From an uncultured Ignavibacteria bacterium (GTDB lineage: Bacteria; Bacteroidota; Ignavibacteria; Kapaibacteriales; UBA2268), in NCBI GenBank assembly GCA_903862655.1, contig CAIOZA010000126.1, positions 1 to 44,582 of the forward strand: 44,582 bases of DNA, written 5' to 3'. The notes beneath the pieces were generated by a model that was given only the letters and a program-made list of their open reading frames with translations, was not told the origin of the DNA and did not search any database. Below, in pieces: positions 1-44,582 of the stretch. Within the stretch, counting starts at the first letter, position 1. The number at the start of each line of letters is the position of its first letter. A program made the position numbers and the translations under genes.

Positions 1-921
1 ACGTAACTCATTTGCATTATAACCTATGGCTTTATCATCGGGATATAGCTTCTGAATTCTTGATAAAGTATTTGTTAAAACCTCTGAATTGGGTTTACCA
101 TGGCATTGCAAACACATTTTATCGATCATAATAGGATAATAGCAAACATATCCGTTCCCATTTTTTATTAACTCAGGCTTTACCGTCTCACCCAGAGCCA
201 ACATAGTCTTTGACTTTTGAATATAAGCTAATTCATTGGGATTAGCTACGTTCTTAGGGTTTCTATTCTTATCGGACACACGCTTTATCTTAATATCCAA
301 TGCTTTAGCCATGCTGTCAGTTAATGTTAAAGCCCTAGTTGAACAAAATTCCAATGCGTCATCGGTTCCTTTGGTATTAATTGCATTTAATAAACTTTTT
401 CCGAGAACAGATTTTGTCTGGTTTGCATAGCTCTGTCCCTGCTCCAATGGATTAAGCTCATTTATCAATCCAGAAAACTTAGTTTTTTCCTTGGGATATT
501 GTTTTTCGTACCATCCAGCTTTTTCAATGTCGGAGTAATAAATATAATTAGCAATGCTGCTTAATTGCTTTTTGCTATAGCTCATTTGTGGCATCAACCC
601 ATATGTAGAAACTGCATCCGGCATTTTTGCCGACTTTTCAGAAGGTTTGGTTAGAAAGGCAATAAAATCTTTTACAAATTGATTCTTGCTCTTTGACCCC
701 GACAAATAGCGCTGCTTAACTGCTCCCATAGCCGGTGCTACAGTTGGTGAGGAAGTCATACTTGGATTGTGGCAACTAAAGCAATTATCATCAACAAGTT
801 TAAATCCTTCAGCTAACACTTTGTGTGATGGTGTTGATTTGATTACTTTTTCGTTCTCCTTTGATTCATTTCTGCTTACTAAAGCAATGAATAGCACAAG
901 AATGAGAATTAATTTTTTCAT
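1..921 (-). CDS. Dihaem c-type cytochrome with Tll0287-like domain, 3' end off window
   Basis: The reading frame starts at an ATG at 921 and stays open for 307 codons to the left window edge, so the C-terminus is missing. Residues 1-16 form a signal peptide (MKKLILILVLFIALVS). A class I cytochrome-like part carries CFSCH at residues 47-51. From about residue 160 the protein resembles the Tll0287-like domain (DUF3365), with a conserved Cys at 193 that in this family can be an axial haem ligand, the stretch RNPKNVANPNE, and CLQCHGK at 270-276 followed by the typical YPDDKAIGY and a final LR. Members are periplasmic haem proteins, often redox or gas sensors, but the substrate here is unknown. 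The fusion of a mono-haem domain to a Tll0287-like domain is clear. Read by hand on the reverse strand. Confident on family, not on role. Confidence 0.85.
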   Translation of the reverse strand, partial: MKKLILILVLFIALVSRNESKENEKVIKSTPSHKVLAEGFKLVDDNCFSCHNPSMTSSPTVAPAMGAVKQRYLSGSKSKNQFVKDFIAFLTKPSEKSAKMPDAVSTYGLMPQMSYSKKQLSSIANYIYYSDIEKAGWYEKQYPKEKTKFSGLINELNPLEQGQSYANQTKSVLGKSLLNAINTKGTDDALEFCSTRALTLTDSMAKALDIKIKRVSDKNRNPKNVANPNELAYIQKSKTMLALGETVKPELIKNGNGYVCYYPIMIDKMCLQCHGKPNSEVLTNTLSRIQKLYPDDKAIGYNANELR

Positions 922-1073
922 TTTTTTGATCGAATAGTATTTAAAAAATAATTATTAGCTATTGCGTTAATTATTAATTAACATCGTTTCAAGAGCTTTT
1001 TTATTGAGTCTTAGATTTAAGTTCAGGGCAATGGTGCAGGATAGTGTTTTTCCAACTTATAATATTGTGCGAG

Positions 1074-1089
1074 TATTTTCGTTTGAAAA
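1074..1089 (+). repeat. 16-nt repeat TATTTTCGTTTGAAAA, copy 1 (possible promoter element)
   Basis: Identical to positions 3194-3209. Both copies lie just upstream of a small plus-strand gene, 54 nt and 16 nt before the ATG. A promoter or operator role is inference from position only; the sequence loosely resembles the Bacteroidota -7 element. Confidence 0.4.
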
Positions 1090-1142
1090 TGATACCGGGT
1101 TATTAAATTATTGATTTTTAAGGTTATTGGAGGGAATTTAGC

Positions 1143-1517
1143 ATGGGTATGTTCAAGAAAAAAGTAAAAATCTCAAATATCTATGATAACTCAAAATATT
1201 TTGAAGCTGACTTTTGGGTTGACACCGGTGCTTTGTATTCATTTGTACCGGAAGATTTTTTAGAGAAAATTGATTTTGAAATAATCGAAAACAGATCAAT
1301 GGTTTTTGCAGATGGTAGAATTGGACGTTGTCCATTCGGAATTGTTAATTTTGAAATAGAAGGTTTCGAAAATAAAATAGCTTGTCCAATTGTTGCCGGA
1401 ACAAAAGGTTCTATGTTTCTTTTGGGAGCAACTGCTTTGGAAAATTTTGGAGTAGAGGTTGATACCGTTTCAAAAACATTGCATCCTATACTTGCCATAA
1501 TTGCCGGTTTTCATTAA
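1143..1517 (+). CDS. Small retropepsin-like (clan AA) aspartic protease-like protein
   Basis: A 124-residue soluble protein without signal peptide. It carries the aspartyl-protease signature VDTGALYSFVP (Asp27-Thr28-Gly29) and near its end the stretch LLGATALENFGVEVD, which fits the hydrophobic-Gly motif and following helix of retroviral-type proteases. Bacterial proteins of this size and layout are usually annotated as clan AA aspartic proteases and would need to dimerise to be active. The ATG follows a good ribosome binding site, GGAGGG at 1129-1134. A 16-nt element (1074-1089) upstream is repeated before another small gene at 3225. Physiological substrate unknown. Confidence 0.7.
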   Translation: MGMFKKKVKISNIYDNSKYFEADFWVDTGALYSFVPEDFLEKIDFEIIENRSMVFADGRIGRCPFGIVNFEIEGFENKIACPIVAGTKGSMFLLGATALENFGVEVDTVSKTLHPILAIIAGFH

Positions 1518-1637
1518 GTTACATCATTCAGCACAGCAGCAGTAGCATATTTCCGGGCTCTGGTAAAAATGAATGAGCAAACATCTGATAAAAGTAATGG
1601 TGTTATGCAGTAAAGAAATTGATTAATTAATTGGCGA

Positions 1638-3134
1638 ATGAAGATGAAAAAAATAATTTTTCTTATGTGTTCATTTTACTTAGTATTATTTTCAGAAAAC
1701 CTTAAATCTGGAATCTCATATAATGCTATTGCCCTTACTTTGAGGATGCAAAATTCTATTAAGCTAGATTACAAATTATGTGCCTCTATTGATTCAATGC
1801 TTAAATCCTCAATTCAATTAGATACCAACTTAAAAAAAATATCCGCTATGCTAACAAGTAGTTGGAATGACATAATAATACATCCAAATCAACAAAATAT
1901 TCCATGGATTGATACTTTATTAAAATCTGGAACATATTCGGGTGATCCATATATTGATTCTTTAAATAATGCCTTCAAATTAATTAAAGTAGAAAGCTCT
2001 TTCGGGTATCTTATTCTAACATTTAATGACACTTTACGTGTTGATTTGCTGGCTGAAATGTATAAAAAGCATCAGGATATTTTCAATGTAGGACTAAATC
2101 ATTATTATTATACTGGCTTTGAAAGTGATATAAGTTATTTATCTGAATGTGGTAAAAATAAATTTGTATTTTCCAAAATATCGCATTCCGGACCATTTTG
2201 TTATATCCAAGTCGATTTTAATAATAATATCTACACATCTAAAATCATTAAATATGATTCAATAAGAAATAAACCGACAATCTATTTATGGAATATCCCC
2301 GATTATTATAATTGTACTGTTTTCAAATCAGTTGATGAGATTATAGATTCAATTAATCATTCTTCAAACTGGTGGGTTAGACAGCATGGAATTGAATGCT
2401 CATATCGTCTCTTAAATTCAAATGAAAGATGGAGCTATGGAGACGATGATAAAATATTTAATTTACTTAAAAAGGAAATTGATCCTCGTTGGCAAGAATT
2501 TATTACTCTCTATCAGAATATTTCACAAGATGATTTATGTCTGTATGTTAGGGAATCGGCTTCTAATGCAATAGAAAAAATAAAATTTCCTTTCACCACT
2601 CACTGTATATCAAGTGAAGTTATTGATTCTTCTGGGTATATAAGAGTTAAATTATCATGGTCACATCAATTTCATGGCGTTACAAATTACAAATTACAAA
2701 TTTTAAAATTTTTTGCTAATGAATATAAGAATGTATATTTAGACTCGGCGATTACAGATACAACATTCACTTTTTCTGATCCAGGTGTTGGTAAATATGC
2801 ATGCATTGTGGAAGCAAAAAATGGATTTGGATGGGAATTATTTGATTCCAAGAAAAATTACTGTTATTTTGATATTGGAACTTCTGAAGTTATATTTAAT
2901 AATGATGATGATGATTTTCCTGGTATTTCCCCCGACCCAGTAACTGACTACCTTCAAATCAATTCAGCAAAAGAATTTGACAAAATCGAAATCTTCTCCA
3001 TTCTCGGCTTAAAGGTTTTGGAAACAGAGTGGCAAGAAACGCTCGATGTTAGAAATCTACCTGAAGGTATTTATTTTTTAATTATTAAATCAGAAAATTT
3101 TACAAAAGCAAAGAAATTCGTAATCATTAGATAA
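1638..3134 (+). CDS. Secreted protein with T9SS C-terminal sorting domain
   Basis: 498 residues with an N-terminal signal peptide (MKMKKIIFLMCSFYLVLFS). The long middle part has no family I recognise. Residues about 330-400 look like a fibronectin type III or Ig-like beta sandwich (alternating strands around YIRVKLSWSH and FTFSDPGVGKYACIVEA). The last ~75 residues are a type IX secretion sorting domain: a PDPVTDYLQI start, the core IEIFSILGLKVLE, the NLPEGIYFLII strand pair and a final KKFVIIR. The protein is therefore predicted to cross the outer membrane and be surface-attached or released. Start could be the ATG at 1638 or at 1644. A terminator follows directly. Part of its sorting-domain sequence is repeated at 3673-3741. 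Confidence 0.75.
   Translation: MKMKKIIFLMCSFYLVLFSENLKSGISYNAIALTLRMQNSIKLDYKLCASIDSMLKSSIQLDTNLKKISAMLTSSWNDIIIHPNQQNIPWIDTLLKSGTYSGDPYIDSLNNAFKLIKVESSFGYLILTFNDTLRVDLLAEMYKKHQDIFNVGLNHYYYTGFESDISYLSECGKNKFVFSKISHSGPFCYIQVDFNNNIYTSKIIKYDSIRNKPTIYLWNIPDYYNCTVFKSVDEIIDSINHSSNWWVRQHGIECSYRLLNSNERWSYGDDDKIFNLLKKEIDPRWQEFITLYQNISQDDLCLYVRESASNAIEKIKFPFTTHCISSEVIDSSGYIRVKLSWSHQFHGVTNYKLQILKFFANEYKNVYLDSAITDTTFTFSDPGVGKYACIVEAKNGFGWELFDSKKNYCYFDIGTSEVIFNNDDDDFPGISPDPVTDYLQINSAKEFDKIEIFSILGLKVLETEWQETLDVRNLPEGIYFLIIKSENFTKAKKFVIIR
2982..3050 (+). repeat. Duplicated T9SS sorting-domain segment, copy 1
   Basis: 69 nt inside the T9SS gene, coding KIEIFSILGLKVLETEWQE and a few residues more. 63 of 69 bases match positions 3673-3741 by hand alignment without gaps. 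Confidence 0.85.
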
Positions 3135-3141
3135 TTGAAAT

Positions 3142-3169
3142 AAAAGCCCTTCCACTACGAAGGGCTTTT
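3142..3169 (+). terminator. Rho-independent terminator
   Basis: Nine-base perfect stem AAAAGCCCT / AGGGCTTTT with a 10-nt loop, ending in T residues, seven bases after the stop of the T9SS protein gene. Confidence 0.75.
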
Positions 3170-3193
3170 GATTATACAAAAATATTTCTGTTA

Positions 3194-3209
3194 TATTTTC
3201 GTTTGAAAA
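3194..3209 (+). repeat. 16-nt repeat TATTTTCGTTTGAAAA, copy 2 (possible promoter element)
   Basis: Exact copy of 1074-1089. It ends 15 bases before the ATG of the interrupted gene at 3225 and is followed by the ribosome binding site AGGAG at 3213-3217. Confidence 0.4.
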
Positions 3210-3224
3210 AATAGGAGTATGAAT

Positions 3225-3467
3225 ATGAAATATACAAAATATTTTGAATATACGAAACAAAGACCGGATAGGATTGATATTAAAGAGGAATGGATAGCTT
3301 AAGCTTTTTATGAACCAATTTTTGAAGAAATTCAAAACGATGAAAGAATAAGGAGATGGGCAAAAATTCCTGAAGCAGAAGATAAATATCTAAGAATTGT
3401 AATTCTAGAGGATAATGAAACAATTCAAAACGCTTTTTTTGACCGTTCATTTAAGGAGACATTATAA
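3225..3467 (+). pseudogene. Small DUF2283-partner gene interrupted by an in-frame TAA
   Basis: Read from the ATG at 3225 (ribosome binding site AGGAG 3213-3217), the frame codes MKYTKYFEYTKQRPDRIDIK, then EEWIA, hits TAA at 3300-3302 (codon 26), and continues open as AFYEPIFEEIQNDERIRRW through the end FFDRSFKETL, stopping at 3465-3467. Apart from this one stop the 80-codon frame is intact and coherent, so it reads as a single-codon nonsense change or a sequencing error. The C-terminal part (KYLRIVILEDNETIQNAFFDRSF) resembles small proteins that sit next to DUF2283 genes and may have a BrnT/DUF4258-like fold; that assignment is a guess. Its stop overlaps the next start by one base (TAATG), so the two genes form a translationally coupled pair. 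Confidence 0.7.
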
Positions 3468-3667
3468 TGCAAATCAAATATTTTCAAGATACAGATACAT
3501 TATTATTCAATTTCAACAATAATAAGATTTTTGAAACAAAGAATATTAATGATAACATCCTAGTTGAACTTGATGGAAACGGTAATGTTGTTAGTATGTC
3601 TTTCGAGCATGCAAAAAGTGTTGCTGATATTAATGATTTTTCATACCAACAATTTGCTACTGCATAA
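3467..3667 (+). CDS. DUF2283 family small protein
   Basis: 66 residues beginning MQIKYFQDTDTLLFNF, with VELDGNGNVVSMSFEHAK in the middle, the layout of DUF2283 proteins, which often form two-gene units resembling toxin-antitoxin pairs. The ribosome binding site AAGGAG (3453-3458) lies inside the end of the interrupted upstream gene and the start overlaps that gene's stop by one base. No experimentally established function for the family is known to me. The orphan sorting-domain fragment begins only a few bases after its stop. Confidence 0.75.
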   Translation: MQIKYFQDTDTLLFNFNNNKIFETKNINDNILVELDGNGNVVSMSFEHAKSVADINDFSYQQFATA

Positions 3668-3672
3668 TTACT

Positions 3673-3810
3673 AAAATCGAAATCTTCTCCATTCTCGGTT
3701 TAAAGGTTTTAGAAACAGAGTGGCAGGAAAAGATTGATGTTTCTGGGTTATTGGCGGGTGTGTATTTTGTAAGAGTTGGGAAAAGAGTTGAGAAATTTGT
3801 AAAGATATAG
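3673..3810 (+). pseudogene. Orphan T9SS C-terminal sorting-domain remnant
   Basis: An open 45-codon segment with no start codon codes KIEIFSILGLKVLETEWQEK and continues IDVSGLLAGVYFVRVGKRVEKFVKI before a TAG at 3808-3810. It is a T9SS sorting-domain core with its own C-terminal end, out of frame with the DUF2283 gene before it. The first 69 nt match the sorting-domain region of the gene at 1638-3134 (63 of 69 bases). The rest has diverged from it, so this was probably the end of a second T9SS gene whose body is lost. Confidence 0.8.
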
Positions 3811-3891
3811 GAAAAAATTTATTAACATTGTCGATAAATTGAATCAAAAGAGTAAATGCAATAGTTAAGTTTTTTATTAAAGATTAAACTC

Positions 3892-4341
3892 ATGACTAAA
3901 ATACATTTCACAAAAACTATTGATGCAGACGTAAAGAAGGTCTGGCATATAATGCTCGATGATGAGACATACCGCATTTGGACTCAGAAATTCCAGGAAG
4001 GATCTTATTATGAAGGTAGTTGGGAGCTGGGTAGCGAAATCCGGTTTCTGGCTACTGACAATGATGGAAAAATAATGGGTATGTTGAGTTACATTCAGGA
4101 GAACAGGAAGTATCAGTTTGTCTCGATTGTGCATCGTGGGCTGATTTCCGGCGATACAATAGACACAACGAGCGACGAATGTAAGAAATGGGCAGAATCT
4201 TATGAGAACTACACTTTTACCGAAAATGGCGATAAGACTGTGCTTCAGGTTGATATGAATGTCCCCGACGAATACAGCAAAATGATGTCAGACATGTGGA
4301 CCGCAGCTTTGAAAGCTTTAAAAGAGCAAAGCGAGAAATAG
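3892..4341 (+). CDS. SRPBCC (AHSA1/START-like) domain protein
   Basis: 149 residues, cytoplasmic, one domain. The start KIHFTKTIDADVKKVWHIM, then DDETYRIWTQKFQEGSYYEG, and GSEIRFLATDNDGKIMGMLS are typical of the activator-of-Hsp90-like SRPBCC fold, which makes a hydrophobic ligand pocket. The C-terminal helix KMMSDMWTAALKALKEQ closes the fold. Ligand and role are not predictable. It stands alone, with no obvious ribosome binding site, and a hairpin follows at 4455-4485. Confidence 0.8.
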   Translation: MTKIHFTKTIDADVKKVWHIMLDDETYRIWTQKFQEGSYYEGSWELGSEIRFLATDNDGKIMGMLSYIQENRKYQFVSIVHRGLISGDTIDTTSDECKKWAESYENYTFTENGDKTVLQVDMNVPDEYSKMMSDMWTAALKALKEQSEK

Positions 4342-4454
4342 AATTATTTAGGATGCTAGAAATAACAGCAAAATATATCGAATGGGAAAGGTAATTTAAG
4401 CAGGGAACAGTCGGTAAGTTTGCAGTATTGGCAAAATAAAAGCATATAAAGACA

Positions 4455-4485
4455 AATCCCCAAATGCAGTAAGCACCTGGGGATT
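4455..4485. terminator. Hairpin between convergent genes, possible bidirectional terminator
   Basis: AATCCCCA (4455-4462) pairs with TGGGGATT (4478-4485). It sits between the plus-strand SRPBCC gene and the end of the minus-strand ccmF gene. Flanking T runs are weak on both sides. Confidence 0.45.
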
Positions 4486-4526
4486 GTTATAATTAAACAT
4501 GTTAGAAACCTATATAATATAAATAT

Positions 4527-6815
4527 CTAATTCTCCACTATCTCAGATTTTTCTTTCAAATTCTTAACAAATGAAATAATAAATCCCAGAACAATAACCA
4601 TTACACCGATCCATACAAAACTAATAAAAGGTTTGAAGGACACTTCCATGGTGAGAATTTCCAATGGTTCTATGAACTTATCACTTGATTTCTTAAAAGT
4701 AAAAGCAGCTTCAAACTGAGAATTTTCGGTTTGAGAAGGTACAAAACTCCAGAAGGCAATGTCATAGTCTGTGTTAGGTATGTTTTTCCAAACAATGCCA
4801 CTGAACTCAGATGTTGATTTCATTTTAGTAAAGAGTGTGTCGACAGATTCTTTACCTTTATATTTATAAGTGACCAAAGCTCCCAGCAACGGATGATTTT
4901 TATCTGCTTCTTTTGATTGTCCCATTTCAAATTTATCTAACGAAATTGATATGTTCGTATCGAGGAAACATTTGATTGTTTCGGTTTCTCTAATACTTAT
5001 TGATTTGAATTCTTTATCGTAATCCGATGACTTCAAGACCAAATAAACATCTTCCAAAAAGAAACTTTTTATTCCTGGTTCGATAATCGGTGATTTTCTC
5101 TCATTAAAATCACTCCAGTAGACAACAGGATCGATAGAATATTTATTTCCATTCTTTTCCAGGTTTAATCTATACAAGAATTTCTGACGATCTTTGAGTT
5201 CCTTATCAATTTGCAATTTGTCAACAAAGCTTATATTATAGCCACTTATATTCTTTACGTCACCCTTTTTAATTTGAAAACTTACAGAAGAAGATTTAAC
5301 ACCAAGGATAAGAATTCCAATCATAAAGAAGGAGATTCCTATATGAGATAAATAGCCACCAAGAGAAAATGGATTCTTTCTAAGATTATTAATAGCGAAT
5401 TCAGCATTAACTATAAACGAAAAAATTATGGCAAATAACAGAAGAATTGATGTTAATTGAGTTATTCCATAAAAAATAAAAAGGCCTGAGAAAATAAGTG
5501 AAATAAACAAAGACAGAAGAGCCTTTTTAAATATTCCGCCAAATTGCGTTTTTTTCCAACTCATAAATAAACAAATTGCGTTAGAAAGCAGAATCAGAAA
5601 AGCAATAGGAAGATTTGTATCGTTATAGAATGACGTGGCTACTGAGCTTTTCTTAAAACCAAAGAGTTCAGTAATGATAGGCCAGCTTGTTCCAAAGAAC
5701 ACAAGAACAGAGGATAATAAAATAAAAATGGAACCTAGGGCAAGCATAAATTCTCTTGAGGCATAGCTCATATTAATTTTATTACTTGAGATCTCCTTAG
5801 CTCTCATAAAGAATGTGTATAAGCTGAATAAAACAAATAGGATCAGGATGCCGATTAATATAAAATAGACAGTGCTTCCCGGGTCAGTAAAAGAATGAAC
5901 CGATGATGCTCCAAGAATGCCGCTTCTTGTCAAAAATGTTGCATATAATACTAAAATGAATGACACAATTGCAAGTATAAAGTTAGTTTTTACCAATCCG
6001 TCGGTTTTCCTCTGAATAATCATAGTATGTACAAGTGCCATTGAGGTAAGCCATGGTAACAACGAAGAATTCTCAACAGGATCCCAACCCCAGAACCCGC
6101 CCCAACCAAGTGTTTCATAAGCCCAGAAGCCACCAAGCATGATTCCTAATCCTAAAATGGCAGATGCTGACAATACCCATGGATAGGCGAGCTCGACCCA
6201 TTGTTTGTATTCTTTTCGGATTAAAGCAGTAATTGCAAACACAAATGGGATAGCCAATGTAGCATAACCAATAAATAGTATGGGAGGATGAATAACCATC
6301 CAATAGTTTTCAAGAATTGGATTGAGTCCTCTTCCCTCTTCAGGGAGGAATCCGGTCTCAACACCTCTATCTTTAAAGGTTTCCCAAACAAAATCGAAAG
6401 GACTTTTCACAATTAATAACAAAAGTAAAAACATAATTATCAGACCATAGAACCCCATAACCATTGGCTCATAATTCGATTTCTTTGAATAGGGTATCAG
6501 GAAAATGCCTATTATAGCAAAGAAAAGCAACCATAGAAGGAATGATCCCTGTTGACCGGCATAAAACGATGCCATAAGTAAAAATGGGGGCAGCTGACTA
6601 TTAGAATTCTCCCATATATATGTGAACTGATAATTATGGTTGAATATGTTGACTAAAAGTATTCCAGAAACCAAAATGATTCCGGCAATAACTCCATAGA
6701 AAAGTCTCCTTGCCAATACAGTTACTTCTCCTTTTTTTGAATAAGAAACAAGATACAGTATTGAAGAAACTAATGATAATACAAATGCTATATCTATTAT
6801 TATTTTGCCTAGCAT
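4527..6815 (-). CDS. ccmF: Cytochrome c haem lyase subunit CcmF/NrfE family
   Basis: 762 residues, a polytopic inner-membrane protein with about 14 hydrophobic segments. The haem-handling tryptophan-rich WWD motif is at residues 238-255 (WGGFWGWDPVENSSLLPW), preceded by MVIHPP around residue 176 and followed by LVHTMII, which supply the conserved histidines. A periplasmic soluble region lies in the C-terminal third and a last membrane helix near the end. CcmF receives haem from CcmE and attaches it to CXXCH motifs of apocytochromes on the periplasmic side. The start is an ATG with AGGAG seven bases upstream, 12 nt after the OmpA-cytochrome gene, so it is probably the last gene of that operon. 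No other ccm gene lies in the window. Confidence 0.92.
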   Translation of the reverse strand: MLGKIIIDIAFVLSLVSSILYLVSYSKKGEVTVLARRLFYGVIAGIILVSGILLVNIFNHNYQFTYIWENSNSQLPPFLLMASFYAGQQGSFLLWLLFFAIIGIFLIPYSKKSNYEPMVMGFYGLIIMFLLLLLIVKSPFDFVWETFKDRGVETGFLPEEGRGLNPILENYWMVIHPPILFIGYATLAIPFVFAITALIRKEYKQWVELAYPWVLSASAILGLGIMLGGFWAYETLGWGGFWGWDPVENSSLLPWLTSMALVHTMIIQRKTDGLVKTNFILAIVSFILVLYATFLTRSGILGASSVHSFTDPGSTVYFILIGILILFVLFSLYTFFMRAKEISSNKINMSYASREFMLALGSIFILLSSVLVFFGTSWPIITELFGFKKSSVATSFYNDTNLPIAFLILLSNAICLFMSWKKTQFGGIFKKALLSLFISLIFSGLFIFYGITQLTSILLLFAIIFSFIVNAEFAINNLRKNPFSLGGYLSHIGISFFMIGILILGVKSSSVSFQIKKGDVKNISGYNISFVDKLQIDKELKDRQKFLYRLNLEKNGNKYSIDPVVYWSDFNERKSPIIEPGIKSFFLEDVYLVLKSSDYDKEFKSISIRETETIKCFLDTNISISLDKFEMGQSKEADKNHPLLGALVTYKYKGKESVDTLFTKMKSTSEFSGIVWKNIPNTDYDIAFWSFVPSQTENSQFEAAFTFKKSSDKFIEPLEILTMEVSFKPFISFVWIGVMVIVLGFIISFVKNLKEKSEIVEN

Positions 6816-6827
6816 TGAATTCTCCTA

Positions 6828-8624
6828 CTATTGTTTTAAAATTTTAATTTCTATTCTTCTGTTAGCAGCCTTACCTTTGTCGGTGGCAGAAGATTTAACA
6901 GGGAACAAACTTCCCTTGCCTTGTGAAAAAATTCTTCTTATGTTTATTCCCAATTTGGTAAGATAATTTTCAATGTTTTTTCCAATATTATTGGATATTT
7001 TCTGCAATTCCTGAGTTGAACCGACGTTGTCGGTGTGAACAACTATCATTATTCTTGCTTTCGGATTAGCTTTCATAAATTCATTTGCAGAATTTAAGTA
7101 ATTGTTTAATCCTTTGGTCTGCATAGCAACTTTCTCATTTTTATAATTGAAAGTTCTTGTTTGATTAAAATTAATTATTTCATTCTTAACGATAGGTTCG
7201 ATTTTCTTTGTGGGAATTTCGTCGAACTTCATATCAAAATTAATGTCATTAGCTGCAATCACTGAGGCACTATCTTTCAAATCAACCTGGAATGATATTT
7301 TATCCGGTTTTGCTTTCAATTCATCCAGATCATCGGTGTTCAGAGATAAATTATAGATACCGATTGGCAAGTTTGATCTTTGGAATTTTAGTTCTTTATC
7401 TAAGGGAAGAGTTTCATTAATCGTAGTATCAATATTCACCAGATTCAAGCCAAGTCCCTGAATTAGGCTCTTATTTATTGCCGGATCAACTTTAATTTGA
7501 CCTTTAATCGTTGACGATAATTTACTTAGATCCTGAGTTTTGTCTTTTGGTTGAGCCTTATCTTTTGCTTCTACAATTGGTTCAGATGATTTAACAAAGG
7601 AAGCTTTTATATTATACGATAATTGATCGTGGCATCCTGATTTGCATGTGCCGCCATCTTGAATTTGCGAATAATTAATAGGGAGAGACCATTTAGCGAA
7701 TCGTGTGGAACTTTTTATCAAATGTGCTCCGTCAGATCCGTGCACATCATGACAGATCATACAATTTCTGGATTTATCTCTATTAACGTGTATAAAATGA
7801 AGATTCATATCACCGTTTCTGAATCCTGTTGATTGAGCTTTATCTTTTAATAATATCTCATCAGAATGGCATGTAAAGCAGAGTGATCCAGTTTTGCCTT
7901 TCTCATACACATAAATATCTGTGTTAAAATCCGATGACATTAGCGATTTGTTTTTAGAAGCATGAGGAGTATGGCAACCAGTGCATCCAGATGTTACAGG
8001 ATCATGGACATTCTTAGAGGATAATTTCTGACTAATGTCCTCTATTGTATGATTAGATGCTTTTATTGGCTTGTTGTGGCAGCTTAGGCAAAGTTTGTCT
8101 TCTTCATTGCGCAAAAGTTTATTATATTTTGAGCTATGTGGCTCATGGCAAGTGCTGCATTCATTCTTCTTTACCGGACCATGGACATTCATTTCCTTGC
8201 CGGCTACATCATGACATTTAAGACAAATTGGCTTTCCTGCCTCAGTCTTGAGCAAATTTCTAAGATCGGAGCTGTGCGGATCATGGCATCCGAGGCATTC
8301 CCCTTTAGCCGCCGGAGAATGTTTGGATTTATCGCCACCCATAACGTCGTGGCAACCATTGCAAAGATCAGGAACCTTGTCTGCTAGTTCGTATTCTCTT
8401 CCTGTGCCTTCAGGATGATTCGCTTTTACCATTTTATGGCAGTTTGTGCAATCATCTTTAACGGGAACATGTTTAAACCAGCCTCTTGAAACCATAGTAT
8501 GACAACCTGATTCCAAACAGCTATTGCTAGTTGTTTTATCCTGGGTTCTAACGCCAAATAAGCTCGCAATCAAAACAAATGCGATTAGCGAAGCTATGTA
8601 AGTATATTTTTTAAAAGTATCCAA
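6828..8624 (-). CDS. Undecahaem c-type cytochrome fused to an OmpA-like peptidoglycan-binding domain
   Basis: 598 residues with an uncleaved or cleaved N-terminal hydrophobic segment (residues 9-25). Residues 36-332 carry nine CXXCH motifs, one CX4CH (CLESGCH, 36-42) and one CX3CH (CKSGCH, 327-332), so up to 11 c haems; many repeats have the paired CHxPH form. Residues about 365-480 are a haem-free beta-rich linker. The last ~100 residues are an OmpA C-terminal domain (ARIMIVVHTDNVGS, then NRRIEIKIL), which binds peptidoglycan. The start is a TTG with GGAAAG upstream; no in-frame ATG exists nearby and the 5' end overlaps the barrel gene by 14 nt. Predicted as a periplasmic, wall-anchored electron carrier that works with the barrel protein. 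The architecture is unusual; the electron-transfer role is inference. Confidence 0.88.
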   Translation of the reverse strand: MDTFKKYTYIASLIAFVLIASLFGVRTQDKTTSNSCLESGCHTMVSRGWFKHVPVKDDCTNCHKMVKANHPEGTGREYELADKVPDLCNGCHDVMGGDKSKHSPAAKGECLGCHDPHSSDLRNLLKTEAGKPICLKCHDVAGKEMNVHGPVKKNECSTCHEPHSSKYNKLLRNEEDKLCLSCHNKPIKASNHTIEDISQKLSSKNVHDPVTSGCTGCHTPHASKNKSLMSSDFNTDIYVYEKGKTGSLCFTCHSDEILLKDKAQSTGFRNGDMNLHFIHVNRDKSRNCMICHDVHGSDGAHLIKSSTRFAKWSLPINYSQIQDGGTCKSGCHDQLSYNIKASFVKSSEPIVEAKDKAQPKDKTQDLSKLSSTIKGQIKVDPAINKSLIQGLGLNLVNIDTTINETLPLDKELKFQRSNLPIGIYNLSLNTDDLDELKAKPDKISFQVDLKDSASVIAANDINFDMKFDEIPTKKIEPIVKNEIINFNQTRTFNYKNEKVAMQTKGLNNYLNSANEFMKANPKARIMIVVHTDNVGSTQELQKISNNIGKNIENYLTKLGINIRRIFSQGKGSLFPVKSSATDKGKAANRRIEIKILKQ

Positions 8625-10584
8625 AAGATCTTTCCAGTCTAAGGTACATGCCTATATAGTTAGTATTTGATGTTTCATATCTTTGATGATAATAATTAAA
8701 ACCAAACGAAAATAATGTTTCGTAATATCTCATTTTCAATTCAGCTCTCGTGTTGAGGTAACTCAAGTTAATATCAATAATCTTAGCATAGCTGTAATTA
8801 CTTTGAACATTAGCATACATCCAGCTTGATAAATTATAGACAAAAGATAAGTTAACATTTCCATTAATATTATGCTGACCTGTTTGATAATATTTCTGGT
8901 CAGAAAGAGTAGCATAAATATTGGTAGAGAATCCTTCCCAAATATTATCGTAGTATGAACAGTAAAAATCTAAAGTGCTATAAGGTGAAATATTGGAATT
9001 TATTACTGAATAATTTCCGGATGCCGACAATCTTCCCAGGTTAAGATTAAAGCCACCTGCCTTGATCTGTTCGATCCTAAGGAGATTAATATTCTGTATC
9101 TCAGGATTGTTAAATTTATTTTCGCTGAACCTGAAATACAGAGATAACATTCCATTGAAAATTGATAGGCTTGCATTTGCTGATTGACTTAACATGTCAT
9201 ATTTATATCGATCTGGAACCTCAGGAATATAATCAATATAAACTGTTGATTTGTCTGGTATCCTGCCAGTGGGAATCCTAAGAATTTGGAAAAAATTATT
9301 TACTAAAACAATCATATAGTCAATATTTTTCTGGAATATAAGAGTTCCTGTCACATCTTTGATAATAATTGAACTTTCTATAACATTGGGATACTTCAAT
9401 AAAGTCTGCTTGGCATCTTCAAGAAGATATTCTTCATTTCTTATGGATAATGATGAAGATTCGTTGTTCCTGCTCAGGTTATTTTTTTTAAAGCTATACC
9501 CTAATCCAAATCGCCCTGTTGGTATCCTTTTTGTGTAATCGAAAGTGCATCCGTAAATATGATCTACTTCGTCGTAGTTCTTTACGCCACTGGTCGATTG
9601 AGCGGAGTTAAGATATTCATAAAAAATTCGTGAGTTCAGATTTGAGTAAAGTTGATGCTGTAATTGTATCATAGGTGAATGGATTACATTTTCTGTACTG
9701 TCTATTGCATTCTTGAGGTAGTTGTAACGACCGTTTAATTTGAATCTATAAGGAAGAGCTACATTAAGATTGAGCATCTCATTTAGTCTTTTATTGTTGA
9801 AATCGCCCTTTGAATCGGTAAATGCAGTATTTGAATTTAGTTGAATGAACCCATTTGGAAGTCCAAGATTATTGGATAAAGAAACATCAAGAATGTTATT
9901 TTTATATCCTACGGAATCAAAATACTGTGTTCTTACCTTCTGGTAAGACATATTTATGCTGTTGCTCATAAAATCCAAAATATCTCGAGATGCTGTGGCA
10001 TTTATCTGATCAATCGTGCTTGAATAATTATAGCTGGATATTAAATCTTTTTGTGTTGATATTTGTTTTGAATATGAAGCTGTTAAAGGTAGAATACTAT
10101 TCATGAATGAGGAAGAGGCACCATATCCCTGCATTATACTCTGGATTTTTTCTCCAAATTCACGGCTCATAATAGTGTTATTCATATTGCCAAACAGGTT
10201 CAAATTGATTGGTAGGGAATTAAATATTGCAACCTGACCATCTAAACTATTTGTGTTCATATTGTCTGTCATTTCGGGCAGAGCAATATATTTTGTAGGA
10301 TTAATTGATGGAGAGTATTCTCCATTAAGATCGAAAGCTATAAAATTTGGTTCCCAAATAAATGCTGATGTTGAGAACTTAAAATTGCCTTTATACAAGA
10401 TTTGATTAGCCGTTTCATCAAAAGCAGATTGTTGACGGTTTCTATACAATGCCTCTAATGAAATATCACCTTTATAGTATTTGATAAATAAAGGATCTAA
10501 AGGTATGTACTCCTGGCAAATTGATCTGGATGTGATCAAAATGCTTAGTAAAGCAATTATATATATTTTGAATATTGTCTTCAA
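8611..10584 (-). CDS. Outer-membrane beta-barrel protein, candidate cytochrome-conduit porin
   Basis: 657 residues with a signal peptide (MKTIFKIYIIALLSILITSRSICQ) and a final Phe (RLERSFGYF), both typical of outer-membrane barrels. Long runs of alternating aromatic and polar strands separated by turns run through residues 60-390 and 460-657, enough for more than 20 strands. Around residues 395-455 sits a small soluble insert (VIESSIIIKDVTGTLIF, then IPDKSTVYIDYIP). No haem motif is present. The start is a TTG, with a TAA two codons before it in frame, and the 3' end overlaps the 11-haem OmpA fusion gene by 14 nt, implying coupled expression. By analogy with MtrB- and OmbB-type sheath porins it may hold a cytochrome in the outer membrane, but I see no clear sequence match to those families. 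Confidence 0.7.
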   Translation of the reverse strand: MKTIFKIYIIALLSILITSRSICQEYIPLDPLFIKYYKGDISLEALYRNRQQSAFDETANQILYKGNFKFSTSAFIWEPNFIAFDLNGEYSPSINPTKYIALPEMTDNMNTNSLDGQVAIFNSLPINLNLFGNMNNTIMSREFGEKIQSIMQGYGASSSFMNSILPLTASYSKQISTQKDLISSYNYSSTIDQINATASRDILDFMSNSINMSYQKVRTQYFDSVGYKNNILDVSLSNNLGLPNGFIQLNSNTAFTDSKGDFNNKRLNEMLNLNVALPYRFKLNGRYNYLKNAIDSTENVIHSPMIQLQHQLYSNLNSRIFYEYLNSAQSTSGVKNYDEVDHIYGCTFDYTKRIPTGRFGLGYSFKKNNLSRNNESSSLSIRNEEYLLEDAKQTLLKYPNVIESSIIIKDVTGTLIFQKNIDYMIVLVNNFFQILRIPTGRIPDKSTVYIDYIPEVPDRYKYDMLSQSANASLSIFNGMLSLYFRFSENKFNNPEIQNINLLRIEQIKAGGFNLNLGRLSASGNYSVINSNISPYSTLDFYCSYYDNIWEGFSTNIYATLSDQKYYQTGQHNINGNVNLSFVYNLSSWMYANVQSNYSYAKIIDINLSYLNTRAELKMRYYETLFSFGFNYYHQRYETSNTNYIGMYLRLERSFGYF

Positions 10585-10744
10585 TTTTTACTTTTTTATT
10601 CCCTACTAACCCATTGCTGCGAATGAGAAATTTCAAAATAATTTAATAATTTATCTATAAAGCTGAATTTAACAACCGAAGAATACGGTTCAAAATTCCA
10701 TCAGATCCTTCAACGTTAAAGGATTGTTAAGCAAGAAATATTAT

Positions 10745-11332
10745 TTACTTCATAAACGTTCTGTCACTGCCTCCATGAGGGTTATGGCAATCCCAGCATT
10801 TTGTTTCTCCAATATCCGAATGGATATCATTCTTCATTACCGATTCCTTTTCGTGACAATAATAGCATAAATTTTGGTCATCAATTTTTAACAGACTGGA
10901 AAACTTTGATTTATGCGGATCATGGCATACAGTACAACTTCCAATAATAACAGGACCATGTTTAAATACAAATTTCTTATTAAAATCATCATGGCATGTG
11001 TAGCACAGTTTTGGTGGAGTTTCCGTTAACGCAAAGCTATTGCCAATGTCGTGGCAATTATTGCATCCATCCTCTTCTGCAGGTGGATGGGTTATTTCTG
11101 GAGCAGCATTTTGTGCTGGTTTTACTGCTGATGTATCTTTAGCTGCAAGGTTTGTAGAATCTTTAACGGTTTTAGTTGAATCCGGAAGCGGCACATCATC
11201 AAAAAATATAGTAAGAACATCATAACTCTGCCTTGAAGAACAGGATAATGAAAGTATTAATAATGATATAAACAGAATGCCATAAACTACTCTATTTAAA
11301 TTTGACTTATTTATATCTGTTCTTGTTTTCAT
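10745..11332 (-). CDS. Pentahaem c-type cytochrome lipoprotein
   Basis: 195 residues. The hydrophobic segment ends in LSLSC (Cys31), a plausible but not ideal lipobox. Residues 32-85 are a low-complexity linker rich in Lys, Thr and Ala. Five CXXCH motifs follow (CNNCH, CYTCH, CTVCH, CYYCH, CWDCH), several in the paired CHDPH/CHNPHGG form of the doubled CXXCH family. A long flexible tether and a compact haem domain suit a membrane-attached electron relay, in the outer membrane on either face. It lies between the NHL lipoprotein and the barrel gene, all on the same strand, with a strong hairpin before it at 11368-11397. Confidence 0.85.
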   Translation of the reverse strand: MKTRTDINKSNLNRVVYGILFISLLILSLSCSSRQSYDVLTIFFDDVPLPDSTKTVKDSTNLAAKDTSAVKPAQNAAPEITHPPAEEDGCNNCHDIGNSFALTETPPKLCYTCHDDFNKKFVFKHGPVIIGSCTVCHDPHKSKFSSLLKIDDQNLCYYCHEKESVMKNDIHSDIGETKCWDCHNPHGGSDRTFMK

Positions 11333-11367
11333 TCTAATGTTTGCTTAAAGGTGCAAATATATCTATA

Positions 11368-11397
11368 TTCAACAACACCCTGAGGGGTGTTGTTGAA
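11368..11397. terminator. Strong 13-bp hairpin between NHL lipoprotein and 5-haem genes
   Basis: TTCAACAACACCC (11368-11380) and GGGTGTTGTTGAA (11385-11397) pair perfectly around the tetraloop TGAG. It lies 95 nt after the stop of the NHL lipoprotein gene. The T tract on the minus strand is poor, so it may be a leaky terminator or a processing and stability element rather than a full stop. Confidence 0.55.
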
Positions 11398-11491
11398 ATA
11401 AAAATAAGCTTTACTGATATTATAATTTTTTTGATAAATTTAGTAATGTCAGTCCAACGGAATTTTCTTTCTTTGATATAATCTATATAGA

Positions 11492-12568
11492 TCATTTTAG
11501 ATCTACAAAACCATAGACTGTAATCCTATCCGGACCAAACTGATTTGTTACGAAGATTAAATATTTGAGATTATACTTGCTGTCCACGTATTTTCTGAAG
11601 TAATCTAAGTTATCATAGTCGATTGTGATTCTGATGGGCATGTCTAGAAATCCGGGACCCATTTTCTCACCTCCAAAATCCATCATTGGTTCGCCATTTC
11701 TGTTAAAGATCTGAACATTATTAAATTGAGCGTCAATAACATATAAGTAGTCGTCTTTATCAACCGCTATACCTTTAGGTCTGGAGAATTGACCGGGATA
11801 TTCGCCATAAGTTCCAACATTAGAAATAAAATTGCCGTTCAAATCAAATTTTTTGATGTGAAATTCTCCAAAATCGGTAACATAAAATATATCATTCACA
11901 ACTGCAATGTGAATTGGCTGGTGAATAAATGCCGTGTCTTTATCGGATACATTTGGGAAGGATGATAGTAATTTATAATCGTCTTTTGAGAATACGAATA
12001 TTTTCATTTGTTTCATGTCAGAGACATAGATCTTGTCCTTATATGCAACTACATCCGTTGGTTTTTCTAAAATTTTCAAACCGAAGCTATTTTTATAATT
12101 CATGTCATGGTCAAACACAACAATTTCCTTGCGAACCTGGTCGGTCACAAATAAGTTACCGTTAGTATCGGCAAAGCAATTTATTGGGTTCTTTAAATTT
12201 CCTAATCCTGGTGGGTTTTTAAATTCGAATGATTTGTTCTGAAAATCAATTTTATATATTCCACCAAGCTTAAAATCAACTACAAATATCTTGTTTTTTA
12301 TAACACTGATGCCATGAGGTTTCTGTATTCCGGAATTATCATCTTTTCCGGATACATATTTCTTGAACGACGAAGCTTCACCTGTTATGTCAGTCGATTG
12401 GCTTATTGTTGTCAAGAACTGCACTCTGGCTGTGTCGGGCGGTGGAGGAAAAAAGATAGTTTCCTGCTTTGCAGTATCAGTTTTTTTCTGTGTTGCACAG
12501 GAAGAAATTAATGTAATAAGTGCCAGTATTAGAATAATTCTATTTATAATGATGATTGGTTTTAACAT
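11492..12568 (-). CDS. NHL-repeat beta-propeller lipoprotein
   Basis: 358 residues. The signal ends in LISSC with Cys24, a good lipobox. The body is an NHL/6-bladed propeller: blades are visible as KPHGISVIKNKIFVVDF, KNPINCFADTNGNLFVTD, RPKGIAVDKDDYLYVIDA and similar. The strand pattern G-x-A-V-D plus D-x-x-N-x-R-V-Q-I-F is clear in the last blades (YVIDAQFNNVQIF). NHL propellers are protein-interaction platforms. They recur next to multihaem cytochromes in metal-reducing bacteria, and here a second NHL gene (16140-17156) sits beside another multihaem cytochrome. Function in haem protein export or assembly is inference only. Confidence 0.85.
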   Translation of the reverse strand: MLKPIIIINRIILILALITLISSCATQKKTDTAKQETIFFPPPPDTARVQFLTTISQSTDITGEASSFKKYVSGKDDNSGIQKPHGISVIKNKIFVVDFKLGGIYKIDFQNKSFEFKNPPGLGNLKNPINCFADTNGNLFVTDQVRKEIVVFDHDMNYKNSFGLKILEKPTDVVAYKDKIYVSDMKQMKIFVFSKDDYKLLSSFPNVSDKDTAFIHQPIHIAVVNDIFYVTDFGEFHIKKFDLNGNFISNVGTYGEYPGQFSRPKGIAVDKDDYLYVIDAQFNNVQIFNRNGEPMMDFGGEKMGPGFLDMPIRITIDYDNLDYFRKYVDSKYNLKYLIFVTNQFGPDRITVYGFVDLK

Positions 12569-12779
12569 GATATACTATTTCATAAAATTGATAAATTAAT
12601 CGAAGCAAACTTACATAAATTTTAAAATTATTTAAAGTATTAATACCAGAAGCAAATGTGTTTTCGAAGAGAGAATCAAAGAAGCAATTATCTATCTAAA
12701 AGTTGTGGCTATCTTAATTACAATTATCACTTGGAAAGCACCTCTGTGTAAAGAATCAATTATCGTTCATTTAACATTA

Positions 12780-12807
12780 AAATGGGGGGTAAAAGGACCC
12801 CCCATTT
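12780..12807 (-). terminator. Rho-independent terminator of the tetrahaem cytochrome gene
   Basis: Ten-base perfect stem AAATGGGGGG / CCCCCCATTT with an 8-nt loop, 24 nt after the stop of the minus-strand tetrahaem gene, followed on that strand by a short T run. It isolates the tetrahaem gene from the genes downstream. Confidence 0.8.
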
Positions 12808-12831
12808 TTTAAAATTCAATTCTTAGTGTTA

Positions 12832-13491
12832 TTATTTATTGTGGCATGTGATGCACAATGCAGAACTATTATTATTCATTCTCAAAAGATTGGGAATGTT
12901 TGATGGTGCATTTTGACCAATTACTTCTGTTGCTCCATGAGCTGTATGGCATGTGCTGCATTCAACATTGTATTTTGCGCCATTTACATCTGCTTTTGTA
13001 AGTCTGAGTGAACCGATTTTACCTGCACTTGTTACTGGTTTCATAGATGTTGAAGTTCCTGTATATCCTAATGCTGCTGGTTTGTATTCAACACTTATTG
13101 GATGATCGTTTGATAAATCTGTTCCTAGTAAAGCTCCGCCGTGACCTTCTGTACCGGGCATCATTGATTGACCTGTATTGCCGCTGAATGAATTTAAAGC
13201 AACTGTACCATCATGGCAGCTAAGGCATTTTCTTGATGTTTCTGTAACAGCACCAAGTTCAGTAGCAAAATCAGTACGTTTTGTAGTGTAAGTTGCTACT
13301 GTTGGTGCATGGTTCCACAATCTTGTTGTTGCTCCATAATGACCGTGAGGTGCGTGGCAAGGAAGGCAGATCTGTGTGCTTGCATTCCAAGTTGCGCCGC
13401 TAAAATTGTGTTTTGTTCCCTGAATACCTGTCTGAGCGAATGTGCTTGCACTAAAAAGTACAACGAGTAAGACTAAACCTAAATACTTCAT
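12832..13491 (-). CDS. Tetrahaem c-type cytochrome, OmcE-like candidate extracellular filament subunit
   Basis: 219 residues from the ATG at 13491, chosen because GGAGG lies seven bases upstream; a longer frame to 13551 exists but has no such site. A signal peptide ends at SASTFAQ (residues 14-20). Haem motifs are at 42-46 (CLPCH), 89-93 (CLSCH), 178-182 (CSTCH) and 213-217 (CITCH). Four other histidines stand in family-type contexts and could be the distal ligands: His28 (TKHN), His49 (CHAPH), His130 (NDHPIS) and His185 (CHTAH). The pattern CHAPH, LWN, CLSCHDGTVAL, NDHPIS is what I associate with OmcE of Geobacter, which polymerises into cytochrome nanowires. Its own terminator and strong ribosome binding site suggest high single-gene expression. 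Filament formation is a hypothesis. Confidence 0.85.
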   Translation of the reverse strand: MKYLGLVLLVVLFSASTFAQTGIQGTKHNFSGATWNASTQICLPCHAPHGHYGATTRLWNHAPTVATYTTKRTDFATELGAVTETSRKCLSCHDGTVALNSFSGNTGQSMMPGTEGHGGALLGTDLSNDHPISVEYKPAALGYTGTSTSMKPVTSAGKIGSLRLTKADVNGAKYNVECSTCHTAHGATEVIGQNAPSNIPNLLRMNNNSSALCITCHNK

Positions 13492-13551
13492 AAAAAAACC
13501 TCCGAAAAATAAAAAGTTAAAAATAAAAAGGAGCGTTAAGAGAAAACGCAA

Positions 13552-14433
13552 TACCTAAAAAAATTAAATTCAAAAACTACAAACTTTTTATTTGATTTCT
13601 GCGAACATTCTATTTCTTTAATAAATCCATTTATGCAGGAAATTAGATTGCAAATATCAAAACTTTAAGCTAACAAATTTCAAGTAACAATTGTCAAATA
13701 ACAAAACAAATATTGAAATTGTATTGTTTCATTTGTAAAATATTAATAATTTTATTTCTGTGCAAGCACACGAAGGATACAGAATATATTTTTGGGGTTA
13801 AAACTATATATGAATCTATACGAAGAGGATAGGTAAGGGAGCTTAAAGCAGGCGAAAAATCAAATAATACTTATTTGCATTTCATTCTAGAACAAGATTA
13901 ATACGGCGTGTATAAGATTATAAAAATAAATAACTAGTCATTTTTGGAATTTACAAATAGCAACACGCCAATTACAGTAGTTGTAATTTAATTAATGGCC
14001 CTAAGAGATAAATGATCTCAAAAATTAAAATTTCATAAGATTTATTATCCTGAAATATCACGGTGCAATAAGCCTTTTGAAGGTATGTTTGGATCAAAGT
14101 ATATTACCATTGAATAAGGTCAAAATGTTGGTATGAAAGAGAAAATGATAAGCATTATTTTGAAATATTTCCCTCCGATATGAATAATGCAATTAGAATC
14201 ATGATAGCATAACATGGTTCTTTTTCAACTTTTATTTATTTTAGCTGTAGTTTTATAAATAAGCTGTAAAATCCCAGGCTACTGCGTGCCATGCGTTCTC
14301 TTGGATTAGCGGATGAAGTGGTATCGGATGGTTGACAATTTGGGTAGTGCATCTCACTGGAAAAGCCGAAAGCAAGACAAGACAATGCAGATTAGATCTG
14401 TTGCAAACTGATTAAAATGTATAAAAATATCTT
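13552..14433. other. 880-nt intergenic region between tetrahaem and 12-haem genes
   Basis: No intact gene on either strand. The part nearest the tetrahaem gene (13552-13750) is AT-rich and should hold its promoter, although I cannot point to a convincing -33/-7 pair. 13760-14030 shows nothing recognisable. 14040-14366 is a decayed partial copy of the 12-haem gene, listed separately. Confidence 0.6.
14040..14366 (-). pseudogene. Decayed partial copy of the 3' end of the 12-haem cytochrome gene
   Basis: Two stretches align by eye with the neighbouring gene. 14056-14230 follows the order of 14470-14640: GTGCAATA-GCCTTTTGA, ATTACCATTG, AGAATCATG and others. 14262-14366 follows 14768-14880, including the near-identical GCTGTAAAATCCCAGGC and GGATGAAGTGGTATCGGATG. 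The intervening ~125 nt are mostly deleted. The copy has many substitutions and frame breaks, and its counterpart of the CXXCH Cys codons is damaged (for example GGCAATCCGAGCAGTACA has become TGACAATTTGGGTAGTGCA). It is a dead duplicate lying directly downstream of the intact gene in the same orientation. Confidence 0.75.
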
Positions 14434-16137
14434 TTAATATGACTTTTTATCATGCTTTTTGCTGTGACAAGTCATTGTGCAATAGCCTTTTTGAGGACCT
14501 GTTTGAGCCCAAATTAAATTACCATTGTATGGCGTCACTACGTTAGTATTAAAGTTAATTAGATGAGAATTATTAGTAACGTTCCCCTGAGTTTGACTTA
14601 TACCATGAGAATCATGGCAAACATTACAAGGTGTTTTTTCGTCCTTGATGTGTTTGGAGTGGCTCTTAAATGATTTATCATCAAGGATAGATTCGCTACT
14701 GTGACATTTGAAGCAAAGAGCATAAGCAGAAACGGAGTAGGATGTTTTATCTGTAGTTTCATATCTGAGCTGTAAAATCCCAGGCCACTGAGAGCCATGC
14801 GGACCTCTCGGATTAACAGATGAAGTAGTATCGGATGAATGGCAATCCGAGCAGTACATTCTGCTTGAAACAGTCCAAGGGCTGATCAGACTAGGTACAT
14901 TGGTGCTTTTGCCAACTGCTTCTATAGGATGAAATGAAATTGCATTAGCGTCGAATTCTAAAGCAACGTTGTTCTGAACGATTTTTCTAGCTATAGCACT
15001 AGCAGGTTTCCAATTATTTGAGGTATGGCATCTATAGCAGATCTGATACTCATATAGAGCTGATTGAACAAGGTTACCATCGGTATCAACACCTCTTACT
15101 CCCTTGAGTTTCCCGTTGACAAAAGGAGCAGCCGCAATTGTATTATCGCTTTGATGAGGATTATGACAATCAGTACATTCTGCATGCTTTTGAGTAGGAA
15201 GAATATTTTCATTCGGTGTATGAGTTGCTGTTCCCAGATAATCAGCAATCCTATGTCTGTAAGTCTTATTAAACTGTGTTTGGATATTTTTTGATGGAGC
15301 AGCTACAGATCCGTTATGGCAATATAAACAATTGTTCTCTTCGATAGAATAATTCAATAGTCTGTCGGGACCGCCAGCATTGTGAGGAGAATGACAATTT
15401 TCGCAGGCATTCTTGGCTACTGTTGTATATGGAGTATGTTGCCAAGGATTCGTTCCAGAATTGTTCCAAGTAGCTGAGGAAGTATTATGTTTGGATGCAG
15501 CCCAATTTGTGAGATTATGACAGCTATTACAAAGAAGAGATGATTCGTTGGTCGCAACTAAAAATTTAGAAGTAAGATTTGTATGTGGATCATGACATGA
15601 TGTACATTGAACCTTTTGATTATGATCAAGTCTTACGGGTGAAGTCAAAAGAGTTGGATTTTTTAACTGTGGATTTAATGTAACGAGTGAAGCATTATAT
15701 GGAAATGAAATTGGATGATCATTGGATAAATTTTGTCCAAGGTTAGTTTTACCGGAAGGCATGAATGAATTTGAACCAAAGCTAATTTCTGATGGTCTGC
15801 TCACTATTGAACCTAAGGCAACAGAGCCATCATGGCAGGACAAGCATTTAATTGAAGCACCGTCAGGTCTTGCAATAGTAGCCTGGAGCGTAGAGCTAGA
15901 ATATAGAGTGTAAGATGCCAAGTTTGGATCACGTCTGTTCCAGAGCTGCATTTTGGGTGTAGTGTTATGAGGAGCATGGCAAAAAATACAAATCTCCGTT
16001 TCATTCGCAGCTTTTACAGTGTTTATGCTTTGACTAGAAAGATTGTGTTTGGTTGTTGAAATTTTTTGCGAAAAAATATCAGAATTACTAACGATTATCA
16101 AAACCAGCAATATAATAACTGTAACGACATATTTCAT
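14434..16137 (-). CDS. Dodecahaem c-type cytochrome with N-terminal OmcE-like tetrahaem module
   Basis: 567 residues with a signal peptide (MKYVVTVIILLVLIIVSNSDIFS). Eleven CXXCH motifs (CIFCH 50-54, CLSCH 98-102, then CTSCH, CNSCH, CENCH, CLYCH, CTDCH, CYRCH, CSDCH, CFKCH, CNVCH) and a last CX3CH (CTMTCH) near the C-terminus give up to 12 haems. The first four haems repeat the layout of the tetrahaem protein at 12832 (TKHN, CHAPH, LWNR, CLSCHDGSVAL, NDHPIS), so it is that module extended by eight haems. Many motifs continue as CHDPH or CHNPH. Secreted or periplasmic multihaem conduit; no membrane anchor after the signal. It starts two bases after the NHL gene stop with AGAGGAA upstream, so the two are one operon. 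Confidence 0.88.
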   Translation of the reverse strand: MKYVVTVIILLVLIIVSNSDIFSQKISTTKHNLSSQSINTVKAANETEICIFCHAPHNTTPKMQLWNRRDPNLASYTLYSSSTLQATIARPDGASIKCLSCHDGSVALGSIVSRPSEISFGSNSFMPSGKTNLGQNLSNDHPISFPYNASLVTLNPQLKNPTLLTSPVRLDHNQKVQCTSCHDPHTNLTSKFLVATNESSLLCNSCHNLTNWAASKHNTSSATWNNSGTNPWQHTPYTTVAKNACENCHSPHNAGGPDRLLNYSIEENNCLYCHNGSVAAPSKNIQTQFNKTYRHRIADYLGTATHTPNENILPTQKHAECTDCHNPHQSDNTIAAAPFVNGKLKGVRGVDTDGNLVQSALYEYQICYRCHTSNNWKPASAIARKIVQNNVALEFDANAISFHPIEAVGKSTNVPSLISPWTVSSRMYCSDCHSSDTTSSVNPRGPHGSQWPGILQLRYETTDKTSYSVSAYALCFKCHSSESILDDKSFKSHSKHIKDEKTPCNVCHDSHGISQTQGNVTNNSHLINFNTNVVTPYNGNLIWAQTGPQKGYCTMTCHSKKHDKKSY

Positions 16138-16139
16138 TT

Positions 16140-17156
16140 TTAATTTCCTCTAATTAACTTAAATATCTGAATACGGGAATTGAAGGTGTCTGCAACATAT
16201 ATAAAATTTCTTGAATCAATATATATACCCGATGGAAAATATAATTGACCATTGTCCTTGCCTAAACCACCAAAATTATATAAAAAATTGCCTTCTTTAT
16301 CAAAAACTTGAATAACATTAAACAAAGCATCAACAATATAGATATGCCCAAAAGAATCTGTTGCAATTCCTTTGATGCTGGAGAAATATCCCGGTGAATC
16401 CCCTGTTTCTCCGAACATATTAACAAACTGGCTACTTGAGTTATAGATTTGTATTCTGAAATTCAGGGCATCAACAATGTAAACCAAACCATTTGAGTCA
16501 ATCCACAAATAGGTGGGGAAGTTGAACTCCTCTTTCTTATTACCTCTTTTACCAATTACTCTTTTTATATTCCCATTATTATCGAGAACTTTTACTTGGT
16601 GCATACCTGTTTCAGTAATCCATATTTCTTTAGTAGTTGAATTATAATCGATACCTGTCGGCTGATTCAATATAAGACTATCGAATAATGCTTTTGGAGT
16701 GTCGTCCTCAATGCTCAAAGAGTAAATTTTATTTAGCTTTGAATCTGTGAAGAGAATTGTATTATTCTCCCATTTACAAATACCCAATAATGAAGGGTAA
16801 GAAGATTTTTGTTGATAAAATTCGATTCTTTGTTTGTCAATATTTATGATTACAGGAAATTTAATACCTTGATCCAACGCTATAATCGAGTTGGTATCCA
16901 AAGCGATAAGATTGACAGGTTTTTGTAAAGTGATATTTGACTTGCCAAAAATAAAATCCTTTACCGATTGCAAAATGCTAGATTTTGATTCTAAATCTTC
17001 GATAGAGGAAAGTTGCTTTAGCCAGACAACTGAAAAATCATTAGCATCAGCACTATGATTAGTCTCTGAATTCTGAGCAATAAGAAAATTACAGTTGCTG
17101 ATTAAGACATAAGTAATAATAATAGAAACAAAATATTTAAAGGTTCTTCTTTTCAC
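16140..17156 (-). CDS. Secreted NHL-repeat beta-propeller protein
   Basis: 338 residues with a signal peptide (hydrophobic 9-27, ending NFLIAQ). The propeller is clear in the C-terminal half, with blades FPTYLWIDSNGLVYIVDA, IKGIATDSFGHIYIVDA and FPSGIYIDSRNFIYVADT, each followed by NxRIQIF-like strands and Gly-rich turns (FGETGDSPGYF, FGGLGKDNGQLYFP). The apparent start is GTG at 17156, without a clear ribosome binding site. Unlike its relative at 11492 it has no lipobox. It is the first gene of an operon with the 12-haem cytochrome. A role as partner or assembly factor for the cytochrome is plausible from the repeated NHL-cytochrome pairing here, not shown. Confidence 0.82.
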   Translation of the reverse strand: MKRRTFKYFVSIIITYVLISNCNFLIAQNSETNHSADANDFSVVWLKQLSSIEDLESKSSILQSVKDFIFGKSNITLQKPVNLIALDTNSIIALDQGIKFPVIINIDKQRIEFYQQKSSYPSLLGICKWENNTILFTDSKLNKIYSLSIEDDTPKALFDSLILNQPTGIDYNSTTKEIWITETGMHQVKVLDNNGNIKRVIGKRGNKKEEFNFPTYLWIDSNGLVYIVDALNFRIQIYNSSSQFVNMFGETGDSPGYFSSIKGIATDSFGHIYIVDALFNVIQVFDKEGNFLYNFGGLGKDNGQLYFPSGIYIDSRNFIYVADTFNSRIQIFKLIRGN

Positions 17157-17349
17157 AGATAAAAATATAATAAAATAATAATTTCAAAATACGATTTAGT
17201 TAAGAAAATAAACTTTTTCAAATTTATATTCTTCTAAAATAATAGAAATAAAATTGAAAAGCAATAATTAAAGAAATAGTTTAAATAAAGGTAGATATTT
17301 AAAACCATTTATGGTGATTTAATATATGAAGCATTGTGCTTAAGTAGCT

Positions 17350-18054
17350 TTATATTATACTACTTTCCTTAACAAAGCGATAACCTTTTGTGTGAACTGT
17401 CAATATATGAATAGGTTTAGATGGATCATGTTCAATTATTTTTCTTAGGTTAAGTATGTAATTATCCACTGTTCTTGTTGTTGGATAGTTTTCATAGCCC
17501 CAGACATCGTCCAAAAGCATTTCCCGTGTCACTATTCTACCTTCCCGCTCAATAAAGTATTTTAGTACCTGGAATTCTTTTGCAGACATTTCAACGTGTG
17601 CCGAATCAGTTCTCAGTTCTTGATTTGCCCAATCGACGGTAAAAATACCAAACTTATATTTTTCATCGGAGTTTGTCAGAGGTTTTAACATTTCGCTTCT
17701 TCTAAGGTGAGCTCTCAACCTGGCATTAACTTCCCTGATGCTGAACGGTTTTGTGATATAATCATCGGCACCGATTTCCAATCCAAGTATTTTATCCAGT
17801 TCTTCGGTTTTGCTTGTGAGCATAATTATTGGAGTTGTTAACCCTAAAGTTCGTAAATCTTTGCAAATATCTAATCCATTTTTTTTTGGTAGCATAATAT
17901 CCAGAAGAATGACATCCGATGATTGAGAACTCGCCATTTGGAAGCCTTCTTCACCATCTCTGGCAGTTAGTACATCGTAATTTTCTGATTCAAGATAGGA
18001 TTTCAAGCCCTCTAGGATTGAAGGATCATCCTCGATAATCAATATTTTAGCCAT
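17350..18054 (-). CDS. OmpR/PhoB-family response regulator
   Basis: 234 residues. Receiver domain 1-120 with acidic pocket Glu8-Asp9-Asp10, phospho-acceptor Asp52 (VILLDIMLPKKNGLD), and the conserved TS and KP (DDYITKPFS). A winged-helix DNA-binding domain fills 135-232 (SAKEFQVLKYFIEREGRIVT, then TRTVDNYILNLRKIIEHD and HTKGYRFV). It overlaps the kinase gene by 8 nt, and its ATG follows GGAGATAAAA. It is phosphorylated by that kinase and binds DNA as a tandem dimer, normally at direct repeats. Targets are unknown; the neighbouring cytochrome locus and the divergent nucleotidase gene are the obvious candidates. Confidence 0.92.
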   Translation of the reverse strand: MAKILIIEDDPSILEGLKSYLESENYDVLTARDGEEGFQMASSQSSDVILLDIMLPKKNGLDICKDLRTLGLTTPIIMLTSKTEELDKILGLEIGADDYITKPFSIREVNARLRAHLRRSEMLKPLTNSDEKYKFGIFTVDWANQELRTDSAHVEMSAKEFQVLKYFIEREGRIVTREMLLDDVWGYENYPTTRTVDNYILNLRKIIEHDPSKPIHILTVHTKGYRFVKESSII

Positions 18055-20506
18055 TTTTATCTCCTATTGGAAATGTTAAAATAAACCGTGAACCTTTGCC
18101 AATTTGACTCTCAGCTTTTATAGTTCCGCTATGAGCGGTGACTATACTTTTCACAAGTGAAAGTCCTATTCCTGCTCCTCCAGCATGTGCAGTGCTTGTT
18201 GTCTTGGCACGATAAAATGCTTCAAATATATGCTGAAGATCATCTTCTGCCATCCCAACTCCTTTGTCGGCGACTATAAGAACAAAATCTGATTCATTTT
18301 GATCAAGTGAGATAGTTATTTCCCTGTTGGAATCGGAATACTTTAAAGAATTAGATATAAGATTTATAAGTACTTCTATTATAGAATCTTTATCTGCTTT
18401 AATAAATGAATATTTAGGTTTAATATCCAGAATAACATCAAAATTATTTTTTTGAATCTGATTACCCATAACAGACATAACTGTCGAAATGAGATCGGTG
18501 AGATTAACGTCATCAAAATAGTACTGCTTAACTCCTCGCTCAATTTTGGAATAATCCAGGATATTATTAATCAGTCTATTTAAACGATCACATTCTGACT
18601 GTATGATCTCAAGATATTCGTCTTTCTTAGCAATTTCCAGATTTCTGTTTATCTGAAGCAACTCAGCAAAAAGTCTGATTGACGTTAGTGGAGTTTTGAG
18701 TTCATGAGAAACACTCGATACAAAGAAAGATTTCATTTTATTGAGCTCAGCCAGTTTTTCATTTTCTTCTTCTCTGAGAGTAATCTCTCGAGTTAGAGTT
18801 ATTCTTTGAATAGATGATGTTGTACGATCAAGTTTGTATCGCATGGCTTCGATATCTTCATGACTGAACTTTATTCTTTTGTTGTGAAGTCCCACCAGAA
18901 GCAAGCCCATCATTTGCCGGTTGTCCGATAGAGACTGAATGATAACATGAATACCGGCTTTATCAAATATCTTATCGGTAAGCAGAAAGCTTGTATAGCC
19001 TTCCTCTATTGCGTGCCTTTTTGAAATGGTTAGAGATGTCGGGTATTCCTGGCTATATTCGATAATTTTATTGATATTATCCTCAATACTATCTAAGCCC
19101 TTTGTATGAGTATTGATTAAGTTCATATTCTTAGTACTAAAGATAATAAAGCCTAGCTTTTCGATTGAGATACTTTCACTAACAGATTCCAGAAGAAGTG
19201 CTGAAACTTGCTCGATAGTATATATATCTTTTAGTTTTTCAGTGAAGATTTGATTGCTGACTTTGTAATCATAATATTGACGGAAGAAATTTTTATCTAC
19301 AAATGCCTGTAGTGAATTTTTAACTGGTTGAAAAAGAACTATTAGTATAAAAACAATGATTACAAAATACATATTCTCAATGCCAGTTTTTATTCCAGGT
19401 ATGAGACTTACACTAATAAAATAGATAGCAATCAATATTCCGAACATAAGCAGGTAAACGTAACTCCTGCTAATAAGAAAATCAATATCGAATAATCTGT
19501 ACCGAAATATTGCTATGAAGATGCTTATGGGAGCCGTGATGGTAACAAGAATCATCAGCCATTCTGGTACAATCTGACTTCCTAATATGTATTTTGGAAT
19601 CTGCCAGAGAATTACGAAATTTAATACCGCAATCGAAGTCCCTATCATGATCCAGCGAATTTTACGCTTTTCGGCTGCATCATCTGACTGAATATAGGAT
19701 TTAAGAAGAGCATAAAGTGCAGTACAGATCAAAGCTATAGAAGGAATATCAATAACATATTCCTTATATAGCTCCCAAGTACGGAATGCAGGCAATGATA
19801 ATTCCTTTACTGATTGATAGGAAGAATATGAAACTATAATTCCAAGTATAATACTTATAGTATATAAAACTCTGGATAGTAACAAGTGTTTCATGAACTT
19901 TACTTTTGGAAACACAAGGAAAAAGTGAAGAAGATTAATGCTTAGAATTATCATACTGAAAATATATAAAAACCTAAGTATATAATCAATGAAATTACCA
20001 TAAAAATTGATTTTTCCTAAAGTCATGCCAATCAATAATGCCGCTGTATAGGCGACGTTATGGAATAGACGGAACACAGTATTATTAGGATTGCGGCTAA
20101 TAACATAAATTGCCACCCAAACATAGATTGATAAGGTAATAGCATAAATTATGAGGTATAAATAATCATAGAATTTTATTAGTGTAATAGAGATGTTTTG
20201 GATCCCATATTTATTTTTGTATGTAATTTGAATTTTCTCACCAGTCTTAAGCCAGTCTGTAACATACTCGATCTCATCGGGAGTTTTAACAAGGTAGTGA
20301 TGAATAGTTAAGACGGTATCATTTTTTTTAATTTTTACAGAAGAATCCTTAACGTCAGTGACAATTATATTTCTTTTTATGCTGTCAAGTTCGGTTGTGA
20401 ATGGCAAGGCAGGTTTTTTAGTAACATTGACAAATGATAAAAGGAGCAAAACCAATAGAATTGCATCAAGAATCATAAAATATATTTTTGAGCTCTGTAT
20501 TTTCAT
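18047..20506 (-). CDS. Membrane sensor histidine kinase
   Basis: 819 residues. A first membrane helix (8-27) is followed by a small periplasmic PDZ-like region (about 30-110), then a block of roughly eight hydrophobic segments (115-395) of the 7TM sensor type, with RNPNNTVFRLFH and FPKVKF near helix ends. Residues 400-570 resemble a GAF domain. HisKA has the phospho-acceptor His601 (FVSSVSHELKTPL). The HATPase domain shows the N box (LINLISNSLKYS), G1 (DKGVGM) and G2 (GGAGIGLSLVKSI). It is the only plausible partner for the regulator it overlaps. The signal sensed is unknown. Confidence 0.9.
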   Translation of the reverse strand: MKIQSSKIYFMILDAILLVLLLLSFVNVTKKPALPFTTELDSIKRNIIVTDVKDSSVKIKKNDTVLTIHHYLVKTPDEIEYVTDWLKTGEKIQITYKNKYGIQNISITLIKFYDYLYLIIYAITLSIYVWVAIYVISRNPNNTVFRLFHNVAYTAALLIGMTLGKINFYGNFIDYILRFLYIFSMIILSINLLHFFLVFPKVKFMKHLLLSRVLYTISIILGIIVSYSSYQSVKELSLPAFRTWELYKEYVIDIPSIALICTALYALLKSYIQSDDAAEKRKIRWIMIGTSIAVLNFVILWQIPKYILGSQIVPEWLMILVTITAPISIFIAIFRYRLFDIDFLISRSYVYLLMFGILIAIYFISVSLIPGIKTGIENMYFVIIVFILIVLFQPVKNSLQAFVDKNFFRQYYDYKVSNQIFTEKLKDIYTIEQVSALLLESVSESISIEKLGFIIFSTKNMNLINTHTKGLDSIEDNINKIIEYSQEYPTSLTISKRHAIEEGYTSFLLTDKIFDKAGIHVIIQSLSDNRQMMGLLLVGLHNKRIKFSHEDIEAMRYKLDRTTSSIQRITLTREITLREEENEKLAELNKMKSFFVSSVSHELKTPLTSIRLFAELLQINRNLEIAKKDEYLEIIQSECDRLNRLINNILDYSKIERGVKQYYFDDVNLTDLISTVMSVMGNQIQKNNFDVILDIKPKYSFIKADKDSIIEVLINLISNSLKYSDSNREITISLDQNESDFVLIVADKGVGMAEDDLQHIFEAFYRAKTTSTAHAGGAGIGLSLVKSIVTAHSGTIKAESQIGKGSRFILTFPIGDKNG

Positions 20507-20865
20507 TTTTTTCTTTTTAATGAGGCAGATATATTATAAATTAAAATTCTTATTTGTGTCAGAAGAAAATCTTATTATGACAATCAAAAGGAATTGAATC
20601 TAGTATTCATAATCTTCTTAGATTCCTTACTTCACTCTGAAACGATCAGATTGTTACTTTTTAATGACTACTAAGATTCAGAATTTTTTTATTTATACAT
20701 TTATTTGATAGCAATATAAAAAAATAATTATAAAAACAAGCAAAATCATATATTTATGAAATATTTTCGAAAATTAATTTGCTTATTTGAGTCTTTAGAA
20801 ATATTTTCGATTACTAGTTTTGGCATCGATATTATTAACGATTACTGTAAAAAAAGGAGTTTTAT
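20507..20865. other. 359-nt divergent promoter region
   Basis: Lies between the minus-strand kinase operon and the plus-strand nucleotidase gene, so it must carry both promoters. A possible Bacteroidota-type -7 box TAGTTTTG is at 20815-20822. A 13-nt direct repeat is listed separately. No gene seen. Confidence 0.5.
20758..20810. promoter_or_regulatory. 13-nt direct repeat GAAATATTTTCGA, possible regulator site
   Basis: Exact copies at 20758-20770 and 20798-20810, start to start 40 bp, about four helical turns. They lie 56-108 bp before the nucleotidase start and beside the two-component operon. OmpR-family regulators bind direct repeats, so this could be a target of the adjacent regulator; that is inference from position. 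Confidence 0.35.
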
Positions 20866-22731
20866 ATGAAATTTTTAATCGCATTATTTATCGTTTTACT
20901 TGTAACCACAAATCTATTTTCGCAGCAGAAAATTACTATACTTAATTTAAATGATACGCACTCTAATCTGTCATCCGGTCATGGACGTAATACAGATCTA
21001 TCCGGAAAAATTGGTGGAATTGCAAGAGCAGCTTCTATTATTAACGCAACAAGAGCAGAGGATCCAAATACACTGGTTTTCCATGCTGGTGATTCCTTCA
21101 TTGGTGACTTATTCTTTAATCAATATATGGGGGCTGCTGAACTGTCATTATTGGGGCAAATCGGGTTAGACGCTATAACATTAGGCAATCATGAGTGGGA
21201 TTTGGGACCGGCAAACTTACTTAATGTGATGGATTCAGTTAAGGGGAAAATTGGATTTCAGTATCTCTCTGCAAATACAGTTGTTAGTAATCCTTTGGTC
21301 GAAAGACTAAATACCTACATAAAGCCGTATACGACTAAAACAGTTGGATCAGTCAAAATAGGTATTTTTGGGTTGACAACTCCTGAAACTAATTTGATAT
21401 CCAAATGTAAGCCTGATGTAACTATTATAGACGATTATTATCAACATGCTATCGATATAATTGATACACTTAGAAATAAGGAAAACTGCAAGGTTATTAT
21501 TTTGCTTTCTCATCTTGGTAATGATGCTGATGCACTTCTTGCATCCTATGTGACGGGAATCGATCTGATAATTGGCGGTCACGATCATTTTGCATTTAAA
21601 GAGGTTAACTATTTGTCAGATGCTGACGGCAATAATGTACCTTACTTCCAGGCGGGAGCGTTTTATCAATATATTGGCAAAATTGATATGACTTATAATA
21701 ATGGGAACCTTTCCATCGATAGTTATGAATTGAAGGAGTTGAACGAAACTGTTCCCGAATTGGCTAATGTTAAAGCCTCAGTAGATAAAATGATAACTGA
21801 CATTGAAACAGCTTTTGGCAAAGCATATACGGTAAAAGTTGCTGACTGTTCAGCTGATTTCAATGAAGCAGTTATACCCGTTGACACCTTAACAATTCTT
21901 TCTACTTCTGTTGGGAAGTTTGTATGTGCTGCATTTAAGGATTATACAAAGACTGATATAGCAATTCAACCAGGCGGATTAACAGCACAGGGAATATTCA
22001 AGGGTCCGATTGTTGGGATAGATCTGTTCAGAGCAGTTGGATATGGTATGAATACTGACAATAAGTTGGGTTACAGGATTGGAACTTTTTCAATTAAGGG
22101 AGCAGATCTAATTGTTGGTTTAGAGATAGGAGCTGCACAATTAGATTATAATGACGAATATTTGATTCAGTGTGCCGGAATGGAATATTGGATTGATAGA
22201 GAACAACCGCAAAATGAGCGTGTGTGGAAGGTAAAAATCGGTGGTGCATTAATAGATAAAGAAGCTACATACACTTGTACGGCTAATGAAATGTTGATTG
22301 GATTTTTGGATAATTTTGGGATTCCTTATGAAAGTCTTGACATTAAGACCGGTGTATCTGAATATCAGGTTCTTATGCAGTATGCGGCTAAAATTAAGAC
22401 ATTGAATCCAAATAGCTATACCGACAATGTGTTTAATCAGATAAAGACAACCGATGGTGTTGAAGAGAATATAGTAAAAGAGAACAAAGCATATCCCAAT
22501 CCATGCGCAGGCGAAACAAAAATATTTGCCAAAATTGATTTACCAGGAGTTTATACTTTGAAAGTTATTGATTATAAAGGAAATGCAGTAATTGCTCCGC
22601 AAATTTATAATCTTAATTTTGGGCTTAATTCTATTCCTTTAAACCTAAAAGATAATACCGATGGTAATTATATCTACTCACTCAGCAATGGGAACACAAC
22701 TATTAGCGGTAAAGTGATGATTGTAAAATAG
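20866..22731 (+). CDS. 5'-nucleotidase/metallophosphatase with T9SS sorting domain
   Basis: 621 residues with a signal peptide (MKFLIALFIVLLVTTNLFSQ). The N-terminal metallophosphoesterase domain shows the dinuclear metal motifs LNLNDTHSN, AGDSFIGD, LGNHEWD, LLSHLGND and GGHDH. Residues about 310-520 are the 5'-nucleotidase C-terminal substrate domain. The last ~80 residues are a T9SS sorting domain (AYPNPCAGETKIF to SGKVMIVK). It is predicted to hydrolyse nucleotide monophosphates or related phosphoesters at the cell surface after type IX export, to recover phosphate and nucleosides. ATG follows AAGGAG. It is monocistronic, with a strong terminator after it. Confidence 0.9.
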   Translation: MKFLIALFIVLLVTTNLFSQQKITILNLNDTHSNLSSGHGRNTDLSGKIGGIARAASIINATRAEDPNTLVFHAGDSFIGDLFFNQYMGAAELSLLGQIGLDAITLGNHEWDLGPANLLNVMDSVKGKIGFQYLSANTVVSNPLVERLNTYIKPYTTKTVGSVKIGIFGLTTPETNLISKCKPDVTIIDDYYQHAIDIIDTLRNKENCKVIILLSHLGNDADALLASYVTGIDLIIGGHDHFAFKEVNYLSDADGNNVPYFQAGAFYQYIGKIDMTYNNGNLSIDSYELKELNETVPELANVKASVDKMITDIETAFGKAYTVKVADCSADFNEAVIPVDTLTILSTSVGKFVCAAFKDYTKTDIAIQPGGLTAQGIFKGPIVGIDLFRAVGYGMNTDNKLGYRIGTFSIKGADLIVGLEIGAAQLDYNDEYLIQCAGMEYWIDREQPQNERVWKVKIGGALIDKEATYTCTANEMLIGFLDNFGIPYESLDIKTGVSEYQVLMQYAAKIKTLNPNSYTDNVFNQIKTTDGVEENIVKENKAYPNPCAGETKIFAKIDLPGVYTLKVIDYKGNAVIAPQIYNLNFGLNSIPLNLKDNTDGNYIYSLSNGNTTISGKVMIVK

Positions 22732-22760
22732 AATAAGAATCTAGAATTTAAATATTTATC

Positions 22761-22797
22761 ACAAACAGCGGCAGACAACAGATCTGCCGCTGTTTGT
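22761..22797 (+). terminator. Rho-independent terminator after nucleotidase gene
   Basis: 15-bp perfect stem ACAAACAGCGGCAGA / TCTGCCGCTGTTTGT with a 7-nt loop, followed by TTT. Confidence 0.85.
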
Positions 22798-22948
22798 TTT
22801 CATGAGCCCATATTACAACCAAATGGACATCGGTTTATACTTGAGCTTAAAATGATAATTCCCACAAAATGCGAAATTAACTCACTTAAGTTCTCCTCTG
22901 AATATATAAGAGAACAGAATGGCAGGTTAAATTTAAGGAAATATATTG

Positions 22949-24133
22949 TTATTTCTTTAGCAGATCATTGATTATCTGCTCTATATCTTTCCCAATTGAT
23001 TCTGTAAATCCAACAACAGTCTTCGCTATTTTGCCATCTTTGCCGATAATATACATTGTCGGATAGCCTGTTACATTGTACTTAGCTGCAACTTCTTCTC
23101 CGTGAGCGAGGCATTTGTAAGTATAGTTGTGCTTCTTCATAAACTGAACAGGATCGGCATTGGTTGGCTCAAGACAGCTTATTCCAATAACTGCTAAATC
23201 TTTGTCTTTGAACGTTTCAGCAATTTTATTGATGGCAGGCATTGATTTGATGCACCATTTGCACCAAGTACCCCAGAAGTCAACGAGAACAACTTTTCCT
23301 TTATAGTCCGAAAGCTTAACTTCCTTGCTTGTCTCATCTGCCAGAGTAAATGCAGGAGCTTCCGTTCCGACCTCAAGTGGTTTGACGGGTTCTTGTGGCT
23401 TATACATCTCGGTGACAGTTCCGTCCAACGGCTGAATATCGAACATGTTATCCTCGAGTGGAAGGTTTGGTCTAACGTCAAGATAGAAATAATTGTCAAT
23501 CTGAGTTGTGCTATCGTCGAACAGAATTTCGTTGTGTACCCTGCGAACAAGCTTATCTTTCTTGGCGATCAGCAGGTCTGATCTAATCTTTTTGATTTGC
23601 GGGAAACCAGCAGCAGGCTGAATTTCCAGATCTTTGTAATTGAAGGCAACATAGATACATTCTGTTTGATCGAACATCACATTTTCTGTTTCATTATCAA
23701 ATTCAAATTTAGGAGAATCATAGTCAATGCTTGCTGTGTCACCACCCATCAGGATAGTAACAGCATCCTTCAGCCAGGTTCCTGTGATAAATCTGGAAGG
23801 ATTTTGGGTAGAATCAACAATTAGCAGCTTATTTTCATTAACAAGTAAAGTTTTGAAAGAATTGCCGTCGAATGTAGAAAAATTCCCATTTTCGTACTGG
23901 ATTCTCACTTTTGAAGATAGTAAAGGAATACTATTATCTTTCTTGACGTTAACATAGATTGTATCGGCATAGTATTCTATCCTATTCTTGGGTTTCATCA
24001 TCCGGATACATTTGAAGTAAACAGAGGGAATGGATATTTTTGCCTTTCTCATCGATTCCAATACATCTTTTGGTGTTCCGGCAAAACCGGACATTGTAAA
24101 GGCAAACAACAGGATATAAATTAATTTTCTCAT
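22949..24133 (-). CDS. TlpA-like thioredoxin-fold lipidic-carrier-type fusion protein
   Basis: 394 residues from the ATG at 24133, chosen because GAGG lies six bases upstream; the in-frame TTG at 24145 would overlap the SDR stop. Signal peptide MRKLIYILLFAFTMSGFAG. Residues about 25-240 form a beta-rich domain resembling LolA-like or DUF2092-type periplasmic domains. The C-terminal 140 residues are a TlpA/ResA-type thioredoxin with active site WCKWC (after VVLVDFWGT) and cis-Pro region GYPTMYII. It likely acts as a periplasmic thiol-disulfide protein, possibly in cytochrome c maturation or envelope repair. It follows the SDR gene by 8 nt and is cotranscribed with it, although no functional link is evident. 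Confidence 0.82.
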   Translation of the reverse strand: MRKLIYILLFAFTMSGFAGTPKDVLESMRKAKISIPSVYFKCIRMMKPKNRIEYYADTIYVNVKKDNSIPLLSSKVRIQYENGNFSTFDGNSFKTLLVNENKLLIVDSTQNPSRFITGTWLKDAVTILMGGDTASIDYDSPKFEFDNETENVMFDQTECIYVAFNYKDLEIQPAAGFPQIKKIRSDLLIAKKDKLVRRVHNEILFDDSTTQIDNYFYLDVRPNLPLEDNMFDIQPLDGTVTEMYKPQEPVKPLEVGTEAPAFTLADETSKEVKLSDYKGKVVLVDFWGTWCKWCIKSMPAINKIAETFKDKDLAVIGISCLEPTNADPVQFMKKHNYTYKCLAHGEEVAAKYNVTGYPTMYIIGKDGKIAKTVVGFTESIGKDIEQIINDLLKK

Positions 24134-24141
24134 AATTTTCC

Positions 24142-24909
24142 TCAATACATGTTAACTGAAGCTGCCCCATCGACAGCAATGACCTGACCACTAATATAGG
24201 ATGACGACGTCATGCAAAGATAAGCCGCAAGACCAGCAATTTCTTCCGGTTCTCCATATCTATGCAATGGAGTTTTATTTTTAATGCTTTCAACAATTGT
24301 ATCGTTAGTCAGAAGACCCTCAGTAAGCGGGGTTCTGATATACCATGGCTCAATGCAATTGACGCGAATACCAAATTCTCCCCATTCGACTGCAAGATAT
24401 CGCGAAAGATGGGACAATCCTGCTTTGGACATTGCATAAGGTGAGCCCGTTTTCACAACATTAGATGCAGCTATCGAAGATATATTCACAATCGATGGAT
24501 AGTCTGACTCTTTGAGATGCTTGAAAGCCAGTCTGCACATCTCGAAAGAAGATATGAGATTCAACTCCAGAAGGTGATGAATTTCATCACTTTTGTAATC
24601 CATTGTTTTCTTGCGGATATTAGTACCTGCATTGTTAATAAGGATATCAAAACCGTGCATCTCAGCCACTGCTTCCTCAATAATAGCTTTACGGTCGTCC
24701 TGAACTGTGACGTCAGCGCAAAATCCATAAGCTTCAAAACCCTGACTGCTCCATTGATCTGCAAGATTTTCGACTTCATCCTCATCTCTAGCTACAAACA
24801 GAACACTAGCTCCCAGAGTAAGAAACTCCTCAGCGATTGCTTTGCCTATACCTTTTGTAGCACCAGTAACAATTGCCCGTCTTCCTTCGAGCGACCAACG
24901 ATTATTCAT
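24142..24909 (-). CDS. SDR family NAD(P)-dependent oxidoreductase
   Basis: 255 residues from the ATG at 24909 (GAGG just upstream; a TTG precedes it in frame). Classical short-chain dehydrogenase: nucleotide-binding TGATKGIGKA, NNAG, catalytic Ser in NISSIAAS, catalytic YAMSK pair, and a C-terminal GQVIAVDGAASV. ARDEDEV after the second strand suggests NADPH preference, as in tropinone-reductase-like members. Cytoplasmic tetrameric enzyme with a hydroxyl/keto substrate that cannot be named. First gene of a two-gene operon with the TlpA-like gene. Confidence 0.9.
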   Translation of the reverse strand: MNNRWSLEGRRAIVTGATKGIGKAIAEEFLTLGASVLFVARDEDEVENLADQWSSQGFEAYGFCADVTVQDDRKAIIEEAVAEMHGFDILINNAGTNIRKKTMDYKSDEIHHLLELNLISSFEMCRLAFKHLKESDYPSIVNISSIAASNVVKTGSPYAMSKAGLSHLSRYLAVEWGEFGIRVNCIEPWYIRTPLTEGLLTNDTIVESIKNKTPLHRYGEPEEIAGLAAYLCMTSSSYISGQVIAVDGAASVNMY

Positions 24910-25034
24910 CAAGACCTCAAATACAAGAATATATGTTTGATTTTATTACAATAACTAATTTTCAAATTTAGCACATTTATTTCATATTTTTGTTAGACGA
25001 CAAACACTTAATTTTTAATAATGGAATATATCAA

Positions 25035-25364
25035 ATGTTAATACGAATTTTATTATTTGCAGTTTCATTGATTCTCATTTCCTGCTCGGGCGCAGAGAAG
25101 GAAAAGAACAAATTTATCAATGCCTATAAAGAACTACTCACGATTCGGCTGATGTATCCGGACACGACTATCGCCAACCCCAAAGTAAATAAAATTCTGG
25201 CAAAGAACGGATTTGATAAATATTCATTCGCAGAGCAGTTCAAGAAGTACAGTTCTAATCCTCAGGAATTCAGGGATATGCTCGATACGGCTCGCGAGAG
25301 AGCCAAAAAGGAATATCAAATACTGAGGAAAAACAACAAGTCAAATGAAATGCAAATGGAATAA
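25035..25364 (+). CDS. Small lipoprotein, DUF4296-like
   Basis: 109 residues from the ATG at 25035, chosen because it opens directly into a lipoprotein signal (MLIRILLFAVSLILISCSG, Cys17); a longer frame from 24990 begins with TTG and adds a hydrophilic stretch. The rest is helical and charged, with YKELLTIRLMYP and FAEQFKKYSSNPQEFRDML near the end, the latter like the C-terminal helix pattern of DUF4296 lipoproteins. Function unknown; Bacteroidota-type envelope lipoprotein. Confidence 0.65.
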   Translation: MLIRILLFAVSLILISCSGAEKEKNKFINAYKELLTIRLMYPDTTIANPKVNKILAKNGFDKYSFAEQFKKYSSNPQEFRDMLDTARERAKKEYQILRKNNKSNEMQME

Positions 25365-25425
25365 GTACCAGAACAATGATTAGAGTGATTTTTCAGATTT
25401 CGTCCGTATGTTTGTTGTAGTCTAT

Positions 25426-25755
25426 TTATTTCTTCTCAAACTGTTTGGTTGGTTCATGCTTACGGTCTATTAAATGCATAACTGCAAGAAATGGATGACG
25501 GAATATCATCTTAGGACCTGAGAACCTCATAACTATTTTTATCTTCTCCCTCTCAATCTGGCGATAGCAGTGAATCGGGCATATGTTGCAGGCAGGTTTA
25601 TCGGACTGATACGGGCATTTGGCTAGTCGGCTGTCGGCATAGTTCATCAGCTCCAGACATTCAGAGCATAAATCTTTGCCTTGATGATTCAATCTGCAAA
25701 AGATCAAAATCATTTTCTTAACGGTTTCTCTTTCTCTCTCTAATCTGTTTTTCAT
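25426..25755 (-). CDS. YgbA-family (nitrous oxide-stimulated promoter) protein
   Basis: 109 residues from the ATG at 25755 (MKNRLERERETVKKMILIFC); an in-frame TTG at 25824 would add 23 residues and neither has a clear ribosome binding site. The body shows the YgbA pattern: CRLNHQGKDLCSECLELMNYA, RLAKCPY, KPACNICPIHCYR, then EKIKIVMRFSGPKMIFRHPF. Seven or more Cys in these contexts suggest a metal or Fe-S site. In enterobacteria ygbA is controlled by the nitric oxide sensor NsrR and helps recovery from nitrosative stress. Here it lies just before the quinone-linked cytochrome complex but on the opposite strand. Confidence 0.85.
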   Translation of the reverse strand: MKNRLERERETVKKMILIFCRLNHQGKDLCSECLELMNYADSRLAKCPYQSDKPACNICPIHCYRQIEREKIKIVMRFSGPKMIFRHPFLAVMHLIDRKHEPTKQFEKK

Positions 25756-26151
25756 TAGGCAATAAATTAATTTTGGCGAACGACGGTAAATCGGACTAAT
25801 TAGTTTTATTTGAAAGTTGTGCAAATAAAAACAGGATGGTTATACAAATTAAAAATTGTTTTGAAGATAAGACAAAAGTTCATAAATTAAAAAGTCTATT
25901 AATTGCTTTATATTAATTGTTTTATATTAATTTGTATTATATATCATTTGTTATGCATACTCTAATTCGATTGTTATTATTATCATTATATATTAATTTT
26001 ATTACCGGAATTCCTATTATTGAAAGGGAATTGCTGTAGGGAAGTAACTACTTATCACGGTATTAAAAGTAATTTGTTTAGAATTTTCGTCGTTTTGCTT
26101 TTTAATTGAGAGCAATAACGAAGGAATATATTAATAAATATCGAGGCAGAA
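25756..26151. other. 396-nt divergent intergenic region with AT-rich tandem repeats
   Basis: Separates the minus-strand YgbA gene from the plus-strand HybA-like operon and should hold both promoters. 25897-25938 carries almost three tandem copies of the 14-nt unit TATTAATTGYTTTA. The last bases give GAGG before the ATG at 26152. No gene or confident promoter seen. Confidence 0.5.
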
Positions 26152-27054
26152 ATGAATACAACGTCAAGGAGAAAATTCCTTCAAACAGCCTCACTCGGTG
26201 TTGGAACGACAATACTGAGCGCAAATTCCCTTAAATCTCAACCCAAAAATATCTTGTCGGAAGATAGAATGGGAGTGCTTGTTGATACTACTGTTTGCGT
26301 TGGTTGCCGTAATTGCGAATTTACGTGCAAAACAGCGCATGATTTACCTACTGAACCTATCGAAAGTTATGCTGACCGCTCAGTTTTCAAAAAACTAAGA
26401 CGACCAAGCGACAAAGCATTAACAGTTGTGAATGAGTTTCACAACCCTAAAAATGAGTTATTGCCAATCAATGTTAAACAACAATGTATGCACTGCGATC
26501 ATCCTGCATGCGTATCTGCCTGTATAGTAGGGGCATTTACCAAGATGGATAATGGATCTGTTGTTTGGGATGGCGGCAAGTGCATAGGATGCCGCTACTG
26601 TATGGTAGCTTGTCCGTTCCAGGTTCCTACGTTTGAGTTCGATAAAGCGATTGAACCTGAAATACGTAAATGTGATTTCTGCATTAACCGGACAAAAGAA
26701 GACAAACTTCCGGCTTGTGTAGAGATTTGCCCTGTGGAAGCTCTTGTTTATGGACGCCGGTCAGATTTGATCAAGGAAGCCAGAACAAGAATCAAAAGAA
26801 ATCCGGACAGGTACATTAATAATATTTATGGTGAATTAGAGGTCGGAGGGACAGGATGGATGTATCTTGGACCTCAAAAATTCGAGACAATTGGATTCCC
26901 GAAACTATCAACTAAAACAGCACCAGGTGTGTCAGAAGCTATCCAGCATGGTATTTTTTCTTACTTCGTGCCACCTGTTATGTTCTACTCGATACTGGGG
27001 ATGATTATGTGGATTACAAAGCGTAATACAGAAAAGAAAGAGGAGGAAGCATAA
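26152..27054 (+). CDS. HybA-like four-cluster ferredoxin subunit, Tat-exported
   Basis: 300 residues. The N-terminus is a twin-arginine signal (SRRKFLQ at 5-11 followed by a hydrophobic run). Four [4Fe-4S] sites are seen: Cys49/52/55/59, Cys112/115/120/124, Cys144/147/150/154 and Cys174/177/189/193. A C-terminal membrane helix (about 275-291) anchors it, as in HybA. It passes electrons on the periplasmic side between the membrane quinone module (next gene) and a partner redox protein, here most likely the 13-haem cytochrome. GAGG precedes the ATG, and its stop overlaps the next start (TAATG). No hydrogenase subunit is nearby, so the name HybA describes the fold, not a hydrogenase role. Confidence 0.9.
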   Translation: MNTTSRRKFLQTASLGVGTTILSANSLKSQPKNILSEDRMGVLVDTTVCVGCRNCEFTCKTAHDLPTEPIESYADRSVFKKLRRPSDKALTVVNEFHNPKNELLPINVKQQCMHCDHPACVSACIVGAFTKMDNGSVVWDGGKCIGCRYCMVACPFQVPTFEFDKAIEPEIRKCDFCINRTKEDKLPACVEICPVEALVYGRRSDLIKEARTRIKRNPDRYINNIYGELEVGGTGWMYLGPQKFETIGFPKLSTKTAPGVSEAIQHGIFSYFVPPVMFYSILGMIMWITKRNTEKKEEEA

Positions 27055-28280
27055 TGTCAGATCATCACATTCCTGCTCGCCTATCCGGGGAAAACAGAAC
27101 AAGAGGATACTTTACACCCGGAGTAATTATCGTAATATTAATAGCAATCAACGGATTAGTCTTTCTGGCCGGAAGATTCATTTTCGGAATCGGAGCGGTT
27201 ACTAATCTTGATAATCTTTATCCATGGGGTTTATGGATCGGAATAGATGTAGCCGCCGGCGTGGCTTTAGCTGCAGGCGGATTTACGACAGCAGCTCTAG
27301 GACATATTGTCCACAAAGAAGAATATCATGCTGTGGTTCGCCCTGCCTTGCTTACTGCAATGCTTGGGTATACATTTGTTGCAATCGGTGTAGTTACTGA
27401 CATAGGAAGATGGTACTATATCTGGCATCCGCTTATTAACTGGAATCCAAATTCTGCTCTATTCGAGGTTGGTATATGCGTTATGATCTATATGACGGTT
27501 CTATATATTGAGTTCATTCCTATCGTAACAGAACGATTTATGGGTAAAGTTAAGCTTCCGGGAATTCTTAAAGTATTCAATAATCTATTGGAAAAGATTC
27601 TAAAAATTGCAGACAAGACAATGCAAAAAACAATTTTCATTTTTATAATAGCTGGAGTTGTGCTATCAACGCTGCATCAATCGTCGCTAGGAACCTTAAT
27701 GGTTATTGCCGGTGACAAGATACATCCTTTGTGGCAGACACCCATTTTGCCGCTATTATTCTTTATTTCAGCAGTAGCTGTTGGTTTTCCGATGGTAATA
27801 TTTGAATCGTTATTAGCTTCAAGATCTTTCAAATTGAAACCTGAAATCAATGTTCTCTCAAAACTGGCAAACATGATTCCTGTTTTTCTTATTCTATATC
27901 TTGGCTTCAAACTTGGAGATATGTTTATCCGCGGAACCTTTGTGTATTTGAAAGAGATTAATGTGCAATCGGTCATGTTTTTGATCGAAGTTGTTGTTGG
28001 CTGTGTATTGCCGATACCTTTGTTCCTGAGTAAAAAAGTTCAAAAGTCCCCTGGACTATTGTTCCTTGCTTCTTCTCTAGTTATATTCGGTGTAGTTATT
28101 AATCGTGTCAATAATTTTATCATAGCCTATAAACCCCCTTACGCTGATTATTCTTACTTTCCGTCGATAGGAGAGTTTTCAGTAACCATTGGTTTGGCTG
28201 CAATTCTGGTTCTGATTTACAGGGCATTTGTCATGATATTTCCTGTAATTAGCATCGAGCCAAAAGGAGGTAAATTATGA
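27054..28280 (+). CDS. HybB/NrfD-like quinone-interacting membrane subunit
   Basis: 408 residues, with about ten hydrophobic segments spread over the length and no haem motif. YFTPGVIIVILIAINGLV, then NLDNLYPWGLWIGIDVA and GGFTTAALGHI mark the HybB branch of the NrfD family. These proteins bind quinone in the membrane and pass or receive electrons through the Fe-S subunit. Its start and stop overlap the neighbours (TAATG and ATGA), so all three genes are translated together. Confidence 0.9.
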   Translation: MSDHHIPARLSGENRTRGYFTPGVIIVILIAINGLVFLAGRFIFGIGAVTNLDNLYPWGLWIGIDVAAGVALAAGGFTTAALGHIVHKEEYHAVVRPALLTAMLGYTFVAIGVVTDIGRWYYIWHPLINWNPNSALFEVGICVMIYMTVLYIEFIPIVTERFMGKVKLPGILKVFNNLLEKILKIADKTMQKTIFIFIIAGVVLSTLHQSSLGTLMVIAGDKIHPLWQTPILPLLFFISAVAVGFPMVIFESLLASRSFKLKPEINVLSKLANMIPVFLILYLGFKLGDMFIRGTFVYLKEINVQSVMFLIEVVVGCVLPIPLFLSKKVQKSPGLLFLASSLVIFGVVINRVNNFIIAYKPPYADYSYFPSIGEFSVTIGLAAILVLIYRAFVMIFPVISIEPKGGKL

Positions 28281-29533
28281 AAAAGTTATTTAGTATAATT
28301 ATGATCGTTGCCGTTATTCTTACCTCAGCTTTACTATTAGGTCAAGCATTGGGAAAAGGAAAACTGGTAAAAGAGAAGAACAATAAGGAAACTAAAACCA
28401 CATCGCCAAAGGGGTTTACTAAAATTGCCAAGCAACCTGTGATTTCTAAGGATCATGCTAAATCAGGCATGGACTGCAAGCAATGTCATGACTGTGAGTA
28501 TCCTACAAAGAAAGAGCCTTGCCTTAAAATGTGCCCAAGGGTGGAGACTTCAGTTTATCATTCACCTGAGGAAGGTCCCAATGTTGTTCTAATGGACGAA
28601 ATGTCCAAACGCTACGGACCTGTCGTTTTCTCACATAAGATCCATTCTCAGATGTCCGAGATGAGCCATGGTTGTGACGGATGTCATCATTATAATACAA
28701 CCGGTCCGGTTTTGAAATGTGCTAAATGCCATCCTAAGGAAAGAAAAAGAGAGGATATTGGTGTGCCCGACCTGGAAGCAGCCTATCACCGTCAGTGTAT
28801 GCAGTGCCACAGACAATGGACAAGATCAACAAGCTGTAATCTCTGCCATTTGCCTAAAGGTGAACAGGGCAATTTAAAAGTAAGAGAAACTATTGAGAAA
28901 CTAGCTGGAATGGCTCATCCTCATGTTCCAAAACCAGATAGAGTGGTATATGAAACAAAATACGAAAAAGCTAAATTTGTGACATTCTATCATAATGATC
29001 ACATAAATAATTTTAAGTTAAAGTGCACAAGCTGCCATAAAGATGAGAATTGTGCTCAGTGCCACGATGTTGCATTGGTCAAGTCAGGCACTATGACATC
29101 ACAGCTTCACAAGAAGTCGAACAAAACATTTGAAGAGCACCACAAACCATGCTCACAGTGCCATGACACAAAGAATTGCAATAAATGCCATTCTACGAAG
29201 GAAATGTCTGCATTCAATCATGGAACATCTGCGGGATTCGAGTTGAAAAGTTATCACGCATCGCTGGCATGCAACAAATGTCACATAGACAACAAGTTTG
29301 GCAAAATGGGAAGAGAATGTAATTCATGCCACAAGGATTTTGCCCCTGGTAAGTTCAAGCATGATAAGGTTGGAATAACTCTAAGCGAGAATCATATTGA
29401 ACTCGATTGCACATCGTGTCATCCGAATAATAATTACGGTAAAACGCCTGTGTGCAGTGATTGCCATGATGATAAGACTTTTCCGGCACAACTGCCAGGG
29501 AAAAAAGCAGGCAAGGTAAGCAAAAAGAAATAG
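28277..29533 (+). CDS. 13-haem c-type cytochrome of the quinone-linked complex
   Basis: 418 residues with a signal peptide (MKKLFSIIMIVAVILTSALLLGQALG). Thirteen CXXCH motifs are seen in order: CKQCH, CDGCH, CAKCH, CMQCH, CNLCH, CTSCH, CAQCH, CSQCH, CNKCH, CNKCH, CNSCH, CTSCH, CSDCH. The first ~180 residues match the class III cytochrome layout of HmcA-like subunits (CHDCEYPTKKEPC after haem 1, FSHKIHSQM, CDGCHHY). The C-terminal repeats have the form CxxCHxDxxFG. Lys-rich tail. Its ATG overlaps the upstream stop and follows AAGGAGG. Expected to be the periplasmic electron acceptor or donor of the HybA/HybB module, comparable with Hmc or the Cbc complexes of Geobacter. Confidence 0.9.
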   Translation: MKKLFSIIMIVAVILTSALLLGQALGKGKLVKEKNNKETKTTSPKGFTKIAKQPVISKDHAKSGMDCKQCHDCEYPTKKEPCLKMCPRVETSVYHSPEEGPNVVLMDEMSKRYGPVVFSHKIHSQMSEMSHGCDGCHHYNTTGPVLKCAKCHPKERKREDIGVPDLEAAYHRQCMQCHRQWTRSTSCNLCHLPKGEQGNLKVRETIEKLAGMAHPHVPKPDRVVYETKYEKAKFVTFYHNDHINNFKLKCTSCHKDENCAQCHDVALVKSGTMTSQLHKKSNKTFEEHHKPCSQCHDTKNCNKCHSTKEMSAFNHGTSAGFELKSYHASLACNKCHIDNKFGKMGRECNSCHKDFAPGKFKHDKVGITLSENHIELDCTSCHPNNNYGKTPVCSDCHDDKTFPAQLPGKKAGKVSKKK

Positions 29534-29555
29534 TTTTCTTATTTATAGATAACTT

Positions 29556-29687
29556 GGGTTGTCTCAAAAGCGTCATTCCGTCGAAGAACCGTAGACTTGC
29601 TTAGTACATACAGGAACAGCATGAATGCGGTTTCTTCACTAAGATCAGAATGATAGAAGCAGATTAACTGCACTTTTGAGACAGCCC
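29556..29687. mobile_element. 132-nt inverted-repeat element, MITE-like
   Basis: Ends GGGTTGTCTCAAAAG (29556-29570) and CTTTTGAGACAGCCC (29673-29687) are inverted copies with one mismatch. The interior on the minus strand contains CATTCTGATCTTAGTGAAG, a phrase like dispersed repeats seen in many bacterial genomes, and a second related stretch near the left end (GTCATTCCGTCGAAGAA). No coding capacity. The fold plus the TTTTT after it may also terminate the cytochrome operon. No clear target-site duplication. Confidence 0.5.
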
Positions 29688-29717
29688 TTTTTATTTTTAC
29701 TTAATCGTGAGAAAATC

Positions 29718-30440
29718 TTATGGTGTTGTTCTTACCAATGTCATGCAAGGTAGTTGCTGATTAGCAACCCATTTGTCCCAAAGGACTGCTTGTTCATCAG
29801 TTAGTTTTGATCTGATCTGCCTGTAAAGAGTCTTTAAACAGTCACAAAGTGCATCTTTGTTAATCAAAGTTTCAAGGGATGCACGAAGAGCTTTGTTGAT
29901 TTCAGCAATTGCTGCCGCAGCTCTTTCTCTACCAATTTCTCCTGACTTATACCTGGCAATAACATCTTCTCTGGCAGCTCTGGCTCTTGACATTGCGGCT
30001 TGCCTCTGAGCTTCTGTTCTTGTCATTACACTTTTTACGCAATCGTGATAATCCACCATAAATATGCGGATTGCGGCTAATTGTCTGTCGTTAAGGTTTA
30101 ATCGTCTGATAATAGAGATTAGCTTGAAGGCAGGTCCCATTCTGTCATTGACCATTGTGGTCTGTTCGCTAACTCCGTTGTTCATACAACCACGGCTACA
30201 ATTAGCATTGCTGCTTACTGTAAAGTCAGGATAGCATTTGATTTCAGAATCAATACTACCATAGACAGTAATAGCATCTGCATCGAAGGCTTGCATTACA
30301 TTTTCAGGAACAATCTGGCTGTTTGTCAGCATCGGAGCATTAGATGGATCGACTGTGCCATCCTTTTTGCAGGAATTCAGGACTACCATCAGCGACAAAA
30401 CAACTAACGTAATCATTATTGTAAGAAATTGCTTTTTCAT
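29718..30440 (-). CDS. Cys-containing lipoprotein with LTxxQ-like helices
   Basis: 240 residues. Lipoprotein signal ending LNSC (Cys24) followed by KKDG. After an extended segment come cysteines in NANCSRGCMNN, DYHDC, DALCDCLK and LPCM, probably disulfides. Two LTxxQ-like sites, LNLNDRQLAAIRIF and KLTDEQAVLWDKW, frame a long Ala/Arg-rich helix (RQAAMSRARAAREDVIARY), the layout of Spy/CpxP-type periplasmic proteins. I do not recognise a precise family. ATG follows AAGG. Stands alone. Confidence 0.6.
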   Translation of the reverse strand: MKKQFLTIMITLVVLSLMVVLNSCKKDGTVDPSNAPMLTNSQIVPENVMQAFDADAITVYGSIDSEIKCYPDFTVSSNANCSRGCMNNGVSEQTTMVNDRMGPAFKLISIIRRLNLNDRQLAAIRIFMVDYHDCVKSVMTRTEAQRQAAMSRARAAREDVIARYKSGEIGRERAAAAIAEINKALRASLETLINKDALCDCLKTLYRQIRSKLTDEQAVLWDKWVANQQLPCMTLVRTTP

Positions 30441-30626
30441 AAGAACCTTTCGAAATTGTGGATATAAATTTAAAAAATTATTATCCAGATTAGATAGAGT
30501 TTTGAATAATTAAAATACAAAATAAATATTAATTAAACAACAGTTCAATTAATATTAGAATATGCTGAACGGCTATTATTTTTAATTACTTATAAGTCTT
30601 AATGAAATAAATTAAATCGTTGTAAA

Positions 30627-31778
30627 CTATATATTCGACTTCATAATCTCACGGGCTATTACTATGTGTTGAATCTCAGATGTACCTTCGTATATTTCGG
30701 TAACTTTGGCATCCCGAAGCATACGTTCAACATGATATTCTCTCGTATAGCCATATCCGCCATGGATCTGAACAGCTTCGCGTGCAATGTCGAAAGCAGC
30801 AGTAGAGGCGAAAAGTTTAGCCTCGGATGAAGCCTGAATGAAGTTCTGATGTGTGTCCTTGAGGTAAGCGGCTTTATAGATAAGAAGTCTTGCCGCACTA
30901 ATTTTCATAGCCATCTGAGCCAATTTTGCCCCGATGATTTGATGTTCAATAATTGGTTTGTTGAATGTCATTCTCTGTTTGGAATAACGAACTGCGGCTT
31001 CGTAGGCACCGACTGAAATACCTAAAGATTGTGAAGCAATACCTATTCTTCCTGAATTCAAACCTTCCATAGCAATGTAGAAACCCTGACCAACGCTGCC
31101 AATAATATTAGATGAGTGAACTCTGACATTAGTTAATGCAATTGAAGTGGTGTCGCTGGAGCGCATACCCATTTTATCTTCCTTCTTCATGGGTTCGAAA
31201 CCAGCAGTGCCTTTATCGACAGCAAAAGCAGTAATCCCTTTGTATCTGGCAGATGCATCAGTTTGTGCAAAAACAACGTAAAGATCGGCATGATGACCTG
31301 AAGAAACCCAGTTCTTCATTCCATTGAGAATCCAGTAATCGCCGTCCCTTTCGGCAAGAGTGTGCTGCTGAGAAGCATCCGATCCGGCTTCGGGTTCACT
31401 AAGGCAATATGCACCCAAGAGTTCGCCAGAAGTTAATCTGGGAAGATATTTTTGTTTTAGTTCTTCGGTCCCGTAATTTTCAAAAATCCAGTTAACTAAA
31501 GAATTGTGAACAGAAACCATAATGCCAATGCTTGCATCCACCTTGCATATCTCTTCTAGAGCTATCGAACAGGAAATTGTGTCCATACCGGATCCACCAT
31601 AATCGGGTGAAGCCATGATGCCCATAAAACCAATCTCACCGAGCTTTTTGAGTATTTCTACGGGAAAATCAGCATTAACATCACGCTCAATAACACCGGG
31701 AGCAATCTCTTCCTCAGTAAACTTTTTAGCTACTTGTCTGATCTGTTCATTTAGTTCTGAATATTCGAATGTGAACAT
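30627..31778 (-). CDS. Acyl-CoA dehydrogenase, short/branched-chain type
   Basis: 383 residues, full length. It shows the N-terminal helical domain, the FAD-binding middle (GAYCLSEPEAGSDA, then YWILNGMKNWVSSG) and C-terminal GGYGYTREYHVERMLRDAK. The catalytic glutamate is Glu364 in IYEGTSEIQ, its position in short-chain and most bacterial members. It introduces a double bond in an acyl-CoA and gives electrons to ETF. GAGG precedes the ATG. The gene follows the PrsW-like gene by 29 nt. The Fe-S protein at 33411, 1.6 kb away and divergent, is the kind that takes electrons from ETF to menaquinone. Confidence 0.93.
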   Translation of the reverse strand: MFTFEYSELNEQIRQVAKKFTEEEIAPGVIERDVNADFPVEILKKLGEIGFMGIMASPDYGGSGMDTISCSIALEEICKVDASIGIMVSVHNSLVNWIFENYGTEELKQKYLPRLTSGELLGAYCLSEPEAGSDASQQHTLAERDGDYWILNGMKNWVSSGHHADLYVVFAQTDASARYKGITAFAVDKGTAGFEPMKKEDKMGMRSSDTTSIALTNVRVHSSNIIGSVGQGFYIAMEGLNSGRIGIASQSLGISVGAYEAAVRYSKQRMTFNKPIIEHQIIGAKLAQMAMKISAARLLIYKAAYLKDTHQNFIQASSEAKLFASTAAFDIAREAVQIHGGYGYTREYHVERMLRDAKVTEIYEGTSEIQHIVIAREIMKSNI

Positions 31779-31807
31779 TATTTATCCTCAATAAAGTCAA
31801 TCTAAAA

Positions 31808-32566
31808 TTATTCTTTAAAAACGGAATCATCCGTAGGAATTGATTCAACGTTTGTATGATTTTGCCTTCCTTCGGTCAGGTCTTCTTTCAATGCAATCTG
31901 AATTTTTTTACGTAGATTTAAGAATCCCAATATAAGAAAAATTAACGCAAGAGCAAAGAACCAATAACTGACATAAGGCATTGAAAAGATAATAAAATCA
32001 TAAATACCATGGTAAAGCACAGCCATAATCAAGCCAGTTCTCAAATATCGTTTTTCTTGTGCAAGATTTTCAGCGAATTTTGCTTTTCCAATATAATATC
32101 CCATAATGCCAGCGGCAATTGCATGAAGCGGAAGTGAGGTGAATGACCTGGCAATTGCAACATATATGCCGCCATCGAGCACATAGAATATATTCTCAAC
32201 TAATGCAAATCCTAAGCCTGCAACAATCGTGTAGACGATTCCATCCATTACTTCATCAAAAGCAGGGCTTTTGTAAGCAAAGCTTAGCACCACGCGCTGT
32301 TTCAGGAATTCCTCTATGAATCCTGCTATTAGGAACGATTTGACAAAGATAGTCAGAACCAGATATTGAGAATTGTACGCTGTATTTATTCTGTCAGCAG
32401 CAACTTCAAGAACAAGTGCCGGAATTATACTAAAACAACCCCAGATGAAGACTCTTAATATCATCCCGAAGGGCTCTGGTTTGGCTTTATCCTGTCTGTA
32501 ATAATACAAAAGCAGGAACAAAGGGGGAACTACAGCCAGAGTAAGAAGTAGTAATTCTCTTGTCAT
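31808..32566 (-). CDS. PrsW-like intramembrane glutamic protease family protein
   Basis: 252 residues from the ATG at 32566; an in-frame TTG at 32608 adds 14 hydrophilic residues and is less likely. About eight membrane helices. The family signature GFIEEFLKQRVV (EExxK), the following FDEVMDGIVYTIVAGLGFALVEN, and HAIAAGIMGYY with FYHGIYDF-like LYHGIYDFI are present. PrsW cleaves an anti-sigma factor in Bacillus; many relatives are of unknown substrate. No sigma or anti-sigma gene lies nearby. Confidence 0.88.
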   Translation of the reverse strand: MTRELLLLTLAVVPPLFLLLYYYRQDKAKPEPFGMILRVFIWGCFSIIPALVLEVAADRINTAYNSQYLVLTIFVKSFLIAGFIEEFLKQRVVLSFAYKSPAFDEVMDGIVYTIVAGLGFALVENIFYVLDGGIYVAIARSFTSLPLHAIAAGIMGYYIGKAKFAENLAQEKRYLRTGLIMAVLYHGIYDFIIFSMPYVSYWFFALALIFLILGFLNLRKKIQIALKEDLTEGRQNHTNVESIPTDDSVFKE

Positions 32567-32602
32567 TATCAAAAAACCTTGTTTATTTATATAATGATAG
32601 TA

Positions 32603-32624
32603 AGACAAGCATCTTGACTTGTCT
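32603..32624 (+). other. Hairpin with T tract between two minus-strand genes
   Basis: AGACAAG and CTTGTCT pair around an 8-nt loop, followed by GATTTTTTTATTTTT on the plus strand. Looks like a terminator but points against the genes around it, so it could end antisense transcription or be accidental. Confidence 0.35.
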
Positions 32625-32647
32625 GATTTTTTTATTTTTATTAATTA

Positions 32648-33265
32648 TCAAAATGTATAAATACCAATTCCAAAGGCACTGCTGTTGAAACTACTGTTAT
32701 TGATGTCAAAGAACTCAACACCGAATGGCAGCATGTACCAGTAAGATGCACAAATCCATATCTTTGAAAAGATATTAATCCCAGCAAACACTTTGGGTTC
32801 GATGATTCCAAGCCAATCTGCCTGAGAAAAATTTCTTACACCGCTGATGTCGGTTGAACTGACTGATAACCTGCCAAGTGAAAGAACACCACCAGCACCG
32901 ATCCTGATCCAACTTGAAGGAAAGACAGAATAATCGAAACCAATCCCACCATATTCAAGACTAATAGCTCTATTGAGAGTCGGATCCAAATTGACCCTTA
33001 CGTTTGTTCCCAAAAGAGAAAAATAGCTGATCCCAATGCCCAGACTTCTGTTAAGAAGCCCTCCCACAGACAATCCAAGCTGATTAGCCTGTGCATTGTT
33101 AATCTTCGATATTTTATAATCAAAACCAAGAAAAGTTCCGGCTCCTTCAGTTTCATCGGAATTAACCGATGATTTATCCGGATCTACATCACCCGGAAAA
33201 GACTGAGCGCTAAGATTCTGAATAGAAAGACAATATATTACAATACCGATGACTAAGTAATTCAT
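32648..33265 (-). CDS. Small outer-membrane beta-barrel-like protein
   Basis: 205 residues with a signal peptide (MNYLVIGIVIYCLSIQNLSAQ). The mature part has alternating Gly/aromatic strands (GLSVGGLLNRSLGIGISYFS, then IRIGAGGVLSLGRLSV and IWICASYWYMLPF) and a final Phe, as in 8-stranded OmpX/OmpW-sized barrels. No closer family recognised. 81 nt separate it from the PrsW-like gene on the same strand. Confidence 0.6.
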   Translation of the reverse strand: MNYLVIGIVIYCLSIQNLSAQSFPGDVDPDKSSVNSDETEGAGTFLGFDYKISKINNAQANQLGLSVGGLLNRSLGIGISYFSLLGTNVRVNLDPTLNRAISLEYGGIGFDYSVFPSSWIRIGAGGVLSLGRLSVSSTDISGVRNFSQADWLGIIEPKVFAGINIFSKIWICASYWYMLPFGVEFFDINNSSFNSSAFGIGIYTF

Positions 33266-33410
33266 ATTTTAGAAATATATTAGTTAAAGAGATAAACTAG
33301 TAATTTTTTCGTTGTATAATTATATCATTTATCTTAACTTGATAGTTTGGATAAATGTAATATTAATCAATTGTTTTTTTCAATGATTATTTAACAATTT
33401 AATAAAAGTT

Positions 33411-35426
33411 ATGGAATTTAGAGTAATTATTTTTGCGGTAATTTTCGCATCTGCAATCGTATTCCTTATAACAAGTCTAAAAAGATTATATGCCTTTCTT
33501 CAGTTAGCTAAACCGGAAGTAAGATGGGATCATCCTGCAGCCAGACTCAAGCACACTTTTACAGTGGCATTTGCTCAGACAAAAATTCTGAGAGATAAGA
33601 CAGCCGGGCCCATACACATTGCTATTTTCTGGGGATTTCTGGTTTTGCTTTTTACAGCGGCAGAAAGTGTTGTTCAGGGCTTCGTGCCTTCGTTCAGTCT
33701 GAGTTTCCTGGGACCATTATACACAATCATCACGTTTTCAACAGATCTATTCTGTATAGTAATCCTACTGGCAATAGTTGGTTCATTCTTCCGGAGATTC
33801 ATACTACGCATTAAGCGTCTCCAGATGGACGGCAGTGAGAAGTACGATGCAATGGTTGTGCTGATAGCAATATTTATTATCGTAACCTCTCTGTTCCTGA
33901 TGAATGCTTCTCACCATTATCTTTATCCATTCGAGAAGTGGTCAGCAAAGCCGTTCTCCAATGCTGCATCAGGGATGTTCAACTGGCAGACAGCCACGAT
34001 TGTCTATGAGACTTGCTGGTGGGTACATATTCTTCTGATTTTTGCATTTATGAACTACCTTCCCTACTCGAAGCATCTCCACGTATATACATCAATTTTG
34101 AATGTTTTTTTCTCACCGATAAATATTCCTAATAAATTAGAGAAAATTGATTTTGAAGCTGAAGGTGTAGAGAAATTCGGAATAAGCGACATTGAAGATT
34201 TTGGCTGGAAAACTCTATTCGACGGTTACACATGCACTCATTGCGGAAGATGCGACAGTGTTTGTCCTGCAAATATCACAGGAAAAGTGCTGAGCCCAAG
34301 AAGTATAATCATCGAAACCCGCGACAGGCTTTTTGATAAAGCACCAATTATGATCAAACAGCAGACTTTCCCCGAGTCGAGAATAACAGAAGCAGAACAG
34401 GCAATACTAGACAAGAAATTCATTGGTGATTACAACAGCATCGAAGCACTATGGCAGTGTACAACCTGTGGAGCATGTATGCAGGAATGTCCTGTAACTA
34501 TCGAACACGTTCCGGCAATCATTGGTATGCGCCGTTCACTTGTTATGATGGAATCTAACTTTCCACCTCTTCTTCAATCAACTTTCAGCAATCTCGAAAA
34601 TAATGCCACACCCTGGGCATTCTCTGCATCCGAAAGAGCAGACTGGGCTGAAGGCTTGAACATAGCCACTGCAGCAAACAAACAAGATTTCGATGTGCTT
34701 TTCTGGGTGGGATGCGCCGGTAGCTTCGACGACAGAGCAAAGAAAGTCTCTGTTGCTTTTGCTAAACTTTTGCAGATTGCAGGTGTTGACTTTGCTATAC
34801 TTGGAACTGAAGAGCAGTGCACGGGCGACACAGCCCGCAGAGCCGGCAATGAATATCTTGCAGACATGCTTGTCAAAGCAAATGTAGAAACTCTAAATGG
34901 TTACAATGTTAAGAAAATTGTTACTTTCTGCCCCCATTGCTTCAATACTCTCAAGAATGAGTATCCCGACTTTGGTGGAAACTACGAGGTTGTTCATCAT
35001 ACTCAATTCCTGAAAGATCTGATTGCTCAGGGCAAACTGAAGATGAAGCCAATTGCTGATGATTGGAACGATGTCGTTTACCATGATTCATGCTATCTTG
35101 GACGCTATAACCAAGAATACGATGCACCACGAAATATAATTGAATCAATCCCCGGAATGAAACTGAAGGAAGTTCCACGTTCGCATGATAAGGGCTTGTG
35201 CTGCGGAGCAGGAGGAAGTCAGATGTTCCTCGAAGAGACCGAAGGCAAACGAGTCAACATAGAACGCACGGAAGAACTGCTCGCAACTGATCCAAACACA
35301 ATCGCTGTAAATTGTCCATTTTGCATGACAATGATAACCGACGGCGTGAAAGACAAAGATAAGGTTGATGAAGTAGCAGTTCTGGACATAGCCGAGATAC
35401 TGCTGGCTAAGGTAATAACTGAGTAG
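33411..35426 (+). CDS. Membrane Fe-S oxidoreductase, ETF:menaquinone-reductase type (HdrD/FadF-like)
   Basis: 671 residues. Residues 1-235 hold about five membrane helices like the haem b-binding gamma subunit of nitrate reductase, with candidate His ligands at 70, 168-169, 206 and 222-224. Two [4Fe-4S] sites follow, Cys275/278/281/285 and Cys350/353/356/360. Two CCG domains complete it: first VGCAGSFD (435) with CPHC at 507-510, second HDSCYLGRYN (561) with CCGAGGSQMFLEE at 597. This fused layout is that of the proteins that move electrons from acyl-CoA dehydrogenases through ETF to menaquinone in Geobacter- and Syntrophus-like bacteria. The acyl-CoA dehydrogenase nearby supports it. etfAB is not in the window. 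Confidence 0.85.
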   Translation: MEFRVIIFAVIFASAIVFLITSLKRLYAFLQLAKPEVRWDHPAARLKHTFTVAFAQTKILRDKTAGPIHIAIFWGFLVLLFTAAESVVQGFVPSFSLSFLGPLYTIITFSTDLFCIVILLAIVGSFFRRFILRIKRLQMDGSEKYDAMVVLIAIFIIVTSLFLMNASHHYLYPFEKWSAKPFSNAASGMFNWQTATIVYETCWWVHILLIFAFMNYLPYSKHLHVYTSILNVFFSPINIPNKLEKIDFEAEGVEKFGISDIEDFGWKTLFDGYTCTHCGRCDSVCPANITGKVLSPRSIIIETRDRLFDKAPIMIKQQTFPESRITEAEQAILDKKFIGDYNSIEALWQCTTCGACMQECPVTIEHVPAIIGMRRSLVMMESNFPPLLQSTFSNLENNATPWAFSASERADWAEGLNIATAANKQDFDVLFWVGCAGSFDDRAKKVSVAFAKLLQIAGVDFAILGTEEQCTGDTARRAGNEYLADMLVKANVETLNGYNVKKIVTFCPHCFNTLKNEYPDFGGNYEVVHHTQFLKDLIAQGKLKMKPIADDWNDVVYHDSCYLGRYNQEYDAPRNIIESIPGMKLKEVPRSHDKGLCCGAGGSQMFLEETEGKRVNIERTEELLATDPNTIAVNCPFCMTMITDGVKDKDKVDEVAVLDIAEILLAKVITE

Positions 35427-35506
35427 CACTTGAAAATATCAACCATATTGTTTTTCCTTTTCATTTTTGGCACAAATCTCAATGCCAGTCAGTAGAGTAA
35501 TCAATC

Positions 35507-35548
35507 AAAAAACCATTGCCATCTATTTTGATAGCAATGGTTTTTTTT
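35507..35548 (+). terminator. Rho-independent terminator after Fe-S oxidoreductase
   Basis: AACCATTGC (35511-35519) and GCAATGGTT (35534-35542) pair, flanked by A and T runs that extend the stem, ending in eight T. Works for the plus strand and, with its A run, possibly for the convergent minus-strand gene. Confidence 0.8.
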
Positions 35549-35588
35549 ACTAAGGAAATAAATTAATTCTCTATTACCCAGAAAATAT

Positions 35589-36332
35589 TTATCTGGCGAT
35601 TATAAGCTTTTCTGTATGAATCTTATAGCCTGATAATAGCTGGACGAAATAAAGACCATTCTGTAATTGACAATTATTAACATCATATTGAATGCTGTTA
35701 ATGCCTGACTGCTGTAATCCATTGCTGATAACGGAAACTTGCTGACCGAGCTGATTAATGATTGACAGCTTAACAGGTGAAGGATTAATCAAATCATAGT
35801 TAATTGTAATATTGTCTTTTGCAGGGTTAGGTGTGATTGTCATACCCAATCCGGAAAGAACAGGATCTGTTACTGATGTTGCTACGTCCACTCTTGCGGT
35901 GAATTCAACTATATCAGATGGATCGTTTGCATCCCAAAATGAAAATTTGACGATAGTAAGACCATCAGCATCGCCTTGATTGATGGCACATTGGAAAGAA
36001 TTAAATGAATCAGTCCCCGGAGCTAAAGTTAATGATTCACTAAAAGTAGTAACACCAAAAGTCGATATTGGCGGCAGGCATTGTGTACCCCAGCAAACAA
36101 GAAGTGAATGTTTCACACCAAGCTCAATAACTTCCAGCTTCATGTTGATATTCATTGGTACTGTACCGTTGTTTTTAACAACAGCATGAATCTTAAGCTC
36201 ATCGTTCATTGAGCCTTTGACAGCTGAATCGTGGCTAACTAGCACGAGACTGTTAGCGGCAGAGAAGCTGTTAGTTGTGCTGATCGTAAGGATGAGAACA
36301 ACGGCAGCAATAAGGGTAAGGAGTTTTTTCAT
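35589..36332 (-). CDS. Secreted Ig-like protein with T9SS sorting domain
   Basis: 247 residues with a signal peptide (ending TNSFSAA). Residues 28-150 look like one beta-sandwich domain of the CARDB or invasion-type adhesion class (HAVVKNNGTVPMNINMKLEV), with a likely disulfide between VCWGTQCLPP cysteines. The last ~80 residues are a T9SS sorting domain (MTITPNPAKDNITINYDL to HTEKLIIAR). Surface protein of unknown role, standing alone. Confidence 0.75.
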   Translation of the reverse strand: MKKLLTLIAAVVLILTISTTNSFSAANSLVLVSHDSAVKGSMNDELKIHAVVKNNGTVPMNINMKLEVIELGVKHSLLVCWGTQCLPPISTFGVTTFSESLTLAPGTDSFNSFQCAINQGDADGLTIVKFSFWDANDPSDIVEFTARVDVATSVTDPVLSGLGMTITPNPAKDNITINYDLINPSPVKLSIINQLGQQVSVISNGLQQSGINSIQYDVNNCQLQNGLYFVQLLSGYKIHTEKLIIAR

Positions 36333-36457
36333 AATAATCTTTTTATTTAAGTTTACAATATTTGCTTTATTTAAGTTTCATTCATATTTTGAATAACTAA
36401 GACACTAAAATTAACGAAAAAGTTACAAAAAACATTAAAAAATTATAGAGGTTTTTG

Positions 36458-36985
36458 ATGAAAAGATATTTTAATTTACTTGTTTGCGCACTGGCATTGA
36501 TTTTTTTATTTTCGGGAGTCAATGCTCAAACTGATATTCCATCGGTAAAAGTTAAAGATCTTACAAATAGGACAATCGATACAAAGTCATTTACCAATGA
36601 CGGGAAACCGATAGTCATAAGTTTTTGGGCAACATGGTGCAAACCCTGCGTCGAAGAGCTATCTGCTATGAATGAACTTTATGATGATCTGCAGAAGGAA
36701 ACAGGCGTCAAGATTATTGCGGTTTCGATAGATGATTCGCGGAACAGCAAGAAAGTTGCACCATTTTCAAAAGGTAAGGGCTGGAAATTTGATATGTATC
36801 TCGATGAGAACAGCGACTTTCGCCGTGCTATGAACGTGGGCAATCCTCCATTTACTTTTCTTATCGACGGCAATGGCAAGATAGTATTCAAGCATGTGGG
36901 TTATGCAGCCGGTGACGAAGAAGAACTGGTAAAAGAAATCAGAAAACTTCTTTCTGATCAGAAGATACCAGCCCCTGCAAAATAG
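36458..36985 (+). CDS. TlpA/ResA-family periplasmic thioredoxin-like protein
   Basis: 175 residues from the ATG at 36458 (AGAGG six bases upstream; a TTG precedes it). Signal peptide ending SGVNAQ. Thioredoxin fold with active site WCKPC after VISFWAT and cis-Pro stretch NPPFTFLID. TlpA and ResA keep cytochrome Cys residues reduced for haem attachment or serve envelope redox repair. Given about 47 haem motifs in the window, a role in cytochrome maturation is plausible but unproven. Confidence 0.88.
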   Translation: MKRYFNLLVCALALIFLFSGVNAQTDIPSVKVKDLTNRTIDTKSFTNDGKPIVISFWATWCKPCVEELSAMNELYDDLQKETGVKIIAVSIDDSRNSKKVAPFSKGKGWKFDMYLDENSDFRRAMNVGNPPFTFLIDGNGKIVFKHVGYAAGDEEELVKEIRKLLSDQKIPAPAK

Positions 36986-37005
36986 GTTGTTATTCTATAT
37001 ATTTT

Positions 37006-37045
37006 AAAAAGACTTTCTAATTGGTTATAATTTGAAAGTCTTTTT
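37006..37045 (+). terminator. Rho-independent terminator after TlpA-like gene
   Basis: Twelve-base stem AAAAAGACTTTC / GAAAGTCTTTTT with a 16-nt loop and following T run, 20 nt after the stop. Confidence 0.8.
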
Positions 37046-37126
37046 TTTGATTTATTAAACTCAGTGTTATTTAAAATCAAGAATCCGGGCTAACAGATGG
37101 CAATTGAAGAACAAACATCCGTTTGT

Positions 37127-37579
37127 TTATTTTAGTTCTTCGAATAATCGGTAGTGGGTTTCTTCCATACCCAGAGCTTTGTATGTATCTTGGGCTATAA
37201 TATTCTGTTTTTCTACGTAAAGGCGGAATCCGCAGATTTCAGGATTTGATTCTGCTAAATATTTGATAAACTTGTACATGTTGCGGTAAACGCCATGTCT
37301 TCTGTGTTCGGGGAGTACATATACACTCTGAATCCACCAAAATATGCCATTGCGCCAATCGCTCCATTCAGTTGTTATCATTAGTGAACCAATAATTTGG
37401 TTGTCAGATTCAGCAACGATATAGAATCCAAGAGAAGGATTCTCGATCATATTCCTGACTCCCTCGCTTATAATATTATGTTGCAGCAGCATTTCTTCTG
37501 TTTCGAATGCCATAGCTTTATTGAATTCAATAATTATTTCTTCGTCTGTCTGGTAAGCACGTCTGATTTCTAAATTCAT
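37127..37579 (-). CDS. GNAT family N-acetyltransferase
   Basis: 150 residues, one GNAT domain. IRRAYQTDEEIIIEFN at the start, acetyl-CoA binding region SVYVLPEHRRHGVYRNMYKF (the Q/RxxGxG/A loop is RRHGVY) and C-terminal LYVEKQNIIAQDTYKALGM. Substrate unknown. Starts 3 nt after the hybrid kinase gene, so the two are cotranscribed. Confidence 0.88.
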   Translation of the reverse strand: MNLEIRRAYQTDEEIIIEFNKAMAFETEEMLLQHNIISEGVRNMIENPSLGFYIVAESDNQIIGSLMITTEWSDWRNGIFWWIQSVYVLPEHRRHGVYRNMYKFIKYLAESNPEICGFRLYVEKQNIIAQDTYKALGMEETHYRLFEELK

Positions 37580-37582
37580 ATT

Positions 37583-40500
37583 TTATTTTTCATTAATTAC
37601 ACTTTTAATAACTTTGGCAAAGTTAGCAATATCAGTAGGTTTATCCAGTTTGGCTTTGAAACCATAATCCTGATAATTCGACACAATAGGTTTTGATGAG
37701 TGCCCGCTGAAAACAATCGCTTTTACATTAGGATCGATATCTATAAGAATCTTAATTGTTTCGTCGCCACCCATACCATCCTTGACGGTTAGGTCAAGAA
37801 TTACTACATCGTAAGGAGTACCCTTAATAATATTATTCTTGAAAAGATCGATGGCTTCTTCGCCAGTTGCAGCACCATCAATTTCAAAGTTGAGAAGTGA
37901 CCCAAGTTCGCATATATTTTCTCTGATGAACTCATCGTCGTCCATAAAGAGAATTCTAATATTTCCTTCACTCATTTCAAAAATACCTTTATTCTCATTC
38001 ATTATTTCACTTTTAGTTGTTGAGGGTAAGTAGAGATCAAATTCCGTGCCGTTTCCTTCTTCTGACTGAACCGTTATTGCACCCTGATGCTTTTGCATAA
38101 TGAAATGAACAGTCGAAAGGCCAAGTCCGTTGCCACCGGATTTTGTAGTAAAAAATGGATCGAAAATTAACTGAAGGTTTTTCTTAGGAATTCCAATACC
38201 TTCATCCTTAATTGAAATTTTGACGAAACTTCCTTCGTTAAGATTGATATTATTATCATCAATCTTTATATTACTGGCTGAAACGACGATTTTTCCACCA
38301 TTTGGCATTGCTTCCCGGGCATTTATAAAAAGATTCATAAATACTTCATTCATCAGCTTAGGATCGGCCTCCACATTTAAACGATTCTCAGGAAGATTAG
38401 ATTCAAACTGTACGTTACTGCCGCTTAGTGCAAGACTTTCAGCTTCGAGAATCAGAGACTTAATACTAACAGCTTCCTTTGCCGGCTCAGTACCAGTAGA
38501 AAATGTCTGGAAACGTGTTGCTAAGGCAGTCGCCTGATCAACTGAGCGGCGTATCCGGTCGAGGTATGTTTCAGAGTTTTGTGGTGACACTTTTGCAAGA
38601 TCAAGGCTGAATGCTACGGAAGCGAGAATGTTCTTAAAATTATGAGCAATACCTCCGGCAAGAACACCAATTGATTTCAATTTTGATATTTTCTGTAATT
38701 CTTCTTCGGTTTCTTTGTTATAAGTAATATCATTCAAGATTCCAACAACCATTGTCAGTTCATCGCCGTTGTAGATACCTGCACCAATTTCATTGATCCA
38801 TCTTCTTGTACCATTGTTATGAATCAGGCGGTACGTAACACTAAAAGTTCTTTTTTCTGAAAGTGCGGACTTGATTTCCAGTTCGGTGGTAGCGAGATCC
38901 TCTGGATAAATAATATCCTTCAGATCGAGATTGCTATTTAGGAAGGTCTCTTTTTTGTAGCCTGTCAGAGATTCTACATGATGGGACAAATAAGTCTTAG
39001 TCAGTCTTGCGTCATTATTTGCTAAATAGATAATGGCAGGAATGTTCTCAGCAAGTGTCCTGAACCTTTCATCGCTTTCGCGAAGAATTTCCTCATGAAG
39101 TTTTGAGTTAGTAATATCTCTGTCAATACAGTTATAACCGATGATTTGATTCTTCTCGTCCTTTACTCCAACCATTCTTGACTGTATCCAGTGATACTTC
39201 CCTGAACTGTCTTTGATTCTGTATTCCATATTAAAATTATCAACCTTGCCGGCGAGATTATCAAAGAAATCGAGTGCCAGAGGGATGTCATCCGGATGAA
39301 CCAGCCTTGTCCAAGCATCGTTTCCAACATAGAACTCGTCGGGATAACCAATCATATTTAAATGAGCTTGGTTGAGGAAGCTTAAAGTGCCATCGAGAGC
39401 CTGGAAATAGACCATATCATCAATATTTTCGACGAAAATTCTGAATTTTCGTTCACTCTCTTCAAGTATAAGCCGGGTGCTCATCTGTTCTGTTATATCA
39501 TTTGCAACACCTATAACATTCAGCACTTCTCCATTTGATCCAAACACTGGAGTATTATGCACCTCAAAAATAATATTTCCAATAGAAACCTGAACGGTTA
39601 TGTCATGTCCATTGAAAGCTTCTTTTAATGAGTCAGTTACTTCCGGAAAATCCTCATATAGTTCAAAGGCAGACATACCAACGACTTGTCCGGGCTTAAG
39701 GCCTAGTTTCGAAAGTCCCTTGCCTTCAGAAATAAGAAAAATTCCTTTTTTATCGAGAACATAGAACACAATTGGAGAGTGATTAAGAAGATTTTTAAGC
39801 TGAATTTCATAGTCTTTAGCGAATTCTTCGGCTTGCTTTCTTCTTGAAATGTCACGTGAAGTGATTATTATACCTTTGATTACAGGATTAGCTAATTGAT
39901 TCACCATAGTGGATTCAATCCAAATGTAATTTCCTTTAGTATCTCTGAATCTGAAGACGATTGGTAATGTCGTTCCTTTGTCTTCTCTTATCAATTCGAA
40001 TTCCTGAACAATTACATCAAAATCATCAGAATTAATATAACCAAGAAGACTGTATCCTATCATTTGTTCGGGCTTATACCCTAGTGTTTTTGTGATTGAT
40101 TCGCTCTGATAATTAATAATTCCGTGCTCATCAACAATTGTAATAAAATCTGTGAGGTTTTGCAAAAGAGATCTATAGCGTTCTTCGCTGAATTTCAATT
40201 TCTCTTCATCTTTTTTCGACTTTGTTATATCTTTAATGGTTCCAATTAAGACCAAATCACCAAGAAAGTCCGTTAAGGAGATATTAATACTTACGGTTTT
40301 TACTTCTCCGCTGGTATGAATCAGCCTCCATTCGTATGTAGATGCAGAATCTTTGACTGTTCTGTTAATCCTGAGGACTCTTTGTATGTATTCAATATCA
40401 TTAGGATCGACGAACTGAAATAAATCTGTACCTAGTATGTCGTCAAGATCCTGACCTAGTAAATCTGCAAGAGCCTGATTAGCAAAGATAATACTATTGT

Positions 40501-41479
40501 TGCTAATAAGAAATACTCCCTCCTGCATACATTCTACCAGATTTCTGTATTTCTCTTCACTCGATTTAAGGGCTTCTTCAGCTCTTTTTTTCTCAATAAT
40601 ATTCCACAAACTATTAATGAACAATGTTAGCTGAGTAACGTCCTGATTATTGTAGTCTGTTTCCTTGTTGCCCATGCCCACAACAGCTACAATTTTCTCA
40701 TTTCGGAAAACGGGTATGGTCATAAATCTGTTTAATGCTACATGTCCTTCGGGATAACCTTTTTTTAATTGATTTTCAGCCTGAAAATCATTGATGATTA
40801 TAGTTTTTCTTTGTCGGACAGCCTCACCCCAGATACCCGTTTTATCCAGTTGATAAACGGTTTTTTTCTCTGTTATTGAACATTCCTTCATCACGGTGTT
40901 CGACCATGAATAGAGGGTAAATAGTTTTGTATTTTCATTGTAGTAATAAATATACCCAACTTTACTATGAGTTAGTTTAATACCTTCTTCCAGACCATAA
41001 TCCATTACAGTTTGATAAGACTGTTCGCTCATTTGAGCAAGATTCATCAGGGAATTCAGCCTGATCTCATTCTTTCCGGAATATTCATCGGATAATTCTG
41101 TATGGGGCAATGATTTGTAAATGCAGTAATAGTATGATTCTTCCTCGCTTGCAGATAATTCATTAATAGTAATCTCAACAGGTTGATAATTATCGTTTTT
41201 CCCTGGAATCTTGGTTCTGAAAGTTACAGGATAATTCGATCCACCCGATAAATTTACCTCAAATCCTCTGTTATCCTGATCTGAAATGAGTGAAAGCAAT
41301 CTGTAATTAATTCCCAGAACATGTGTTCTAGTAAGATCCAATAGATTTAGTGCGGACTGGTTGACATCTAGAATAGTACCTTTGCTATCAATTATAACAA
41401 TAGCATCTGAGCAAACATTGAACAGATCATTGGCTAGATTCAACTTACCGGAATCATTGGCATCAATATGGTTATTCAC
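37583..41479 (-). CDS. Hybrid histidine kinase with six PAS domains, GAF and receiver
   Basis: 1298 residues, no membrane helix, so a cytoplasmic sensor. Order: PAS (about 15-130), GAF (about 150-300), five more PAS domains, often with PAC-type ends (about 305-425, 430-550, 555-675, 680-800, 805-925). The kinase core has the H box GGIAHNFKNIL with His946, N box NLFINAREAMPNGG, G boxes KDEGIGIP and GGNGLGLSTVHF. A receiver follows with acidic pocket Asp1180-1182 and phospho-acceptor Asp1229 (VVILDLTVKDGMGG). The residue after His946 is Asn and not the usual Asp/Glu. Apparent start GTG at 41479 with no clear ribosome binding site. Signals unknown. Confidence 0.9.
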   Translation of the reverse strand: MNNHIDANDSGKLNLANDLFNVCSDAIVIIDSKGTILDVNQSALNLLDLTRTHVLGINYRLLSLISDQDNRGFEVNLSGGSNYPVTFRTKIPGKNDNYQPVEITINELSASEEESYYYCIYKSLPHTELSDEYSGKNEIRLNSLMNLAQMSEQSYQTVMDYGLEEGIKLTHSKVGYIYYYNENTKLFTLYSWSNTVMKECSITEKKTVYQLDKTGIWGEAVRQRKTIIINDFQAENQLKKGYPEGHVALNRFMTIPVFRNEKIVAVVGMGNKETDYNNQDVTQLTLFINSLWNIIEKKRAEEALKSSEEKYRNLVECMQEGVFLISNNSIIFANQALADLLGQDLDDILGTDLFQFVDPNDIEYIQRVLRINRTVKDSASTYEWRLIHTSGEVKTVSINISLTDFLGDLVLIGTIKDITKSKKDEEKLKFSEERYRSLLQNLTDFITIVDEHGIINYQSESITKTLGYKPEQMIGYSLLGYINSDDFDVIVQEFELIREDKGTTLPIVFRFRDTKGNYIWIESTMVNQLANPVIKGIIITSRDISRRKQAEEFAKDYEIQLKNLLNHSPIVFYVLDKKGIFLISEGKGLSKLGLKPGQVVGMSAFELYEDFPEVTDSLKEAFNGHDITVQVSIGNIIFEVHNTPVFGSNGEVLNVIGVANDITEQMSTRLILEESERKFRIFVENIDDMVYFQALDGTLSFLNQAHLNMIGYPDEFYVGNDAWTRLVHPDDIPLALDFFDNLAGKVDNFNMEYRIKDSSGKYHWIQSRMVGVKDEKNQIIGYNCIDRDITNSKLHEEILRESDERFRTLAENIPAIIYLANNDARLTKTYLSHHVESLTGYKKETFLNSNLDLKDIIYPEDLATTELEIKSALSEKRTFSVTYRLIHNNGTRRWINEIGAGIYNGDELTMVVGILNDITYNKETEEELQKISKLKSIGVLAGGIAHNFKNILASVAFSLDLAKVSPQNSETYLDRIRRSVDQATALATRFQTFSTGTEPAKEAVSIKSLILEAESLALSGSNVQFESNLPENRLNVEADPKLMNEVFMNLFINAREAMPNGGKIVVSASNIKIDDNNINLNEGSFVKISIKDEGIGIPKKNLQLIFDPFFTTKSGGNGLGLSTVHFIMQKHQGAITVQSEEGNGTEFDLYLPSTTKSEIMNENKGIFEMSEGNIRILFMDDDEFIRENICELGSLLNFEIDGAATGEEAIDLFKNNIIKGTPYDVVILDLTVKDGMGGDETIKILIDIDPNVKAIVFSGHSSKPIVSNYQDYGFKAKLDKPTDIANFAKVIKSVINEK

Positions 41480-41737
41480 TTTTTGTATTTTAAAACCACT
41501 TCTATTATTAAAAGCAAAATATTGTTTAAATATTATCGACTACTAAGCTCTTACTCTTTAAGTTAAATTAATATATTTAAGACAATTTAGTGATTGGAAA
41601 GGATCAATAATTTAAAATAAAATAATTTGCGAGATACAAATCAATAAAAATTTTGTAACTTTTGTTGGTTTTAATTGTTATTTATATCAATAAGATCTAA
41701 ATTTACTTTTCTATCTCTTTTATTAAATGGCTGTAAT

Positions 41738-43123
41738 ATGATTAAATCTTTATTCTTAGTATTAATAATATTAATAATTACAATTAATATTTCATTTTCC
41801 TACTCAGATCGATGGATTTGGGTCGATAATGTTATTATTCGTAATGAGGGTGGATGGGAGCGGGATTTAAATTATAAGAAAATATCCTGTGCTGATTCAA
41901 TGAATTGCATTGCTGTAGGTAATCTAGATCCTTTTCAGCCATGCCCCATCAATCGAATTACTAGTGACGGTGGTAAAACTTGGTTTACTACTTATGCTGA
42001 TACTGCTTTCTTCCATGGTGCACCTCGTCCTGCTGTGTTTAAATCAGTTTCTTATCCTGATACTAATTTATGTATCATTGTTGGTGATTCTAATTATGTT
42101 TGGCGTTCTATAGACAGATGCCATACATGGACCAAATCGAGGATTAATGCAATTTATTTACCTAATCAAGATAATAATTTTGATGTTAAAATGTATAATA
42201 CTCGTTATGGATGCATAAGAACCCTTCATGAAGTATTTTCAACTACTGATGGTGGAGAAAATTGGATAAAAGTTGATAGGAATATTCCTGATTCAATAAA
42301 GCCTTCGTCACTTTACGATATCTGTGTTCCTGAAGAAAATGTTATAATTGTCTTAGGATTACGTGAGGATTTATTATACTATTTTCTTTATACCTATGAT
42401 GGAGGCCAAACATGGAATTACTTTAATAATCCTGGGATTTGGTTAACCAAAATATACTTTATAAATAGATTAAACGGTTGGGCTACCGGTTTTACTCAAT
42501 ATGCTAATTCGATTTATAACCATATAATTGTTCACACAACAGATGGTGGTGCTACATGGGAGAAACAGCTGGATTCATTGGTTAACCCCAAAGGTATAAT
42601 ATACTTAAAAAGAATATACATGGACAATGCTGGTGAGTATGGTGTTGCTCTATCCGAACAAGATATTTTATGGAAAACATCAAATGGTGGAAACAAATGG
42701 TCAATTGATACGAGTTGTAATTTCTATAATTTGAATAACAATTCATGGTTAATTGACATAGCTTTCCTTTCTCATTCTAGTTTTTATGCTTTAAGTAGCA
42801 ACAGATTTATTTACAAATATTTTGATATAAATACAGATGTTGGGTCTAACCAGTTAAAAGAGGATAATTCTAATATTGAAATTTACCCTAATCCCTGTAT
42901 TTCAGGTAATAAACTTAGTATTAAATTATTTTCAGACATTCCTGATATATACTCATTATCTATATTTAATTCTTTGGGTCAGAAGATTGAAACTGATTAC
43001 AATACTCAATTTGTGTCAAATTTTACCTTGGAATTTGAAACAACAGGGTTGTCCATTGGAATTTATTTTCTGTCGGTAAAGTCAAAAGGCAGAAGTATAA
43101 TGAAACCTTTTATTATTGAGTAA
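41738..43123 (+). CDS. Secreted BNR/Ycf48-like propeller protein with T9SS sorting domain
   Basis: 461 residues from the ATG at 41738, which opens directly into a signal peptide (MIKSLFLVLIILIITINISF); a longer frame from a TTG at 41675 is unlikely. At least five sialidase/Asp-box-type repeats are seen: TSDGGKTWF, STTDGGENWIKV, TYDGGQTWNYF, TTDGGATWEKQL, TSNGGNKWSI. They form a Ycf48/sortilin-like beta-propeller. The end is a T9SS sorting domain (IEIYPNPCISGNKLSI to IMKPFIIE). Function of such surface propellers is unknown. A terminator follows. Confidence 0.85.
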   Translation: MIKSLFLVLIILIITINISFSYSDRWIWVDNVIIRNEGGWERDLNYKKISCADSMNCIAVGNLDPFQPCPINRITSDGGKTWFTTYADTAFFHGAPRPAVFKSVSYPDTNLCIIVGDSNYVWRSIDRCHTWTKSRINAIYLPNQDNNFDVKMYNTRYGCIRTLHEVFSTTDGGENWIKVDRNIPDSIKPSSLYDICVPEENVIIVLGLREDLLYYFLYTYDGGQTWNYFNNPGIWLTKIYFINRLNGWATGFTQYANSIYNHIIVHTTDGGATWEKQLDSLVNPKGIIYLKRIYMDNAGEYGVALSEQDILWKTSNGGNKWSIDTSCNFYNLNNNSWLIDIAFLSHSSFYALSSNRFIYKYFDINTDVGSNQLKEDNSNIEIYPNPCISGNKLSIKLFSDIPDIYSLSIFNSLGQKIETDYNTQFVSNFTLEFETTGLSIGIYFLSVKSKGRSIMKPFIIE

Positions 43124-43143
43124 TTTAGTTTACATATTAACAT

Positions 43144-43182
43144 ACATCCGGGAAGTTCCTAAACTTTCCGGATGTTTTTTTT
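43144..43182 (+). terminator. Rho-independent terminator after propeller gene
   Basis: ACATCCGG pairs with CCGGATGT, extended by GAAG/CTTT with a G-T pair, followed by eight T. Confidence 0.85.
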
Positions 43183-43301
43183 CCAATTTAGTGTCGGCTA
43201 TTGTTCAATAAAATCATTTTGCATTTCTTTAATTCCTCTTTTTTGCTTAATTTGTATAAATCTTAAAGTAAAATCTTCAAGATTGATTAGCTTTCAATAC
43301 G

Positions 43302-43326
43302 CACCGCTTTTGGCGGGTTTTTTATG
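43302..43326 (+). promoter_or_regulatory. Short hairpin with T tract upstream of carA
   Basis: CCGC and GCGG pair around TTTTG, followed by GTTTTTTTAT, 72 nt before the carA start. It could be a weak terminator or an attenuator in the carA leader. The stem is short, so confidence is low. Confidence 0.3.
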
Positions 43327-43397
43327 CTCTTGATTACTAAATATCAATACCAAAACTGAAATTAAATTCTGAATTTTTTTAATAAACACAGGTTCAA

Positions 43398-44516
43398 ATG
43401 CAGAACTTGAATCACAATCAAAGAGCCCTCATAACACTTGAGAACGGCTATTACGACTTCGGATATACATTTTCGGGCAGCGGCACTATTTTCGGGGAAT
43501 TTGTTTTTGTTACCGCTATGACCGGATACGAAGAAATCCTTACAGACCCTTCCTACAAAGGACAAATAATCGTTTTTACCTATCCTCTAATGGGAAATTA
43601 TGGAATTACTCAAACAGATGTTCAGTCGATGAACATTCATGCTGAAGCCTGCATAATTCGAGAGAACTCAGCAATCCCAAGCAGTTTCAGGTCAAAAGGC
43701 AGTTTGTCCCAATTCCTGTCTGGAGAAAACAAAATCGGTATCGAAGGCATTGATACACGTGCTCTTACCCGCCAGATTAGAACAATCGGAGCGATGAAGG
43801 GTGGAATTACAACCGAAACTCTGGATCAGGACGAATTCTTAAAGCAGGTCAATCTTGCCAGTTCAATTTCTGATATAAATCTCTATAAGCAGGTTATCTC
43901 CAATAAAGTCCAAACTTATGAAGGAACTCCGGATAATAATCTAAAGCTATTGGCAATAGATTTCGGCATCAAATCAAATATAATCTCCGATCTTCAAAAG
44001 AAGTTTAATAAAATCTATCTCGTTCCTTTCGATGATAATTTTGAAACGCACATAGCCGGAATCGAATATGATGGGGTCTTTCTTTCCAACGGACCCGGCG
44101 ATCCAAGAATCGTTGAAAAAATAGATAAGTATTTAATAAACTATGCCAATAATAAAGTTCCAATTATTGGCATTTGTTTTGGTATCCAGCTTATCGGCAG
44201 ATCATTCGGACTTGACATTGTTAAACTTCCGTTTGGCCACCATGGAGCAAATCATCCGATTCAATATACGGACACCGGACGAGTTTATATCTCTTCGCAA
44301 AATCACAATTATGCAATATCTAATGATAGCCTTGATAATTCCGGAGACTGGGAGCTTAGCTGGAAGCATCTTTATGACGGCACTGTGAGCGGCATAAGGC
44401 ATAAATATTTGCCGATTAACGCTGTTCAGTTTCATCCGGAGGCTTCACCCGGTCCCAATGATGCCAATGATCTGGTATTTACTGAATTTTTTGAAACAGT
44501 CAACAGAAACAAATAA
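43398..44516 (+). CDS. carA: Carbamoyl-phosphate synthase small (glutaminase) subunit
   Basis: 372 residues, full length. N-terminal CPSase small domain (ALITLENGYYDFGYTF, GEFVFVTAMTGYEEILTDPS, QIIVFTYPLMGNYG) and class I glutamine amidotransferase domain with nucleophile Cys in IIGICFGIQLIG and the catalytic HxE in QFHPEASPGP. It hydrolyses glutamine and channels ammonia to the CarB subunit to make carbamoyl phosphate for pyrimidine and arginine synthesis. ATG follows AGG weakly. Its stop overlaps the carB start (TAATG), the usual coupled pair. Confidence 0.96.
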   Translation: MQNLNHNQRALITLENGYYDFGYTFSGSGTIFGEFVFVTAMTGYEEILTDPSYKGQIIVFTYPLMGNYGITQTDVQSMNIHAEACIIRENSAIPSSFRSKGSLSQFLSGENKIGIEGIDTRALTRQIRTIGAMKGGITTETLDQDEFLKQVNLASSISDINLYKQVISNKVQTYEGTPDNNLKLLAIDFGIKSNIISDLQKKFNKIYLVPFDDNFETHIAGIEYDGVFLSNGPGDPRIVEKIDKYLINYANNKVPIIGICFGIQLIGRSFGLDIVKLPFGHHGANHPIQYTDTGRVYISSQNHNYAISNDSLDNSGDWELSWKHLYDGTVSGIRHKYLPINAVQFHPEASPGPNDANDLVFTEFFETVNRNK

Positions 44517-44582
44517 TGCCCCAAAGAACAGATATAAACAGAATTCTTGTAATCGGTGCCGGTCCTATCGTTATCGGTCAGG
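44516..44582 (+). CDS. carB: Carbamoyl-phosphate synthase large subunit, 5' fragment
   Basis: The ATG at 44516 overlaps the carA stop by one base. The 22 codons in the window code MPQRTDINRILVIGAGPIVI followed by GQ, which is the N-terminal Rossmann-like start of CarB (ILVIGxGPIVIGQ). The gene runs off the right edge. Confidence 0.93.
   Translation, partial: MPQRTDINRILVIGAGPIVIGQ

Follow-up and report, generated by a model that had tools for sequence, protein, structure and literature searches.

MtrAB and other porin-cytochrome conduits combine a large barrel with MtrA-related cytochromes. In OetABI cassettes (PMC10553843) and the osc operon (PMC13194489), as far as the available parts of these sources describe them, a nanowire cytochrome is accompanied by a barrel, a propeller, and cytochromes of both the periplasm and the surface. 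The wire in these cases is OmcS or OmcX, which the text available from PMC12203936 reports to be unrelated to OmcE. The same source, in part, describes how haem 2 of OmcE receives one of its His ligands from the adjacent subunit. The omcE orthologues of Geobacter relatives adjoin genes for an NHL protein, an 11-motif cytochrome, and an 8-haem cytochrome, and the genomes with a comparable neighborhood appear to be Geobacteraceae. Finally, according to the part of PMC10734462 available, the undecaheme electron transfer (Uet) system (Eddie 2022) comes from cathode-oxidising Tenderiales and is also found in iron-oxidising Gallionella.

Composition of the locus and comparison with described systems

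The window, meaning the whole stretch of DNA analysed (44,582 nt; contig CAIOZA010000126.1), contains a cluster of eight genes at 4527-17156, and ORF reading places all eight on the minus strand (Table 1). Direct motif counts, Pfam, and AlphaFold2 bore out the original observation of eight same-strand genes that encode cytochromes with 12, 4, 5, and 11 haem motifs, two NHL proteins, a barrel, and CcmF. Genes for a response regulator and a histidine kinase (17350-20506) precede the cluster and, through position alone, are possible regulators of it. A scan of the whole window gave no Rfam match at gathering thresholds.

Table 1. Features of the cluster and of the genes preceding it
Feature	Position	Strand	Evidence
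NHL1: NHL beta-propeller protein, 338 aa	16140..17156	-	Pfam NHL 4e-20; adjoins 12-haem gene in relatives
Dodeca: 12-haem cytochrome, 567 aa	14434..16137	-	12 motifs; full-length relatives 42-58 % identical
Dodeca module 1, residues 23-210: complete OmcE-like tetrahaem module	15508..16071	-	7tfs; hhalign with Tetra alignment
Dodeca module 2, residues 211-376: diverged second OmcE-like tetrahaem module	15010..15507	-	hhalign with Tetra alignment
Dodeca C-terminal four-haem domain, residues 377-567, not OmcE-like	14437..15009	-	hhalign with Tetra
Tetra: OmcE-like tetrahaem cytochrome, signal-peptide-like N-terminus, probable filament subunit	12832..13491	-	9yuq and 7tfs matches; ligand set
NHL2: NHL protein, lipoprotein-like N-terminus (ISSC), 358 aa	11492..12568	-	Pfam NHL 1.7e-11; after Tetra in 56/79 loci
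Penta: five-haem cytochrome, lipoprotein-like N-terminus, 195 aa	10745..11332	-	five CXXCH; 6r2q_A 2.4e-12
Barrel: predicted outer-membrane beta-barrel, 657 aa	8611..10584	-	AlphaFold2 pLDDT 89.7; VIA-align top row MtrB, tied with receptors
OmpAcyt: 11-haem cytochrome with OmpA domain fusion, 598 aa	6828..8624	-	11 motifs; 6r2q_A 4.3e-12
OmpA (peptidoglycan-binding) domain of OmpAcyt, residues 510-589	6858..7097	-	Pfam OmpA 3.8e-10
CcmF/NrfE-like haem lyase, 762 aa	4527..6815	-	Pfam CcmF_C 4.8e-33, Cytochrom_C_asm 2.1e-31
OmpR-type response regulator	17350-18054	-	Pfam Response_reg 2.9e-31, Trans_reg_C 2e-24
Membrane histidine kinase	18047-20506	-	Pfam HATPase_c 7.7e-26, HisKA 3.9e-21

The gene set had not been recognised as a described type, a view that comparison did not support: its five-gene core (Tetra, Barrel, two NHL proteins, and an 11-12-haem cytochrome) matches the Uet system as described in the available part of PMC10734462, and a comparable neighborhood surrounds omcE orthologues. 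The Uet counterparts are the tetrahaem UetA, the barrel UetC, the NHL proteins UetHI, and the 11-12-motif cytochrome UetJ, compared here by composition, through that description. The two systems differ in that a five-haem lipoprotein, an OmpA-fused 11-haem cytochrome, and CcmF are present here instead of UetB, UetDEG, and UetF; the ten ORFs at 4527-20506 include no PPIase (UetB), trihaem (UetDEG), or TPR (UetF) protein. None of 79 loci has two or more trihaem ORFs of <170 aa, and the gammaproteobacterial loci L043, L134, L135, and L136 have single three-motif ORFs of 297-350 aa. Of eight ORFs left without an assignment in L135 and L136, none was a PPIase or a TPR protein, Pfam giving cytochrome, cytochrome b561, Cache, or nothing. 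On this evidence, identity with Uet is compositional only. What sets this cluster apart from the omcE loci of Geobacter relatives, in turn, is Dodeca with its two OmcE modules, the five-haem lipoprotein, and Barrel, which is not detectably related to the 748-806-aa protein beside those omcE genes.

The likeness to OetABI and osc is likewise one of description, not sequence. In addition to the different wire, osc has a PPIase chaperone in the available part of PMC13194489, whereas none is found in this cluster, and the motif counts of the four cytochromes leave no OmcS-type hexahaem cytochrome in it. Compared with MtrAB, Barrel has no detectable sequence relation to solved MtrB, the only MtrC-like domains that Pfam gives are weak, and there is also a gene for a putative wire subunit. 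A plain Mtr or Omb-Oma-Omc conduit as the whole story was rejected because Tetra is OmcE-like. The original reading of the locus as a conduit stands in part: it is a conserved locus for electron transfer at the outer membrane, in which a large barrel goes together with several multihaem cytochromes, two of which have MtrA as their closest solved relative, but that reading missed the OmcE homology of the tetrahaem gene and, with it, the probable output of the cluster, a filament.

OmcE-like modules in Tetra and Dodeca

Direct counting found four haem motifs in the Tetra ORF (13551-12832), whose probable start is not the upstream TTG but the ATG at 13491, preceded by a GGAGG that resembles a ribosome site. 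Tetra is homologous over its full length to OmcE of Geobacter sulfurreducens (7tfs; E 9e-19, query 24-239 on chain 7-232) and has the same four CXXCH motifs and four distal His. It also matches, full-length, the solved tetrahaem chain 9yuq (E 2.5e-19), which is present in 16 copies in one entry; the other solved-structure matches were three rows at chance level, and plasmid records gave no match. The ligands (8 Cys and 8 His) were present in all 35 sequences of an alignment composed of the window protein, 31 of 61 listed Tetra-like proteins, and three omcE orthologues of Geobacter relatives; since these relatives were retrieved with patterns covering two of the four haem motifs, the conservation of those two is partly built in. 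As a homologue of OmcE, Tetra may polymerize into a filament, and on this sequence evidence the cluster is most likely an OmcE-type nanowire locus, not merely a conduit.

The 12 motifs of Dodeca (11 CXXCH and one CX3CH by direct count) fall into three domains. Module 1 matches 7tfs with an E value of 1.3e-32 over residues 7-208 and the Tetra alignment with an hhalign probability of 100 (E 1.8e-65). Module 2 matches Tetra with a probability of 98.2 (E 4.2e-14, 120 columns), and hhalign places its four CXXCH motifs and four distal His collinear with those of Tetra. The eight ligand His are kept in 34 of 34 sequences in module 1 and likewise in module 2. The C-terminal domain gave only an 18-column hhalign match to Tetra, at a probability of 13.6. 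The AlphaFold model of Dodeca was weak (pLDDT 65.4) and was set aside. As read from these profile alignments, Dodeca is composed of two tandem OmcE modules and a four-haem domain of its own, an architecture that is new here, and the tandem modules suggest a built-in nanowire base or cap. More tentatively, Dodeca, which is UetJ-like, may be a nanowire stub in which two OmcE subunits are fused in the way they adjoin each other in the filament, with a further four-haem domain for docking to the barrel conduit. The ligands of module 2 would then replace, within one chain, those of the neighboring subunit, and the protein would form the electrical and mechanical joint of conduit and wire. In the portions of the literature searched, we found no description of a tandem OmcE architecture for UetJ, and the sole paper there with both "undecaheme" and "OmcE" applies "undecaheme" to another protein.

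Barrel, the MtrA-related cytochromes, and conservation of the cluster

Barrel had no Pfam or NCBIfam match, no PDB sequence match up to E 10, and no detectable sequence similarity to MtrB. Its AlphaFold2 model is a confident beta-barrel (mean pLDDT 89.7, pTM 0.68) with about 28 long strands, as counted from the DSSP list. VIA aligned 436 residues with MtrB (6r2q_B; Z 18.2, span 36-654), in a tie with TonB-dependent receptors, and Foldseek returned TonB-dependent receptors and LptD first, with MtrB 29th. With no sequence match and a tied fold match, the confident assignment to an unrelated transporter family that had been named as fatal to the conduit reading did not occur. In three diverged Bacteroidota clusters, the protein in the place of the barrel is related to it over 100 columns (probability 92); the protein beside omcE in Geobacter relatives shows no detectable relation (probability 4.2).

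MtrA (6r2q_A) is the closest solved relative of both OmpAcyt and Penta (E values in Table 1), with matches that are partial (residues 106-223 and 108-169) and of a kind, doubled-CXXCH repeats, that readily match one another. A DmsE-family model scored 98.6 bits, below its cut-off of 192.2. The motifs of OmpAcyt are nine CXXCH, one CX4CH, and one CX3CH by direct count. Its OmpA fusion was rejected as a defining part of the locus, since only 4 of the 48 family members in the 79 loci have the long tail (>120 residues after the last haem); the fusion is a lineage add-on, a local variation. Three of these four proteins carry Pfam OmpA (L045, L068, and L021, which is the place of L007) and one, in L041 of the cultured Carboxylicivirga marina, does not; Pfam OmpA is also present in the OmpAcyt of L008. 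An OmpA regular expression, an insensitive pattern, matched nothing in the 79 loci, even L021. CcmF is kept in L007 and L008, is absent from L009, and reaches at least 200 bits in 2 of the 79 loci.

All eight genes recur in the same order at two other loci, of which one is a second copy within this genome and the other belongs to a relative. A third locus, in another relative, has seven of them in order; the arrangement therefore goes beyond chance. Of 229 genomes from another class, 6 have Barrel at full length, and these 6 and no others have Dodeca at full length; in five of them all five core genes lie at one locus. Across the 79 loci, Tetra is followed by NHL2 in 56, and NHL2 by Barrel, directly or after Penta, in 54. 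These counts, like those of CcmF and of trihaem ORFs in the same loci, may be low, since the ORFs had been pruned and genes overlapped by longer frames could be masked; rereading seven loci with unpruned ORFs recovered hidden genes. Co-occurrence in relatives, suggested at the outset as a check, is thus strong, and co-occurrence by chance alone was tested and not borne out.

A proposed mechanism and its alternatives

Starting from the OmcE homology with its conserved ligands, the tandem modules, the barrel fold, and the conserved clustering, we lean, if not strongly, toward a cluster that specifies an OmcE-type cytochrome nanowire together with an outer-membrane apparatus connecting the wire to the cell. 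Tetra would be the filament subunit. OmpAcyt, anchored to the cell wall through its OmpA domain, would carry electrons over the periplasm, and either it or Penta would fill Barrel as MtrA does MtrB. Dodeca would sit at the base of the filament (or cap it) and link the haems of the conduit with those of the wire, through which electrons would flow outward. The NHL proteins may scaffold or shape the wire, and CcmF may add haem-loading capacity.

It is possible, but on the improbable side, that Barrel, the NHL proteins, and the lipoprotein form not an electron conduit but an export and assembly machine for the tetrahaem wire, to which electrons come by another route. For the osc proteins around OmcS it has been proposed that OscH folds the wire, that OscE, F, and G secrete it, and that OscD gives it its shape (PMC13194489, in its available part, citing Shen 2025), and the order in which NHL2 closely follows Tetra, and Barrel follows NHL2, in most of the 79 loci is consistent with such a role. 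However, Barrel is accompanied by two MtrA-related cytochromes, the cluster has no OscH-like PPIase chaperone, and one conduit can serve both jobs. The same machinery might also run inward and supply the cell with electrons that come from minerals, electrodes, or partners, as the origin of Uet in cathode-oxidising Tenderiales and its presence in iron-oxidising Gallionella (PMC10734462, in part) would suggest for a system of the same core composition; we regard this as unlikely to a similar degree, OmcE-type wires being known from metal reducers in the available text of PMC12307469.

That Tetra does not polymerize and acts as a soluble or surface-bound shuttle, with Dodeca merely a larger relative, is quite improbable: conserved ligands by themselves are no proof of a filament, but the homology is full-length, to a protein with a solved filament, and the ligand set is complete. 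Least probable by far is that Barrel is an unrelated transporter that merely adjoins cytochrome genes. The top Foldseek rows and the tied VIA Z-scores point that way; against this, no plug or TonB domain was found, as judged from the lack of a Pfam or NCBIfam match, the strand count exceeds the 22 of TonB receptors, and full-length Barrel occurs among the 229 genomes only together with full-length Dodeca.

A nanowire with its own connecting apparatus, the reading we favor, bears on the anchoring of nanowires in the membrane and on the points at which electrons enter and leave them, which a 2025 review (PMC12307469, in the part available) names as open questions. The locus also connects a core resembling that of Uet with wires of the OmcE type, a connection not found in the portions of the literature searched. 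It supplies Dodeca as a candidate for the joint, along with a list of parts that are conserved. If Dodeca is indeed a nanowire stub, it would be the missing joint between conduit and nanowire in bacteria under about ten phylum-level labels.

The eight-gene cluster and known systems

The cluster is real and conserved, with a Uet-like core and a probable OmcE-type wire. Direct inspection found the eight minus-strand genes as the original prediction had described them, encoding NHL1, Dodeca (12 haems), Tetra (tetrahaem), NHL2, Penta (five haems), Barrel, OmpAcyt (11 haems and an OmpA domain) and CcmF, and its motif counts of 12, 4, 5 and 11 were borne out; those of Dodeca are 11 CXXCH and one CX3CH, and those of OmpAcyt nine CXXCH, one CX4CH and one CX3CH. 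Pfam identified NHL in two cluster proteins, as well as OmpA, CcmF and doubled-CXXCH domains, and neither Pfam nor NCBIfam gave a family match for Barrel. By composition, the core equals that of the undecaheme electron transfer (Uet) complex, in which a barrel and NHL units are combined with an undecahaem cytochrome of 11-12 motifs, a tetrahaem cytochrome outside the cell, trihaem cytochromes and a PPIase (PMC10734462); PMC5371394 describes the trihaem genes of Tenderia and also a TPR gene. Because these extra parts (trihaem cytochromes, PPIase and TPR gene) are absent from the window cluster, we call it Uet-like rather than Uet. OetABI with OmcS-type wires (PMC10553843) and the osc operon (PMC13194489) are parallel systems, but their wire proteins are unrelated.

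Features of the window and of one related locus
Feature	Positions	Strand	Remarks
Por_Secre_tail protein (type IX secretion C-terminal sorting)	1638-3134		
Eight-gene cluster	4527-17156	minus	
Barrel insert, residues 381-452	9229-9444		Small folded domain between model strands 17 and 18
Degraded partial copy of 12-haem gene 3' end	14063-14352		In the gap preceding the tetrahaem gene; collinear in two stretches (115 alignment columns at 80 %, 166 at 69 %)
Por_Secre_tail protein	20866-22731		Just below cut-off
Genes for HybA/HmcB-like Fe-S protein, HybB/HmcC-like NrfD-type membrane protein and 13-CXXCH cytochrome	26152-29533	plus	Matches all below NCBIfam cut-offs
Acyl-CoA dehydrogenase-like gene	30627-31778		Near HybAB-like module
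Fe-S protein similar to subunits of the TfrB/HdrD type	33411-35426		Near HybAB-like module
Por_Secre_tail protein	41675-43123		
Histidine kinase and sigma-54 response regulator (ORFs of 502 and 457 aa)	L130:2359-5240		Related locus

Conservation and co-occurrence

Among 61 genomes of the order, Tetra and a full-length barrel occur in the same three, a fourth barrel row (G056) being a 115-residue match at 5e-4. The window's own genome carries a second, diverged eight-gene cluster (L008, contig C21), whose barrel is 29 % identical to that of the window over the matched stretch. All eight genes keep the same order in the window, L007 and L008; L009 is without CcmF, and its 11-haem protein is 359 aa, in which an OmpA domain would not fit.

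From a Tetra scan with 540 relatives, the best 79 loci were taken; many of them are cut by contig ends, and one (L021) is the same place as L007 and so not independent. Scored with profiles from the window, L007, L008 and L009 only, these 79 exceeded thresholds for barrel (40 bits) in 62, NHL2 in 63 and NHL1 in 53 (50 bits), Dodeca in 48 (250 bits), Penta in 47 (90 bits), OmpAcyt in 45 (200 bits) and CcmF in two (200 bits). Among the 36 loci spanning 18 kb or more, 33 have the barrel, 31 barrel and NHL and 28 Dodeca in addition; the barrel is below threshold in L058, L074 and L090, as are NHL and Dodeca in the first two. By record title, about ten phylum-level labels are represented among the loci whose Dodeca exceeds 500 bits; most of these are metagenome bins and may be mis-binned. 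The 12-haem and tetrahaem genes are often separated by two ORFs, of about 480-540 and 457-471 aa, as in L036, L057, L086 and L098; at L130, close-by ORFs of 502 and 457 aa encode the histidine kinase and sigma-54 response regulator of the table.

In 296 genomes of the phylum (E 1e-3), any barrel match was found in five and any Dodeca match in 14, and full-length versions of both in the same two (G000 and G012); in three more, a diverged Dodeca (291-336 bits) adjoins a different protein of 558-567 aa. The class of L043 (229 genomes) gave any Dodeca match in 46 and any barrel match in 12. Full-length Dodeca occurs in six (split over two contigs in one), and a full-length barrel in the same six and in none of the other 223, where partial matches reach 52-55 bits in G782 and G797 and 18-31 bits in four more. 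The probability of this coincidence, 1/C(229,6) = 5.3e-12, ignores shared ancestry, and the L043 Dodeca was itself a query row; contigs of the other five genomes match none of the query records in length. Tetra, NHL2, Barrel, NHL1 and Dodeca stand together in five of the six, and the sixth (L139, at a contig end) has four of them.

OmcE-like matches were found in 34 of 48 genomes in the family of G131; because its omcE matches are 59-64 % identical in sequence, we take this family to be probably Geobacteraceae. Each of the three omcE loci L112-L114 encodes, beside OmcE, two cytochromes (one with 11 motifs, one with 8 haems), an NHL protein and a protein of 748-806 aa, and L118 is similar; in L115-L117, a tetrahaem gene is accompanied by NHL, Dodeca and a barrel of the window's family (157-254 bits).

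The barrel and a proposed electron path

An AlphaFold2 model of Barrel, built from 41 sequences (the window's and 40 of 58 listed barrels), has a pLDDT of 89.7 and about 28 long strands. Its insert contains several nearly invariant positions, may lie on the outer side, judged by strand parity in the model, and could be a plug or docking site. The main rival to a conduit is that Barrel is a secretion channel. Sequence searches found no match for it among solved structures. By Foldseek, receptors and LptD come top and MtrB 29th; by VIA-align, MtrB is the first row (Z 18.2, rmsd 7.1, 436 residues), and TonB-dependent receptors equal it in Z but align fewer residues (335-375, next eight rows). The modelled fold permits an MtrAB-like conduit without proving it. 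For OmpAcyt (residues 106-223, 4.3e-12) and Penta (residues 108-169, 2.4e-12), the top solved relative is 6r2q_A, from the Mtr complex; chain A has an odd molecule label in the PDB copy searched, but is MtrA (PMC12203936).

In such a conduit, quinol electrons, perhaps via the HybA/HybB-like proteins and the 13-motif cytochrome, a candidate quinol-to-periplasm module, would reach the wall-anchored 11-haem cytochrome and then a cytochrome inside the barrel, Dodeca at the surface and a Tetra filament. The NHL proteins may act as a scaffold for the wire or give it its shape, CcmF may help to load haem, and a two-component pair upstream of the cluster may serve regulation. The outward direction is a guess, and inward flow is nearly as open.

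Wire-like modules in Tetra and Dodeca

By sequence, Tetra is a relative of OmcE, the Geobacter nanowire cytochrome: among solved structures, phmmer matched it full-length to 9yuq (2.5e-19) and to OmcE itself (7tfs, 9e-19), the remaining three rows being at chance level. In an alignment of 35 sequences (the window's, 31 of 61 listed Tetra-like proteins and three omcE orthologues), the eight Cys and eight His of four bis-His haems are kept in 35/35, two of the four haem motifs partly by choice, as the search patterns contained them, but the distal His not; another His, H65, is kept in only 31/35. Because one ligand of haem 2 in OmcE comes from the neighbouring subunit (PMC12203936), this ligand set fits a polymer, and we infer that Tetra polymerises. 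The His crossing the OmcE interface would be the N-terminal one, a guess by analogy with OmcS. L032, L050, L070 and L072 each have between two and four Tetra-like genes near the cluster; a fifth CXXCH is present in some of them, and they possibly encode alternative wire subunits.

The 12-haem protein is itself composed of wire subunits, as judged from alignments. Residues 7-208 match OmcE at 1.3e-32 (1.8e-47 by profile), and hhalign aligns residues 209-376 with the tetrahaem family over 120 columns (probability 98.2, E 4.2e-14), the first His, four CXXCH and other distal His being collinear. Of the controls, residues 377-567 gave 18 columns at probability 13.6; OmpAcyt and Penta also reached probability 95, but over only 35 and 32 columns, a local doubled-CXXCH repeat. 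Between them the two modules have 16 ligand His, and every one is present, ordered as in Tetra, in 34/34 sequences (the window's and 33 of 43 listed Dodeca proteins). The tandem-module reading rests on these comparisons because the AlphaFold model is weak (pLDDT 65.4). Dodeca gives one testable architectural clue: a subunit-subunit joint held in a single chain, which might mark a filament base, cap or adaptor.
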